The translations under genes and the position numbers were made by a program. A DNA stretch of 64,000 bases from an uncultured Schlesneria sp. (GTDB taxonomy: Bacteria > Planctomycetota > Planctomycetia > Planctomycetales > Planctomycetaceae): NCBI GenBank assembly GCA_903871875.1, contig CAIQIR010000176.1, positions 1-64,000 on the forward strand. The letters run 5' to 3'. A model generated the notes under the pieces. That model had not been told where the DNA came from and ran no database searches. It saw only the letters and a list, made by a program, of their open reading frames with translations. Of this stretch, positions 1 through 64,000 are shown piece after piece (within the stretch, counting starts at the first letter, position 1; each line of letters opens with the position of its first letter).

Positions 1-422
1 CGGCAACTGCCGATAAGCTTCCGCGCGACGTGCAAGGCCGACCGATCTGATCATCGCGTGATGCCGACAACTCGGACACAAATGGCGCACCCGTTGCCTG
101 GGGGCCGTGGGACCGGGCGGCTGTTGCGTCGTCGCAGAGCCTTTTCCCGGTCACCTGATGCCGGCGGTCATTTCGTTTTTTGCACGATGGCGGAAACTTC
201 GCCCCGGTCGCTTCAAATCTAGTGGAACGATTCGTTAACGTGGCGGACGGCCGAAGTCGCGTTCCGCGCGGCGGACGCTACCGTTGTCGATCGACGATTC
301 GTTTGCGCCCGTTCGGTTGTCGTCGTCAGCGAAGTTGTTGAGATGATTTTTGTGTCTGTTAACGCATTGCAATCGCCGCTCTGACTATCCCCGAAGAGGC
401 TCGTCCACCCCAAGGAACCGCG
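1..422. other. left-edge intergenic region, possible partial gene
   Basis: No convincing complete gene lies here. On the minus strand, positions 90 to 1 form an open frame running off the left edge. It could start at a GTG (90-88) and would encode a short peptide with a CxxC pair (CPSC) followed by HHAMIRSVG, which resembles a zinc-ribbon start, but no strong ribosome-binding site supports it. The stretch 100-422 shows no gene. The AAGGA at 414-418, just before the permease start, belongs to that gene. Confidence 0.3.
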
Positions 423-1919
423 ATGAATTGGAATCAGTTATTTGCCCGGAAGAACCTCAATGATCTGTTAGCCGACATGAAAGGTGATGAACGGCTGAAA
501 CGTGTGCTGGGACCGATTAATTTGACGTCACTCGGTATCGGGGCGGTGATCGGTGCCGGGATTTTTGTGACGACGGGTGCGGCGGCGAGTGAGAAGGCGG
601 GGCCGGCGCTCATGGTCTCGTACACCGTGGCGGGTTTGGCCTGTATTTTCGCGGCGTTGTGTTATGCCGAATTTGCGTCAATGGCCCCGGTTGCGGGAAG
701 TGCTTACACGTACGCATATATCACGATGGGTGAGCTGTTCGCCTGGATTATTGGCTGGGACCTGGTGCTGGAGTATGCCGTCGGTGCTGCCACCGTGGCG
801 AACGGCTGGTCTGGCTATTTCCAAAGTGTGCTTGGGAAAATGAATCTTCATCTTCCGGCGCTATTTGATAAAGCGACTGTGCTCTACAAAGACGGCCATT
901 TTGAGTCGTCGGGTGCGTTATTCAACCTGCCGGCCGTCGTGATCGTCGCGATTATCACGATGATTCTCGTCAAGGGGATCTCCGAAAGCGCGAATTTCAA
1001 CGCCTTGATGGTGTTCATCAAAGTCGGCACTGTGGTGTTCGTCATTCTTGTGGGCGCGTTTTACATTAACCCCGAGAATTGGACGCCGTTCGCTCCGTAT
1101 GGATGGACCGGGATCAGCTTTTTCGGGCATCCGGTTGCAGGACAAGTCGACAGCGCCGGGAATCCCGTCGGTGTGTTGGCCGGTGCCGCGACGATCTTTT
1201 TCGCCTATATCGGGTTTGATTCGGTTTCCACACATGCCGAGGAAGCCAAGAATCCTCAACGCGATGTTCCGATCGCCATTATTGCGTCACTGGTGATCTG
1301 CACCGTGCTGTACATTGCCGTGGTGGCTGTCCTGACGGGAATGGTTAAGTACGACCAGATCGATAAAGACGCAGGGATCTCGTCCGCATTCAAGCACATC
1401 GGTTTGCCTTGGGCGGAAATCGTCATTTCGACGGCCGGCGTCGCGGGGATTACTTCGGTGTTGTTAGTCATGATGCTAAGTGCTCCTCGCGTGTTTCTGG
1501 CGATGGCGCGAGACGGTCTGGTTCCCAAAGCCTTTTTCGCGGACGTTCATCCGCGGTTCCGCACGCCGTGGAAAAGCACCATTGCCGTCGGCATTTTTGT
1601 GGCCTGCCTGGCTGGCTTTCTGCCGATTGAAGAACTGCTGCATCTAACGAACATTGGAACTCTATTTGCTTTTGTGATCGTCTGCGGTGCCGTGCTGATT
1701 ATGCGCTACACGAATCCGAACGCCGAACGTCCCTTTCGGTGCCCGCTGGTGCCGATTGTCCCCATCCTGGGGATCCTGACCTGTTTGATGTTGATGTTTT
1801 CATTGCCCGCCGACAGTTGGTGGCGACTCATTACCTGGATGGGGCTGGGATTCGTGATCTACTTTGGTTACGGCCAAAGACACAGTACGCTGCGAGTCGA
1901 GGCATCAAAGACCGTTTAG
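423..1919 (+). CDS. APC-superfamily amino-acid permease
   Basis: A 498-residue integral membrane protein that probably imports or exchanges amino acids across the cytoplasmic membrane. The N-terminus is cytoplasmic and charged. The first membrane segment carries the Gly-rich GIGAVIGAGIFV signature at residues about 38-49, the substrate-binding unwound helix of APC transporters. About twelve hydrophobic segments follow, including FFAYIGFDSVSTHAEEAKNP near the middle, which is typical of the cationic amino acid transporter (CAT/YfnA-like) branch. Length fits the family. The start is ATG at 423 with AAGGA eight bases upstream. The substrate cannot be read from sequence; a cationic amino acid is a family-based guess. 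trpF follows 57 bases later on the same strand, so co-transcription is possible. Confidence 0.9.
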   Translation: MNWNQLFARKNLNDLLADMKGDERLKRVLGPINLTSLGIGAVIGAGIFVTTGAAASEKAGPALMVSYTVAGLACIFAALCYAEFASMAPVAGSAYTYAYITMGELFAWIIGWDLVLEYAVGAATVANGWSGYFQSVLGKMNLHLPALFDKATVLYKDGHFESSGALFNLPAVVIVAIITMILVKGISESANFNALMVFIKVGTVVFVILVGAFYINPENWTPFAPYGWTGISFFGHPVAGQVDSAGNPVGVLAGAATIFFAYIGFDSVSTHAEEAKNPQRDVPIAIIASLVICTVLYIAVVAVLTGMVKYDQIDKDAGISSAFKHIGLPWAEIVISTAGVAGITSVLLVMMLSAPRVFLAMARDGLVPKAFFADVHPRFRTPWKSTIAVGIFVACLAGFLPIEELLHLTNIGTLFAFVIVCGAVLIMRYTNPNAERPFRCPLVPIVPILGILTCLMLMFSLPADSWWRLITWMGLGFVIYFGYGQRHSTLRVEASKTV

Positions 1920-1976
1920 CGATCGAATGCGCTGGGCAGTCAACAAGACGATCGATGGTCGTCTGAGGGTGGGGCG

Positions 1977-2636
1977 ATGTGGGTCAAGGTTTGCGGAATT
2001 CGAGATTGTGAAACGGCAAACCAGTTGGCCGAACTGGGTGTTGACGCGATCGGTCTGAATTTTTATTCGGGCTCACCGAGAGTCGTCGGCTTTGATGATG
2101 CGATCAAGATTTCCCAGACGTTGCCCAAGGAAGTTGTTCGTGTCGGTGTGTTCGTGAATCACTCGATTGATGAAATCGAAATCACTGCCTCAAGATGCCG
2201 ATTGGACATGTTGCAACTGCATGGTGACGAGCCGCCTGCTTTTGTTGGCGAGTTGCAGCGACGGTTGCCGCATCTTCGCATCATCCGAGCCTGGCGGATG
2301 GGTAACGATCGGCTGGGTGACCTTGAGACCTATCTGAAGGAATGTCGCAGTTTGAAATGTGAACTGGCCGCCTGCCTGGTGGACGCCCATGTGGCGGGTC
2401 TTTACGGCGGCTCTGGAAAAACGGTTCCCTGGGAGCAGCTGGCTCTGGCGTATCAATTCGAGAATTGGCCCCCTTTGATTCTGGCCGGTGGATTGAACGC
2501 GTCGAATGTCTCGCTGGCGATCAAGTCCGCTCGCCCCTGGGGCGTCGATGTGGCCAGTGGAGTCGAGTCGTCGCCGGGTGTGAAAGAGATCGAACTTGTG
2601 CGGCAATTCCTGTGGAATGCCCGAAATGCGAAATGA
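1977..2636 (+). CDS. trpF: phosphoribosylanthranilate isomerase
   Basis: This 219-residue TIM-barrel enzyme converts N-(5-phosphoribosyl)anthranilate to the carboxyphenylamino-deoxyribulose phosphate in tryptophan synthesis. Visible family marks are KVCGIRD at residues 4-10, where Cys6 is the catalytic base position; LQLHGDE at 79-85; VDA with Asp136, the catalytic acid position; the phosphate loop GGSGK at 144-148; LAGGLN; and VDVASGVE. The start ATG at 1977 follows a GAGGGTGGGG purine stretch. No other trp gene is in the window, so this is a dispersed trp gene as often found outside enteric bacteria. It sits 57 bases behind the permease gene. Confidence 0.96.
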   Translation: MWVKVCGIRDCETANQLAELGVDAIGLNFYSGSPRVVGFDDAIKISQTLPKEVVRVGVFVNHSIDEIEITASRCRLDMLQLHGDEPPAFVGELQRRLPHLRIIRAWRMGNDRLGDLETYLKECRSLKCELAACLVDAHVAGLYGGSGKTVPWEQLALAYQFENWPPLILAGGLNASNVSLAIKSARPWGVDVASGVESSPGVKEIELVRQFLWNARNAK

Positions 2637-3146
2637 CCGTGGCAACGAAATGACCGTGGAAATTGGCAAACCGAGTTCCACGGATCGCTGAGTCGGTTCG
2701 GTCCTGCGAGTTTTCAGCGATGTATTTCCGGTCGGTGCAACCGTTGCCGCCGGTAAAAAACGTGCGATGCTGGCATTCCGATTGTTTCCTACAGCCCCAA
2801 TTCGGTCTCAGAATTCCTGTCCCGTCCCGCAGCGGGCGGTGGGTTGGCACCGGACATAAGGGATGAATTGACCGCGCGAGGTCGTCTCATGCAGGCCGGA
2901 AGGCTGGTCGATGGAACACTGTTATTTCGTGGCTGGCCGATTCGACTGAAATCCGATCGTCCTGAAGGCGATTCCGGTAGAATCGAAAAAAATCCCATTG
3001 GGAAGAGGTTTTGATTGTTCTCGTCCCGGCGACAGACTTACAATCGTGCCGTGGACTGTGCTTGAATTTGAACTCCACTGAGCGGAAATTGCGACGATCC
3101 GATTCGTCTTCCGGTTGGTTTGACTCATGTCCGAAAGGTGATCCCA
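2637..3146. other. intergenic region without a gene
   Basis: About 510 bases between trpF and the Gly/Met-rich protein gene. No open frame here has a credible start or protein-like composition. A small inverted repeat (CCCGCAGCGGG, about 2824-2834) is too weak to call a terminator. A purine-rich ribosome-binding site (AAAGGTG, 3134-3140) ends the region. A promoter for the downstream gene must lie here, but I cannot place a good -35/-10 pair. Confidence 0.5.
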
Positions 3147-4058
3147 ATGGTTCGTCGTCCAGTTGCGTTATTCGTTGCTTGTGGATTGACGTCTTTGGCA
3201 CTGATGGCTTCCGGGATGGTGCCTCAAGAACTGGCGGCAGCGAACAAGACGGCCAAAACCAGCAAGAAGCCGATTCGGAATCCCAAATTTGATCCGACGG
3301 CTGAGAAGGTGGATTTGTTCGCGGCCAAAGACGCCGGCCAGGTGACAGTGAAACTTGTCCCCAAAGACGCGATGGGTGGCACTGTTTTGGTGGAAAACAA
3401 AACGGATAAGCCGCTGACCATTAAGGTTCCTGAAGCCGTGGTCGGCGTCTCCATTCACTCGCAATTTGGTGGTGGCGGAATGGGCGGCGGGATGATGGGC
3501 GGCGGCGGTATGGGCGGTGGTGGGATGGGTGGCGGCGGCGGCGGTCAGGCCATGGGTGGAGGCATGGGCGGTGGTGGGATGGGTGGCGGCGGTATGGGCG
3601 GTGGTGGCATGGGCATGGGCGGCGGAATGTTTTCGATTCCCCCCGAGAGCGTCGTGTCGGTCGCGTTTAATTCGGTCTGTCTGGAACATGGCAAGGCCGA
3701 ACCCAGTGCTCGCAGCCAATACACTTTGATCCCCGTTGCGAAGTTCAATTCGGACCCGGTCCTGTTCAAGTTGCTCGGTGTCATCGGCACGGGGAAAGTG
3801 GATCCCCAGGCGGCTCAAGCGGCGGCATGGCATCTGAGCAGCAAAATGACGTTCCAAGAGCTGGCCGAAAAGACGGACAGTCCATTGGGTGGCTTGGCCC
3901 CTTCGCCGTATTTCTCGCAGGAACAATTGCTGGGGGCGCAAAACCTCCTTGCATTCGCCACGCAGCGGGCGGCGGATGAAGAATCGGCCGAGAAAACGGA
4001 ACCGAATGCGGATGAGCAATCAAACGCTCCGCGGACCTCTCGAGTTCAAAACAATTGA
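3147..4058 (+). CDS. exported Gly/Met-rich protein, unknown function
   Basis: I do not recognise a family. The protein is about 303 residues from the ATG at 3147, which has AAAGGTG seven bases upstream; a TTG at 3120 in the same frame has no such support. The first about 30 residues look like a signal peptide (positive start, hydrophobic core, then SGMVPQELAAANK), so export is likely. A segment encoded at 3470-3630 is almost pure glycine with regularly spaced methionine (GGGGMGGGG-type units), a flexible low-complexity linker. The flanks look folded: a beta-rich part with KVDLFAAKDAGQVTVKLVP before it, and an Ala-rich helical part after it. It converges with the transglutaminase gene, 41 bases away, across a palindrome at its stop codon. 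Confidence 0.8.
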   Translation: MVRRPVALFVACGLTSLALMASGMVPQELAAANKTAKTSKKPIRNPKFDPTAEKVDLFAAKDAGQVTVKLVPKDAMGGTVLVENKTDKPLTIKVPEAVVGVSIHSQFGGGGMGGGMMGGGGMGGGGMGGGGGGQAMGGGMGGGGMGGGGMGGGGMGMGGGMFSIPPESVVSVAFNSVCLEHGKAEPSARSQYTLIPVAKFNSDPVLFKLLGVIGTGKVDPQAAQAAAWHLSSKMTFQELAEKTDSPLGGLAPSPYFSQEQLLGAQNLLAFATQRAADEESAEKTEPNADEQSNAPRTSRVQNN

Positions 4059-4070
4059 TCTTCGAAGATC
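4057..4070. terminator. 14-base palindrome between convergent genes
   Basis: GATCTTCGAAGATC is a perfect palindrome that overlaps the stop codon of the Gly/Met-rich protein gene and lies 30 bases before the stop of the oppositely oriented transglutaminase gene. It could act as a short bidirectional hairpin, but no U-tract follows on either strand, so the terminator role is only a guess. Confidence 0.3.
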
Positions 4071-4099
4071 TGCGATCGAGACGTTGACTGCTGTGGTTA

Positions 4100-6592
4100 T
4101 CACTGATGGGCTGCTGCGCGCAGCCCTTTGTGGCTGGCAATCTCGTTGGAGAGCGCTCGTTCGAGTCGATTGAGGATTGCTTCCAGTTGATCGAACTCGT
4201 TGGCCGTCATTTCTTCGTCGCCAAACCGAACCCGGTAGAATAACTGGGAGAGTTGTTGGGGGGCGTTCTCCAATCCCTCCGTCGACAGCTCAGACCGGCA
4301 GGCATCGGTGACCTGTTCCGCAAATTCTTGTTGGGTTTGTGTGAGGTCGCGTTTTAGTCCTCTGGCTCGCATCAATCGCACGAATCGTTCGTAAAAAGCG
4401 ATCACGCGCCGGCGCTGTTGATTGTGACTGTTGAGTTGTCGTGAATACCACGCGTAAGACAACTTCCAGAGCCGACGAATCAGCCAGATCATTCCGGCCA
4501 GGATCGCCAGGCAGCTGATCGCAAACAGAAGTCCGCCGATGCTCAGCCATTCTTCGCCGTTTTTCAGCAAGTTCCAGAGAGTTTGAAAGGCCTCTCGGGG
4601 TGATGTGAAGAGTTGTTGGACGAATTGGAGCAGTGAAAAGGCCAATTCCCGCATCGGTTTGTAGATCGAACGTTCCTGACGAGCGAGCGACATATTCAGG
4701 ACATTTTCTGACCATAGGCCCGACAACGTCGTCTGCATTTCGGTCCACAGAGAGATTTTCGATTTCGAGCTGATCGCGGCAATGCTCAACGTTCTGGCTT
4801 CCCGCGGCGTGGCATCGAACGTCGTCCAACCTTCATCGTCCACCCACGCCTCGGTCCATAAATGGGCGAATCGCTGCTGAACTTCAAGCGCGTCATGACG
4901 GTTCGGATGGGCGATGCCTCCTTTGTATCCGCTGACGACACGAGCGGGGATGTTGGCGCTGCGAATCATCAGTGCCAGAGCCGTGGCGAAATATTCGCAA
5001 TGCCCCAATTTTCGGTTGAAGAGAAAATCTTCGACGGGATCAATTTTTGAGTCTTGCACCGACAGGTCGAGGGAGTATTTGTAAACGCCAGAATCTCGCA
5101 GATAAAACTCGAGTGCGCTGGCGATTTCCAACGGTTTCAGTTGTCGGGGAGTGGATCGCCCTTCGGCTTTTTGACGTTGTGCCGTTTCCGCTTCGATGAT
5201 TTCCTGAGCCAGCTTTTTCAGCCGGTTCAACCCTGTCGGCAATTGTTTGTTGTTTTTCAGATAGCCGCTACCTCGATAGCGATCGAGAGTCGATGAGGAA
5301 ACATTGGTGCGGTAGTTCATTTGTTCTTGCGTCGGAAGACGCGTAATCACCGAGTATTCCAAAACACCATCGCTCTTGGTGTCACTGCGAGTTGAGATCC
5401 CTGTGAAATAGTTGTAGTCCCCATAGGGAAGATTGTTGACCGACATGGAAATGGGTTTACCGAGGCAGAAGAGGGTCGTTGACGACGTCGGATCCAATTG
5501 AATGGTCTGTCGCACTTCGGCTTCGGTCGAATTGGAGTCAAGTGCCGCGCGTTTGAATGGGCGGGCGTGGATTTCCGTACCCCGTTCAGAACTCCATCGG
5601 CCCTTTTCGTAATACGTAAACACCGCACCGCGAAACAGCGGCTCTGCCATGCCGAGGATCGTGGCGTAGTTCTCGACGGGAATGGGCGCTTTGGTTTCCC
5701 GCTGAGTAATTTGAATTTCAAAGACGCGTTCCGAACTTTCGAGAACCCGACCCAGGTCGCCGAGTCTGACCGAAGTCGCCATGCCCATTTTTCGGATGAG
5801 GCCGGCACTCGATTCCGAATCCTCCTGAAACGAAAACTCGGACCCGACCCAAACTCGGGGAATGAACGCGAAAAATGCCGCACCGACAACCAAGGCGGAC
5901 AATGTCGTCATCAGTACACCCGACACAAAACGGGCGGTCAGCCATTGAGTTCCATCCTCGTGTTGAAGTCCGCTTCGAACTTCGCTTGGCGTTCGTGTCA
6001 GGGATGATGTCGTGGCATTGATCGTGCCCGGGTTTGCATCGTCGGCCTTTCGGATTCGATCTTCCTCGTTGAAAGATTGTTCCGCCCGCCACAGGGAAAA
6101 AATAGACAATGTCCAGACCGCACAAAACATGTAGCCGATGGCGCTGAAGCCGAACCAACCTTTGGTCGTCAACACCGAGGAAACTGACAATTGCAGAATT
6201 CCCAGTGCCAACAAGAACCAGTACAAGCGAATCGTCTTCTTCTGAAACAGCACGATCCAGGTCGAATACAGCAACAGGTGAGCACCGGCGAGTAGCTTCC
6301 CTTCACGATTTTCGCTGCTGAATTGGTATCCCGTTGCGATCAGTGCCAGAATGGCCAAGAGATTTGCCCATAACGGGCTCAATCCCCGGCCGCTGCTGGT
6401 CGAACGGCCCGCGACTCGTTGTTCGGTGAAGAGAAAGCCACAGATCACGACCGGAAGCGAAAGATACGGCAGCAACAATTCATGACGAGTCGTTCCTGCG
6501 ATGACACCTTCCCCTTCCGCAGCACCCAGGATCGCGCCGACAATGACGGTCAGGCCGTACAGGCTGAACTTAAATACGGTTCCGAGGTCCAT
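4100..6592 (-). CDS. TgpA-like membrane transglutaminase
   Basis: An 830-residue membrane protein of the TgpA (DUF3488 plus transglutaminase-like) type. Five or six hydrophobic helices fill the first about 170 residues, another lies near residue 230 (TTLSALVVGAAFFAFIPRVW), then a large extracytoplasmic part, and a last helix near residue 700 (GGLLFAISCLAILAGMIWLI) followed by a charged cytoplasmic tail. The papain-like catalytic triad is visible: Cys in LGHCEYFATA (codon near 4997-4999), His in FAHLWTEAW and Asp in TFDATP. The DUF58 gene lies 38 bases upstream on the same strand, the usual pairing for this family. The usual third partner, a MoxR-type AAA ATPase, is not adjacent. The role is probably in envelope protein processing or cross-linking; the substrate is unknown. 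Confidence 0.88.
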   Translation of the reverse strand: MDLGTVFKFSLYGLTVIVGAILGAAEGEGVIAGTTRHELLLPYLSLPVVICGFLFTEQRVAGRSTSSGRGLSPLWANLLAILALIATGYQFSSENREGKLLAGAHLLLYSTWIVLFQKKTIRLYWFLLALGILQLSVSSVLTTKGWFGFSAIGYMFCAVWTLSIFSLWRAEQSFNEEDRIRKADDANPGTINATTSSLTRTPSEVRSGLQHEDGTQWLTARFVSGVLMTTLSALVVGAAFFAFIPRVWVGSEFSFQEDSESSAGLIRKMGMATSVRLGDLGRVLESSERVFEIQITQRETKAPIPVENYATILGMAEPLFRGAVFTYYEKGRWSSERGTEIHARPFKRAALDSNSTEAEVRQTIQLDPTSSTTLFCLGKPISMSVNNLPYGDYNYFTGISTRSDTKSDGVLEYSVITRLPTQEQMNYRTNVSSSTLDRYRGSGYLKNNKQLPTGLNRLKKLAQEIIEAETAQRQKAEGRSTPRQLKPLEIASALEFYLRDSGVYKYSLDLSVQDSKIDPVEDFLFNRKLGHCEYFATALALMIRSANIPARVVSGYKGGIAHPNRHDALEVQQRFAHLWTEAWVDDEGWTTFDATPREARTLSIAAISSKSKISLWTEMQTTLSGLWSENVLNMSLARQERSIYKPMRELAFSLLQFVQQLFTSPREAFQTLWNLLKNGEEWLSIGGLLFAISCLAILAGMIWLIRRLWKLSYAWYSRQLNSHNQQRRRVIAFYERFVRLMRARGLKRDLTQTQQEFAEQVTDACRSELSTEGLENAPQQLSQLFYRVRFGDEEMTANEFDQLEAILNRLERALSNEIASHKGLRAAAHQ

Positions 6593-6630
6593 GGTTGCGG
6601 CTCTCCCTCAATCCAGTCGCACGTTCGTCG

Positions 6631-8028
6631 TCAAATGGCCTTACCCGTCAAAGATTCGGCATCAAAGATCAGTAATGGTTCGGCGGGGATCTCGCTCAGA
6701 TTCAGTACGTCCACACGAGACGACAGCAGATGCTGATAGGGGAGGGGTGGTGTCCGGGTTGTGACGACCAGGATTTGTGTGGACGAGGACGTCTGTTGCA
6801 GCGTTTCATTCAGAATGTCGGTGACATTGCTGGCCTGACCCGATTCGAAGAGGGCCAAGCCATCGAATAGCGGCTCCAGGCTGCTGGAGTGCCCTTGCCC
6901 TTCCCAGCGGAAAACTTGCGATCCAGATGCCACGAGCGTGAGGAATCCGTCACGACACTGACGACCGCGTTCCACCAATAGCGACGCCACGAAACTCAAC
7001 GCCAACTCTGCCGATTCGAAATTCGCCGGTGTCGGTGACGGCGGTCGAAAGAGGTCGAGCACGATCGCCAAGGTGTGCTCGCGATTTTGATGAAATTCCC
7101 TCAGAATCAACTCGCCTCGACGAGCCGTTGATCGCCAATGAATGGCACGCGGATTGTCGCCTGATCGAAATTCGCGAAGTCGATGGAACTCGTCCTGAAA
7201 GACGCCGCGGTGCGGTTGATTGCGAGAGACCAATTCGGTGGCACCGACCAGTTTGAGTCTCCAGTTTGGTGAAATGCGGCCAATTCGCGGATAGACCAAG
7301 ATCTGTCCGGTCACCGGAAAAATTCGACTACGCTCAACCAATCCCAAGGGAAATCGCGACGAGGCACGTAACGGACCCAGCCGATACCTTCCTCGCTGTG
7401 ACAGCCGCAATTCGTATTGACCCGATTGTAATGATCGCGGCGAAACTCGGGAAAAAAGCACGGTCGCATCCAGGTCATCACGGGGATGCTGAATCTCGTC
7501 ACGAATCGACATCATCCACAGCGCGAAAAAAGGGCGACTGTTATTCAGCGTCAACTCGACGGGAAACAATTCCCCTTGCATGACCCGCAAGGGGGCCTGA
7601 CGCTGGACGCGGGCTGCTTGCAGCATGCCAAATGTCATCCATCCATTGATGACGAAGGGCCCTGCCATGAATGCGAACACCAACAACAGCGTGTTTTGTT
7701 TGGTCAGCATCGCACTGGTGAACAGCACGAACATGATCGCCAGATAGATCCAACCTTCGAGTGGAATCGACATCCAATGCTGACTGACCCGCAACCAGGA
7801 GGGAAATCGGATGCGACGGTAGAATGTCTTGACGAGCTGAAAAACGCCGAGCGCGCCCATGGTCAGGACCAAGCTGAAAAATAGCACATGTCCAGGCATC
7901 GACCAGCGTGACGTAATCCGATGAAGTCGGAAGTAGACGATTGCCAGAAGAATCGCCGCGATGATCGATAGAACAGCGGCGACAGGGCTTCGTTTGGGAC
8001 GATTGGCAGGCAGTGCAGAGTCTGACAT
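6631..8028 (-). CDS. DUF58 domain protein
   Basis: 465 residues. Hydrophobic segments near residues 17-37 and 45-65 are followed by two more around residues 90-140, then a soluble part carrying the DUF58 signature GDNPRAIHWRSTARRGELIL and the following REF. The region after that (TLAIVLDLFRPPSP) resembles the start of a von Willebrand A-like fold, which DUF58 proteins have, although the complete DxSxS metal motif is not seen. It is transcribed just ahead of the TgpA-like gene (38-base gap) and probably in one operon with it. In many bacteria DUF58, TgpA and MoxR genes form a unit with a suspected role in metal-dependent assembly or envelope stress. The exact function is unknown. Confidence 0.88.
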   Translation of the reverse strand: MSDSALPANRPKRSPVAAVLSIIAAILLAIVYFRLHRITSRWSMPGHVLFFSLVLTMGALGVFQLVKTFYRRIRFPSWLRVSQHWMSIPLEGWIYLAIMFVLFTSAMLTKQNTLLLVFAFMAGPFVINGWMTFGMLQAARVQRQAPLRVMQGELFPVELTLNNSRPFFALWMMSIRDEIQHPRDDLDATVLFSRVSPRSLQSGQYELRLSQRGRYRLGPLRASSRFPLGLVERSRIFPVTGQILVYPRIGRISPNWRLKLVGATELVSRNQPHRGVFQDEFHRLREFRSGDNPRAIHWRSTARRGELILREFHQNREHTLAIVLDLFRPPSPTPANFESAELALSFVASLLVERGRQCRDGFLTLVASGSQVFRWEGQGHSSSLEPLFDGLALFESGQASNVTDILNETLQQTSSSTQILVVTTRTPPLPYQHLLSSRVDVLNLSEIPAEPLLIFDAESLTGKAI

Positions 8029-8426
8029 TCCGTGGGAAGCCGATTTACGAATTGGGGCGGCGCAGACGAGACATGTGTATTACACGGTCTGCGCTGGAAC
8101 TCGTCCAGTCTTCGAGCCAAAAACGGTCCTCGTCCACACCCACTTTTCGATCTCGCCATCGAACACCCACTTGGACTCTTGGGTCGTACGATTTTCAAAT
8201 GGCGGTTTGTCACGGCTGGGTGGGCGGAACAATGCCCAAACCCGGAAGAAAGGCGGCTTGAAGTTTCCTGGCAGTTTCTCTAAGGTTCGATGGCCGTACC
8301 CGACTGGTCGGCGATGGTTCCGTGCGAGGGTTGAAGGTCGACGGTTGAGGCAGATGAGCCGCCCGATCAGCAGGCTCAGCCCAACGGCCCTCAACCATCA
8401 ATCCTCTTTTTACGTGAAGGAAACTC
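8029..8426. other. divergent intergenic region, DUF58 gene / sat
   Basis: About 400 bases between the divergent DUF58 and sat genes. It must hold both promoters, but I cannot assign clear hexamers. Open frames here are Arg/Pro-rich and lack ribosome-binding sites, so I do not call them. The sat ribosome-binding site (AAGGA) is at the right end. Confidence 0.5.
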
Positions 8427-9686
8427 ATGGCCGATCTGATCGTTCCGCATGGCGGATTGTCTGCTCCCGTTTGTCGTACTGTTGGCCCAGAAGAAATCGA
8501 TGCATTTAAGGCCGAAGCGGCTGGCCTGCCCAAAGTTCCCGTTTCCGCAGCCGACTTGTCGACCGTCTACCGTTTGGGCGATGGCACCCTGAGTCCGCTG
8601 ACCGGCCCGATGACCAGTGCCGTGTACCATAAAGTGCTGGACGAATGCTGCGTCGAAAGCAACGGTAAGAAGTACGCCTGGACGATTCCTTTGGCCTTTC
8701 CGGTTTCGGCCGAGTTGGCAAAAACACTCAAGGCCGGGACCAAGGTCGCCTTGGTCGGTCCCAGCGGGGAAATCGCCGCGACGTTGGATATCACAGACGT
8801 CTATCCCTGGCCGAAATTGAAGTATCTGAAAAGCGTCTACCTGTCAGACCGCATTGACCACCCCGGTGCCAATATGGTTCTGGAAGGTGACAAAGCGAAT
8901 TCGCACCTGATTGGTGGTGAGATTCGTGTTTTGCCACAGCCGAAGAATCCCAAATTCGGCAAATATGTGCTGACCCCGCGCGAAGTGCGTAAGCTGCTGG
9001 CGGAAAAGGGCTGTAATGCCGCGGTGGCGTTCCAAACTCGCAATCCCCTGCACCGGGCTCACGAATACGCCTTGGTTTACGGCTTAGAGACGCTGATTCG
9101 CGAAGGGAAGAATCCCCTGGCCGTTCTCAATCCGCTGATCGGTGAAACGAAAGGCGACGACGTTAACGCCGAAATCCGTATGGCAACGTATGAAGCCCTG
9201 ATTCAACAACGTCAACTCGGTGATGGCGATAGCGATCAATCGCTGTGGGCCCCCCGCAAAGAAGCGGTGCCCGATCGAGTGATCTTGCTGGGACTCGATA
9301 TCAAGATGTTTTACGGTGGTCCGAAAGAAGCGGTGATGCATGCCATCTACCGTCAAAATATGGGCTACACGCATATTGTCATCGGCCGCAAACACGCGGA
9401 CGCTCCTTATGCGAATGGCGAGAATATCTGGGGCGACTTTGATGCTCACGAGATCTTCGACAAGCTGGGCGGCGATCTCCAGATCAAGCCGCTGAAGGTG
9501 GGTTTTGCCGCTTACTATGAATCCTGTGGACGCGTTGACTTGACCGAACGTCATCCTGGCGAAAAGCCGGTGTCGATTTCGGGTAAGGACATTCGAGCGA
9601 CACTGCTCAAGGGTGAACAGGTTGACCCGCGAGTGATGCGTCCCAGCACCAGCCAGATCCTGGGTGCGGCCATGAAGTCTGCTTGA
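8427..9686 (+). CDS. sat: ATP sulfurylase (sulfate adenylyltransferase)
   Basis: 419 residues, the usual size for the single-chain Sat type. It makes adenosine 5'-phosphosulfate and pyrophosphate from ATP and sulfate. The ATP-binding motif [12 protein letters not shown], which contains the HxxH pair, is intact. The second conserved loop reads GRKHADAP where most Sat proteins have GRDHAG, a noticeable variant. The PUA-like N-terminal part starts with VPHGG, and the C-terminus has [15 protein letters not shown], both typical. ATG at 8427 is preceded by AAGGA. No APS kinase, APS reductase or sulfate transporter is in the window, so it is not possible to say whether it serves assimilation. A strong terminator follows. 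Confidence 0.95.
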
Positions 9687-9726
9687 ACCTGGCTTCTTCG
9701 CTGTTTGTCCAATGAAAAGTGATTTG

Positions 9727-9760
9727 CGGCCTCGGTGATTTCACCGGGGCCGTTATCTTT
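9727..9760 (+). terminator. intrinsic terminator after sat
   Basis: An 11-base-pair stem (CGGCCTCGGTG at 9727-9737 with CACCGGGGCCG at 9742-9752, one T-G wobble) closes a four-base loop and is followed by TTATCTTTT. It starts 41 bases after the sat stop codon and has no other gene to serve on this strand. Confidence 0.85.
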
Positions 9761-10115
9761 TCAGGCCTCTCTTTTCCTTTTCGCAGCCATCGGTCGGCGA
9801 AAAGGGCCTTCGTTGGCAAAATGAACACGATTGTTGTTCAATACCTCATCGCCGTCGGCTGGCCGTTTCGTGAACTTCTGACGCATTCTCGCGAAGTTCA
9901 CGGAAGGGTAAACTTGAGTCTGTTGTATTTGGTCTTTGTGGGACCATTTGGTCCAGAAGCCAGATCAGCCGCTTCAAATTTCTGAGAGTGTTTTCTACGG
10001 TGTCCGTTCGCAGTTTCCGATTTTTGCTGATGACGGTGTCAGACTGAATGTCGTTTGGAAGTCGTGACCAATCGTTGTCGGTCGTCTGTTTCCCCCCTTT
10101 TATTTCGGGTGAACT
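9761..10115. other. intergenic region upstream of the efflux genes
   Basis: About 355 bases between the sat terminator and the efflux adaptor gene. I see no coding frame with a credible start and no recognisable operator. No regulator gene sits beside the pump, so control is probably from elsewhere. Confidence 0.45.
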
Positions 10116-11303
10116 ATGTTGGACAGTCAAATTCGTCTCTGTGCGGGACGCTTCATTTACTTGTCTGTATCTGTCCTTGCGATCGCCGGGTGTGGCGGCA
10201 AGGCGACCGGTAATACACGCTCGGCCGAGCCGCCCGCTGTGATTGTGACGACCCCGGGAGAAAAAGATCTTGCCGACTTCGTGGAGTTCACCGGACGAAC
10301 CGATGCCGTCGAGTCGGTTGAAATACGTGCTCGCGTCAGCGGCTATTTGAACAAGATTAATTTCAAGCCGGGAAAAGAAGTCGTTGCCGGGGATTTGTTG
10401 TTTGAGATCGATCCTCGTCCCTACGATGCTGAACTCCAGCGGAGCGAAGGTGTGCTGGCCACCGCCGAGGCCAGCCTGAAGCAGGCCACCGCGGAAATGG
10501 ACCGAGCCGAAGGATTGCACAAGAAGGCCATCAGCACTCAGTCCGACTATGACAAAGCGATTGCCGATCTGGCTCACGCCGCAGCGCAGGTTCAGTCATC
10601 AAAAGCCACCGTTGTCCAAGCCCGGCTCAACCTGGATTTTACGAAAGTGACTGCACCCATTTCGGGACGGACAAGTCGCGAATTGATGACACAAGGAAAC
10701 TTGGTTGCGGCCGACACCACGGCACTGACGACGATTGTGTCTCTCGATCCGATGTTCGCGTATTTCGACGTCGACGAACGGACGCTGCTCGATATTCAGC
10801 AACGAATTCGCGAAAAGAAGATGGTTTCGGCTCGAGAACGCGACGATGTCGAGATTCGTCTGGCCTTGGCAAACGAATCGGGCTTTCCTCATGTGGGGGT
10901 GGTCGATCTCGTTGACAATCGCGTCGATGCCGGTACGGGAACCATTCAGATTCGCGGCCGATTTCCCAATGCAGACCGCCTGCTGACCGCTGGACTTTTT
11001 GTGCGAATTCAATTTCAGATGGGGCCTTCCCGCAAACGGCTGCTCATTCCCGAACGCGCTTTGGCCCAACAGCAAGGACAGCGCTACGTCTACGTCGTGA
11101 CGGCAGAAAACAAAATTGATCGGCGAAACGTCACCGTTGGTCGCCGTGACGGAGCCCTTCGCGTGATTGAGGACGGCTTGGCACCCGCTGACCGGGTCGT
11201 CGTGAAGGGACAACAACGCGTGCGTCCCGGCGTTGAAGTACGGATCGAAAAAGAAGCGGAAGCGAGTGGTCAAACGAATTCAACTCCTTCGAAGTCGCAC
11301 TAG
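10116..11303 (+). CDS. RND efflux periplasmic adaptor lipoprotein
   Basis: 395 residues, of the AcrA/MexA membrane fusion family. It bridges an RND pump in the inner membrane to an outer membrane channel. The N-terminus is a lipoprotein signal with lipobox LAIAGC, the lipid-bearing cysteine being Cys26. Next come the beta-barrel/lipoyl parts (VEIRARVSGYLNKINF, and GDLLFEIDPRPYDAEL), a central alpha-helical hairpin rich in Ala, Gln and Glu, and the returning lipoyl half with FTKVTAPISGRTSRE. The C-terminal membrane-proximal domain ends in a charged tail. The pump gene starts 33 bases downstream, so the two are surely one operon. No outer membrane partner is encoded beside them; the TolC-like genes at 59-63 kb are far away. 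Confidence 0.95.
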   Translation: MLDSQIRLCAGRFIYLSVSVLAIAGCGGKATGNTRSAEPPAVIVTTPGEKDLADFVEFTGRTDAVESVEIRARVSGYLNKINFKPGKEVVAGDLLFEIDPRPYDAELQRSEGVLATAEASLKQATAEMDRAEGLHKKAISTQSDYDKAIADLAHAAAQVQSSKATVVQARLNLDFTKVTAPISGRTSRELMTQGNLVAADTTALTTIVSLDPMFAYFDVDERTLLDIQQRIREKKMVSARERDDVEIRLALANESGFPHVGVVDLVDNRVDAGTGTIQIRGRFPNADRLLTAGLFVRIQFQMGPSRKRLLIPERALAQQQGQRYVYVVTAENKIDRRNVTVGRRDGALRVIEDGLAPADRVVVKGQQRVRPGVEVRIEKEAEASGQTNSTPSKSH

Positions 11304-11336
11304 TTTTCGCTCAATCTCTCATCGAAGGCCTCTTCA

Positions 11337-14300
11337 ATGCTTGCTCGCTTCTTCATCGATCGGCCAGTTTTTGCCATCGTGATTTCTCTGGTGATCGTCT
11401 TTGCTGGCCTGGCGGCCGGAAGTACGCTGCCGATCGCCCAGTATCCCGAAATTACGCCGCCCACGGTGGAAGTTTCGTGTAGCTACCCCGGCGCCAGTGC
11501 GACAGTTGTACAGGACACCATTGCCGCCCCCATCGAGCAAGAGGTGAACGGCGTCGAGAAGATGCTCTACATGTCGTCGCAATGTACGAACGACGGGGGC
11601 TATCGGCTGAGTGTCACATTCAAGCTCGGAACGAATCTGGATATGGCCCAGGTGCTGGTGCAAAATCGCGTGGCACTGGCGCTGCCAAAGTTGCCCGATG
11701 TCGTCAAAACGACAGGGGTTAGCACCAAGAAGAAATCGCCCAGTATTCTGTTGGTCGTGAATCTTTATTCTGACGTTGATGAAGCCACGGGCCGTCCACG
11801 ATTTGACCAGCTGTTTCTCAGCAATTATGCCACGATCCAAATGCGCGATGACTTGTTGCGAATCGATGGCGTCGGAGACGTCACATTTCTCGGGCAGCAA
11901 GACTACAGCATGCGTGTCTGGTTGGATCCCGAAAAAATGGCGTCTCGCAATTTGACGGCCGGGGATGTGGTGGCGGCACTGAAAGAGCAGAACGTGCAGG
12001 TGGCTGCGGGAACCGTCGGACAGCCACCTGTGCCGAGTGGTCTTGATTTTCAATACACGCTGACCACTTTGGGACGGCTGACCGAGCCCGCGGAGTTCGG
12101 TCAAATCGTTGTGAAAACTGGCCGCACCGGCCAGCCGACTCGGCTGGGTGAAATCGGCCGCCTGGAATTGGGGGCCAAGAACCAAGATACGTCCTGTTCG
12201 CTCGACGGGGGGCCTTCGGTGGGAATGGCCATCTATCAGTTGCCCGGTTCCAACGCATTACAAACCGCGGACCGAATTCGTCGGAAAGTCGCGGAATTGG
12301 AAACGCGATTCGATAAGGGGCTGCATACAGCCATTGTCTATGACACGACTCCGTTCGTCGAAGAATCAGTTCGTGAAGTGTTCAAAGCACTGCGAGATGC
12401 CGTAATCCTGGTGGCGATCGTCGTTTTGCTGTTCCTGCAAGACTGGAAGTCGATGACGTTGCCGATGATCGATGTTCCCGTGTCCTTGATTGGAACGCTG
12501 GCGGTCATGTCGCTGATGGGATTTACATTGAACAACCTGACGTTGTTCGGTCTGGTACTGGCAATCGGGATTGTCGTGGATGACGCGATTGTCGTGCTCG
12601 AAGGGATCGAACGCTGGTTGGAAAAAGGGTGCGACGCGAGAACGGCGACGATTAACGCCATGAATGAACTCACCGGACCGATTATCGCGATCACACTCGT
12701 ACTGAGTTCGGTCTTCCTGCCGAGCGCTCTTCTGGGAGGCATCAGTGGTCAGTTCTATCGGCAGTTTGCTTTGACGATTTCGGCGTCCATGATCATTTCG
12801 GCGGTCAATGCGTTGACGATGACGCCTTCTCGCGCGGTGCAGATCTTTAAGAATCGTCGCCACGGTCACGACGATCGAGAAGCATTGCCCTGGTGGGGTT
12901 ATGTTGCTCTGTTGGGCTGGTTGAGTAGCGCGTGGCTCGAACCAATCGTTGCACCAATGTTGCAGGGACCGTTGCTGTGGGGTGTACGAATTCTCCTGGC
13001 CGTACCTGGCGGAATCGTGGGATGGCTGATTGCCAAAGGGGCCAATCGCTTTTTGGCCGGTTGTTTTAAGATCTTCAATCGCGGGTTTGATGCGATCACG
13101 CGCGTTTACGGTCGAATCGTATCGAGCATGCTTCGAGTGAGTTCGCTGGTATTGCTGGTCTATGGCGGATTGCTGGTGATGACCTATCTCGGAATCACCC
13201 GAACACCCCTCGGATTCATTCCTTCACAGGATAAGGGCTACTTGCTGATCAATATCCAGCTTCCCGATTCCTCGTCCCTTGAACGATCAGTTGACGTCCT
13301 CAAGAAGGTGGAAAAGATTGCCCAGGAGACTGAGGGTGTGGTGCACACCGTGGGGATTGCCGGTCAGTCGATCGTCTTGAACGCCGTCGGGTCGAACTTT
13401 GGTTCGATGTTTGTGATTCTGGACGAGTTCCATCACCGACATCATCCCAATCTCCGTTCTGACGCGATTGGAGCTCAGTTGCGTAAGCGGATGTTTAACG
13501 AAATTCTTGATGCGCAAGTCGCAGTCTACGGCGCGCCGCCAGTGGATGGATTAGGGTCGGCCGGTGGATTCAAAGTCATGATCCAGGATCGCGATGGTCA
13601 AGGTCTGACGGAACTGCAGGAAAACGCGGATCAGGTTGCGTTTCAGGGAAGTCGTCAACCAGGGATCGCAGGCATGTTCAATAGTTTCCGCTCGGATACT
13701 CCGCAGTTGTACATCGACGTCGATCGCACTAAATGCAAGGCGTTAGGTGTTCCCTTAAGCGATGCCTTTCAAACCTTGCAGGTCTATCTGGGGGGGTACT
13801 ATGTGAACGATTTCAACCAATTTGGCCGTACGTGGCAGGTGAATCTTCAGGCTGATTCACCGTTTCGATTGCATGCCGAGGATGTTCGCGCTCTGAAGGT
13901 ACGGAATGCGGACGGGAATATGATTCCTCTCGGAACGCTGGCCACCATCGAAGATGTTGGCGGTCCGATCATGATCACCCGCTACAACATGTTCCCCGCA
14001 GCGCCAATCAACGGTGCTTCTCTACCCGGTGTCAGTTCGGGAAGCATGATTGCCACCGTCGAACAAGTTGCGAATCAGGAATTGTCAGGAGGGATGGCGT
14101 TCGAATGGACTGAACTCACCTACTTGCAACTGATGGAAGGCAGCGCGGCTCTCTTCGCTTTCATCGGAGCCATCATTCTGGTGTTCCTGGTATTGGCGGC
14201 CCAATACGAAAGCTGGTCAATGCCGATGGCCGTGTTGCTTGTCGTTCCAATGTGCTTGCTGAGTGCGATTGCAGGGCTGTGGATCACCCATCTGGACATC

Positions 14301-14699
14301 AACATCTTTGTTCAGGTCGGGTTCATTGTCCTTGTCGGATTGGCGGCCAAGAATGCCATTTTGATCGTCGAAACAGCACGAGAGCGTCGTCACGCAGGCC
14401 TATCGCTGCACGATGCGGCGCTCGACGCAGCGAAAGAGCGTCTGCGACCGATCATCATGACGTCGTTGGCGTTTATTCTGGGGGTGGCGCCACTGGTCAT
14501 CTCGCGCGGAGCGGGAGCCGAAATGCGGCAAACACTGGGCATTGCCGTCTTTTCCGGAATGCTCGGCGTCACGTTTTTCGGAATCTTTTTGACCCCGGTG
14601 TTTTACAGTGTCATCGACCGGTTTGGTAAACAGAAATCTTCACCAGCGATTTCGGTCGCTGATACCGGTCACGAAGTCACGGCCCTGAATTCTCCTTGA
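11337..14699 (+). CDS. RND multidrug efflux pump, HAE1 type
   Basis: 1120 residues, of the AcrB/MexB family; it uses the proton gradient to pump hydrophobic compounds from the periplasm out through a TolC channel. The start MLARFFIDRPVFAIVISLVI is typical of the family. The fourth membrane helix carries the proton-relay pair in GIVVDDAIVVLEGIERW. The later helices contain FVLVGLAAKNAILIVE-type sequence, and two porter-domain sets flank the membrane halves. The protein is about 70-80 residues longer than AcrB (about 1050). The excess lies in the segment encoded at about 12850-13085, between membrane halves, where two extra hydrophobic stretches (WWGYVALLGWLSSAWL and VRILLAVPGGIVGWLIAKG) are seen. 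ATG at 11337 follows AAGG. Confidence 0.95.
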   Translation: MLARFFIDRPVFAIVISLVIVFAGLAAGSTLPIAQYPEITPPTVEVSCSYPGASATVVQDTIAAPIEQEVNGVEKMLYMSSQCTNDGGYRLSVTFKLGTNLDMAQVLVQNRVALALPKLPDVVKTTGVSTKKKSPSILLVVNLYSDVDEATGRPRFDQLFLSNYATIQMRDDLLRIDGVGDVTFLGQQDYSMRVWLDPEKMASRNLTAGDVVAALKEQNVQVAAGTVGQPPVPSGLDFQYTLTTLGRLTEPAEFGQIVVKTGRTGQPTRLGEIGRLELGAKNQDTSCSLDGGPSVGMAIYQLPGSNALQTADRIRRKVAELETRFDKGLHTAIVYDTTPFVEESVREVFKALRDAVILVAIVVLLFLQDWKSMTLPMIDVPVSLIGTLAVMSLMGFTLNNLTLFGLVLAIGIVVDDAIVVLEGIERWLEKGCDARTATINAMNELTGPIIAITLVLSSVFLPSALLGGISGQFYRQFALTISASMIISAVNALTMTPSRAVQIFKNRRHGHDDREALPWWGYVALLGWLSSAWLEPIVAPMLQGPLLWGVRILLAVPGGIVGWLIAKGANRFLAGCFKIFNRGFDAITRVYGRIVSSMLRVSSLVLLVYGGLLVMTYLGITRTPLGFIPSQDKGYLLINIQLPDSSSLERSVDVLKKVEKIAQETEGVVHTVGIAGQSIVLNAVGSNFGSMFVILDEFHHRHHPNLRSDAIGAQLRKRMFNEILDAQVAVYGAPPVDGLGSAGGFKVMIQDRDGQGLTELQENADQVAFQGSRQPGIAGMFNSFRSDTPQLYIDVDRTKCKALGVPLSDAFQTLQVYLGGYYVNDFNQFGRTWQVNLQADSPFRLHAEDVRALKVRNADGNMIPLGTLATIEDVGGPIMITRYNMFPAAPINGASLPGVSSGSMIATVEQVANQELSGGMAFEWTELTYLQLMEGSAALFAFIGAIILVFLVLAAQYESWSMPMAVLLVVPMCLLSAIAGLWITHLDINIFVQVGFIVLVGLAAKNAILIVETARERRHAGLSLHDAALDAAKERLRPIIMTSLAFILGVAPLVISRGAGAEMRQTLGIAVFSGMLGVTFFGIFLTPVFYSVIDRFGKQKSSPAISVADTGHEVTALNSP

Positions 14700-14712
14700 A
14701 CACAGGTTCAAG
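14695..14712 (+). other. short hairpin at the pump stop codon
   Basis: CTTGAAC at 14695-14701 pairs with GTTCAAG at 14706-14712 around a four-base loop. The stop codon of the RND pump lies inside the left arm. No T-run follows, so it may stabilise the 3' end of the transcript or be chance; I do not call it an intrinsic terminator. Confidence 0.35.
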
Positions 14713-15104
14713 CTGTCGTGGTGCTTCGCCCTTAATCGAAATTCTCCTGAGCTGGATCCGGCTCGGCGTCGAGTTGCTCTTTTTGAATCGGAAGAATTCG
14801 TTTGGCTCGCATGACGACTTCGACGTCTCTGCAATGTGAAGTCGCTGTGGTTGTCGGGTGACGTCAGTGACTCGCCTCGGGGCTGGAGATTGAAATCAGT
14901 TCCCACTTGCGAATCTTTTTGAGTTTACGGCAGGAACTCGTCGGGACCGAGACTTTCGCCGGTGAGATGTCCGGCGAGTCATTTCCGAGCGTCTGAAGGC
15001 CCAGAAGTCAACGTTACTCGAAGTGAAACGCCAATGAAGAATGGCTAAGGCCATCCAACCGAGCGGGCTTTCGTGATCGATCGATGCCGATGCCTGATTG
15101 GGGG
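14713..15104. other. intergenic region without a gene
   Basis: About 390 bases after the pump. No frame with a ribosome-binding site or protein-like composition was found. A convergent small gene ends at 15105. Confidence 0.45.
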
Positions 15105-15356
15105 CTAGGAATTCTTCGGCAGAGCGATGGCGTACAACATCGACACAGACCCGATGGACAGAAGTGTGAAGGCTGCCCAGTCAGGAGGGTCAATGATTGG
15201 CCGTTGTTCCTTGTCGACGATTTGTTTCGCGAGCATGCCGCGAATGCCAGGATCCTTTTCCGTCGGCAGATGCAAAACAACTTTGTCGATGGCCAGGAAC
15301 GCCAAGCCCCACATGCTGACAAACATTCCGGCGGCAAAGCACGACGCACGTAGCAT
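15105..15356 (-). CDS. small membrane protein, unknown function
   Basis: 83 residues. I do not recognise a named family. Two hydrophobic segments are visible: residues about 3-22 (ASCFAAGMFVSMWGLAFLAI) and about 62-80 (FTLLSIGSVSMLYAIALP). They enclose a charged loop with DKVVLHLPTEKDPGIRG and ends in a short basic tail. This suggests a two-helix inner membrane protein with a central soluble loop. The ATG (15356-15354) has AAGGG eight bases upstream, which supports a real gene. It stands alone between the RND operon and the thioredoxin-like gene. Confidence 0.65.
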   Translation of the reverse strand: MLRASCFAAGMFVSMWGLAFLAIDKVVLHLPTEKDPGIRGMLAKQIVDKEQRPIIDPPDWAAFTLLSIGSVSMLYAIALPKNS

Positions 15357-15819
15357 CGCTTAAACCCTTTTACAAAGTGATCGCCCGTTACTCAGGCTCC
15401 ATCGACCGCGTCGCAAGCCGCCCTGCTCGCAATCGACTTCATCGAGTCGAATGAGCGGCCAACTTCAGCGAGACCATTGCCGGGACTGGGTTTCCAGAGA
15501 TCGAGCGTCGGGCGTACAAGATCGACGGATTTTGCTGACCGTTCCGAATGCAGGGGGGAGTGATTTGTGACGTCTGATCCGGGAATCGCCTGAGTGCCAA
15601 TCGGAGAACCGGTTCAGGCACAAACCCAATGAGAAAATGGTTCGCATCGCGAAGAACGCCCGTCACACGTCATCAACGGGAGGGCATCCATTCGGTTGAG
15701 AAGTGAACGCTTCGAATTGCCAGTCGATCGGTCATGCTCTACGCTACACCGGGCGTGTTGTGACGAATTGATTTTGGGCTTCGATAGCCGCTTTATTTCG
15801 AAAATCGAGAGGCCTCGAT
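15357..15819. other. intergenic region without a gene
   Basis: About 460 bases between the divergent small membrane protein gene and the thioredoxin-like gene. It should contain promoters for both. No open frame convinces, and no clear promoter hexamers can be named. Confidence 0.45.
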
Positions 15820-16380
15820 ATGGATTTCCTGAGCAAATGGCCGGCTGGGCTGAGTTACGCCGAATTCCTCAAGCGTTATGCCTCGGCAGATCAGCATCGA
15901 CGCTGGGATTCGGTCTACAAAGAGGTCTCGCTGACCGCTGCCCAGAAGGCTCTTTTAAGTGGCTTTCAGCGGGAGATAATGGTCGTTGTCGTCGCTGGGA
16001 CCTGGTGTGGTGATTGCATTCAACAATGTCCGATTTTCGAAGTTTTCGCGGAACAGACGCCTCGTTTGCAGATTCGATACTTTGACCGAGACGATCACGG
16101 AGATCTCGCCGACGCCCTATCGATCTGCGGGGGACGCCGCGTTCCGTCGGTTGTCTTTTTGGCCGAGGATGGGGCTCCGTGTGGTCGTTACGGCGATCGG
16201 ACACTGGCGAAGTACCGTGATTCGGCCGCTTCATTGTCTGGTGCCGCTTGCCCGACCGGTCTGGTCCCACAAGGAAAAACTCTGCAGGATGCGGTCATTC
16301 AGGAATGGCTTGAACAGTTCGAACGGGTGCAATTGATGCTGCGACTTTCGCCCCGATTGCGGCAGAAACACGGGGACTGA
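15820..16380 (+). CDS. thioredoxin-like protein with CGDC motif
   Basis: 186 residues without a signal peptide, so probably cytoplasmic. After about 50 N-terminal residues comes a thioredoxin fold: the strand REIMVVVVAG, the redox motif TWCGDC with Cys63 and Cys66, a further Cys70, then RRVPSVVFLAEDG, which carries the cis-proline position. The CGDC motif is that of the thioredoxin-like 'thioredoxin family protein' group rather than the classical CGPC of TrxA. ATG at 15820 has GAGAGG upstream. The next gene begins within 140 bases on the same strand and may be co-transcribed. Partner proteins are unknown. Confidence 0.85.
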   Translation: MDFLSKWPAGLSYAEFLKRYASADQHRRWDSVYKEVSLTAAQKALLSGFQREIMVVVVAGTWCGDCIQQCPIFEVFAEQTPRLQIRYFDRDDHGDLADALSICGGRRVPSVVFLAEDGAPCGRYGDRTLAKYRDSAASLSGAACPTGLVPQGKTLQDAVIQEWLEQFERVQLMLRLSPRLRQKHGD

Positions 16381-16516
16381 CTCGTCGTTATTGCTGGGAT
16401 TGGCGGCGGCCAACCTTCGGTTAAAACAACCGCGGCTCAAGCAACCTGATGATGCTTCCCCGCAATGTTGCCGATTTCTGCGTGACGAAGAGAGAGTCTC
16501 TGGGCGGTACGAAGTC

Positions 16517-17323
16517 ATGCGAGTATCGACGATCACAACTGACACACAAGCAGAACAGACGCTTCCGTTCGTGCTGGTATTGGGAGATACGGATCGGGGC
16601 GAAATGCGTCCGTTGATGACCTGGCTGGAAGAACGGGTTTTGTCCGCCGCTCGATATCGGGTCGCCCGCGACGTCACCACCGCGAACGCTTTGTTCGCGG
16701 CGGGAGAGTTTCCAGACTTGATTGTCGTTTTGCAAAGTTGGCCGAACGAGTATTCGACACAAGACGTCAATCGATTACTGTCATTTGCGCCGCTCGCACG
16801 GGTGATTGTCTGTTATGGTGCCTGGTGCGAATCGGACGGGCGCAATCACAATGTCTGGCCACTTTCCGTTCGCGTTCCCGTCTGGGCAGCGCCGCCGCGA
16901 ATTGAACGAGAATGGACGTTGCTGCTGACGCCTGGCGAAATAACTCCGCTCCCCTGGTCTGCATCACGCGAAGAGGTCTTTGCCGCCGATCATCCTTCGA
17001 GCTCGATATTCACCGGACGTCAGTCAGTCGTCATCGATTCGCCCGATGCGGCGTATCGACAATTCTTGAGCGAGATTTCGGTTGCCGAAGGGAGTGTCGT
17101 TAGTTTAGATGAGCCGACAGTGGTCTTGTTTGACGCCGATCCCTGGTCGCCTTCGCGGTCCGCAGTCATGCAGGAACTTCGAGTTCGCTATCCCCGGGCG
17201 GATCTCATCGCGTTAGTGAGTTTGGCCGATCCCACAATGCTCGCCGAGCTGCATCAATTGGGTGCCGACAACGTGTTGCACAAATTGGGGTTTCGCCCGT
17301 GGATGTGTGGACGCTCATTGTGA
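16517..17323 (+). CDS. unknown protein, possible receiver-like fold
   Basis: About 268 residues if it starts at the ATG at 16517, which follows a GGGCGGT purine stretch; a start at 16391 in the same frame, only 11 bases after the thioredoxin-like gene, would add 42 Arg/Gln-rich residues that look non-coding. I recognise no family. Alternating strands and helices, such as PFVLVLGDTDRGEMRPLMTW, PDLIVVLQSWPNEY, PTVVLFDADPWSPSRS and ADLIALVSLADP, suggest two response-regulator-like alpha/beta units, with Asp/Glu near strand ends. No DNA-binding or kinase domain is visible. It converges with the SDR gene 74 bases away. Confidence 0.65.
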   Translation: MRVSTITTDTQAEQTLPFVLVLGDTDRGEMRPLMTWLEERVLSAARYRVARDVTTANALFAAGEFPDLIVVLQSWPNEYSTQDVNRLLSFAPLARVIVCYGAWCESDGRNHNVWPLSVRVPVWAAPPRIEREWTLLLTPGEITPLPWSASREEVFAADHPSSSIFTGRQSVVIDSPDAAYRQFLSEISVAEGSVVSLDEPTVVLFDADPWSPSRSAVMQELRVRYPRADLIALVSLADPTMLAELHQLGADNVLHKLGFRPWMCGRSL

Positions 17324-17397
17324 TTGGGGTGTTGATGCCTTGTGCTTGCCCGTGGTCTTTTCGTGGACAGTCGGCGGTTTGAACGAGCCACGCCGCT

Positions 17398-18135
17398 TTA
17401 ACCTCGGCCCAAATAGGCTTGGTCGCGCGGGAGAACGATCGCTTCGAGAAAGTTTACGTCAGCGGGAAGGGTGAGCATCGCGAGGGCTGCGCGGGCGATG
17501 GACTCAGGTTGCATCATTGGTTCGTCATCTGACACTTTTCCGGAATCGATGCGGCGTTCGACAAGAACGTTGCCGGGATGAAGGCAAGAGCAGGTAATGC
17601 CAAAGGGGCGACCGTCGAGGGCGATCGCCTGGGTAAGACCCCACACACCAAACTTGGCCGCCGAATAGGGCGTGCTCCCTTCGCGCGGCCGTTGAGCGCT
17701 GATCGAGCCGATGTTCAGAATGCGTCCTGATTTCCTGGCTTTCATCAGACGAAACGCCGCACGGCTGCAAAGGAATGTTCCCGTCAGGCAGGAACCGATG
17801 ACGTTATTCCACGCCTCAAGTGAGACTTCATCCAGCGGTCCCCCATCAAAGGCCCCGGCATTGTTGACGAGAAGATCGACCTGACCAAAACGCTCTTGCG
17901 CCGCGGCGAAAAATCGTTCGACGTCCGCCTCGTTGGAAACGTCACAAGCCTGGGCCAGCACGTCAACTCCGTGCTGTCGTAGATCGTCGGCGACTTGGGA
18001 CAGCGTCTGAGCGTGTCGGGCGCAGATGGCCAACGAAGCTCCTTCGGCGGCGAGAGCCATTGCGATCGCTTTGCCGATTCCGCGATTGGCTCCTGTAACG
18101 ACCGCAATTTGATTAGTCAGTTGTTTCATTGTCAT
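17398..18135 (-). CDS. SDR-family oxidoreductase
   Basis: 245 residues, classical short-chain dehydrogenase. The Rossmann cofactor motif TGANRGIG is at residues about 14-21, and NNAG at 91-94. The catalytic Ser144, Tyr157 and Lys161 lie in GSISAQRPREGSTPYSAAK. It closely resembles FabG-like 3-oxoacyl-ACP reductases, but it is single and away from any fatty-acid cluster, so the substrate cannot be told. The Arg at position 18 in the GANRGIG loop suits NADP(H) use, by family inference. The start is ATG at 18135, with a second ATG two codons later; the ribosome-binding site is weak. Confidence 0.9.
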   Translation of the reverse strand: MTMKQLTNQIAVVTGANRGIGKAIAMALAAEGASLAICARHAQTLSQVADDLRQHGVDVLAQACDVSNEADVERFFAAAQERFGQVDLLVNNAGAFDGGPLDEVSLEAWNNVIGSCLTGTFLCSRAAFRLMKARKSGRILNIGSISAQRPREGSTPYSAAKFGVWGLTQAIALDGRPFGITCSCLHPGNVLVERRIDSGKVSDDEPMMQPESIARAALAMLTLPADVNFLEAIVLPRDQAYLGRG

Positions 18136-18207
18136 CGTCTTGAAGAAAGTACGTACTGAGCCCGCGGTGTGGGTGTCGTCCTGCTGCGCTTCGGCCTTTG
18201 GAAATCC

Positions 18208-20178
18208 TCAATCATCGCTGTAATCACCGCTGATGAAAATCAGACGTTTGCCATCGGGGGTCCAGCAGCTATCCGTATTGTTGCGGGATTCATCCTGGCC
18301 CACCACTAACTTGACCGAGTCGGTCTTGTCGGGATTGAATTCGTAAAGCTGCTTCCGCCCCTCACGTTCGGGACAAATTGACGAGAAGATGACGCGGTCG
18401 CCTTTGGGGTGCCACGCAAAATCGGTCATCATGTTGCTTGTGCATGAATAGTGGGCTTTGAATTTGGGTCGCCCATCTTTCTCGACCATGCTCACGGTGG
18501 CGATGTCGAACGTGCCATCTTGTTTTCGACATTTGACACAGAACTGTTTGCCGTCGGGAGACCAGGTGCCATTCGAGATGATACTGGCATAGGGGTTCGA
18601 TTCTTCGTTGACGGCAGTGGTACTGACGTCGGTTTCGATGTCCATCGACATCAACTTGGCCCCTTCGGAAAAGGCGAGCTTTTTTCCGTCGGGAGACAAC
18701 TGAGCCCAGTTGGTTTGTTTGAGATGTTCTCGGTCGTCGTTGGTCGTATCCACCAGCCAGATGCCGTAGATCGGTTCCCGACGTGAGCAGGCGAGAAACC
18801 GGCTGTCCGCTGACCAGGTCGGCATCATTCCCGAACAGATCAATCGCAGATTTTCGCCGTCGATACTCATGACGTAAATCTGTTCAGAGTATTTCCGTCC
18901 CAATGGCGATTCGTCGAAGGCGATCCATTTTCCGTCGGGGGAAACCGCGGGCGAGCCAACGATTGGATGTTCGTCCGAAACGAAGAGTGATTTTAAGCCG
19001 GTGCCATCTTCATTCAAGACGAAGAATTCGTTGGGATACTTGTTCTTGATTGGAAACTCACTGGGCTCCAGTCGATTGTTGGCATTCACATCCAGACGCT
19101 TGAAATAGGCCAATCTCAGGATCGGAAAAAGCTGTTCGTCAAACTGGAATTCCGTGAACGACAGAAATCCATCGCCGTCGAGATCTGCGGCTTTGTCGAG
19201 CCATGGCAGAACCGGATTGGCTGGCATTGTCAGTCGATATTCGGCCAGCGAAAGTCGGTCATCTTTGTCCAGGTCGAAACCAGGAAACGCCGTTTTGATC
19301 ACCTTTTGCTGATCCTGCGTGAATTCGGCTAGCAGTTCCTTGCCATTCAAAAATCCGTCGAAGTTTTTGTCTAAACGTTGAAAGTCCGTAATCGGATCGA
19401 CAATCCCTCGATCCGTCAGCTGACTCCATTCTTCGATCGAGATCACCTCGTCACCGTCCCGATCGGCCTTGTCAAATTCAGAGGTGCCTTTGTCGACAGG
19501 AGTGATCGACGCCAGGAATTCTGCTCGTTCAAGTTTGTCGTTGTGATTGGAGTCGAGCTTTCGAAATGCGGCATAGTTGATGACGCGGCCATTGGGTTCG
19601 CGTAAAGGTTGTCCGCCATTCTGCCTGACTCCCATGACGATTTCGATGAAACGCCGCGCCTCGGCTCGACTGATCTTTTGGTCGCGATTTTGGTCGACGG
19701 AATCGGTATCCACGCGGATTTCGACGTTGTTAAACGACGTCGTCAGTGCTCTGATGAATTTGTCGGCTTCGATTTCCGTGTCGGGATGCTTGTTCCAATT
19801 GTTGAATGATTTATCCAATGTCCCGACGAGCAGATCCACCAGTGCCATGATCGGATCGAGCGTCGGTTCACGATCTTCGACCGCGACGACTCCGGGGACT
19901 GCCGCGAATTCGGACGGGTTCAATGATCCGTCGTTGTTCTGATCGAACAGCCGAAAATCCCGTTTCGCGCCGTCGGATTGGCCGCGGTCGGCAAGAAACT
20001 CTTTGAGCGACAATTTCTGATTGTGGTCCTGATCGGCCTTGGCGAAGGCGGCGGAAATTCGGTCGACTCGATTGTCGGCTTTTTTATCCGCTGCGGTCAG
20101 GTCTGATGAATGGGTCAGAACTGCGGCGATCATCATTGCCACCAACGTCGATGGAATTTGCCCTTGGAATGGTGACAT
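18208..20178 (-). CDS. EF-hand / PD40 beta-propeller fusion, exported
   Basis: 656 residues. A signal peptide is likely (residues about 10-30, VAMMIAAVLTHSSDLTAA). Residues about 45-375 hold eight or nine EF-hand-like calcium loops, for example at 49-60 (DQDHNQKLSLKE), 79-90, 162-173, 209-220, 239-250, 270-281, 302-313, 332-343 (DLDGDGFLSFTE) and 363-374. Residues about 390-656 hold about six PD40 (TolB-like WD40) repeats, seen as SPDGKWIAF, SADSRFLAC, SPDGKKLAF, SPDGKQFCV, HPKGDRVIF and TPDGKRLIF. A calcium-responsive sensor or scaffold outside the cytoplasm is plausible, but no enzymatic domain is seen. It is divergent from dnaK and has no partner gene on its strand. Confidence 0.85.
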   Translation of the reverse strand: MSPFQGQIPSTLVAMMIAAVLTHSSDLTAADKKADNRVDRISAAFAKADQDHNQKLSLKEFLADRGQSDGAKRDFRLFDQNNDGSLNPSEFAAVPGVVAVEDREPTLDPIMALVDLLVGTLDKSFNNWNKHPDTEIEADKFIRALTTSFNNVEIRVDTDSVDQNRDQKISRAEARRFIEIVMGVRQNGGQPLREPNGRVINYAAFRKLDSNHNDKLERAEFLASITPVDKGTSEFDKADRDGDEVISIEEWSQLTDRGIVDPITDFQRLDKNFDGFLNGKELLAEFTQDQQKVIKTAFPGFDLDKDDRLSLAEYRLTMPANPVLPWLDKAADLDGDGFLSFTEFQFDEQLFPILRLAYFKRLDVNANNRLEPSEFPIKNKYPNEFFVLNEDGTGLKSLFVSDEHPIVGSPAVSPDGKWIAFDESPLGRKYSEQIYVMSIDGENLRLICSGMMPTWSADSRFLACSRREPIYGIWLVDTTNDDREHLKQTNWAQLSPDGKKLAFSEGAKLMSMDIETDVSTTAVNEESNPYASIISNGTWSPDGKQFCVKCRKQDGTFDIATVSMVEKDGRPKFKAHYSCTSNMMTDFAWHPKGDRVIFSSICPEREGRKQLYEFNPDKTDSVKLVVGQDESRNNTDSCWTPDGKRLIFISGDYSDD

Positions 20179-20645
20179 GTCGTGTCCTTCAAATAAGCAA
20201 ATTGGTGTCTGAGAACCAACGCACGTACCAATCCGTATTGGGCGACAGCGAACCGATATCGATTTTTGGATCGGTCACGCCTGCAATCTCGTCCGAGATT
20301 TTACCTCAGTCTCAGTTTAGCGCCCCAGACAACTCGTCTGCAACGATAGCCAATTGAGAGCGGCCGGAAAAACGCTCGCAGGTTCGCCCTGGAATTGCCG
20401 GTGGACGATTGTCATTTGGAGTGCCACAATGGCAGTTGCTCATTCAGGGGACAGTCGCCAGGGACTTGCAAAAATGGCAGTCTTGTCAGTTAAAAAGGGG
20501 CTTCAACGAAGTGAGTTGAAGCGAAGACCCCTTGTTTTGTTGAATTTGCCCACTCTTTTCACGGTTGGCGCAAGCTTTGCAAATACCGTGATCACGTCAG
20601 TATTTTCGGACAAAAATCCTCCTTCCACCCATGGAGACATTCACT
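20179..20645. other. divergent control region for dnaK
   Basis: About 467 bases between the EF-hand/PD40 gene and dnaK. No CIRCE element (TTAGCACTC-N9-GAGTGCTAA) is present. The notable element is the hairpin at 20495-20533. Two partial repeats of AATGGCAGT occur before it (near 20429 and 20473). Promoters for both genes must be here, but I cannot place them with confidence. Confidence 0.5.
20495..20533 (+). promoter_or_regulatory. inverted repeat upstream of dnaK
   Basis: CTTCAAC (20501-20507) and GTTGAAG (20515-20521) form a 7-base-pair stem with a seven-base loop. Just outside, AAGGGG (20495-20500) pairs with CCCCTT (20528-20533) across a six-base bulge (20522-20527), giving a longer bulged hairpin followed by GTTTTGTT. 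It lies 113 bases before the dnaK start and 317 bases from the divergent gene start. It may be a heat-shock operator, a 5' leader hairpin or an attenuator-like terminator. I have no basis to choose, and it is not a CIRCE sequence. Confidence 0.5.
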
Positions 20646-22544
<1,899 letters not shown>

Positions 22545-22566
22545 TTTTTGAACGAAGCCGATTCAT

Positions 22567-22589
22567 CCGAGGGTCGAACAGGCCCTCGG
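22567..22589 (+). other. hairpin between dnaK and clpB
   Basis: CCGAGGGTC (22567-22575) pairs with GGCCCTCGG (22581-22589), nine pairs with one T-G wobble and a five-base loop. It starts 23 bases after the dnaK stop. No T-run follows, so it may be an RNA stabiliser or a factor-assisted terminator separating dnaK from clpB. Confidence 0.5.
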
Positions 22590-22766
22590 AGGGGAGTACG
22601 GTCGCGCGGGTAAGATCATTTTGGTCCTCCCATCGCATCAGCAAATTGTGGGAAAATGGTCATAACCAGTGTGAAGGTACGCCCAGACAATGGGACTGCG
22701 CCCGTAGCAAACTTGTCCCATCCAGTTTTGAAAAGGTGTTGACCGCAGCTGAAAGAAGGTTCCATC

Positions 22767-25400
22767 ATGGCGTTTCGTCCCGACAAACTGACGGTGAAAG
22801 CACAAGAGGCCCTTCAATCGGCTCAGCAGCTGGCAGAGTCGCAAGGGCATGCCCAATTAGTTCCGCTGCATCTGCTCAAGGCTTTGCTCGATGAGCAGCA
22901 GGGAATCGTTCGACCGCTGATGGAGAAGGTCGGCATCCGCGTCCCGCAGCTTCGCGCGATTGTCGATGCCGACTTGGCCAAGCTGCCTCGCAGTTCTGGT
23001 GGCGGACAAGTTGGGGCGAGCACGGCGATTCGCCAGGTTCTGGACAAAGCAGCCGAACAAGCCGATGGAATGAAGGACGCCTTCGTTTCGACGGAACACC
23101 TCTTAATGGCGTTGACGCAGGTCGATGATCAAGCTCAACGTGTTCTCAAGCTGAATGGCGTCAACGAAGCCGATGTGCTCAGTGCCCTGAAATCGGTTCG
23201 TGGCTCACAAACCGTCACGGATCAGAATCCGGAAGATAAGTACCAGGCGCTGGAAAAATACGGCAAGGATCTCGTCGCGCTGGCCCGATTGGGCAAGATC
23301 GATCCCGTGATCGGACGCGATCAAGAGATTCGTCGGGTGATCCAGGTCTTGTCCCGTCGTCGCAAGAACAACCCGGTTTTGATTGGCGATGCCGGTGTTG
23401 GCAAGACGGCGATTGTGGAAGGCCTGGCCCATCGTATTGTGATGGGCGACGTTCCCCAGAATCTGAAGGAGAAACGCGTCATTGCGCTCGATATGGGCGC
23501 GTTGATCGCGGGGGCGAAATATCGTGGTGAGTTCGAAGACCGATTGAAGGCTGTGCTGAAAGAGGTTTCGGAGGCACAAGGCCAAATCATTCTGTTCATC
23601 GACGAATTGCACACCGTCGTCGGGGCGGGGGCCTCGGAAGGAGCGATGGACGCCGCCAATTTGTTGAAACCCGCACTGGCTCGCGGTGAACTTCACTGCG
23701 TCGGCGCGACAACGCTGGACGAATACCGAAAGTCCATCGAGAAAGATCCGGCACTTGAGCGTCGCTTTCAACCTGTACTTGTCAACGAACCGACAGTCGA
23801 AGACACGATCTCGATCCTTCGTGGTTTAAAATCCCGTTACGAATCGCATCATGGTGTGCGGATCACCGACGATGCGTTGATCGCGGCCGCTACACTATCG
23901 GACCGTTACATCAATGACCGATTTTTGCCCGACAAGGCAATCGATCTTGTTGATGAAGCGGCGAGCAAGTTGCGGATGGAAATGGATTCGATGCCCGCTG
24001 AGATTGATGAAGCGACGCGTCAGTTGACGCGTCTGCAAATCGAAGCGGCGGCGCTTGCGCAGGAAACGAGTGCCGATAGCAAAGCTCGTCTCGGAGAACT
24101 CCGACGTCAGATTGCCGATCGCGAAGAAAGCGTGAATGCACTGAAAGCCCGGTGGCAGACCGAGAAGGAGGCTTTGACCTCAATTCGTCCATTGAAGGAA
24201 GAGATCGAAAAACTGCACACGGCCTACGATCAGGCCTTCACACAGGCGCAGCGTACGAATTCCAACGATGATTTCGTCAAAGCGTTCGATGTCGAGAAAA
24301 AGTTAAAAGAGACTGAGCAGAAATTGGCGAAGGCCGAAAAACGGGCTACCGAAGTGGGGGGAGATTCCGGGCAGCGACTGTTGCGCGAGGAAGTCACACA
24401 AGAAGACGTTGCGAAAGTCGTCGGAACTTGGACGGGCATTCCCGTTTCACGGCTGTTACAGACCGAAAAAACAAAACTGCTCGAAATGGAAGACCATATC
24501 CACCAGCGGATGATCAATCAGCAGGAAGCTGTCACGGCCGTGGCCAATGCCGTGCGACGGTCGCGGTCTGGGTTGCAGGATCCGCATCGGCCAATTGGTT
24601 CGTTTATCTTTCTTGGCCCGACCGGAGTTGGTAAGACGGAACTCTGCAAAGCTCTCGCCGAATTCCTGTTCGATGACGAACGGGCGATGGTGCGAATCGA
24701 TATGAGTGAATTCATGGAGAAGCATTCGGTTGCCCGTTTGATCGGAGCTCCTCCAGGCTACGTCGGCTACGAAGAAGGCGGCAAACTGACGGAAGCGGTT
24801 CGCCGTCGGCCCTACTCGGTATTGCTGCTCGACGAAATCGAGAAGGCCCATCGAGACGTCTTCAACGTGCTGCTGCAATTGCTGGATGATGGACGGCTGA
24901 CGGACAGTCACGGCCGGACAGTCGATTTCACGAACACAATTGTCGTGATGACATCGAACATTGGTAGCCAGACGATCATGGACCTGTCAGATAAGGAAGA
25001 TGACAAGGAAATCGAACGCCGCGTCTTGCATGCATTGAGAAAAGAGTTCTTGCCAGAATTCCTGAACCGTGTGGATGAAGTGATCGTGTTCCATCCGCTG
25101 CAGAAGAACGAAATCCGCCAGATCGTCGATTTGCAGTTGATTCGGTTGGAAAAACGACTCGAAGAGAATGGATTCACGCTGGATGTGACGGAAGCCGCTC
25201 GAAAGCAAATTGCCGAGGAAGGTTACGATCCGGTTTATGGAGCACGGCCGCTCAAGCGAGTCATCCAGCAGCGGCTGCAAAATGAACTTGCCAATGCCAT
25301 CCTGGGAGGCGACTTCGAAGAAGGAGCGAAGATCACCGTCGACGTCCAGAACGGAGACTTCACGTTCGGCGGAACGAATAGCGAAGAGACGTCTGCTTGA
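22767..25400 (+). CDS. clpB: ATP-dependent disaggregase
   Basis: 877 residues, the usual ClpB length. It unfolds aggregated proteins together with DnaK. The double Clp N-domain occupies residues about 1-150. The first AAA+ module has Walker A GDAGVGKT and Walker [16 protein letters not shown] long coiled-coil middle domain follows (charged, residues about 410-530). The second AAA+ module has Walker A GPTGVGKT, a [11 protein letters not shown] Walker B, and an NRVDEVIVF sensor region. The middle domain separates it from ClpA and ClpC. ATG at 22767 has AGAAGG upstream. Its position behind dnaK on the same strand suggests joint heat-shock control. Confidence 0.97.
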
Positions 25401-25408
25401 ATCCAGGT

Positions 25409-25702
25409 TCACTCGCTATCGATGATCGCGGGAACAAGGAAGTATTCGCCGTCGGTTCGCGGTGCGTTTGAGAGCGCCGCGGACCGAGGCAGTGATTCGA
25501 CCGGTAGATCCGCCCGTAAGACGTTATTTAACTCCACTGCGTGGACCATGGGAGCAACGTCGGTCGTATCGACTTCATTCAAGACTTGAACGTAGCCGAC
25601 GATGGCTCGCAGGTCGCAGGCCAGAGTTTCGAGTTCCTCGTCGGTGATTTTCAGTCGGGCAAGTTCTGCAACCTTTCGAACGTCATCGCGCGAAAGGTCC
25701 AT
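25409..25702 (-). CDS. gatC: amidotransferase subunit C
   Basis: About 97 residues, the small subunit of the GatCAB transamidase that converts Glu-tRNA(Gln) or Asp-tRNA(Asn) to the amidated forms. It begins MDLSRDDVRKVAELARLKI and contains LNEVDTTDVAPMVHAVELNN and LRADLPVESL, all typical of GatC; the first strand-helix and the central proline-rich loop pack against GatA. I choose the ATG at 25702 because GAGGGG precedes it; the frame extends 19 codons further upstream without support. GatA and GatB are not in the window, so the genes are dispersed. rpmB is 87 bases upstream on the same strand. Confidence 0.93.
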   Translation of the reverse strand: MDLSRDDVRKVAELARLKITDEELETLACDLRAIVGYVQVLNEVDTTDVAPMVHAVELNNVLRADLPVESLPRSAALSNAPRTDGEYFLVPAIIDSE

Positions 25703-25789
25703 GGCTTTCCCCTCAAAGAAATCGTCAGCAACAAAACTACCGAGGCGAGTAGAAATCACCGGCGAGCAGAATTCCGCCGCGAGTGAAAA

Positions 25790-26047
25790 TCAGCCTTCAA
25801 TGGTGAATGGCTTCTTCACAACTCGTTTGACAACCAAGCCTGACCGCAGGCATTGAACGCAAACGCGAACTCGTTTTGACGTTTCACCCGTTTGCATCCG
25901 CAGCGACTGCAGGTTTGGACGGAACCAGCGCTTCGTGATACCGGTTGTCTTGCGGCCGTTACCGCCCAAGTACTTCGCCTTACCGCGTTCGACCTTTTGG
26001 TTGCCGCGAACCGGCTTCTTATGACAAATCGCGCATTCGGAACCCAT
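25790..26047 (-). CDS. rpmB: 50S ribosomal protein L28, zinc-binding type
   Basis: 85 residues. The C-terminal core with LGGNGRKTTGITKRWFRPNLQ and VRVCVQCLRSGLV is typical of L28. Two CxxC pairs, Cys5/Cys8 and Cys63/Cys66, would form a zinc ribbon, so this is the 'C+' form. It binds 23S rRNA in the large subunit. It is followed 87 bases downstream by gatC, so the two translation genes may share a transcript. Confidence 0.95.
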   Translation of the reverse strand: MGSECAICHKKPVRGNQKVERGKAKYLGGNGRKTTGITKRWFRPNLQSLRMQTGETSKRVRVCVQCLRSGLVVKRVVKKPFTIEG

Positions 26048-26260
26048 GACAACCTCAAATCGCGTGCGAAAATCTCATTGTGAATGTCACCCCGGCCAAA
26101 CGGCCCCAGGGGGAAACGCAAAAGTATAACCATCGCGACGAGGGATGCAAGTTGAACCAACGGCACCTTAAGTCGGAATTGTTGGACTTTAGATTGGGAT
26201 GGCGGCGGAATATACTCAAATTTCGCGTGTCGCTTCACTTATGCATCAGGGAGTCGTGAT

Positions 26261-27103
26261 ATGTCTGCTTCTGCACCTACAGAATTTAAGGCCGTTCTGG
26301 ATCCCACCGAGCTTTCTCAGATTCCACGCGATCTGAGTTTTCATCCGGTTCACAACGAATCGCCTCATGTGTTGACGAAAGAACAAATCGATCAGTTCAA
26401 TCGAGAAGGATACATCAAAGGCATCCGAATTTATTCCGATGCCGAAATTGCCAGTATTCGTGAGTATTTCGACGAATTGCTGAAGAAAGTTGTGGCCGCA
26501 GGAGGTGACAGCTATTCGATTAGTTCGGCACATCTGAAGTATGGTCGCGTGTGGGATATTCTGGCGAACGCGAAAATTGCGGCCTGTATGCGCGATTTGC
26601 TGGGCGAAAATGTCGTCGGCTGGGGTTCGCATTTCTTTTGCAAGATGCCGAAGGACGGCAAGAAAGTGGCCTGGCATCAAGATTCCAGTTATTGGCCACT
26701 GACACCGTCCAAAGCGGTGACCGCGTGGCTGGCCGTGGACGATGCAGATGTCGAGAACGCCTGCATGCGATTCGTCTCGGGTTCGCACCACTTCGGGGCG
26801 ATGACGTTTCGTCCCAGCGATCCCAAGGAACACAATGTCCTCAATCAGACGATCGAGAATGTCGAGCAATACGGTCACTTTGTGGATGACTGCCTGAAAG
26901 CTGGGGAGATTTCATTGCATTCGGACCTGTTGCTGCACGGTTCCGAGGCCAATATGTCCGAACGTCGCCGCTGTGGTTTGACATTGCGATATGCTCCCGC
27001 CGACGTTCATGCCTATATGGATTGGAACCAGAAAGGTGTTTGGGTCAGCGGGGCCGACACTTCAGGTCACTGGACGAACCGAGCTCGCCCGTCCGCCGAT
27101 TGA
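26261..27103 (+). CDS. PhyH-type Fe(II)/2-oxoglutarate dioxygenase
   Basis: 280 residues. The fold of phytanoyl-CoA dioxygenase relatives is suggested by a metal motif HxD (His139, Asp141) in AWHQDSSYWP and a distal His226 in LLLHGSEANMS. The basic run RRRCGLTLRY after it could supply the 2-oxoglutarate-binding Arg. The family hydroxylates many small molecules, so the substrate is unknown. The start ATG at 26261 lies 213 bases from the divergent rpmB gene. The NAD synthetase gene converges with it 65 bases beyond the stop. Nothing nearby points to a pathway. Confidence 0.88.
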   Translation: MSASAPTEFKAVLDPTELSQIPRDLSFHPVHNESPHVLTKEQIDQFNREGYIKGIRIYSDAEIASIREYFDELLKKVVAAGGDSYSISSAHLKYGRVWDILANAKIAACMRDLLGENVVGWGSHFFCKMPKDGKKVAWHQDSSYWPLTPSKAVTAWLAVDDADVENACMRFVSGSHHFGAMTFRPSDPKEHNVLNQTIENVEQYGHFVDDCLKAGEISLHSDLLLHGSEANMSERRRCGLTLRYAPADVHAYMDWNQKGVWVSGADTSGHWTNRARPSAD

Positions 27104-27168
27104 GTTTGTTCGTCAGCGATACCGAAGTGAGATCTCGCGACCTGCAAATCGCTCATGACGGTAGCGCA

Positions 27169-28830
27169 TTACTCAATTTCAAAACGAGCCGCCATGGGCA
27201 TGCGCCGGCCGCTGCCGAACGCCCGCGCCGAGAGTTTAATTCCGGGAGGCATCTGTCGGCGTTTGTATTCGTTGCGATCCAGTTTCTTTGCTACCCAGCG
27301 GACGGTTTCGATCGGAAACGATTTGCTTAACGTGGCGACGGATTCTTCGCGTTCAATCAGTCCCTCAAGGATTCCATCCAGAATCGGGTAGGGTGGCAAC
27401 GAATCCTGGTCGAACTGATTCGGAGCCAATTCGGCGCTGGGGGCTTTGATGAGGACGTTGTTAGGAATGACTTCGCGGCACTCGCGCACTTCGTTGATGT
27501 AGTGGCAAATCGCGTAGACATCCCGTTTGAAGAGGTCGGCCAGTACCGCAAAGCCGCCTGCCATATCTCCATAAAGTGTACAGTAGCCCACCGCCAATTC
27601 GCTTTTGTTCCCAGTTGCCAGCGGTAGCCAACCATGATGATTGCTACGAATCATGACGATGGCGCCACGGATACGAGCTTGCAGGTTTTGGTCGGCCAAA
27701 CCTGCTGGAGCAGCAGCCAGATCCGCTCCCACAACGGGAAGCGATTCATAGGCGCGGTGCGCCGAATCAATCGGTACCACTTGAGCGTCGATTCCCAAGC
27801 GGTCCGCCAGAGCCACCGCGTCATCGACGCTGTGGCCCGTGCTGTAGCGACTGGGCATCATAATTCCGTGCACGTTGGCGGCTCCACAGGCTTCGGCTGC
27901 GATGTAAGCCGCCAATGTGCTATCGATGCCCCCTGATAGTCCGAGCACGCATCCGGAAAAGCCTGATTTTCGCATGTAATCTTTCAGACCCAGCACCAAC
28001 GCGTCGAGTAGCTGGGCAGGTACAGTTTCCGGGCTGTGCGTGATTGGCGACGGAAGTTGTTTGAGGTCGACGACCTGAAGATCTTCGACAAACCCCTTCA
28101 GCTGAAGCACTTTTCGTCCGGAATGGTCCAGCACGACGCTATGTCCGTCGAAGACCAGGTCGTCATTCCCACCCACCTCGTTGACGAACAGGAACGGCAC
28201 CTGATGGCGGATCACATGTCGGCGTAAAATGGCGTCGCGATAGGACGGTTTGTTGACCTCAAAAGGGCTGGCGGACACATTGATCAACACGTCGATTCCG
28301 CTGGCAGCCAATTCTGCAATGGGGTCTGGAAAGTGCATCGGATCTGTGTGATGAAACGTCTCTGGATCACCCCACCAGGCGTCCTCGCAGATGTGCAATC
28401 CCAATCTCAAGCCATTAAAGGCTATCGGAGCCAACTTGTCTGCGGGGCGGAAATAACGCCGCTCGTCAAACACGTCGTAATTGGGAAGCAATCGTTTATG
28501 GACAGTGGCAAGAACTTGTCCATTGGCAATCAGGCTCGCGGCGTTTGCGATTCGGTTCGCCGGAACGTTCCAGTGCGTGGCGTGACCGACAATCACGCCG
28601 ACGTTTTTCGGGATCGATGCGGCAAGTGCTTTCACGGCCTGATCACAGGCGCAGGCGAACCCTTCTCGCAATAACAAGTCTTTGGGCGGATAGCCGCAAA
28701 TCACCAGTTCAGAGCAGACGACTAATTCGGCTCCCAGCGAAACCGCACGCTCCGTCGCTTCGAGGATCAATTGGCTGTTGCCCGCGAGATCCCCGACGGT
28801 TGGGTTCAGTTGAGCGAGAGCAATTTTCAT
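27169..28830 (-). CDS. nadE: glutamine-dependent NAD+ synthetase
   Basis: 553 residues, two domains. Residues about 1-270 are a nitrilase-type glutaminase with the triad Glu41 ([13 protein letters not shown]), Lys112 (VHKRLLPN) and Cys148 (LHICEDAWW). Residues about 275-553 are the ATP-dependent synthetase with the P-loop SGGIDS at 299-304. It amidates nicotinic acid adenine dinucleotide with glutamine nitrogen as the last step of NAD synthesis. Length matches the fused form. The gene is alone on its strand. Confidence 0.96.
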
Positions 28831-29534
28831 AACAAAGGCTTTTCGGAAATCGTTTCAATGAGAAAGCGTCGTGGTGATTGTTACAGCATTCTGAAAAGAG
28901 AGTCGAGTGCCACCCCTTTGTCCGGCTGAATCTTGGGAGTCATGAATTTGAAGAAATTTCAGCAAATCATCCAAGAATAACCTTGTCGAGAAATTGGCCC
29001 AATCACTGCTTGGTTCGATGCAATCGCTCCATTGGCGACCTTATCGCACGATTCTTGAGACACGTTCGCAATGAGCAAGGTTGATTCGTTTTTCGAAATC
29101 TCGATGCACAGCAAACCTCTGCGTGAATGATGAGTGAGATTTGTTTGATTGGCCAGTCGTGCTTTCATCGTGATCGGCTCCCCGACCGGAGATATTAGCG
29201 TTTCGTAAGATGGGTGATTGCGGGGGAGTGGCTGTTCTGGCTCGACGTGTTGCGAATATGCGGTGGCCAGGTCGCTCAGATCATCGGACAAAAAAGGAAA
29301 ATCCACGGCTTACGGTGAAACTTGGGAGAGAATTGCCGTCGTTTCGCGTCTGTTTGTATACTCAGATTACCAAATCGGCACTTCTCAGCTAGACGACGTT
29401 TTCCTCCCATTTTCCGAAAGGTAGGCTCGACACCAACTTCCCCATCTGCTGAAGTTACCCCGTCGACGGGAGTTTCCCGAATTGCGGTACATGCTCTGCG
29501 ACTCGCGGTACCCGAAAAAATCAAGGACTGAGAT
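28831..29534. other. intergenic region, one doubtful minus-strand frame
   Basis: About 700 bases between nadE and the first giant gene. A minus-strand open frame runs at 28959-29306 (115 codons), and its internal ATG is preceded by GGGGAG, giving a possible 69-residue product that begins MKARLANQTNLTHHSRRGLL. Neither frame resembles a family, so I do not call it. AAGGACT just before 29535 is the ribosome-binding site of the next gene. Confidence 0.4.
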
Positions 29535-32500
29535 ATGAAAACATCCTGCATGATGCGATTTGTGGTGATCCTGTATGTCACCCTGATTCTCATCTCCCCC
29601 ACTTGGGCGCAGGCCATCACCAACGGGCCTGTTGAAAAAGAAAAAACACCTGAACGCCTGATCTATCTGCCGTTCAAGAATCTCAAAGCGGTTTTCGAAA
29701 AGCCGGATGGATCTGTGCTGATTCCGTACGCTGATTACCTCAAGCTCTGGGAGAAGGCTTTTGGTGATGGAACTCGTAAGCCCGGCCAACCACCGATCGG
29801 CGGAGTAATCACGGCGGCGAATTACTCGGCGAAAATTGAAAAGGACGCCGCACAGATTTCCGCGGCGTTTGTCATCCAAGTGTTGGACAAGGGTTGGACG
29901 GAAATCCCCGTAAAATTCGGCGAGGCGGCGATTGGCAAGCTGACCTCTGATTCCGGAAAAGTTCTATTGAGGGGTACTGGAAACGGAACTTATTCCTTGT
30001 TGTTGCCGGCGCCTGGCGAACACAAGGTCCAGTTGGAACTCATGGCGCGAGTCAGGACCGCTCCAGAAGGAAAGAGTCTTGAGCTGGACATTCCTGCTGT
30101 CGGGATCACTCAATTTGAGTTCCAGGTGCCCGAGGCGGATCAGACAATTGAGTTAAAGCCCAAGCTGGTCAGCCAACCTGTTGAGGTTGCTGCCAAAGAG
30201 TCTCGCATCAGGGCCAGTATTGGTTCTACTGAAAAGGTCTCGGTACGTTGGCATCCGCGGGTGGGGACAAAGCCGGATATGGAATTACTGGCCAGCGTCA
30301 CTAACCAGACATTGGTCTCAATCGAAAACGGTCTCATTCATACGGATGCCTGGTTAACCTATGAGATCCTTCGTGGGCAACTCGAAAATGTGAAGCTGGT
30401 CGTTCCGGCGGGGTGTCGGATCCTGGATATCGCGTCGGAAGCGAAGGTGAAAGAGTGGAAGGTCGCCAACGAAGACAATCGCCAGGTTGTCAGCGTAGAA
30501 ATGCTCAGCCGTATTGAAGGCAAGGTGACGCTCGAAGTTCACACGGAGCGGGCCATCCCGGCCGAGGCGTTTGATGTCTCTGGACAAAGCGGTGACACGG
30601 CGTTCGGCATCCATGCCTTGGACGTTGTCCGCGAAAGTGGCACCATTTCCGTCAAGTCAGGGTCCGACTTGACGCTGACGGTGGAAGAGCAGCGGGGTTT
30701 GCTGCGAGTTGATGAGGATCAAATAGATCCAAAACTGCAACGAGCCGGAGGTCTGTACTACAAATACTACGCACCGTCGTTCCGCTTAAAGTTGCAAGCC
30801 AGTCCCGTTCAACCCCGATTGATCGTCGACCAACAGTCGCAACTCGTGTTTCGAGATGACCAGTTACAATTGAAGTCCATTGCCAACTACGCGATTGATC
30901 GGGCGGGCGTGTTTGAGTTGACGTTCAAGCTTCCGAACAATCTCTCCGTTGAAAATGTTGTTTGTGATCGCATGAAACAGTTTGATGTTTCTGCGGACAA
31001 ATCGTTGTTGACGGTGGGACTGCGGGAAAAAAACCAAGGAGCCGTTTCATTAACGATTACGGCCACGCGACGACTTGATCCGGCCGCTGAAAAGTCCGAT
31101 CAAATCTTACCATTGCTGGAACCACTGGGTGTGGAACTCGAAAATGGCAAAGTGCGTGTGTTTGCCCCCGACACGATGGAAGTGATTACCGACTCCGAAA
31201 AACTCGTTGCGGCTCAGCCAGACTCGGCACCGCAAGTCGAAACGGTTGCAAATGCCCGATTGGTCTCCTCGTGGCTCTACAATCGACGCCCCGTCGAGAT
31301 TCCTGTGCGGACGGTCCGTAAGCCAACTCGCTTGTCCGCCGTCGTTGGGACGAAAGCTGACGTCAAGCAGGGGCAGGTACTTGTCACGACCAGCGTCGAC
31401 TATCTGATCGAATATGCGGGGATCGATACCTTTCGCTTTGCCGTACCTGAATCCATCGCAGACAAAGTGCAGATTTCGTCCAAGGTCTCCGGGACAGCGC
31501 CTGCGATCAAGCAGAAAAGTCGGGCGGCGACTGCTGTTGATGGATGGGTGGCATGGACAGTTGTCATGCAACGCGAAGTTCTGGGAGCGCAACCGTTCGA
31601 GATCACTTACGATCTTGCACCGGGCAAAGGTTCGGAAGCCAACAGCGAAATCGCCACGATCGAAGCGATTCGAGTATTGGACCCTTATGAAAAATCTGAT
31701 GGACCTACAGGTCAACGTGATGTCACCGTTTCCCGGACGATTGGCGAACTGACCGTTGTCAAAGACCGTGCTCTGTCCGTGTCGGCAATCGCCAGCGGAG
31801 GTGATGTCGAACCGGTCGATGTCCGTGAACTTCAGCATCTTTCGCAAGAAGGTTTCGTCGCGTTTCGCTATTTCAAACAACCGGTCAAACTGGAACTGAA
31901 GTCGACGAAGTACGACGTTCAACCGGTCGTTGAGACGGTTGTGAGCAAGTCATTGGTTGAAATGGTTCTCGATCGTACGGGAGTGGCGACCAATCGCTGT
32001 CGCTATGTGCTCAAATCGAGTGAACGGCAACGAATCCGAATCGATTTGCCGGCCAACGTCGAAGTGCTAGGTGTGCTGGTCGATCGTAAGTTGGTTGCGC
32101 TCGAAAAAGCGGGAGTGGCCGGCGAAAAAGCCTGGGATCCGTACTTCGTGAATGTGGCCCGAACGAAATCGTCGGACGAGCCGTTTACGCTGGCGGTCAT
32201 CTTCCGGCATGTTTTGAATCCACTCCCATTCCAAAATGCGGGAGGAACTCTTGCGCCACGATTGCCCATCATTGGTGGAGCGGGCGGTACGGGTGTTGCC
32301 GTGCAGCAATTGCAGGTGAAAATCTGGGTGCCACCGGAATATTCGCTGGTGGGAACACCCAAAAATTTCACAGTCCAGACAAGAACGCGATTTCGTGAGA
32401 GGTTGTTCGGTGCGTCGAATCCCTCATTTGGCGAACACGATCTCGATCAATGGATCGGCCACGATACCGGCGGAATCGTCGATTTTCCCACTGAAGGAAA

Positions 32501-32867
32501 ATGGTTCCAATACATGAATCTGGGGGGCAGTCGGCAAATCGAGGTCGCGTGGTGGCGCATGCCATTCTATACGTTGATCATTAGCGGGGCCCTGGTGCTG
32601 ATTGCCTTGATTTTGCGAAAGACGTCGTGGGAGAACAAACTCACGGCCGTGATCGTCGGTCTATTTGCCGCTTGCACCTATGCTCTTAAAGACTACGACC
32701 TCGTGTTTCATGGCTTGCAGGCCGCTTCATTTGGTTTGGGGACAATGATTGTCATCTGGCTGATTCATAGTTTGTTAAGCCCGAGATCGACGGTTGTCCG
32801 AACCGAAACTCTGGTTCCACCACCAACAATGCCAACGCCCGAATCGCCACCCGTTACGGGTGGCTAG
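29535..32867 (+). CDS. giant secreted membrane-anchored protein, module A
   Basis: 1110 residues of no recognised family. A signal peptide is clear (VVILYVTLILISPTWAQA, residues about 10-27), and a C-terminal membrane region of three or four helices lies at 32557-32790, so most of the protein should be outside the cytoplasm. The N-terminal motif series is RLIYLPFKNLKAVF, then SVLIPYADYLKLWEK, then ITAANYSAKI and LDKGWTEIP. The same series occurs in both halves of the next protein, so I treat it as one module. The body is beta-rich and repetitive (LRLEV-like strands), suggesting stacked immunoglobulin-like domains. AAGGA precedes ATG at 29535. The 2607-residue gene follows 164 bases later. Confidence 0.85.
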   Translation: MKTSCMMRFVVILYVTLILISPTWAQAITNGPVEKEKTPERLIYLPFKNLKAVFEKPDGSVLIPYADYLKLWEKAFGDGTRKPGQPPIGGVITAANYSAKIEKDAAQISAAFVIQVLDKGWTEIPVKFGEAAIGKLTSDSGKVLLRGTGNGTYSLLLPAPGEHKVQLELMARVRTAPEGKSLELDIPAVGITQFEFQVPEADQTIELKPKLVSQPVEVAAKESRIRASIGSTEKVSVRWHPRVGTKPDMELLASVTNQTLVSIENGLIHTDAWLTYEILRGQLENVKLVVPAGCRILDIASEAKVKEWKVANEDNRQVVSVEMLSRIEGKVTLEVHTERAIPAEAFDVSGQSGDTAFGIHALDVVRESGTISVKSGSDLTLTVEEQRGLLRVDEDQIDPKLQRAGGLYYKYYAPSFRLKLQASPVQPRLIVDQQSQLVFRDDQLQLKSIANYAIDRAGVFELTFKLPNNLSVENVVCDRMKQFDVSADKSLLTVGLREKNQGAVSLTITATRRLDPAAEKSDQILPLLEPLGVELENGKVRVFAPDTMEVITDSEKLVAAQPDSAPQVETVANARLVSSWLYNRRPVEIPVRTVRKPTRLSAVVGTKADVKQGQVLVTTSVDYLIEYAGIDTFRFAVPESIADKVQISSKVSGTAPAIKQKSRAATAVDGWVAWTVVMQREVLGAQPFEITYDLAPGKGSEANSEIATIEAIRVLDPYEKSDGPTGQRDVTVSRTIGELTVVKDRALSVSAIASGGDVEPVDVRELQHLSQEGFVAFRYFKQPVKLELKSTKYDVQPVVETVVSKSLVEMVLDRTGVATNRCRYVLKSSERQRIRIDLPANVEVLGVLVDRKLVALEKAGVAGEKAWDPYFVNVARTKSSDEPFTLAVIFRHVLNPLPFQNAGGTLAPRLPIIGGAGGTGVAVQQLQVKIWVPPEYSLVGTPKNFTVQTRTRFRERLFGASNPSFGEHDLDQWIGHDTGGIVDFPTEGKWFQYMNLGGSRQIEVAWWRMPFYTLIISGALVLIALILRKTSWENKLTAVIVGLFAACTYALKDYDLVFHGLQAASFGLGTMIVIWLIHSLLSPRSTVVRTETLVPPPTMPTPESPPVTGG

Positions 32868-33031
32868 TTCTTCCGAGTCGGAAACGGAAGGAGCCACTAG
32901 TGATCAGTTTTTGGTGTTTCAGGAAGAATCGACGCAAGATGCGGTTGGACGCGAATCAATTCGGCGGACGGTTTCCCCAATCAGACGATTGCCGCGCGCG
33001 AAAAGCTTCTTCCCCGTTGACGAGGGGTCTC

Positions 33032-36000
33032 ATGATGAATCGATTTCCTCTCATGTTCGCGATGATTCTGTTCATCGGAGTCATCCCATCACGTTTTGCC
33101 GTCGCCCAGCCCCGCGATCCAATTGCGGAATTGACAGAGGCCCGTCGAATTTATGTTCCGATCCAAGATCTGGACGTCGTGATCGAACGTGATAAGGAAG
33201 GGGTCCTGATCTCGCGAGCCAAGTTCGATTCGTTGTTAAGTCAGGCAAAGGCAAATATTGAGAAGAACCCGACCCTGGCTGGAGTGCCGGTCGCTCTCAC
33301 AGCAGCCGATTACGCGGCACAAATCGTGGGCGATCAATTGTTAATTTCGGTCAAAGCAGAGATCAACCAATTTGACGAAGGGTGGTGTGAGACGTCACTG
33401 CCGCTCCAGCGACTTGCTCTTGAGCGTGCGACGCTTGATGACGCACCGGCATTCGTGGGGCGGAATCTAGACGGGTCCGTTTCGTTGTTCACCTATTCGC
33501 GAGGGAAGCACGCTCTCAGCCTGCAGCTCTCTACGGAACTGATCACTTCCGGAAGCGATCAAGCGGCTGTTTTCTCATTATTACGAGCCCCCAGCGGTTC
33601 GCTCACTTTGTCGCTGCCGGCCGGAAAGCGATTGGTCGTGGATCAGCTTCAACTCGAACGACCGGCTGCGCTCGAGCAGGTCGCTGATTATCAAATCGCC
33701 GTGGGAGGATCAGCGGTGATGAACTTGCGCATCACTGATCGAGCTGCCGAAAACGCTGCCGATTCGCTGATGTTCGCGACGACCGGATACGGATTGCATG
33801 TCGCGCCCGGTGAAGTGACCTGGCACGCACGCTCGACTCTTCAGTTGTTCGGGAAGCCCGTTGATCGGTTGACGTTTTCGGTACCCAGTACACTCGAAAT
33901 TGCTGACGTCGAAGCCGTCGGATTGGAATCGTGGAACCTTACGGACGATCCCAACGAACCACAACGGACGAACATCTCGTTGACTTTCGGTCAGGCGTTC
34001 GAAGGGACGCGTCAGATTTCACTCAAAGGGGTGATGTCAGTGGCAACGGGAAAGCCCTGGGATGTTCCACCACTTCGAATCACTGGCGTTACCTCGCATA
34101 TTGGACAGATCGTCGTTGAACATCAGCCGGGCATTCGGCTGCGAATTGATGAAACATCGGGAATGCGGCGAGCCACACAGGATCAAAAGCCGGCCGCCGA
34201 TATGCCAGATGGATTGTCGAAGCGCGGCTCAAACGAATTTCTGCGGTTCGATGTTTGGAGGCCTGATTTCACTTTGCGATTGACGACACAGCCAAAGCAA
34301 AGCGAGGTTCATGCGGCGGTGGCCAGCGTGTTGGATGTGAATGTGACCGGGCTTGATTTGCATGCCGCGATCACGGTGGAAGCCCATTTCGCACCTCTAT
34401 TTGAAATCGACGTTCGGTTGCCGTCTGAATGGCAAGTCTTAAGCATCCATAAGGACGACCATCCGCTTGCGTGGCAGATGATCAGACTGGATGAGGTGGG
34501 AATTAATCAACTACGGATTTTGCTGGAAAAACCACTCGCTGCAGAGACGAACGGTCAATTTCGGTTGGCGCTACGACGCGATGTCGAAGGGTGGCCGGTG
34601 GAAGCCGAGCCCATCGTCGTAAATCTGCCAGAATTGTTTTTGCCACAATCCAGTCTGACAGAAGTGGCGATCGTCGTCCGCGGCGACGCGGACCTGGATC
34701 TTTTGGCATTCGACTTGAAGGGGTTGGACCCGCAGCCGATGAAGGCTGATTTTGAACGGTTGAGGTTTCAGTCACAGGACACACGCTTTGCCGGCAAACT
34801 CAAAGTGACGCGCAAGCCATCCCGGATTTCGGCTCAGACAGTGACCTTTGGAAGAATCGACCCGCAGACGATTCACACGTTTTTGCAAGCGACAGTCGAC
34901 GTTCAGGGCGGGGGTGTCCGGTCGATCAAAGTCGCATTGCCAGAAACGACGGGAACGGCCATTCGTTTTGAATCGACGGGCGCAAGGATCGTCGAACAAA
35001 AATCGGCATCACCTCAAAACGGCGAACGTGTCTGGACGTTGCAGTTTGATCGGCGGCTTCGAGGTCCGGCTCTGTTGACGTGTGATCTGGATGCACCCCG
35101 AGGCGAAATGACTGAGTTTGTCTTGCCGCAGTGGCGATTCGCGGATGCTGAGAGACAAAGTGGATATGTCTGCCTCGAAGCTGGAGGTGAACAGCGGTTG
35201 ACGATGACCGCTAACGAAGCTGACGGATCCCCTTTAGTTGAAGTCGACACACTCGAACTTCCGCAGGTTGTTTATCGTCCGAAAGAGCGGATCGTCGCCG
35301 TGTATCGCTCTGTCGCCCCCAGAGCAGTGGTATCATTGAAAGAGCAGAAATTTGACAAACTTGCGGTGCCAACCGCCATCTGTCCGTCGTTAGATATTTC
35401 GACCATTGTGGGTCGCACGGGCGAGCTTCAGCATCAAGCGAGATTCCTGTTGAATACGGTTGGCGTGCAGGGGCTGCATGTGACCTTTCCGTCTGGTTCC
35501 ACATTATGGGCCACGACTATTGACGGGCGTCCGGTGGAAGTGCGTCGTCATGGCGACGTCTATCTGGTTCCCATTCCGGCCAATATTCCCGTGGTGTCGT
35601 CCGCCACACCGTCCTCGGGAAGACCGGATGTTTCACACCTCTTGCAACTCACTTACCGTTCGGATGTCGTCGCCATTTCGCAATTTGGGACACTGAATCA
35701 GACTCCTCCCATTCTGACGGTGGAATCGGCACAACGAACGGCAATGCCGGTGGAAGTCCTTGAGCAACGGTGGAACTTGTACTATCCGGAAGAGATGCGG
35801 TTGGTCGGCAGTCACAGCCCCTTGGCACCGTTACAACCTCTCGACACCATGAGCATTTTGGGAGCCTGGAACGCGAACTTTCGCGCCCCCACTTTCGCGG
35901 CGCTAATGCGCCAAGTGATTGTGGTTTGTGGTTCCCTTGGAATCATTTGTGTTTTCGTTTTCTCTTTTCGCCGGAAGCGATTTCTGTTTGCACAAATCGT

Positions 36001-39000
36001 TGTCATTTGCGCTTTGGCCGCCTTGTTTTTCGCCACAATCCCGCCCTCCCTGCAACAAGCACGAGATGCCTCTCGCAAGTCTTCTGCTCCTGCTGAAAAG
36101 TTGTTGAAGGGTCTGGATGATTCCCGTGTTCCGGTACCAGCCTCTGCACCGAAAAGTCGAACACCATCAAGCGATGAACTGAAGGGGGGAACTCATCTCG
36201 GTCTCGCGACTTCTCCAGATCATTCCGAGGATTCGGCGGCAACCGATCCGTTCGGGACCACTCGCGAATCGGTGGGATTTGAAATTGCGGGTGCCGGTGC
36301 GAAGCCGAAGAATGTGGTCGCCAACGAACCTGCTGGTGCCGAACAGGCTGTCGAACGAGAAAAAGGCAAACTGGGCTCGAAAGATGCCGCGAACCGTGCC
36401 TTGGGATTGCTGTCCCTGGCGATTGATTTCGTTGCCCCTGCCGGCAGTCGCGAAAAGAGATTTCATTACATTGGGGCTGATGTTTCCTCCTCGGGAATCC
36501 CTCTGCAAGTGGACTATGTCGATCGTCATTCGGGAATGGCAATGCGTGTCTTCCTGATCGCTTTCGCGGTTTTGATTGCTTGGATTTTGCGCCGATCGAC
36601 TCTGGCAATGAAACTGAGAGTGATCACTTTGGGGGTCGTGATACCGATGTCATTTATGTCGCTGGCTCCGATCGGTTATCAGGTCGTCTTGGATGGAGTT
36701 CTGCTGGGGACGCTGGCGGCCGTGGGGGTCTGGTTGGCGCGGGGAGCGGTACTTTGCTGTCCATGCAATCGCTGCCGGTTGCTGAGCACGCAATGCGCTA
36801 CAACGGCCGCAGTTCTCACCGCGCTATTCGCCATTTCAGACGTTTCCTTTGCGGCCGAAAAGGCCGACGTATCGAGCGCAAAGCCGGCGGTTGGAACCAA
36901 ACCGATGGGGACGTTGATTGTTCCGTATGATGCGGGAACCGATCCGCTGGCATCCGACCGAATTTTCTTGTCGCACGAACAATTCCTGGAACTTTATCGT
37001 CTTGCCAATCCGACCCAGTTGCTAAAACCGCAAATACCACAGGCAGGAGGGATTCTCGAAGCTCTTTATTCGGCAACGCTCGTCCCGAACACACAGCGGC
37101 CAGACGATTCGGTGGTGCAGGTCACGGCGCGATATGCGGCTCGCAGTTTCGTGGACGGTCAAATGCTGATCGAACTACCGGTAAAATCAGTTTCCGCGCG
37201 TGATGTCAAACTTGATGGTCAGGCGGCGGCATTGATGGCCGGCCCAGACGGCTTCAAGATTGCAATTTCGAAGCCCGGTTTGCACGTCATCGATTTTGCG
37301 TTTGATATTCCTGCACGGCTATCCGGCATGACCGGGGCATTCACATTACCGCTGCTGGCGGTGCCGTCCGGGAAACTCACGTTCGGGCTTCCTGCCAAGG
37401 AATTGTCGATTCGTGTCAATGGATCGTCGACCGTTTTTCGGCGTGTGACGCAAGGTGATTTGCAATCGATTGACTTGCCGATCGACAAAGGCGGGGAAAT
37501 CACGATTGTCTGGCAACCACCGCAGGCGCGCGACGTGATGGAGTCTGTCGTGCAGGCCGATTCGGCGCTTGCGATGACGGTGAATGATGCGGGTGGCCTT
37601 ATCAGCCAGGGGTTTGTCTTTCGAGTCCGACAAGGCGGATTGGTAGAAGCTTCATTCGAACTTCCAGAAACATTGCGATTGCAATCTGTCGGCGGTGCCG
37701 ATGTCGGTGGTTGGGAAATCCAAGGAGCAGGAACCGGCCGGAGACTACGGGTCATCTTCCGTCGCAAGATCGCCGACGAGACGCGATTGACGATCAATAT
37801 GTTTCTCGAATTGAATGTCGGGGCATCGTCCTTAACGATTGCCGTTCCGCAAATCAAACCGCTCGATGTTGCCAACGAAATCGGTCAAGTGGCCGTGTTT
37901 GCTGGCGACCAGATCTCGATCCGGGCTGAACAAGTCGAGTCGCTGGCTCAGGCCGATAGCGAGAAGTTTTCCATCCAAGTGCCGACCGATCACCCCAACA
38001 TCATTCCGCAGTTGGTTTATCGATTCTCGAAGCGGCCTTACACGTTGGCGCTCCGAGTGACACGACAAGCATCACAATTGCACGTGACGGCACAGCATGC
38101 GGCCTTGATTACGCCCCGAAAACAGAACCTGACGACCCGTTTGCGCCTTGAAGTGACCGGTGCACCTCGTTCGTCGCTCTCAGTTGCGTTGCCGGCTGGC
38201 TTCGTCTTGTTGGACGTTCAGGCGACGGGAATGCGGGATTGGTACGTTGCCTCGCAAGGTGATGGACTGACAATGACAATCGAGTTAGCTGCTCCACGTA
38301 TGGGGCTGGTGGAAGTCGTTATCGCGGGTTTTACCCTTGGCGATAATATTGCCGCGTCGGTTCGATTTCCCCAGCCGAATGATGCAACGCGAATCGACTC
38401 CACGGCCGCGATCTGGCTGGATGAAGGATTGACCGGTTCACTCGACACATTTGATGGTTGGCGTTCAATCGATATCTCGCACGTTAGTGGGGAATTGTTG
38501 GCCGTGCGTTCGCAACAACCTGTCCGATTTGCGTTCTCGTCGACAACTTTGAATCCTTCGCCGATCGGTCTGAAATTGACACAAGCGGTGCCGAAATTGT
38601 CGGTCGACGGCTTGTCGATGGTCACCGTCACTGACGTTGCCGTAATCTACACTTTCGCTTTTCAATGGCAAATTGATTCGGCCACTACGGAAACGTTGTC
38701 GCTCACCACACCCAGTTGGCTGGCAGGGAAGCTCGAGTTTCAGGGGCCAGGATTACATGAAGCAACATCCGTTGATGCGGGCGGCAATCGCTCGCGATGG
38801 ACGATTCATCTTCGGACGCCTGTCAGAGGCAAGTATTTTGCCACCGCAACGGCAACCCTGTCTCCGGCTGCTGCGGAAGTACTGGCTCCTGCAATTGTGT
38901 TTGAGGCTGACCAGAGGCCACTCGATGCTCAACGACAATACGTGCTGTTGATCAACTCGTCCATGAGTCAGTTGATTTCGATGGACCCCGCATTAATTGA

Positions 39001-40855
39001 GGCTGTTCAGCGTGAAGATCTTCCGGTTGTGGTCCAGCAAGTGTTTATTGATCAGGCGGCGGAACTGGTTCGAGTGAAGTCATTGCTCACCGCGCCGAAA
39101 TGGTCGCAGCACAAGTTCACGCAACAACCCGGTGCGCCCGCCTCGGTCAATGCCGCCGATTTGACGTCAATTCTTTGCCGTGACGGAACTTATCGGGCTC
39201 AAGCGATCTACACGATCAAGAATCGGTCCCGTCAATTTCTGGCCCTGAGAATGCCGGAAGGAACCGAGTTGCTTTCGGTCTTTGTGGCTGACCAGCCATC
39301 CCGAGCAGTGGAAGCGAAGCTTCCGTCACAAAAAGGGGGCGTCGTCCAATTGATTGCCTTGCCGAAGACCAGTACGGCAAGTCTGTCTTTTCCTGTGAAG
39401 CTCGTCTGGCGAGGGAGACTAGCCGATCAATTGCCTCTTCCAGAAAAGTTTGCGACGCAAGAGGTCTCTTTCCCGGCTCCTCAGATTCTCAGTCAAAAAG
39501 ACGACGAAGACTACGGGATCCCCGTGGCGCGGACTCGATGGACGGTCTACGTACCTTCGTATCTTGATGCCACGGCGGCTCGGTCGACGGCCAAGCACAA
39601 CCTTTCATTGTCGGACGATTCGAACAAACTGTACGGCAACGCCATGTTGCAAGAGACGGGTGAACTGCTCGGATTTCTTGAGCAGATTCTGGCCAGCAGC
39701 GACCGCAGTCGGTCGGTCAGTAGCGTGAAGCAGATCAGTGTTGCGACCGAGAATTTGAAACGGCTGGGCATGGAACTGGATCGCTATTCTGGCGCAAACG
39801 ATGCGGAATTTGAGAAGAACAAAACAGAAATCAAGAAACGATTGTCGGCAGCGCAGCAGATGGCGGCAGACCAGAATCAAAAGACGCAAGATTTCTTATT
39901 GAGGTCACGCGATCAAACCGGGCAACAACGATCAGTTGAGTTCCTCTCTGGAGATCAAGAGGAAGAAGAGATCATTGCCGGTGAACAACAACGCGCGTTG
40001 ATCGAGTCCAACTCGACAACACTCGTTTCGACGCAAACCCAACAGGATGACCAGGAGTTCAATTTCCATCTCGAAGTCCATGAGCCTGCCGTGGGACTCA
40101 AGTCGAATGTGATTGGTGAAAAGTCGCCCGCTAAAAAAATCATGGGACGACAATCGAGCCCTGCCAATGAAACTCGTCAGCAACTTCGTGACACCAACTC
40201 GCTTAACATTGATGCCCTTAATTCGGTTGTGACGAATAACAGTGTGATCCGCGGACGGCAATCAGGTCAGCAGGTTCGGACCAATCAGGTCGGGGTTCAG
40301 GTTGACTCCAACAGAAATGCCGAGGGCGTGCCGAATGTTGGAGCCGCTACGGATGGGGGACATGAACAATTTTTTGGACTCAATCTCGTCGTGGCCCAAC
40401 AACCAGGCGCAGGACAGCAACCGCCTCAGGCGGGGGGAGGCGTTCCACTGGCCGCTGCGGGCCAGTCTCCGCTCGGAAATCCCGCAGGCGGACTTTCCTT
40501 GGGAATTGATTTACCCACATCGGGTCGCAAACTGGTGTTCACGAAGGTGGGTGGTGATCCGAAATTGGCGCTGGTAGTGCGTTCGCAAGAATCGTTGCGC
40601 CGAGGCATCAGCTTGATTTGGTCCGCGGTGTGGCTGCTGATGGGAGTGACCATCTTGCTGACGCTGCGGAAAGAATCATGGCGAAATCGACTGCCCAATC
40701 TGCTGCCATGGGGAGCGGTCGTCTTGGGAATTCTCGGATTTTTCGCGCTGCCGGCCCCTTTCAACTTGGGAAGTTTTCTCTTGTCTCTGTTGGGCACATT
40801 TCCTGTGGCTTGGCGATGTTTTGCACCTGCTGGAGTGGAAGAATCCGCTCGATAG
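33032..40855 (+). CDS. giant two-module protein, apparent gene fusion
   Basis: About 2607 residues. Start ATG at 33032 or 33035, with GAGGGG just before it. An N-terminal signal peptide (FAMILFIGVIPSRFAVAQ) is followed by module B1: RRIYVPIQDLDVVI, GVLISRAKFDSLLSQA, LTAADYAAQIVGD and FDEGWCETSLPL. Hydrophobic helices lie at about 35908-36045 and 36548-36745. Then a second signal-like stretch (TTAAVLTALFAISDVSFAAE, about 36798-36860) leads into module B2 at about 36900 (LIVPYDAGTDPLASDRIFLS, HEQFLELYRLANP, LEALYSATLVP). After a Gln/Asn-rich region at about 39900-40480, a C-terminal membrane segment lies at 40600-40840. The three modules share motif order with the upstream gene. Function unknown; an envelope role is inferred. 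Confidence 0.85.
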   Translation: MMNRFPLMFAMILFIGVIPSRFAVAQPRDPIAELTEARRIYVPIQDLDVVIERDKEGVLISRAKFDSLLSQAKANIEKNPTLAGVPVALTAADYAAQIVGDQLLISVKAEINQFDEGWCETSLPLQRLALERATLDDAPAFVGRNLDGSVSLFTYSRGKHALSLQLSTELITSGSDQAAVFSLLRAPSGSLTLSLPAGKRLVVDQLQLERPAALEQVADYQIAVGGSAVMNLRITDRAAENAADSLMFATTGYGLHVAPGEVTWHARSTLQLFGKPVDRLTFSVPSTLEIADVEAVGLESWNLTDDPNEPQRTNISLTFGQAFEGTRQISLKGVMSVATGKPWDVPPLRITGVTSHIGQIVVEHQPGIRLRIDETSGMRRATQDQKPAADMPDGLSKRGSNEFLRFDVWRPDFTLRLTTQPKQSEVHAAVASVLDVNVTGLDLHAAITVEAHFAPLFEIDVRLPSEWQVLSIHKDDHPLAWQMIRLDEVGINQLRILLEKPLAAETNGQFRLALRRDVEGWPVEAEPIVVNLPELFLPQSSLTEVAIVVRGDADLDLLAFDLKGLDPQPMKADFERLRFQSQDTRFAGKLKVTRKPSRISAQTVTFGRIDPQTIHTFLQATVDVQGGGVRSIKVALPETTGTAIRFESTGARIVEQKSASPQNGERVWTLQFDRRLRGPALLTCDLDAPRGEMTEFVLPQWRFADAERQSGYVCLEAGGEQRLTMTANEADGSPLVEVDTLELPQVVYRPKERIVAVYRSVAPRAVVSLKEQKFDKLAVPTAICPSLDISTIVGRTGELQHQARFLLNTVGVQGLHVTFPSGSTLWATTIDGRPVEVRRHGDVYLVPIPANIPVVSSATPSSGRPDVSHLLQLTYRSDVVAISQFGTLNQTPPILTVESAQRTAMPVEVLEQRWNLYYPEEMRLVGSHSPLAPLQPLDTMSILGAWNANFRAPTFAALMRQVIVVCGSLGIICVFVFSFRRKRFLFAQIVVICALAALFFATIPPSLQQARDASRKSSAPAEKLLKGLDDSRVPVPASAPKSRTPSSDELKGGTHLGLATSPDHSEDSAATDPFGTTRESVGFEIAGAGAKPKNVVANEPAGAEQAVEREKGKLGSKDAANRALGLLSLAIDFVAPAGSREKRFHYIGADVSSSGIPLQVDYVDRHSGMAMRVFLIAFAVLIAWILRRSTLAMKLRVITLGVVIPMSFMSLAPIGYQVVLDGVLLGTLAAVGVWLARGAVLCCPCNRCRLLSTQCATTAAVLTALFAISDVSFAAEKADVSSAKPAVGTKPMGTLIVPYDAGTDPLASDRIFLSHEQFLELYRLANPTQLLKPQIPQAGGILEALYSATLVPNTQRPDDSVVQVTARYAARSFVDGQMLIELPVKSVSARDVKLDGQAAALMAGPDGFKIAISKPGLHVIDFAFDIPARLSGMTGAFTLPLLAVPSGKLTFGLPAKELSIRVNGSSTVFRRVTQGDLQSIDLPIDKGGEITIVWQPPQARDVMESVVQADSALAMTVNDAGGLISQGFVFRVRQGGLVEASFELPETLRLQSVGGADVGGWEIQGAGTGRRLRVIFRRKIADETRLTINMFLELNVGASSLTIAVPQIKPLDVANEIGQVAVFAGDQISIRAEQVESLAQADSEKFSIQVPTDHPNIIPQLVYRFSKRPYTLALRVTRQASQLHVTAQHAALITPRKQNLTTRLRLEVTGAPRSSLSVALPAGFVLLDVQATGMRDWYVASQGDGLTMTIELAAPRMGLVEVVIAGFTLGDNIAASVRFPQPNDATRIDSTAAIWLDEGLTGSLDTFDGWRSIDISHVSGELLAVRSQQPVRFAFSSTTLNPSPIGLKLTQAVPKLSVDGLSMVTVTDVAVIYTFAFQWQIDSATTETLSLTTPSWLAGKLEFQGPGLHEATSVDAGGNRSRWTIHLRTPVRGKYFATATATLSPAAAEVLAPAIVFEADQRPLDAQRQYVLLINSSMSQLISMDPALIEAVQREDLPVVVQQVFIDQAAELVRVKSLLTAPKWSQHKFTQQPGAPASVNAADLTSILCRDGTYRAQAIYTIKNRSRQFLALRMPEGTELLSVFVADQPSRAVEAKLPSQKGGVVQLIALPKTSTASLSFPVKLVWRGRLADQLPLPEKFATQEVSFPAPQILSQKDDEDYGIPVARTRWTVYVPSYLDATAARSTAKHNLSLSDDSNKLYGNAMLQETGELLGFLEQILASSDRSRSVSSVKQISVATENLKRLGMELDRYSGANDAEFEKNKTEIKKRLSAAQQMAADQNQKTQDFLLRSRDQTGQQRSVEFLSGDQEEEEIIAGEQQRALIESNSTTLVSTQTQQDDQEFNFHLEVHEPAVGLKSNVIGEKSPAKKIMGRQSSPANETRQQLRDTNSLNIDALNSVVTNNSVIRGRQSGQQVRTNQVGVQVDSNRNAEGVPNVGAATDGGHEQFFGLNLVVAQQPGAGQQPPQAGGGVPLAAAGQSPLGNPAGGLSLGIDLPTSGRKLVFTKVGGDPKLALVVRSQESLRRGISLIWSAVWLLMGVTILLTLRKESWRNRLPNLLPWGAVVLGILGFFALPAPFNLGSFLLSLLGTFPVAWRCFAPAGVEESAR

Positions 40856-41066
40856 GCTCGCCGCGTTGAAAGCGGCCTGATCACGAAAAGTGATGCCGAC
40901 GTGGGACCAGCGCCGATGAAACGCCAATTCTTGCCCGTTTTTCCCAAGTCGACATTGGGCGAAAAACGACCTGCGGCTAAGATGAATGCCAACGACAGTA
41001 GACATTTCCTCGTAGTGTCTCTGGCGTAGACGTACCCCCCAGGAGTTGGCGACGAGGTCTGGCAGG

Positions 41067-43556
41067 ATGCAAATAATGGTCTGTTCGCTGAAGGTTGTCG
41101 GACACCGGGTCGAAATGCTCGGTTGGCTGCGAGCCGTATTGATTTTGACGCTCGCGATGGCCAGTTCCGCGCAGGCCCAGATTCAAGGTTTCGATGATCT
41201 CTTCTCAGGACGGTTGGCGCCGCAGAGCTCTTCGAAAGCCGAATTTATCGCGACGCTTACCCCATCGTCAGCCAAACCGGGCGATGAAGTCACTTTGACC
41301 GTAGCCGTCAAGCTTCCCCCGCAGAGTTATATCTATGCGACCACAGGGGATTTCGAACAGCGAACTCGAATCACGACGACGACGATTGCGGGGCTTGAAG
41401 CGATTGATGCGGAGTATCAATCGGACCGTGAGCCGGAAACGAAAGAGGATCCCGTCTTTAAACGGCTGCTTTCTAAGTTTCATGGAGATGTTTCATGGTC
41501 AAAAAAATTCCGCATTGAGCCGACGGCCGACTTGGACAAAGTGGCTGTCAATTTGCAACTGGAAGGGCAGTATTGCTCTGAAGGGCCCGGCGGCCAATGC
41601 ACGCTGATTAAACCGCCGGTTTCTCTCGAGGCGACTCTTCACCACAAGGCTGCCGTTGTAGAAGACATAGGCAAGCCTGTGGCTCAATTCAAGTTCTCGA
41701 AGCGTCCGGTCCGAGGAAAACAAAACCCCGCCGAGTTGCACTTTCAATTGGCCCCGACCACTTCATCTGGCGGTAAGAAGGTGAAACTTGCGATCACAAT
41801 GAAGCTCGATCCCGAGTGGCACACTTTCTCGACGACATTCAACGGCGAAGGAGGGACGCCAACAGAAATCTCCTTCGACAAACTCTATGGTCTTAAACCG
41901 GTCGGTGGGATCGTTCCCAATCGTCCTCCTGAAATCAAAGAAGAATCAGAGCTCAAGCTCAGCCAGGAAGTTTACCACAACGAAGTGACGTGGGTTCAGG
42001 AATTCGAAGTCTTGCCCGAATCCAGGCCCCGCGCATTCGGTGTCGAAGGCACGATTACTTATCAAACCTGCAAATCGGCATGTATTCCACCCCGCGGAGT
42101 GCCGTTTGTCGTGGGGGTGACGAGTGACGACATCGAACCGCCTGCGAGTATCGAACCGTTCCAAGAGCCGGCGGTCAGTGCCGATCTTCCCGTGACCAAT
42201 CAGCGTCCGCAGGATAAGGGACTCATGGTCTTTCTGCTGACGGCGATCGGGGCGGGGCTGGTTGCATTGCTGACCCCGTGTGTTTTCCCCATGGTGCCCA
42301 TTACGGTCAGCTTTTTCCTGAAGCAGAATGAAAACAAAGGTGGCCGGCCATTTGTCCTGGCCTTGGTGTTTTCTCTATCGATCATTGCCGCATTTGTCGT
42401 GATCGGCGTCGGGATCGCCGCGATTTTTGGAGCAACCAAACCAAACGAACTCGCCAATAATTGGATTTTGAATCTGTTTCTCGCCTCGGTTTTTTTTGCG
42501 TTCGCGCTCAATATGCTGGGGCTGTTCGAGATTCAGGTGCCGTCCTGGTTGTTGACCATGACGTCGACGGGAGAACAAACGGGCGGTTATGTCGGCGTGA
42601 TTTTTATGGCACTGACCTTCGTGCTGACGTCGTTCAGTTGTACGTTCGCGTTTGTCGGCTCGTTGCTCGCTGCGGCTGCCCAAGGCGAATACTACTGGCC
42701 GGTGTTGGGGATGTTGGCCTTCGGGACCACGTTTTCCGCCCCGTTTTTCCTGCTGGCTTTGGCACCCGGACGCTTGAAGTCGCTGCCGAAGAGTGGCGGT
42801 TGGTTGAATGCCGTCAAGGTGGTCATGGGCTTCGTGGAATTGGGGGTCGCAGTCAAGTACATCAGCATCGTCGACCAGCAATGGAACGCGGTTCCATGGC
42901 TGTTCGATTTTACGAACGTCATGACCTTGTGGTCGGTCTTGGCTGCTTGCACGGGATTGTATTTGCTGGGGTTGTTTCGGCTGTCTCACGATACTCCCGG
43001 GCATGGTTTGTCCCCCATCCGAGTGTTGTTGGCGATCGGATTTCTGATGTTGGGCGGTCTATTTGTGGTGGGGCTGTCCCAGCCCGATCGCGAGGCGTGG
43101 TTTATCAATCAATTGGTTTCCTTCGCTCCGGCTCGTCTGGACAATGAAGAGTTCGAATTGGATTTTGATGCCGCAGTGCTCGATGCGACAGCGAATAATG
43201 TCCCGCTGTTCGTCGATTTCACGGGAGTCTTCTGCACGAATTGCCGCCTGATGGAAAAACGAATGGCCAAGCCCAGCAACCACAAACGGTTGAAGCATTT
43301 CGTTCAGGCTCAGCTGTATACCGACAAAGTTCCCAAGGTCACGGACGAGACTGAAGCCAAACGAATTCTCGCCCGAAACGTGTCCTTACAAGTCGATTGG
43401 TTTGGCGACGTCACGCTGCCCTCTTATGCGATTGTGACGCCCGATGGGAAAACGATTCTGTCCAAGTTTTTTGGGCTTGAGCAACGAGACGGAGACTTTG
43501 CGCGATTCCTTGACGAGGGCGCGACAAAATGGCGGTCGCTGAGTGCCGCGAAGTGA
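41067..43556 (+). CDS. DsbD-like thiol:disulfide interchange protein
   Basis: About 829 residues from ATG 41067; ATG 41115 is also possible and would put the signal peptide (MLGWLRAVLILTLAMASSAQ) at the very start. Two extracytoplasmic DsbD alpha-like domains come first (about 41225-41640 and 41690-42130). The second has paired cysteines in YQTCKSACIPP. Next is the eight-helix CcdA-type membrane domain with LTPCVFPMVP (near 42270) and TSFSCTFAF (near 42631), whose cysteines shuttle electrons from cytoplasmic thioredoxin. The C-terminal thioredoxin-like domain has FCTNCRLME at 43231. It reduces periplasmic disulfides, for example for cytochrome c maturation. The duplication of the N-terminal domain is unusual. 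The next gene starts six bases after the stop. Confidence 0.93.
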   Translation: MQIMVCSLKVVGHRVEMLGWLRAVLILTLAMASSAQAQIQGFDDLFSGRLAPQSSSKAEFIATLTPSSAKPGDEVTLTVAVKLPPQSYIYATTGDFEQRTRITTTTIAGLEAIDAEYQSDREPETKEDPVFKRLLSKFHGDVSWSKKFRIEPTADLDKVAVNLQLEGQYCSEGPGGQCTLIKPPVSLEATLHHKAAVVEDIGKPVAQFKFSKRPVRGKQNPAELHFQLAPTTSSGGKKVKLAITMKLDPEWHTFSTTFNGEGGTPTEISFDKLYGLKPVGGIVPNRPPEIKEESELKLSQEVYHNEVTWVQEFEVLPESRPRAFGVEGTITYQTCKSACIPPRGVPFVVGVTSDDIEPPASIEPFQEPAVSADLPVTNQRPQDKGLMVFLLTAIGAGLVALLTPCVFPMVPITVSFFLKQNENKGGRPFVLALVFSLSIIAAFVVIGVGIAAIFGATKPNELANNWILNLFLASVFFAFALNMLGLFEIQVPSWLLTMTSTGEQTGGYVGVIFMALTFVLTSFSCTFAFVGSLLAAAAQGEYYWPVLGMLAFGTTFSAPFFLLALAPGRLKSLPKSGGWLNAVKVVMGFVELGVAVKYISIVDQQWNAVPWLFDFTNVMTLWSVLAACTGLYLLGLFRLSHDTPGHGLSPIRVLLAIGFLMLGGLFVVGLSQPDREAWFINQLVSFAPARLDNEEFELDFDAAVLDATANNVPLFVDFTGVFCTNCRLMEKRMAKPSNHKRLKHFVQAQLYTDKVPKVTDETEAKRILARNVSLQVDWFGDVTLPSYAIVTPDGKTILSKFFGLEQRDGDFARFLDEGATKWRSLSAAK

Positions 43557-43562
43557 TCGCCA

Positions 43563-44444
43563 GTGGCGGAGGACGAAAAGGATTCGTCTTCAATTGAACA
43601 GTGTTGGGTCGGTGAATCGTCGGGAACAGCCACCGTGACAGATCCAACTGATGTGACGAATGTTCCCAGAACCGTTTTGATCTGTCATGCCGATGATGCA
43701 TTGAACCGGGAAGGCCTGGCCCGCTGGCTTGCCTCGACAACACGGCTCGTCGGAGTCGTCGTCTTGGGCGAACCGGCAAAGCGTATGCGGCGAAGAATTC
43801 GGCGGGAAATCGGACGCGTTGGTCTATTGCGATTCGCAGATGTGTTCGCCTTTCGCTTGTACTACAAGTTCTTTCTGGCGCGGAGAGATCACGCTTGGGA
43901 ACAGGCCACATTGGAACAGCTCACTCAACGATTTCCTCCGTTGACAGGCCAGACGCGCATCATCAAAGCGGCATCGCCAAATTCTTCCGAAGTCGAGACG
44001 TTCTTGCGGGAAGTTAATCCCGACATCGTGATTGCCCGGTGCAAATCGCTGTTGAAGGAGAGCGTTTTCACGATTCCCATCCGAGGCACCTTTGTAATGC
44101 ACCCGGGGATTTGTCCCCAGTACAGGAATGCTCACGGTTGCTTTTGGGCCTTGGCCAAACAGGATCGTGAAAATGTTGGTATGACGCTGTTAAAGATCGA
44201 CAAGGGAATTGATACGGGCCCCGTGTACGGCTATTACCGCTGCAAATTCGACGAGACGAAGGAATCGCACCACGTCATTCAGCACAAAGTCGTCTTTGAC
44301 AATCTGGACGTGCTGCAGGAAAAGCTGAAGGAGATTTACGCGGGGTTGGCCAAACCAATCGACACTCGCGGCTTACCTTCCGGCGAATGGGGGCAACCCT
44401 GGTTGACGGCTTACTTCGGGTACCTTCGCCGGACGAAGAAGTAA
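43563..44444 (+). CDS. formyltransferase-like protein
   Basis: 293 residues. The first about 36 residues are Asp/Ser/Thr-rich and probably disordered. Then VPRTVLICHADDALNREGLA opens a Rossmann-like fold. The signature area GTFVMHPGICPQYRNAHGCF matches the N-x-H loop of formyltransferases, but the usual Asn two positions before the His is Val here. The distal acid in IDKGIDTGPVYG (Asp) is present. Methionyl-tRNA and sugar formyltransferases use the Asn-His-Asp triad with 10-formyl-tetrahydrofolate, so the activity could differ. It starts at a GTG six bases after the DsbD-like stop, so the two are probably co-transcribed. It could instead serve N-formylation of an envelope sugar, since a Wzm-like permease lies 3.3 kb downstream. 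Confidence 0.8.
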   Translation: MAEDEKDSSSIEQCWVGESSGTATVTDPTDVTNVPRTVLICHADDALNREGLARWLASTTRLVGVVVLGEPAKRMRRRIRREIGRVGLLRFADVFAFRLYYKFFLARRDHAWEQATLEQLTQRFPPLTGQTRIIKAASPNSSEVETFLREVNPDIVIARCKSLLKESVFTIPIRGTFVMHPGICPQYRNAHGCFWALAKQDRENVGMTLLKIDKGIDTGPVYGYYRCKFDETKESHHVIQHKVVFDNLDVLQEKLKEIYAGLAKPIDTRGLPSGEWGQPWLTAYFGYLRRTKK

Positions 44445-45059
44445 TACCTTAAGAAATCTCATCTCAAATCTTGTCGGCGTCTCGCGCCAGCAAAGTGGTT
44501 CCGAATCCGCAGATCGAGCGTTCGTGAGCGAGGCTCACAATATCACGCTGATTCACCGACCTGACTCAATGAGTTTCGGTCTCGGTTCCCTGACCACTCG
44601 ACATTTGAATTTCCAGACGTGGTATTGATCAACTTACCGGTCGAGCAAGAATTATTTCAGCAGTTGAAGAGCCGGCTGGGCGGGAATCGTCAACCGTTCG
44701 TAAAAACTCGCTGATCTGGTTGACGTCGCCTTGCCGGAATCGTGAAGGAATTGCAAGACAACTCAGGAGTACTTGTCCAAGGCCGAAAATCGATATGGAG
44801 GTCAATTTGGCAAAATCAAACGAAAGGGTTTACGCGTGGCGTTTGTGTACATTGCTATTGAATTGTCCGAAAGTTGCTCGTCTGTGATCGCTGATCTGCT
44901 GTGCAGTCGCGGACAAGACAGTCACTGTCTGGTTGCGTTAAACGAAGTGATGCGGCCATCACCGGGTCTCACAGAGGCCGCGAAGTTTAATTTCAGTTCC
45001 GACCGTACTATGATTCTCTAACGACTATCTCGATCCCACCGCATTTATGAGGTCCCGCC
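44445..45059. other. region with decayed-looking coding sequence
   Basis: About 615 bases without a sound gene. One open frame just after a TGA at 44562-44564 gives 49 residues ending VVLINLPVEQELFQQLKSRL plus a short tail (stop 44712-44714). It reads like the end of a protein but has no start. A second frame ends at 45021 (next entry). Both read like protein fragments, so this may be a degraded gene between formyltransferase and LuxE-like genes. Confidence 0.4.
44773..45021 (+). pseudogene. possible remnant of a B12-binding protein start
   Basis: A frame of 82 codons opening at a TTG encodes KGLRVAFVYIAIELSESCSS then VIADLLCSRGQDSHCLVALN. The order strand, I-E-L, helix, short linker G-Q-D resembles the first beta-alpha unit of the cobalamin-binding domain found before radical SAM domains (consensus strand, N-x-E-x-LG-x-x-x-LSAxLKxxGHE). 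The frame stops soon after. I call it a remnant only tentatively; a chance similarity is possible. Confidence 0.3.
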
Positions 45060-46154
45060 GTGAGCCAACTCGCCGATCTTGTTTCCTCCGCCAAATCCCA
45101 ACTCGATGCTCACACGGTCGAGACCGTGCAGTGGCACTTTCACGAATCGACTGGCAGCCCTTTCTGGTTAGAGAAGGCCAAATCTTACAATTTCGATCCG
45201 CTGAAAGAGGTCAAGTGTTTCGACGACCTCAAGAAGTTCCCTCATTTCGAAGATGAATGGTTGCGTGGTGGTCCAATTAGCCGCTGGATCCCCAAAGGAT
45301 TGGCTGGCAAACCCGCCTATGTGTTTGAAACAGGTGGAACGACGGGAGTTCCGAAGAGTCGTATGGTGATCGAAGATCATTGGATCGACTACGAAAATTT
45401 CAGCGACACTTTGCCAGACGAGTACTTCCCTCGCGGTTCGAACTGGCTGATGCTTGGTCCCTCAGGACCGCGTCGTTTGCGTTTGGCCGTTGAGCATCTG
45501 GCCCAATATCGTGGCGGAATTTGCTTCTGTGTCGATCTTGATCCGCGTTGGGTCGTCAAGCTGTTGAAGAAGGGGAAGATCAAGGAAGCCGAAGACTACA
45601 AAGATCACGTGATCGATCAGGCAATTACGATTCTGTCTGCCAATCATGACATCAAATGCGCCTTCATGACCCCGAAATTACTCGAGGCATTAGCCATGCG
45701 CTTGTTGGATGACGGCTCCAGCATCGCCGAAACGGGCATTAAAGGCATCTTCGCAGGCGGAACCGAATTCACGCCGCAATGGTATCGTACGTGTCGCGAA
45801 GAACTTCTGGGACCCGATGTCTATATCACCCCGACGTACGGAAATACGTTGATGGGACTGGCCTGCGGCAAACCGTTTGATCCGGCCGACAACTACAAGA
45901 TTACGTATTACGCACCGCAGCCTCGGGCCGTGATCGAGACTGTCGAATTCAGCGACTACAATCAGGTCGTCGGATATGGAAAGACCGGTCGCGTCAAGCT
46001 TTACACGATGACCAAAGAACTGTTCATTCCCGGCTTCATGGAGCGTGACGAAGGCGAACGCGAAATGCCCCATGGCAAATATCCTTGGGACGGAATCAGT
46101 GGAACAAGGCCGTTCCACGAATATGCCAAAACGACGACGGTGGGCGTGTATTGA
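45060..46154 (+). CDS. LuxE/PaaK-like acyl-adenylating enzyme
   Basis: 364 residues. The adenylate-forming signature TGGTTGVPKS is at residues 91-100, with a further TPTYGNTLMGLA loop near the end of the large domain. The short C-terminal domain lacks the long tail of classical acyl-CoA ligases. Length is close to LuxE (about 370), which activates fatty acids for reduction, and to short PaaK-like ligases. The start is GTG at 45060 with GAGG seven bases upstream. The aldehyde dehydrogenase gene begins 126 bases downstream. Together these could reduce a carboxylate to an aldehyde through an acyl-AMP and acyl-enzyme, but no luxAB genes are present. The substrate is unknown. Confidence 0.75.
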   Translation: MSQLADLVSSAKSQLDAHTVETVQWHFHESTGSPFWLEKAKSYNFDPLKEVKCFDDLKKFPHFEDEWLRGGPISRWIPKGLAGKPAYVFETGGTTGVPKSRMVIEDHWIDYENFSDTLPDEYFPRGSNWLMLGPSGPRRLRLAVEHLAQYRGGICFCVDLDPRWVVKLLKKGKIKEAEDYKDHVIDQAITILSANHDIKCAFMTPKLLEALAMRLLDDGSSIAETGIKGIFAGGTEFTPQWYRTCREELLGPDVYITPTYGNTLMGLACGKPFDPADNYKITYYAPQPRAVIETVEFSDYNQVVGYGKTGRVKLYTMTKELFIPGFMERDEGEREMPHGKYPWDGISGTRPFHEYAKTTTVGVY

Positions 46155-46280
46155 TTCTTTAGGCGTCAATGCGGAGTTCGTTGGTGGGCGGGTGAGGATC
46201 CGTCAGACATTGCGTTGGAGACGATCAGACGGATTCCGCTGCCTCTCCAGTTTGCATCGCACATTATTTGAGAAGCCATT

Positions 46281-47717
46281 ATGTTCGACATTCCGATCCT
46301 TCGCTTCGGTCAAACGTACGAGTCCATGGAAAAGCAGCCGGTGGTCCATTTTGACACCGGCGAAACGATTGCTCAGTTGCATCAGGCAACGGGAGCCATG
46401 GTCAAACTGGACCTGAAAAAATCACAGAAATCGCGAGATGCGCTGCGTTCGATTCCGATCCGGAAGCTGATCGAGATCTGTAAATCGGCAGCTCGGATGT
46501 ATCTCGAAGACGCGTTACCGTGCGGAAATGGCTCGTTGACGCCTGAAGAGTTTTGTCGTGTGCAATCGGCGACGACGGGTCTGCCGGAACACATGTGTGC
46601 GACGAACATGCGGAAGAACGCGTTCGTTCTCGGGCATATGGATGACGTTCTGGATGCTCTCACTCGCGGCTTGCCGTTCGATATCCTTTCCAAAGGGTAT
46701 GGCAAAGAAGCCCGTGGCGTGATGGTGTCATATCAGGCCACGACGCCGGTCTTCGGGATGGTCCTGCCGAACAACTCGCCCGGAGTGCACACGCTGTGGC
46801 TGCCTGCCATCCCGATGCAGATCGGGCTTTGCATCAAGCCTGGTTCACAAGAATTCTGGACTCCCTATCGCATTACCGAAGCGTTCTTCAAAGCCGGTTT
46901 GCCGCGCGAGGCGATCTCGGTCTATCCCGGTGGTCACGACGTTGGTGGCGCCGTGATGACGGATTGTCAGCGTGCGATGATCTTCGGTGGACAGACGACC
47001 GTCGACCAGCACGCGGGAAATCCACGAATTTCCGTGCATGGCCCCGGTTTCTCTAAGATCATTCTCGGCGATGACGTGGTGGATCGCTGGGAAGACTATC
47101 TCGATCTAATGGTTGATAGCGTGTTCGCCAATAGCGGTCGAAGTTGCATCAACGCCAGCGGGGTCTGGGCTTCGCGGCACACTCGTGAGATTGCTGACGC
47201 GCTGGCGCAGCGTCTTGGCCCGATTGCACCACTTCCGCCTTCGGACCCCAAATCGCCGTTGGCTGCATTTACCACTCCCGGGGTGGCGGAAGCGATGAAT
47301 GCTCAGATCGATGAAGGTTGCCAGGCCGATGGCGTGACCGAAGTCACGGCGAAGTATCGTAATGGAGATCGTCTCGAAAAACGCGAACGCTGTGATTATC
47401 TTCGTCCGACGGTCATCCACTGCACGGGGCCCGATGTCCCCCTGGCAAATACGGAATACATGTTCCCGTTTGTTTCTGTGGTCGAATGCCCGCAAAATAA
47501 AATGCTTTCGCAGATCAAACAAACGTTGGTCTGTACGGCATTAACCGACGATTCCAAGTTCAAACAACAGTTGCTCGACGCGACCCAGATCGACCGTTTG
47601 AACATCGGTCCGGTGAGAACAATGCAATTGAACTGGTTGCAGCCGCACGAAGGAAACATCGTCGACTTTTTGTTTCGTGCGAGGGCATTTCAAGATACTC
47701 CGCCTGAGGCTCATTGA
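46281..47717 (+). CDS. aldehyde dehydrogenase / LuxC-like acyl reductase
   Basis: 478 residues, aldehyde dehydrogenase superfamily. The cofactor-binding region includes TTPVFGMVLPNNSPGVHTLW, with the Asn typical near this site (PNNSP). The catalytic cysteine is Cys289 in FANSGRSCINASGVW. Length and cysteine position resemble LuxC acyl-CoA reductase (about 480 residues), which acts with LuxE. Either oxidation of an aldehyde to an acid or reduction of an activated acyl group is possible. The gene follows the LuxE/PaaK-like gene by 126 bases on the same strand. It is followed after 47 bases by the ABC permease gene. Confidence 0.82.
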   Translation: MFDIPILRFGQTYESMEKQPVVHFDTGETIAQLHQATGAMVKLDLKKSQKSRDALRSIPIRKLIEICKSAARMYLEDALPCGNGSLTPEEFCRVQSATTGLPEHMCATNMRKNAFVLGHMDDVLDALTRGLPFDILSKGYGKEARGVMVSYQATTPVFGMVLPNNSPGVHTLWLPAIPMQIGLCIKPGSQEFWTPYRITEAFFKAGLPREAISVYPGGHDVGGAVMTDCQRAMIFGGQTTVDQHAGNPRISVHGPGFSKIILGDDVVDRWEDYLDLMVDSVFANSGRSCINASGVWASRHTREIADALAQRLGPIAPLPPSDPKSPLAAFTTPGVAEAMNAQIDEGCQADGVTEVTAKYRNGDRLEKRERCDYLRPTVIHCTGPDVPLANTEYMFPFVSVVECPQNKMLSQIKQTLVCTALTDDSKFKQQLLDATQIDRLNIGPVRTMQLNWLQPHEGNIVDFLFRARAFQDTPPEAH

Positions 47718-47764
47718 TCGAAGGGCGTCGACCAGTCTCTTCCACTTGAAAGTTCGTTCCTTCC

Positions 47765-48634
47765 ATGAACCTCCTTAACGTTGTTTCGCCCGAAGACACC
47801 TCAGCCGAACCTGAAGTGATAGTGGTTGATACGAAGCAGTCGGCAGGATGGATCGATCTTAGGGAACTTTGGCGGTATCGCGGTCTGGTTTGGGTATTTG
47901 CTTTCCGTGACATCACGGTTCGTTATCGCCAAACGGTCGTGGGCATTGCCTGGACTGTGCTGCAACCGTTGTCGCTGATGCTGGCCCTGAGTCTGTTCAA
48001 AAAGATGATCGTGACGACACCGGAAAAGGGCACAATTCCCGAGCCGGTTAAATTGTTGTGCGGATTGGTACTGTACCAATTGTTCGCCGCAATCATTAAC
48101 GCCTCGACACTGTGCCTGGTGGATAATCGCCAGATGCTGACGAAAGTGTATTTCCCCCGGCTCGTTCTTCCACTGGCAGCCTCTTTGCGGCCGCTCATCG
48201 ATTTTGGAATCGGCTTGGGGGTTTTGATCTTAATGATGTTGTGGTTTCAGATCTGGTCGAGCGTCGCCATGATCTTGGCGCCTCTCGTCGTCGTGACGAC
48301 CGGATTGGTTGCCTTGGGGTTCGGGCTTTGGCTGTCTGCTTTGAACGCCCATTACCGTGACTTTGGCCACGTCGTGCCGTTCGCTCTTCAGCTCGGTTTG
48401 ATCGTCAGTCCAGTCGCTGTTGATTCCAGTCACGTCACCGGCGGCTGGAGGTGGCTCTATTTCATGAACCCTATGGCGACGCTGTTGGATTTGTTCCGCT
48501 GGACGATGCTCGGAATCACTCCGTCGTTAGGCTGGAGCGAAATATTGGTTTCTTTGATTTCCGCGACATTTCTGCTGTTGTCGGGGGCCTGGTACTTCCG
48601 TCGCGTCGATCGCTTCCTGGCGGACAGCATCTGA
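47765..48634 (+). CDS. ABC-2 type polysaccharide export permease
   Basis: 289 residues with about six membrane segments. It has the Wzm/TagG-type start, WIDLRELWRYRGLVWVFAFR, and TVRYRQTVVGIAWTVLQPLS, in which an amphipathic cytoplasmic interface helix precedes the first membrane helix. The family exports O-antigen, teichoic acid or other lipid-linked glycans, using an ATPase partner (Wzt). No ATPase gene follows here; the next gene is on the other strand. Start ATG at 47765, with a weak ribosome-binding site. Its position next to the LuxE/LuxC-like pair may mean shared work on a lipid or glycan of the envelope, but that is speculative. Confidence 0.87.
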   Translation: MNLLNVVSPEDTSAEPEVIVVDTKQSAGWIDLRELWRYRGLVWVFAFRDITVRYRQTVVGIAWTVLQPLSLMLALSLFKKMIVTTPEKGTIPEPVKLLCGLVLYQLFAAIINASTLCLVDNRQMLTKVYFPRLVLPLAASLRPLIDFGIGLGVLILMMLWFQIWSSVAMILAPLVVVTTGLVALGFGLWLSALNAHYRDFGHVVPFALQLGLIVSPVAVDSSHVTGGWRWLYFMNPMATLLDLFRWTMLGITPSLGWSEILVSLISATFLLLSGAWYFRRVDRFLADSI

Positions 48635-48792
48635 GCCCGGGGCCAAATCAATTTCGCATGTTGATTGATTGCCGATCAAAGAATGAACAGCCGCCGATGA
48701 CCCAGGGCGAGCCACCGGCGGCATAAATCGTCTGGGGGGGAGACGATTGGGGGGGGATTCATGATCCTCGGTCGAAACCGAAAATCGATTTA

Positions 48793-49353
48793 TCAGGGCG
48801 AGGCATTGATATTATTGACTTGATCGCTGACCTGATTGATCTTGCTGAGCGCGAGCGCACCGACGGTCACGCCAGCGATAACGCCTGCGGTCAACAGGAT
48901 CAGAGTTGGGTCGACGGAGCCGAATTGTCCGCGAGCACCATTTTCGCCCATGACCAGCAGTGCATGTCCCTTGGCGGAAGGTGGTGCTGTCTTTTCTGAC
49001 CAGGCACGGAAGACGCCTTCCGTGTTACCTGCACTGGGTGAGTAAATGCCGCCCTTCAAATTTTTGAAGGAATAAACACCGTCTTTGTTCGTCATCGTCG
49101 TTCCGATGACTTTGTTGTCCTGCTTCAGAACAACTTTGGTTCCTTCGATCACTTTTCCCGATTTATCACAGACCCGACCCGTCATCGTTCCACCTTCGGT
49201 GAGAATCAGGTCAGGAATGTGATTGATCTGCGGTGTTTTTCCGGCTTCAGGTTTTGGCGGCGGTGCATCCGCCAGGATGCGTGCCTGAGGCACCATCATT
49301 CCGATCGTGGCCAGGCAGGCCGCTGCACCCTTTACAAAGCGAAATCCCATCAT
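48793..49353 (-). CDS. exported protein with carboxypeptidase-regulatory-like domain
   Basis: About 186 residues from the ATG at 49353, with AGGAGG five bases before it (a second ATG follows directly). A signal peptide is likely (AAACLATIGMMVPQARILA). Residues about 55-105 form a CarboxypepD_reg/Cna-B-like beta-sandwich: LTEGGTMTGRVCDKSGKVIE, VVLKQDNKVIG and NKDGVYSFKNLKGGIYS. A hydrophobic stretch near the end (LILLTAGVIAGVTVGALALS) may anchor it in a membrane. Function unknown; such domains are often surface-exposed. The gene stands alone between the permease and aspS, transcribed oppositely. Confidence 0.75.
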   Translation of the reverse strand: MMGFRFVKGAAACLATIGMMVPQARILADAPPPKPEAGKTPQINHIPDLILTEGGTMTGRVCDKSGKVIEGTKVVLKQDNKVIGTTMTNKDGVYSFKNLKGGIYSPSAGNTEGVFRAWSEKTAPPSAKGHALLVMGENGARGQFGSVDPTLILLTAGVIAGVTVGALALSKINQVSDQVNNINASP

Positions 49354-49784
49354 GCGTTCCTCCTTGAATTTCTGTAGCAAAGTTCCATCCACTCTTCCCG
49401 CTCGCGGTGAATACCACGTGGGAAACAGCTACGTTTTTGGGAGATTGCTGTGAAGTGCCGCCAGGCTTGCTGGCAGTAAGGTCGGCGCGGAGTATAGTCG
49501 TGGTCTAAAGTCGGTCAATTGGAAATGGCCGTGCGACGAGGCCGTCCCGTTTTTTTCCGGAAACTTGTTCGTTTTCAGGGTCGAAACCGGCAAAAGTCGC
49601 CAATTGCATTGAAAAACAATGATATTTGGGATTGCGTGCGGGCTGCTTCCCGGCAGATCGGGTCGAACCTATAATCGCTGTTTCGCGTCAGGATGCGGAT
49701 CTCGCAGCGGCGGGCTTCTTTCGCGAAGCGGGTCTGGCACTGACCGACTCGGTAGCCTCGACGACACTTGCAAGGATCGATTTC

Positions 49785-51554
49785 GTGCTTCGGACTCATA
49801 CCTGCGGCGAATTGCGAATAACGAACGTTGGACAAACGGTCACTTTGTGTGGTTGGGTCGACACCTACCGTGACTTTGGTGGGCTGGTCTTCATCGACTT
49901 GCGTGATCGCTATGGAATGACGCAGGTGGTATTTAGTCCGTCGCATGCCGAAATGCACGCAGTGGCTCGCACTCTGCGAAATGAAGATGTCATTCAGGTC
50001 ACTGGCGAGGTGGTGGCTCGTCCTGCCGATATGCAGAATCTCAAATTGGCCACAGGTGAAATTGACGTCAAGGGACGACGTCTGGAAGTGCTCAACAAAA
50101 GCAAAACCCCACCCTTTTTCCCTACGCAGGCGGAATTGCCCAACGAAGAATTGCGTTTGAAGTACCGGTTTGTCGACTTGAGACGTCCTGCCGTGCAGCA
50201 AGCTTTGATGCTGCGTCACCGGCTGTCGAAGGCAACTCGCGATTATTTCGACGAACGGCAATTCCTCGAAATCGAAACCCCGATGCTCGGACGCAGCACG
50301 CCGGAAGGGGCTCGCGACTATCTCGTGCCCAGCCGTGTTCACGAAGGCTGTTTTTATGCCTTACCGCAGTCGCCGCAGATCTACAAACAGATTTTGATGG
50401 TAGCGGGGTATGATCGCTATTTCCAACTCGCGAAATGCTTTCGGGATGAGGATTTGCGTGCCGACCGACAACCCGAATTCACCCAAATCGACGTCGAGAT
50501 GGCGTTTGTCCAGCAAGAGGACATTCTGGCCACGATTGATGGATTAATGGCCAGGCTGGTCAAAGACCTGCGGGGAGCAGAGCTGAAACTTCCTTTGCCA
50601 AGATTGACGCATCGCGAGGTTATGGAACGATTTGGAAGTGACAAACCCGATTTGCGATTTGGGTTGGAACTAACCGATCTTGGTGAGATTGCCGCCGCTT
50701 GTGATTTTGGTGTGTTCAAGTCGACCATCGAAAACGGCGGACGCGTTCGCGGAATTCGTATTCCTCAGGCTGCCGAAAAATACAGCCGTAAGCAAATTGA
50801 TGAATTGACGGAATTTGTGAAACAATATGGCGCGAAAGGACTCGCATTCTTCCGCGTGAAAGACAACGAACTCGATTCGCCAATTGCGAAATTCTTCAGC
50901 CCTGAACATCAGCAGGCGATTATCGCGAAACTGGGGGCTCAACCAGGCGACTTGCTTTTCTGTGTTGCTGACACGTTCAAGGTGTCTTGCGCGGCCTTGT
51001 CGGCTTTGCGACTTCGGTTGGCTCGCGAACTGAACCTCTATGATCCACAGGAATTAAAAGTCGCCTGGGTTCTTGATTTTCCCATGTTTCAATGGAATGA
51101 CGAAGAGAAGCGATGGGATGCAGAGCATCATCCATTTTGCCAACCGGTGGATGAAGATATTCCGTTGCTTGAAACCGATCCGGGTCGCGTGCGAGCTCAA
51201 TCTTACGATCTCGTCTGCAATGGATATGAAGCGGCGAGCGGTAGTGTTCGAATCCACGATCCTGCTGTGCAACAGAAGATCTTTAATCTGCTAGGCATTA
51301 CCAACGACGAGGCCGAAGCAAGGTTTGGGTTTCTTTTGGAAGCCCTTCGATATGGGGCGCCGCCGCACGCGGGTGTCGCTCTGGGGCTTGATCGATGGGT
51401 CATGCTGTTTCTTGCCTCGGACAACATTCGCGACGTTATTGCATTTCCGAAAACGCAGAAAGCCAGTGACATGTTGACCGGAGCTCCGGCGACGGTCGAT
51501 TTGCGGCAACTGCGTGACTTGCATATCAAAGTCGACGTTCCCCCCGCAAAATGA
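49785..51554 (+). CDS. aspS: aspartyl-tRNA synthetase
   Basis: About 589 residues, class II. It begins [19 protein letters not shown], the usual N-terminal anticodon-binding OB fold. Motif 2 is [19 protein letters not shown] and motif 3 is [13 protein letters not shown]; the bacterial GAD insertion lies between them. I assign the start to GTG 49785, with AAGGA eight bases upstream, because it fits the family's start and length (E. coli, 590). An ATG at 49626 in the same frame would add 53 residues with no family counterpart. GatC in the window suggests the organism may also make Asn-tRNA(Asn) by transamidation, which would need a non-discriminating AspRS; I cannot tell. Confidence 0.96.
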
Positions 51555-51954
51555 GCGAACCCGGGTGGGGGTGGGTGATCCAACTGTTCGGTTCAAACCG
51601 ACAGTACCGATTGTACCGGTCGTGACATCCGGTTCTGGTTCCGTACTCACCGAAATGACGTCAATTGCCTCATTGAAGGTGCTGGTTGGGAACTACACCT
51701 CAAGGGTAATCGGACGGCCTCATTCCCGCGTTCGGCGTCGCAAGAATCCTCATATTCCGCCAGGCTCAATTTTCCTCATGAACGATGCGGGGTCGTGACT
51801 CGTCGTATTTGAGACACGGACGTTGCGACCGTTACAGTAGGCATCGCTAGAACGCGCAAAGTTCACGGACTATTCGCTACCAGTCGCGGAGTCAGCGAAC
51901 AATTCTCGCAACCTGAAAATTTCGCAGTGTCGAGTTCTTCCCAAGTAAGGCAAG
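51555..51954. other. intergenic region with a hairpin, no gene
   Basis: About 400 bases after aspS. A hairpin at 51583-51605 (ACTGT-T-CGGT with ACCG-ACAGT, one bulged T) has no T-run after it. No frame with a credible start is found before 51955. Confidence 0.4.
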
Positions 51955-52134
51955 ATGACGATTAGGATTGCTGTCGAAAATAGTCAAATGGCAATTATCG
52001 AATACGGAATCGTCTGCAAGCCCGAATCGGTGGCCCGTTTTCGTCAAATCACCATTCAGGACATTCTGACAGAAATTGCGAAGCGTCAGGAACCCGGAGA
52101 GACCACAACTTGGAGAATCGTTCGCGGTGTATGA
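51955..52134 (+). CDS. small protein upstream of csrA
   Basis: A 59-residue open frame. ATG at 51955 has AAGG four bases upstream. The product begins MTIRIAVENSQMAIIEYGIV and ends with TTTWRIVRGV. Composition is protein-like, with alternating hydrophobic residues and a plausible helix (ITIQDILTEIAKRQE). It ends 35 bases before csrA on the same strand, so it could share the csrA transcript. I recognise no family; it is not FliW (about 150 residues), the usual CsrA antagonist. Confidence 0.5.
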   Translation: MTIRIAVENSQMAIIEYGIVCKPESVARFRQITIQDILTEIAKRQEPGETTTWRIVRGV

Positions 52135-52169
52135 ACGACCCCGCGAACGCACGCTAAGGAGACACGCAA

Positions 52170-52364
52170 ATGCTCGTTCTTTCACGACAACGCGATGAGA
52201 GTATTTTCATCGGCGACAATATCAAGATCACCGTCGTTGATATCCGCGGCGATAAAGTCCGGCTGGGTATTGAAGCGCCCACCGAGATTCCCGTCCATCG
52301 ACAGGAAGTCTACGAAGCGATTCAGCGCGAGAACCAGAGAAAGACCGAAGAAGCGACAAAATAG
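52170..52364 (+). CDS. csrA: carbon storage regulator
   Basis: 64 residues, RNA-binding translational regulator that blocks or stabilises mRNAs at GGA sites. The sequence [20 protein letters not shown] is typical, and Leu4 and Arg44 (in [10 protein letters not shown]), the RNA-contact residues, are present. ATG at 52170 has AAGGAG upstream. No flagellar genes and no fliW occur nearby, in contrast to many bacteria. A strong terminator follows at 52563-52596. Confidence 0.97.
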
Positions 52365-52562
52365 TCGAGCGGCGACTTGTGGGTTCTCTCCGCTGCCAGA
52401 CCTGACATTGCCAATTCCTTCGCTTCGATCGAATCGTTCACGGCAATCCGTTCGCGACATTTCTCCAGACACAACCGTGACTCATGGGAAAGCGAACTGA
52501 TTCATCGGTTGAAATTCCGTGGGCGACGCGTTTCTGACACGAACATGACATTGAAAACGAAA

Positions 52563-52596
52563 AAGCCGGACACACAAGGTCCGGCTTTCTTTTTTA
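52563..52596 (+). terminator. intrinsic terminator after csrA
   Basis: A ten-base-pair stem, AAAGCCGGAC (52563-52572) with GTCCGGCTTT (52580-52589), has a seven-base loop and is followed by CTTTTTT. It lies about 200 bases after csrA, the only plus-strand gene it can serve. Confidence 0.9.
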
Positions 52597-52668
52597 AACG
52601 TCAACCGTTGTTTCGGCCTGTTTGGTGATCACGCAGACAACGACTCACAGGGGCAATCGCAACCAATG

Positions 52669-52705
52669 AAAAAGGGAGCTGCCTGTGTTCAGATCGGCAA
52701 CTCCC
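52669..52705 (-). terminator. intrinsic terminator of the lipoprotein gene
   Basis: Read on the minus strand, GGGAGTTGCC (52705-52696) pairs with GGCAGCTCCC (52683-52674) around a 12-base loop, followed by TTTTT (52673-52669). There is one G-T type mismatch pair in the stem. It starts 15 bases after the stop of the minus-strand lipoprotein gene at 52721, as expected for a terminator. Confidence 0.85.
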
Positions 52706-52720
52706 CAGAGTTATAGGCAA

Positions 52721-53017
52721 TCAATCTTTTGGTGTTTCGTCCGTCTTAGGAGCTTCGTCCGCTTTCGGAGCGGCGTCGGTCTTGGGGGCTTCATCTGCTT
52801 TCGGAGCAGGCTCGGCGGGCTTCTCATCGGCCTTAGGCGTTTCTGCGGCACCCTTGGATGGTGCAGCTGGAACTTCAGCGCCTCCACCGGTGGTTGAACC
52901 AGGTGCGGCCGGTTTTGCGGCTGGCTTCGTGGCATTTTTGGGGGGCTCACAACCCACCATTGCTGCGGAAATCCCGAAAGCCATCAACAGCGAACAAATC
53001 ATCGAAGTCTTGTACAT
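52721..53017 (-). CDS. small Pro/Ala/Lys-rich lipoprotein
   Basis: About 98 residues from the ATG at 53017. A signal peptide with lipobox (MAFGISAAMVGC) puts a lipid on the Cys before EPPKNATKP. The rest is low-complexity, with repeats of EAPKTD, APKADE and ETPK, like a flexible spacer rather than a folded domain. It probably sits in the envelope as a short linker or charged tether. The upstream ribosome-binding site is weak. A strong terminator follows. Confidence 0.75.
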   Translation of the reverse strand: MYKTSMICSLLMAFGISAAMVGCEPPKNATKPAAKPAAPGSTTGGGAEVPAAPSKGAAETPKADEKPAEPAPKADEAPKTDAAPKADEAPKTDETPKD

Positions 53018-53306
53018 TGAACTTTTTTCCAACCCTGAATTCCAACGTCTGCTCACGATTCATTCGAAGCAGGTGGACGGTAACGTCTCGTGACGTCGAA
53101 AGATCACCGCTGACCATAGCGGCTGTTCGGCCCCCAGTGGCCGAGATCGTGCCTGTTATTACACAGTTGACTGGCTTGCATTGCAACCGTTGCGCCGTTG
53201 TTTCCGTCTATTTTCCAGAACCAATTGCTTTGCAGAATCCAGACTTGCCGAGCGTAGTGAATACGTAGAATATCCTCGAATTGACAACTTGAAGCTGGAG
53301 TCGCCG

Positions 53307-54260
53307 ATGCCCTTGTTTGGTTCTCATCTTTCTGTGGCGGGAGGTCTATACAAAGCCGTAGACGCTGCGGCGCAATTGGGGATGAGCACCGTCCAGATTT
53401 TCACCCACAGTCCGTCCCAGTGGGCAGTCAAATCTGCATCTCCCGAGGAGGCACCACGTTCCTCATCCCAAGCAAGTTCCAATTCGTGCAATCATCAATG
53501 GCACGCAAAACTGTTAGCCGACGATGACATCCGGCGATTTCGTGAGGCCATTCTTCGCACGGGAATCCAGATCCCCTGCGCCCACGATAGTTATTTGATC
53601 AATTTGGCGAGTCCCGATGATGCGTTGTGGCAGAAGTCGATTGAAGCGATTGTGGCCGAATTACAGCGAGCCGAATCGCTGGGGCTCGAGGGCGTCGTCA
53701 TGCATCCTGGCAGCTTCGTCACATCGTCCATAGACGAGGGGCAGCGACGAATCGTTGCCGGCCTCAATGAGGCCCACCGCCGAACCAAGGGGCTGCGGTG
53801 CCAGTACTGGCTTGAAACGACGGCCGGGCAAGGATCCAACCTGGGGCACCGATTCGAACAAATTGCCTTCGTCTTGAACGAAGTTAGCGAACCAGAGCGT
53901 TTGGGGGTTTGCGTCGATTCTTGCCATATTTTCGCAGCCGGTTATCCACTGCAAACGAAATTCGAATATGACGCCACGATGAATGAGTTCGACGAGACGA
54001 TCGGAGTAAACCGCATTCGCGCATGGCATCTTAACGACAGCAAAAAGCCGCTGGGCAGTCGTGTCGACCGCCACGAGCACATCGGCGAAGGATGTCTGGG
54101 TGTCGAGCCGTTCCGGCACATTGTCAATGACGCTCGATTTGCAGAGACCCCGATGTATCTGGAAACCGAGAAGGGCGAGCGTGACGGCCAGAATCTCGAC
54201 GCCATGAATCTCGCCACATTACGCAGTCTGATTGCTAAGCCATCCAAGTCCAGGAAATGA
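53307..54260 (+). CDS. nfo: endonuclease IV
   Basis: About 317 residues. Class II AP endonuclease that cuts abasic sites; a TIM barrel with three zinc ions. It opens MPLFGSHLSVAGGLYKAVDA, and later has VVMHPGSF, WLETTAGQGSNLG, CVDSCHIFAAGY, HLNDSKKPLGSRVDRHEHIG and YLETEKG, which carry the metal ligands. A Ser-rich stretch at residues about 40-70 (EEAPRSSSQASSNS) is an insertion relative to the usual 280-residue enzyme. ATG at 53307 has GGAG six bases upstream; a frame start at 53181 adds unrelated residues. It may help repair oxidative DNA damage. Stands alone. Confidence 0.95.
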   Translation: MPLFGSHLSVAGGLYKAVDAAAQLGMSTVQIFTHSPSQWAVKSASPEEAPRSSSQASSNSCNHQWHAKLLADDDIRRFREAILRTGIQIPCAHDSYLINLASPDDALWQKSIEAIVAELQRAESLGLEGVVMHPGSFVTSSIDEGQRRIVAGLNEAHRRTKGLRCQYWLETTAGQGSNLGHRFEQIAFVLNEVSEPERLGVCVDSCHIFAAGYPLQTKFEYDATMNEFDETIGVNRIRAWHLNDSKKPLGSRVDRHEHIGEGCLGVEPFRHIVNDARFAETPMYLETEKGERDGQNLDAMNLATLRSLIAKPSKSRK

Positions 54261-54323
54261 CATACCGGTGATTTCTTGGCCCTCTGGGACTCCAGCAACT
54301 TCGCGTTTGACGCAGCTGGCTTT

Positions 54324-54605
54324 CTAATCAACTTGTTTTGGTTTCGTTGGAAGTCCCCGCACGGCGTCTGATTTCGGGTTGATTGACCGATTCAACTTTT
54401 CATCGTTGACGATGTCGAATCCGTATCCATTAAGCGACTTCATCGTAGGTCTGTAGCCGCAGGGAACAGTCCGTTTGGGATCGGGGTTATACGGATTGAA
54501 TGCCGAGTTTTTGAACCGAAGGTCTGAGATCGTGGGCACGCGGTCTGCCGCACGGGCATTGAATGTCATGCTCAAGAACGCGAAGCCGAGAAACCGACGT
54601 AGCAT
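54324..54605 (-). CDS. small exported protein, unknown function
   Basis: 93 residues. A signal peptide (MLRRFLGFAFLSMTFNARA) is followed by a short mature part rich in Asn, Pro and Lys (FKNSAFNPYNPDPKRTVPCG), with one cysteine. ATG at 54605 has AAGG eight bases upstream. No family recognised. It lies 85 bases after the ArsD gene on the same strand, but nothing in its sequence links it to metal binding. Confidence 0.6.
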   Translation of the reverse strand: MLRRFLGFAFLSMTFNARAADRVPTISDLRFKNSAFNPYNPDPKRTVPCGYRPTMKSLNGYGFDIVNDEKLNRSINPKSDAVRGLPTKPKQVD

Positions 54606-54690
54606 ATCGGTCGCCTTTTGAAACGGGCTGCCATTGTCCGTTTTCGCGACAGGTAATCGTCGCCCACTGCTAGGTGTTCTGCTCCAATGG

Positions 54691-55059
54691 TTAGCAGCAA
54701 TCCGGTTGACTGCAGCTTCCCCCTTCAGGAACTAGAGACAACATGGGCAATGCGGTCGTTACGCCCGTCCATTTGATCAACATTTCTCGCGAGGGATAAT
54801 CGGATTCTTCGACAAGCGTGCCATCGACAAATGTCAGCGGCAGGCAGTCGACACCTTTGGCATTTAACAATCGGTGGACTTCAGCGTTCTGTACGAACGC
54901 TTCCGGTTGTTGAGCCAAATTGAACCGCTCGACGGAAAGTCCCTGTGCTCGCAGCCAGTCGAGATCGGCCGCAAATCGGGGCAGAACTGGATCCACCTGA
55001 GGTCCGCAAACACCGGTCGAACAGCACATCGGTTTGTCGAAAACCTGGATCAATTTCAC
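54691..55059 (-). CDS. arsD: ArsD-like arsenic metallochaperone / repressor
   Basis: 122 residues. ArsD binds As(III) or Sb(III) and hands it to the ArsA ATPase; it also weakly represses ars operons. The family core IQVFDKPMCCSTGVCGPQVD contains the metal-binding Cys12, Cys13 and Cys18. A C-terminal cysteine cluster includes Cys116 and the pair Cys121-Cys122. GTG at 55059 has AAGGA seven bases upstream. No arsA, arsB, arsC or arsR is seen in the window, so this arsD is solitary. It may act as a stand-alone binder. Confidence 0.9.
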   Translation of the reverse strand: MKLIQVFDKPMCCSTGVCGPQVDPVLPRFAADLDWLRAQGLSVERFNLAQQPEAFVQNAEVHRLLNAKGVDCLPLTFVDGTLVEESDYPSREMLIKWTGVTTALPMLSLVPEGGSCSQPDCC

Positions 55060-55856
55060 CGAGATGTCCTTCGTGTTAGTGCGATTTCACGCGTTCTTTT
55101 TTTCATTCGCAGTCGGCTGATTGTAGACGAGTCGTATGATCCGACCAGATTCTATGCCGCTAGTGACTGACCAACGCTCAACAACGGCTGTGAATCTTCT
55201 CCAATCGGTCTCGATCGCCGTTTTGAAGAATGCGCAGACGCAATCATACAAGCGAGCACGGGGAATGTCAGGCATCGAGCGGTACTTGCCGTACTGTGAA
55301 AAAAGCGATGTTTGCAGAAAAAAGCGATGTTCGCAGTCTGTCAAAATGAATTGACGAGATGGCGAATCGACTCCTGTCGAAGTCTTCCTCATTTCGTGGA
55401 AGAGTTGTCGCAAAAGCGGCCTCGCTATTCCTCCGTACCGGAAGCTTGCTAAGTCGTGATTGGGAGAACAACGGCGCGCTGACAAAAGTCATCATTCACG
55501 TGGCAAAACCACCTCGTGCACTTAGGTGAAGTCTTAACGTACGTACCAATCGCTTCATGCAACAGCTTCAAAAACACTGGCTTCTCAATTAGTTGCGGAC
55601 GTGAGGTTCAGGCCGAAAGAACGTGGACGTTGAGAAATGTCCACGTTCTTGCACTTTAATGCTCGTCGTAATCCCTACAACGATTCGTTCGTTCTGAGGC
55701 TGTCACTATTGAGATTGGCGCGTCGCACATGTGACAAGGCTTCTTTATTCAGCAGGCGATCGACTCAAGAACGGTCACGAATGGAAGGGGAAAGAACGGG
55801 AACGTCGATTGCATTCACATTGGAATGCGTGTTTTGTTGTATGTTGTTGCGGGCAG
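55060..55856. other. intergenic region with a 19-base tandem repeat
   Basis: About 800 bases before the helical exported protein gene. A tandem duplication of a 19-base unit (GAAAAAAGCGATGTTTGCA) lies at 55298-55316 and 55317-55335, with one mismatch. No arsR or other gene is convincing. Frames here are Arg- and Ser-rich without ribosome-binding sites. Confidence 0.5.
55298..55335 (+). repeat. two tandem 19-base repeats
   Basis: GAAAAAAGCGATGTTTGCA is followed directly by GAAAAAAGCGATGTTCGCA. The one difference is T to C at position 16. A short slippage duplication in non-coding sequence is the simplest explanation. Confidence 0.8.
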
Positions 55857-57626
55857 ATGATGGCACTTTGGTCTCGTCGATTATTGATGCTGTTGCTCGT
55901 CACCAGAGTGATGGTCGATGGCGGGGCATTGCTCGCTGGGAACAGTGAGACGCTGCTCAACGAAATTGGGCTGGCAGAGCTTCAAGCGAAAGCAGAAGAG
56001 GCCGTTGCCAGTGAGCTCGCCGAACGAAGTGCGGCAGATCTCAATGGAGTCGAATCGCTTTACGCGAGCGGCTACGCCAGCTGGCGAGAAGCAATCGAAG
56101 CACGTCACGATTCCTTCCGCGCCGCCGAACGTCTGGGGGCGATCAAGCGATTTCGCGAATGGTTGCAAAGGGTGCGGAGAGCATCCAGCGAATTCGGGGG
56201 AACCACGAATAGTTCGCGACCAATGATCATACATCTGGATCTTTCATTTCCAGGTTCACGCGGCGTATTGGGGTGGGTTCGTCCCGAACGACTCAATGAA
56301 CTCGATCGCGACCTGTTGATTCAGCTGTTGGTTCAGCGAAGTGAGCTTGCTGTAGGGCTTGTTGATGAGATTGACTCGGTACGTTACCAGGCTGAGTATG
56401 TTGCCTGGCGACTGGAGAGATTGAGATCGCAAACACCCGTTTCCGGCGCGGAGCTCAAGGCGACTCAATCTCATCAAAACCTATTGCAAACTCGTCTCGC
56501 ATTGGCTCAAGCCATTCATGACCGACGAAAAAGCGAGCATGGAATTCTCGTTGCTTCGATTGGCGATATTCACAACATTGCCATGGATCCAGAGCATCTG
56601 GACCAGCGTTCTCGCCTCCACAACAACGTCCTTCCCGGAATCACAACTCAGTACATGCAGCGGCACCGTGAACGTCTCGTCACGATTCTGACTTATGAAG
56701 CCAATGCACGCGGGGTTCTCGAGCAGGTTCAGTCGGCACGAAACCTCTCCGATCTTGTGGACCGCAGTCGCACAATAAATCGAGGCCAATTTGTCGGGGA
56801 AGCTCAATCTCAATTAACCGAGCAAGGGCTTGCTGTCCGTCCGATCGCAGGGCTGAAGCCACGGGATCCGAATCACGACGATCCGAGTCATCAACAACAC
56901 GCCGGAGGGGATCGGAACGTCGGGGTGGTCGCCCACCAAGTTCCATTTCGTGAAGAGTCGACCAGCGAGCCGTCAATTGATCGGTTGTTTGCCTATCGGA
57001 GTGACCGACCTTTGCTGCGGAAGGCGATCGAAATTGCTCGCGAATGGTTCGAAGCGATCTCTGAACGAGATGTGGCCGAACACGAACGAAGCTGGCGATC
57101 CGAGTTCGTACAGCGGTTGCAACGACAGTCGCAACCGAGTCCGAACGAAATCCTCGCCGCCAAGTATGCTAGCGACGTCTGCATTGGACGAGTTCGAGCA
57201 GCCTCGGAGCGTGCATTCCTTGTTTGTATGCTGTTTGATCAAATTCCTGACGTCGCGGAAGACGAATCGGCGATCCAACTCAGTTTGATCGGTGACGAAG
57301 AAGCAGAAACGTTGCTAAGCGTCGCCGAACAACATGTCGCATCATTTTCCCATTCGCGGGGGCAACAGCGACTTGCGGTACAAGCAGCCAAAGTGGATGG
57401 TCTCAGGATTCTACAGTCCGCTGGGCATGCATCGGCCGACGAAATGGCTCGTGCAGAGCTAACGCTGAATTTGGTGAAGTGTGAGCAAGAATCGGCTCGA
57501 CGTCGTTTACGTCTGGCTGAACTCGACCTGGAAATAATGAAGTCGATTCTTGCATTGAGGAATGCCCATGATCTCGCTCATGAGGGACTCCATGGGGTGG
57601 GAAAAGCGACAGGGAAAGAAGATTAA
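55857..57626 (+). CDS. helical exported protein, unknown function
   Basis: About 589 residues if it starts at ATG 55857 (or 55860), which opens a signal-like MMALWSRRLLMLLLVTRVMV. An upstream start would add 42 Arg/His/Cys-rich residues that look non-coding. The mature protein is Glu/Arg/Ala/Gln-rich and helical; long stretches such as LNEIGLAELQAKAEEAVASE and ARRRLRLAELDLEIMKSILA suggest coiled coils. It resembles the hairpins of TolC-like or adaptor proteins in style, but I recognise no family. The next gene starts 90 bases later and is also exported; TolC-family genes follow. Confidence 0.65.
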   Translation: MMALWSRRLLMLLLVTRVMVDGGALLAGNSETLLNEIGLAELQAKAEEAVASELAERSAADLNGVESLYASGYASWREAIEARHDSFRAAERLGAIKRFREWLQRVRRASSEFGGTTNSSRPMIIHLDLSFPGSRGVLGWVRPERLNELDRDLLIQLLVQRSELAVGLVDEIDSVRYQAEYVAWRLERLRSQTPVSGAELKATQSHQNLLQTRLALAQAIHDRRKSEHGILVASIGDIHNIAMDPEHLDQRSRLHNNVLPGITTQYMQRHRERLVTILTYEANARGVLEQVQSARNLSDLVDRSRTINRGQFVGEAQSQLTEQGLAVRPIAGLKPRDPNHDDPSHQQHAGGDRNVGVVAHQVPFREESTSEPSIDRLFAYRSDRPLLRKAIEIAREWFEAISERDVAEHERSWRSEFVQRLQRQSQPSPNEILAAKYASDVCIGRVRAASERAFLVCMLFDQIPDVAEDESAIQLSLIGDEEAETLLSVAEQHVASFSHSRGQQRLAVQAAKVDGLRILQSAGHASADEMARAELTLNLVKCEQESARRRLRLAELDLEIMKSILALRNAHDLAHEGLHGVGKATGKED

Positions 57627-57716
57627 TGTAGACAGCGGTTCTGTGTCGCGAACAATAGGATTGGTGATCATTCAACAGGGCCGAGTGTTCTTCTGTGGAT
57701 CAAAGCGAGGCAATCG

Positions 57717-58193
57717 ATGACTTACTGGAAATACTTCTTATTTCTGACGTTGTGCTTGCCGTCGTCGCGGATCGCATCTGCGCAAGGTGATCCGTACTAC
57801 TATTCGACATGGCACGCTCGGCCGGGGGCAGAGATGTCGTGGACGAGTTTGTCTGTGATGCCCGAAAATGCTTATCAATCGAGCTACGTGTTGTCTGGAT
57901 CGATGTATCCGCACTCGCCGAAGTACTTTCAACCCGGGTTTGGGTATGCCGTACCAAGACAACCATTCCGATCGCCGCTCCGCTATTACAACCAGCAATA
58001 CTCGTTTGGCCGGCTGACCACGGGCTCACCCATTGAATATTCTGTCGGTCAATCGACGACCGGGGATGGAAGCGTGTTCGGTACTACCGGACTTGGACAG
58101 ATCGGTGGATTGGCTCCCGTGAGTACCTTGAATCGGCCATGGTATTTTCCGGGGTCACCCGGGAACGATACCGAGTTCCAATATGGGTGGTAG
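57717..58193 (+). CDS. Tyr/Pro-rich exported protein, unknown function
   Basis: 158 residues. A signal peptide (MTYWKYFLFLTLCLPSSRIA) is followed by an aromatic, proline-rich mature region, for example GDPYYYSTWHARPGAEM, MYPHSPKYFQPGFGYAVP and RPWYFPGSPG. Such composition suits a surface or matrix component. ATG at 57717 has GAGG upstream. It lies 90 bases after the helical exported protein gene on the same strand, and could be a partner. No family recognised. Confidence 0.7.
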   Translation: MTYWKYFLFLTLCLPSSRIASAQGDPYYYSTWHARPGAEMSWTSLSVMPENAYQSSYVLSGSMYPHSPKYFQPGFGYAVPRQPFRSPLRYYNQQYSFGRLTTGSPIEYSVGQSTTGDGSVFGTTGLGQIGGLAPVSTLNRPWYFPGSPGNDTEFQYGW

Positions 58194-59083
58194 TCGTCCA
58201 TACGATTCAAGTCAATTGTGCGACAACTTCGTTGAGAAAATGACGGCGATCCCCCATTGAGAATGAGTGAAGTCTCTGTCGGGCTGCTTGTCCTGACCGT
58301 TCAAAAATCGATTGTTCCGACGGCCAGGAGGATTGGGATTGATTTCACAGGTTCAAGAGAGAACGCGGTCGATAGTCGCCCGTCAGCGGCTTTTGAAATT
58401 TGATTGTGAAACTGCCTGACCATGTGTCAGTGTCCATTGCCGATCGCGTAGCGTGTGATTAAGTGGTCCGATGCAATCGCATTTGAAGGTGAACGTCGCG
58501 CTCGCTACGAAAATGGTCTGGTTGATTACAACCGATCAGTTGTCAGTGATCAGCAGAACCTGCCGATTTGATGGCGGGCCGATTAGAAGCTTTGATGGTG
58601 TTAAGTTTCTTGCGGGTGGAAATACGGATTTGAGATGTGAACAATTGGTCTCCACGCCAATCGGTACCCGGATAACCCTTCCAATCGTTGTACTTACACA
58701 GCAATGGGGGGGCGCTGGCGAGCGATCCAAGCAAATGGCGAATAGCTTGTGCAAAATATGTACATTGAAGCGACTGTACGACAGGTATTGCATTTTCCGA
58801 CGTTTCTGTTCGAGGTGCTGGAATCCGGCCGCCGTCATTGACGTCCCAATTCAGTCGTTTTTTTTTAGAGTCGATACCAAATTGGGATCACACTTGTCAG
58901 GCCGTCGGTTGGCGTTTGGGTGAGTCCCGAATTTGCCCAAAGCACGTCGCAAAAAAACTCGCGTCACGACGTAAACGTCGCTCGACTCATCGAGAACCGC
59001 TCGTGAGTTTTTTGCGCCTGCGCGAATGGAGTCGTCGCAACGAGGTCAGATCGTGATGCGAGAACGGAATCGGGATCGGATCC
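58194..59083. other. intergenic region before the TolC pair
   Basis: About 890 bases. Plus-strand frames at 58471-58923 and 58838-59056 lack ribosome-binding sites and protein-like composition, so I do not call them. I found no inverted repeat or promoter I can name with confidence. A promoter for the first TolC-family gene must lie here. Confidence 0.45.
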
Positions 59084-61288
59084 ATGTTTTCAATTTTTCA
59101 CGGGATCCGCTGCTCAAACTCAAGTCCCCCGATCAAGATTATCAAGAGTGAAGTATCGATCACTTTCGGTTTGATCTTAGTGGCGATGCTGTCGGTTTGT
59201 GTGTCTTCGCAAGGTGAAGAGCAGGATCGCAGGACGAAGAACCGCAATCAGGTTCGTTCGACGATATCATCACGGCCAGCAACTTCAGGATCGCCGCTGA
59301 TTTCTCCCGTTTCGTTGAAGCTGGAAAAAGTTTTTCGGACTGCAGGCGAGGCGGCAGACGGACAGCTGCCGGAGCTATTATCCGATCATCTGATAGAACC
59401 GGTGATCTTGCCTGCGCCTGCGGGGAAAGATTCGGTGGCGGACGGTTGGTGGCTTGAGCGTGTCCAAACTCCGGTTCGGCCCGGCCGGGCGTCGATCAAT
59501 ATTACGATGGAATCGCTGCTACTAAGTGCAGTTTGCCACTCGACTCAAATTCGGGTTTACAGCGAACTCCCATTGATTCGCGAGACTTCGGTGACAGAAG
59601 TCGAAGCGGCATTTGATCCCCTGGCTTTTGTAGAATCGCGCTGGGACGACACTAGTGATCCGGTGGGAAATGCGCTGACAACGGGCAGCGGCGGCCGGTA
59701 CAAGAACCGTCAGTTCTCGTCGGCGGCAGGATTGCGACAGAAGACGATTGTGGGTGGAAATGTGGAAGTCTCACAACGGCTGGGGCTTCAAGATACGAAT
59801 TCCAAGTTCTTTGTTCCCGGCCAACAGGGCACGACGAAGCTGGCGATCAGCTATACCCAGCCTTTGTTGCGCGGTCGAGGCCGAGCCTACAACGAAAGCT
59901 TGATCGTGTTGGCGCAAATTGATCGTGGTGTTTCGGAGGGAGAGTTTTCCAGCCAACTTCAGTCGCACCTGCTGGATGTGGCACGGGCCTATTGGGGGCT
60001 GTATCTCGAGCGGGTGACGTTTGCCCAAAAGCGAAAGTCGCTCACTCGCGCCGAGGACGTGTTGCAGAAACTCAAAAATCGCATCGAGATCGATGCCGTC
60101 GCATCGCAGATCCAGCGGGCGGAAGCGGAGGTGGCGACCCGACTTTCCGAGCTGGTTCGCGCCGAACTGGGAGTCGAGAATGCGGAGGCCCGCATTCGGT
60201 CTCTAGTGAACGATCCAGCTCTGGGTGATGACGATTCAGGGGTCGAATTGATTCCAATGGACTTGCCGTCGGAAGACCCCTGTCCATCGGACCTTCACGC
60301 CTCTCTGATCACTGCCATGGAAAATCGTCCGGAAATTGGTCAGGCCATTCAGCAGATTAAAGCGGGGTGTGTTCGTGCGGAAATGTCCAAGCACGAGCTT
60401 CTGCCGGTATTGAATTTGATCACCGAAGCGTATGCCTCGGGACTCCAAGGGGACTACAGCCTTGGCGATGCGTTCACCGACCAGTTTCACCGAGGTCGTC
60501 CGAGCTATACGGTCGGACTGCAATATGAAGTGCCGCTTTATAATCGCGAAGCAAAATCACGGAATGAACGCCGAAATCTGGAACTCAGACAACTGCGCAA
60601 CCAATACGAAACTACCGTCAAGGCTCTGGCTCTCGAAGTCGAAGTCGCGGTTTCTGAACTTGAAACATCGTTTAGTGAAACTCGGTCCCAGCGACGTGCA
60701 TTGAAGGCAGGCAGTTCACAACTCGAATATCTCGAGAGGAGGTGGGAGTTTCTGCCCCATGAGGGGGGAAACGCCTCATTGATGTTGGAAAATCTGTTGA
60801 CCGCCCAAGAACGGCTAGTGCGTTCGGAAGAGGCCTTTGCCCAAGCGTGGGTGACTTACAACGTCGCTCTGGTGAACCATCGCCGCGTGACCGGCGAATT
60901 GCTTCAACACCATGAAATCACCTGGAACGACTACGTCGATGAGTGCGATTCGATCAAAACACGGCAAGTGTTGATGTCTCCAGGGCTGGACGGGTCAGGC
61001 GCGTCGCCAGAGACGTCAGATACTAAGCCGCTTGATACGGAAATGCCGTCGAGTCGCAGCCGCGATTTACTGAAGCAAAAACAGAATTCACAAAAAGAGA
61101 ATGAAGAAGGAAGTGACAGAGGCTCAAATCGAGCCGCCTCCGCTGAAATCATTGTGAATGCTGATGAATTTGGTACGGAACAAAAGGCTACTGAAAATTC
61201 TGAGTTGCTCGCAGAACCTGCACGAGTGGAGACGACACCTTCCGCGCGTCGCTCGCTCTTCAAGTCGTTCTCAAAAAAGAAGCAATAG
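59084..61288 (+). CDS. TolC-family outer membrane efflux protein, copy 1
   Basis: 734 residues. Outer membrane channel for efflux or type I secretion. A signal-like segment lies near residues 25-45 (VSITFGLILVAMLSVCVSSQ). The two OEP halves show typical marks: LAISYTQPLLRGRGRAYNES, SELVRAELGVENAEARIRSL, VNDPALG, and in the second half MENRPEIGQAIQQIKAGCVR with the following coiled coil. A long low-complexity C-terminal tail (SQKENEEGSDRGSNRA...) is not part of the family. It is a close relative of the next gene. No adaptor or pump lies nearby; the RND pump is 45 kb away. Confidence 0.9.
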   Translation: MFSIFHGIRCSNSSPPIKIIKSEVSITFGLILVAMLSVCVSSQGEEQDRRTKNRNQVRSTISSRPATSGSPLISPVSLKLEKVFRTAGEAADGQLPELLSDHLIEPVILPAPAGKDSVADGWWLERVQTPVRPGRASINITMESLLLSAVCHSTQIRVYSELPLIRETSVTEVEAAFDPLAFVESRWDDTSDPVGNALTTGSGGRYKNRQFSSAAGLRQKTIVGGNVEVSQRLGLQDTNSKFFVPGQQGTTKLAISYTQPLLRGRGRAYNESLIVLAQIDRGVSEGEFSSQLQSHLLDVARAYWGLYLERVTFAQKRKSLTRAEDVLQKLKNRIEIDAVASQIQRAEAEVATRLSELVRAELGVENAEARIRSLVNDPALGDDDSGVELIPMDLPSEDPCPSDLHASLITAMENRPEIGQAIQQIKAGCVRAEMSKHELLPVLNLITEAYASGLQGDYSLGDAFTDQFHRGRPSYTVGLQYEVPLYNREAKSRNERRNLELRQLRNQYETTVKALALEVEVAVSELETSFSETRSQRRALKAGSSQLEYLERRWEFLPHEGGNASLMLENLLTAQERLVRSEEAFAQAWVTYNVALVNHRRVTGELLQHHEITWNDYVDECDSIKTRQVLMSPGLDGSGASPETSDTKPLDTEMPSSRSRDLLKQKQNSQKENEEGSDRGSNRAASAEIIVNADEFGTEQKATENSELLAEPARVETTPSARRSLFKSFSKKKQ

Positions 61289-61323
61289 CTGTTATTCAGG
61301 GCGATTCGACAGGGATGTGAATC

Positions 61324-63246
61324 ATGATTAGACCGGCGAGGACCGTGAATGCTGCCAATTATTTGTACAAGGGATTTGTGCTCATCGTCATTTTCAGCGG
61401 GGTGTGTCCGGCAATCATCGCTCAAGTTGACGCCGAGACACGCAAACAGGATTGCTGGTCAACCGATTCACAGGCTCCCAAAATCAAACTGCGAGACCGG
61501 AGGTCCGCGACTGTCTCAATTGCGACGCTAGATGAAAATGCCGGCGCCATGGCTGACACGTCGCTCTCGGTCGAGCGACTCAGTCCAGAGCGGAGTAAAG
61601 CCGAAGTGCCGCTGACACCCTGGTGGCTCGACAAAGTTCGGGAGACCATGCGCCCGAAAGCTGATCCGCTGTTTCTTTCACTCGACTCATTGCTGGTACG
61701 AACGGTTGCTCATTCGTCACAAGTTAAAGTTTACAGCGATCTTCCATTGATTCGCGAGACGGCAATTACAGGGGCCAGCGCGGCGTTCGACTGGCATGCG
61801 TTTCTGGATTCACGCTGGAACGATACGAACGACCCCGTGGGAAACACGTTGACGGGAGCTTTTCCCCGGTACAAGAATCAACAACTTTCCAACGCGACAG
61901 GATTGCGACGCCGTACATTGACCGGAGGAAGACTGGAAGCGTCACAGCAGTTTGGATTTCAAAACTCGAATTCCATCTACCTCAATCCGAATCCACAGGC
62001 GACCACGCGGCTGGCGATCAGCTATACCCAACCGCTGATGCGTGGAAGTGGCGAGATCTATAACAAGAGTTTGATCTGCCTGGCCGAGATCGAGACAAAA
62101 ATGGCCGAAAGCGAGTTTTGTCGGAAACTGCAGTCACACCTGCTGGATGTGACCCACGCATTCTGGACCTTGTACATCGAACGCACGAATGTTGTTTTGA
62201 AAAGGCGGTCTTTACATCAGGCCGAAGACATTGCCGAGATCCTGAGGAATCGAGAGGGGATTGATTCCGTCCCGTCGCAAACCCAGAGGGCCGAAGCGGA
62301 AATCGCGATGCGACAGTCGGAGTTGATACGAGCTCGCGCCTCGGTGCGTACTTCGGAAGCGAGATTACGATCGTTGGTCAACGATCCGCAAATGGGGACG
62401 TTTGAAACGGTCGAACTCATCCCGCTCGATCAACCGATCCAGGAGGAAATCCTAATCAACCGAACGGAGGCACTTTCGCTGGCAATCATGAATCGGCCCG
62501 AGATTGATCGATCTCTGGCGCAAATCAAAGCGGGAGCAGTTCGGATGGATATGGCAAAGAACGAATGGCTCCCATTGTTAAATGTGATTACTCAAACATA
62601 CGTCGCGGCCCTTTCTAGCGGTGATGACGTGGCGGAATCCTGGTCCAGCCAGTTCACGACGGGCGACCCGAGTTACTCCTCCGGTTTGCAACTCGAAGTA
62701 CCGGTCGGAAATCGCGTAGCACGAGCTCGTTTGGAACGCCGAACGCTCGAATGTCGTCAGCTGCGCCATGAATACGAAACAGCAGTGAAAGCACTGGCGC
62801 TGGAAGTCGGCATGTCGGTCCGTGAAGTTCGTGCCACATTTGCTCAAATGAACGCTCAATCGAAAGCGGTTCGTGCCAGTGGTGCACAGTTAGAGCTTCT
62901 CGAACGGCGTTGGAAACTTGTGCCGGGCGAAGGCGATAAGGGGTCACTCATATTGGAAAATATACTGCAAGCGCAATCACGAAGTTCCAAATCGGCTGTG
63001 GCCTACGTCAACGCCTGGGTGAAATACAATTTGGCATTGGTCGACTTGAAGCGGGCCACCGGCGAATTGCTAAGGCAAGAACAGATCACGTGGTCAGACT
63101 ATCGCGATGAATGCGACGGACTCAAATCCCGTATTATTGCAAAAGCCGATCGGGAACATCTGTCGACGGAATCGAGTAATGTCCCTGCAAATGAAGGCCA
63201 TTCGTCGGAGAAAAAACGTGCTTCGGAATTGTCCCCGCCGCGCTGA
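61324..63246 (+). CDS. TolC-family outer membrane efflux protein, copy 2
   Basis: 640 residues. It shares the order of motifs with the preceding gene: VYSDLPLIRETAITGASAAF, LAISYTQPLMRGSGEIYN, SELIRARASVRTSEARLRSL, MNRPEIDRSLAQIKAGAVRM. The start ATG at 61324 lies 35 bases after the stop of copy 1, so the two are in one operon and are tandem duplicates that have diverged. The N-terminal and C-terminal extensions are shorter than in copy 1. The two could form different channels or pair with different adaptors. Confidence 0.9.
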   Translation: MIRPARTVNAANYLYKGFVLIVIFSGVCPAIIAQVDAETRKQDCWSTDSQAPKIKLRDRRSATVSIATLDENAGAMADTSLSVERLSPERSKAEVPLTPWWLDKVRETMRPKADPLFLSLDSLLVRTVAHSSQVKVYSDLPLIRETAITGASAAFDWHAFLDSRWNDTNDPVGNTLTGAFPRYKNQQLSNATGLRRRTLTGGRLEASQQFGFQNSNSIYLNPNPQATTRLAISYTQPLMRGSGEIYNKSLICLAEIETKMAESEFCRKLQSHLLDVTHAFWTLYIERTNVVLKRRSLHQAEDIAEILRNREGIDSVPSQTQRAEAEIAMRQSELIRARASVRTSEARLRSLVNDPQMGTFETVELIPLDQPIQEEILINRTEALSLAIMNRPEIDRSLAQIKAGAVRMDMAKNEWLPLLNVITQTYVAALSSGDDVAESWSSQFTTGDPSYSSGLQLEVPVGNRVARARLERRTLECRQLRHEYETAVKALALEVGMSVREVRATFAQMNAQSKAVRASGAQLELLERRWKLVPGEGDKGSLILENILQAQSRSSKSAVAYVNAWVKYNLALVDLKRATGELLRQEQITWSDYRDECDGLKSRIIAKADREHLSTESSNVPANEGHSSEKKRASELSPPR

Positions 63247-63322
63247 TCGACGTGCCGGCTGGCCGACGATTTGAATAGTCCTCATCACAAACGTACTCGC
63301 AGGTGGCGGACGGGATCGATCA

Positions 63323-64000
63323 TCATTTGACTTCCGCATCGCGAAGCCGAACTCGGGATTGAGATTGGGTACCGGGGTGTGATGGCCGCAGTGGCGTCTC
63401 GTTCGATTGACGATCATCTTGAGACGGCAGAGTCGTCGAGTTGGATATCTTGCGAGCCAGCGACATCAACCAGGAAATGACCTGATTTCGTCCGCTCTCT
63501 TTGGCGACATACAGGCATTGATCCGCCTGATCTAAAAGTTGGCTCGGTTCAAGGGCACCCAGCGACCGTTCGGATACTCCGAAGCTGGCCGTGATTGATA
63601 GGCCTTCGATCGTTTCTGACGCGATTTTCCTGCGAAATTGTTCGGCAACCTGACTCGCCTGATCCAACGTAGTGTTCGGAAGCAAAATGCAGAATTCCTC
63701 ACCGCCAAACCGTGACACAACGTCACCTTCGCGCGCCATCGTTCGTAAAATCGATGCAACAGCTTTTAGGACTTCGTCTCCGGTTGCGTGACCGCGGGTG
63801 TCATTGACGCTTTTGAAGTGATCGATGTCCACCATAATGCAGGAAATTGGCAATCCCGTTTTCTCTGCTTCCTTCCACGCGGGTTCGAAACGGCTGAAAA
63901 ATGAGCGGCGATTCATGCATCCGGTCAGCGGGTCGGTCGTTGCCAGCCGCTCCAATTCCACGTTTTGAAGACGGATGGCTTCGTGGGATACATTTAAACG
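63323..64000 (-). CDS. GGDEF diguanylate cyclase, 5' end beyond the window
   Basis: The frame is open to the window edge; the part seen is about 225 residues. It carries the diguanylate cyclase domain, which makes cyclic di-GMP. The active site is SRFGGEEFCILLP, and an inhibitory I-site RxxD (REGD) lies five residues before it. The metal/phosphate-binding part VDIDHFKSVNDTRGHATGDE is intact. A helical linker (VSHEAIRLQNVELERLATTD) precedes the domain, so an input domain is expected to the right of the window. A Ser/Arg-rich C-terminal tail follows the domain. A GTG at 63961 could start a short form, but the open upstream frame argues against it. Confidence 0.93.
   Translation of the reverse strand, partial: RLNVSHEAIRLQNVELERLATTDPLTGCMNRRSFFSRFEPAWKEAEKTGLPISCIMVDIDHFKSVNDTRGHATGDEVLKAVASILRTMAREGDVVSRFGGEEFCILLPNTTLDQASQVAEQFRRKIASETIEGLSITASFGVSERSLGALEPSQLLDQADQCLYVAKESGRNQVISWLMSLARKISNSTTLPSQDDRQSNETPLRPSHPGTQSQSRVRLRDAEVK

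Follow-up and report, generated by a model that had tools for sequence, protein, structure and literature searches.

Two adjacent open reading frames on the + strand of the window, the 64,000-nucleotide stretch of Schlesneria (Planctomycetota) DNA that we analysed, encode three modules, A, B and C, that are homologous to one another. Judged from their sequences, these are three paralogues of one family, each with a signal for export and with membrane segments at its C-terminal end. An earlier note, made from the letters of this DNA, had spoken of three copies of one giant secreted module belonging to no recognised family. Giant, homologous modules were found, but not freely secreted ones: they are predicted to be membrane-anchored and to face the periplasm. 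The main features are as follows.

29535 to 32867, + strand: gene 1, module A (ORF, 1110 aa)
32900 to 40855, + strand: gene 2, a single frame encoding modules B and C (ORF, 2651 aa from a GTG)
33032 to 36775, + strand: module B, residues 45-1292 (profile alignment with A; hydropathy)
36776 to 36853, + strand: internal signal-peptide-like segment, residues 1293-1318, core ATTAAVLTALFAI, predicted cut ...DVSFA/AEK with the slash marking the cut (motif conservation)
36854 to 40852, + strand: module C, residues 1319-2651 (profile alignments with A and with B; hydropathy)

Homology and layout of the three modules

A single-sequence phmmer comparison of A with the 2651-aa protein gave an E-value of 4e-30. 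Alignment of the three modules by hidden Markov model, which the earlier note had proposed, was highly significant and upheld its count of three copies: with module profiles built from alignments of 27 A homologues and 21 BC homologues, we obtained profile-profile E-values of 1.4e-54 for A-B, 1.1e-58 for A-C and 5e-50 for B-C, each over ~900 columns, compared with best E-values of 0.025 to 0.87 for control profiles that had been reversed or column-shuffled. Module identity was 17-19% where the profile alignments were printed. The same alignments bore out the observation that the N-terminal motif series of A (RLIYLPFKNLKAVF, ITAANYSAKI and LDKGWTEIP) recurs in order in both halves of the next protein, placing RRIYVPIQDLDVVI, LTAADYAAQI and FDEGWCETSLPL of B, and LIVPYDAGTDPLASDRIFLS, LEALYSATLVP and GQMLIELPVK of C, at positions matching those of A. 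Membrane segments, also claimed for every module, were present at the C-terminal end of all three by hydropathy, and as helices in the structural model of A.

Profile self-alignment revealed repeats of ~175 aa inside each module (for A against itself, residues 413-887 vs. 236-691, an offset of ~177, E 3e-15), and each module is therefore itself a stack of smaller repeated domains. Hydropathy shows that the 2651-aa protein has its signal peptide from Met45 onward, so the true start of gene 2 is probably the ATG at 33032 and not the GTG at 32900. Terminator and promoter scans gave results at chance level only.

In module B, the signal peptide is followed by beta domains, a membrane hairpin (residues 1005-1047), a low-complexity linker and three membrane helices (1212-1280), the membrane parts being assigned by hydropathy, which also marks a further hydrophobic segment at 1294-1312 of the 2651-aa protein. 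Module C consists of beta domains, a coiled-coil-like and low-complexity stretch, and a membrane anchor that begins at about residue 2569 (position 40604). All three modules follow one outline: a signal peptide, a short helix near the N terminus, about five beta domains and a membrane anchor at the C-terminal end. By homology, the B and C ectodomains share the chain of beta domains modelled for A, and from the charge pattern we infer that both ectodomains of the 2651-aa protein are periplasmic. A cysteine cluster, CCPCNRC...C (residues 1286-1299; 36755-36796, + strand), lies between the last B helix and the internal signal peptide, where it is predicted to be on the cytoplasmic side. Similar clusters (CKCCACCC, CRCC, CKCCC) occur at the same place in loci L035, L039, L041, L049, L050 and L057, and this stretch is possibly a metal or modification site.

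Fold of module A

An AlphaFold2 model of the whole of A (29535 to 32867, + strand; mean pLDDT 80.8, pTM 0.40) comprises a signal peptide at residues ~3-26, a helix at 65-79, five beta domains, juxtamembrane strands and three membrane helices, and the three C-terminal helices are accompanied by a low-complexity tail of ~29 residues. The domain boundaries, which were read by eye from the strand list, are D0 88-242, D1 251-424, D2 427-585, D3 590-780 and D4 798-1008. The parts are placed as follows.

29796 to 30260, + strand: D0, M1-aminopeptidase-N-like beta domain, residues 88-242 (VIA match to 1z1w over 142 residues, Z 13.5, rmsd 2.8 A)
30261 to 31334, + strand: D1-D2, two-domain unit, residues 243-600 (model; Foldseek and VIA match to Ost1/ribophorin I)
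31302 to 31874, + strand: D3, repeat of D1/D2, residues ~590-780 (profile self-alignment)
31926 to 32558, + strand: D4 and juxtamembrane strands, residues ~798-1008 (VIA match to the leukotriene A4 hydrolase N-domain, 1gw6, Z 13.1)
32559 to 32777, + strand: C-terminal membrane anchor, helices 1009-1029, 1032-1052 and 1054-1081 (model; hydropathy)

In a structure search with the whole of A, the best Z was obtained for Ost1 (13.8, residues 251-598), followed by the N-domains of M1 aminopeptidases (13.5 at residues 90-242) and of leukotriene A4 hydrolase (at 798-1008). When D1-D2 was folded alone from 45 sequences, the model reached a pLDDT of 93.4 and a pTM of 0.71, and the top eight chains in a Foldseek search of the PDB were all Ost1/ribophorin I, with E-values from 4.6e-11 (6ezn_A) to 5.4e-9. 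VIA aligned D1-D2 with Ost1 chains at Z 13.4 to 15.5 over 317-328 residues, with both domains in order; the best match, 8pn9_E (Z 15.5, 323 residues), covers the whole two-domain lumenal part. M1 N-domains ranked after Ost1 for this unit, at Z ~12.5 and with one domain (D1). The rmsd between D1-D2 and Ost1 over both domains was 22 A, which we read as a different inter-domain angle. Sequence identity was ~10% in the structural alignments with Ost1 and with M1 N-domains. On these models, each module consists of Ost1/M1N-like domains strung together, a claim about fold only, since the likeness does not prove function. That Ost1 and M1 peptidases use this domain provides a first handle on possible binding partners.

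The earlier statement that no family could be recognised thus holds for sequence and has to be amended for structure, in which kinship with the Ost1 and M1 N-domain fold is seen. Neither the modules nor their aligned homologues matched a Pfam family of known function, the modules had no match in NCBIfam, PHROGs or PADLOC, and none was found among PDB sequences. For Ribophorin_I (PF04597), a Pfam search at E<=1 gave no match to the window proteins, and the family was absent among the 25 families listed, out of 28, for 33 aligned homologues of A and of its second-locus counterpart D (described below) at E<=10. Genome searches with PF04597 were empty, the controls likewise falling under the cut-off. 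A search for STT3 (PF02516) at E<=0.1, which detected four archaeal controls, found none in the window's own genome. No Pfam enzyme domain, peptidase M1 included, was matched by the window proteins or their homologues, and HExxH occurred in 0 of 74 modules. Our search of the open-access literature found no paper on the module family, nor on ECF/vWA in planctomycetes.

The B/C junction and the spread of the set

A signal-peptidase motif, often AxA/Q or AxA/E, follows the last hydrophobic segment before C in nearly every homologue; examples are DVSFA/AEK in the window, SEASA/QPD, GNAFA/QNG and, in the second locus of the same genome, VSSFA/QEP. The motif was present at 35 of 39 homologous junctions, in a hand-chosen set whose junctions were placed by hand where automatic placing failed, vs. 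50 of the 219 further membrane segments in these proteins (odds ratio 30; p 1e-15, a guide only, as homologues are not independent and the motif was defined after examples had been seen). An earlier automatic count had given 27 of 41 vs. 54 of 265 (p 1e-8). Because both the junction signal peptide and the cleavage motif are kept in this way, the B-C chain is probably cut into two subunits. At one locus from a deep lineage, L095 of genome G118, A, B and C are three separate genes (1128, 1237 and 1138 aa), and C starts with a signal peptide of its own ahead of the VPYD motif. The simple reading of the joined arrangement is a gene fusion in which the signal peptide, and probably its cleavage too, was retained. 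In the 2183-aa protein of L109, the junction (residues ~1085-1113) is lipobox-like (VGLPGC) in place of a signal peptidase I site.

Searching planctomycete genomes for the module, as the earlier note had suggested, showed it to be widespread in Planctomycetota. A pattern scan with A, which finds close kin only, returned Schlesneria genomes as the nearest records. Among 294 sampled genomes of Planctomycetota, at least 99 were matched by the A profile and at least 102 by the D1-D2 profile, including every one of the 17 genomes listed for the window's own family (17/17); since few candidates per genome were scored, 99 and 102 are lower bounds. Across Planctomycetota the three modules stay together as a set. 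Within the class of the window, nearly all loci that were read end to end consist of an A-type gene and, after it, a gene with two modules; many deep relatives retain the order A, B, C, and several genomes show a 4-base overlap between genes 1 and 2. The very long ORFs in some GC-rich genomes (e.g., 3688 aa at L105) were taken as overlapping frames and not as fusions. A search of a plasmid collection gave no match to the modules. What emerges is a giant envelope protein family, found in about one-third of the sampled Planctomycetota, that has neither a name nor a model in any library searched.

The window's own genome holds a second, diverged three-module locus (contig G000:C127, L059:9711-19711) that encodes proteins of 1133 and 2200 aa and, like the window locus, has the A-type gene ahead of the two-module one. 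Its modules D, E1 and E2 match A, B and C, respectively (profile E-values 1.7e-65 for A-D, 4e-45 for B-E1 and 1.5e-30 for C-E2), and the whole three-module set has therefore probably been duplicated within the genome. The gene upstream of this locus resembles, by eye, inositol monophosphatase. In a tree of 74 modules, whose many long branches make fine placement unsure, one group (16 rows, SH-aLRT 99) brought together the A rows from locus type I and those from the deep families, the B rows fell nearly all together and the C rows were more scattered. The A/B/C labels required 7 changes on this tree vs. a mean of 39.5 when shuffled. With A rows grouping in this manner and so few label changes, the three kinds of module look older than the families.

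No neighbouring gene was constant across the compared loci, and context is therefore of little help in the window itself. A DsbD-like thiol:disulfide gene lies downstream in the same direction (41046-43556) and, among the neighbourhoods compared, was otherwise seen in two close relatives only. Elsewhere in the window, we observed a transglutaminase-like TgpA gene beside DUF58 (4100-8028, - strand), as in MoxR-type gene clusters, a 656-aa protein with EF-hand and WD40-like PD40 matches (18208-20178), and a 631-aa ORF without a Pfam match at 1e-5 (55731-57626). In four deep-lineage loci (L109, L110, L111 and L114), the two genes directly upstream of the modules encode an ECF sigma factor and a YfbK-type vWA protein. 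The pair occupies the place of gene A in L109, L110 and L114, and a zf-HC2 anti-sigma domain lies beside it in L110 and L114. YfbK_C adjoins modules in at least eight sampled genomes from seven families. It had no match in the window's genome at E<=1e-10, and no sigma or anti-sigma neighbour was present among the scanned genes at the window locus.

Proposed role and comparison with known systems

We propose, with roughly even confidence, that A, B and C form a three-subunit periplasmic scaffold, anchored in the inner membrane, that holds other proteins. The proposal is based on the lack of an enzyme motif, of STT3 and of any family match in the searches above, and on Ost1, which has two similar beta domains in the lumen and is a binder of glycosylated peptides (PMC7226087). 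B and C would be translated as one chain, within which the internal signal peptide would start translocation of C; signal peptidase would then cut the chain at the junction and so fix B:C at 1:1. The conserved junction gives good support to this part of the scheme. We hold more loosely to the part that follows, in which A, B and C would come together in a single complex at the inner membrane, on its periplasmic side, and serve as a holding scaffold. There the domain stacks would keep hold of further proteins or peptides in the way that Ost1 does in the ER lumen, and these clients might be envelope components kept in place or secreted proteins leaving Sec. From the motif and domain searches, enzyme activity is not expected. 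The planctomycete cell plan has been the subject of long debate. Many planctomycete essential genes are of unknown function (PMC10632474), and, given both, a conserved scaffold at the inner membrane would make a sensible target.

The chief rival, which we consider possible though clearly less probable, is a structural tether, in which rods of beta domains would span the wide planctomycete periplasm from the inner membrane to the wall or outer membrane and handle no clients. About five domains in a row with a membrane anchor at one end, together with the coiled-coil-like and low-complexity spacers of C, would suit such a rod, and the low confidence in domain arrangement (pTM 0.40) is what a flexible chain would give. 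However, Pfam found no wall- or outer-membrane-binding domain, and three paralogues that have been distinct since before the families diverged suggest interfaces more specific than a rod requires. It is unlikely that the modules are instead an envelope sensor, signalling the state of the periplasm through a vWA anti-sigma factor to an ECF sigma factor. The ECF sigma and vWA genes that precede the modules in deep lineages, with zf-HC2 in two of these loci, and the recurrence of the vWA family beside modules speak for a sensor, but the pair may merely regulate the modules, and with no YfbK_C match in the window's genome and no such neighbour at its locus, sensing cannot be the general role.

A direct Ost1 relative at the Sec exit, that is, a scaffold associated with the bacterial translocon and serving nascent secreted proteins, would account for Ost1 being the best PDB match to D1-D2 over its whole lumenal part. 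It would also suit a phylum in which at least one member encodes many very long surface proteins (PMC8567305), and the presence of Ost1 in Asgard archaea indicates that this protein is not confined to eukaryotes (PMC11417166). Against this stand the missing Ribophorin_I sequence match, three membrane helices in place of one with no ribosome-binding cytosolic domain, the failure to find STT3 in the genome, and M1 N-domains that match almost equally, such that old common descent may explain the fold without any shared role; we consider this reading improbable. Its fullest form, a three-subunit ribophorin I relative in Planctomycetota that is made in part as a polyprotein, serves as a translocon-side periplasmic scaffold for new exports and shares domain descent with the ER subunit, strikes us as quite improbable.

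With Ost1/ribophorin I (PF04597), the modules share a tandem arrangement of similar beta domains on the lumenal or periplasmic side, followed by a membrane anchor. They differ in number and company: module A has about five domains where Ost1 has two and three membrane helices where Ost1 has one, it lacks the cytosolic ribosome-binding domain that follows the Ost1 membrane helix, and there are three paralogous subunits, with no STT3 found in the genome and no sequence match. We rejected an OST subunit on these grounds (no PF04597 match, no STT3, three helices, no ribosome-binding domain). The N-domains of M1 aminopeptidases and leukotriene A4 hydrolase resemble single domains of A, namely D0, D1 and D4, but the modules have neither the catalytic domain nor HExxH of the M1 family, and their domains stand in tandem and are membrane-anchored; a peptidase was rejected on the HExxH count and the missing Pfam peptidase M1 match. 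The integrin alpha ectodomain is likewise a chain of beta sandwiches ahead of a membrane anchor and gave low Foldseek E-values, but no propeller was seen in the secondary structure of the model and there was no sequence match. With TM-scores of ~0.1 and an rmsd of ~30 A, we do not take integrin alpha as a specific relative and read the likeness as that of beta-sandwich chains in general. The ECF sigma/vWA (YfbK-type) operons are genomic neighbours of the modules in some deep lineages and not relatives.

For the B-C chain, the comparison is with FbcH of Bradyrhizobium, a cytochrome b/c1 fusion that is cut by signal peptidase. The proteins of FbcH are unrelated to the modules, but in both cases a single chain contains two membrane proteins, separated by an internal signal sequence, and the conserved internal signal peptide makes B-C a candidate bacterial polyprotein that can be tested directly.
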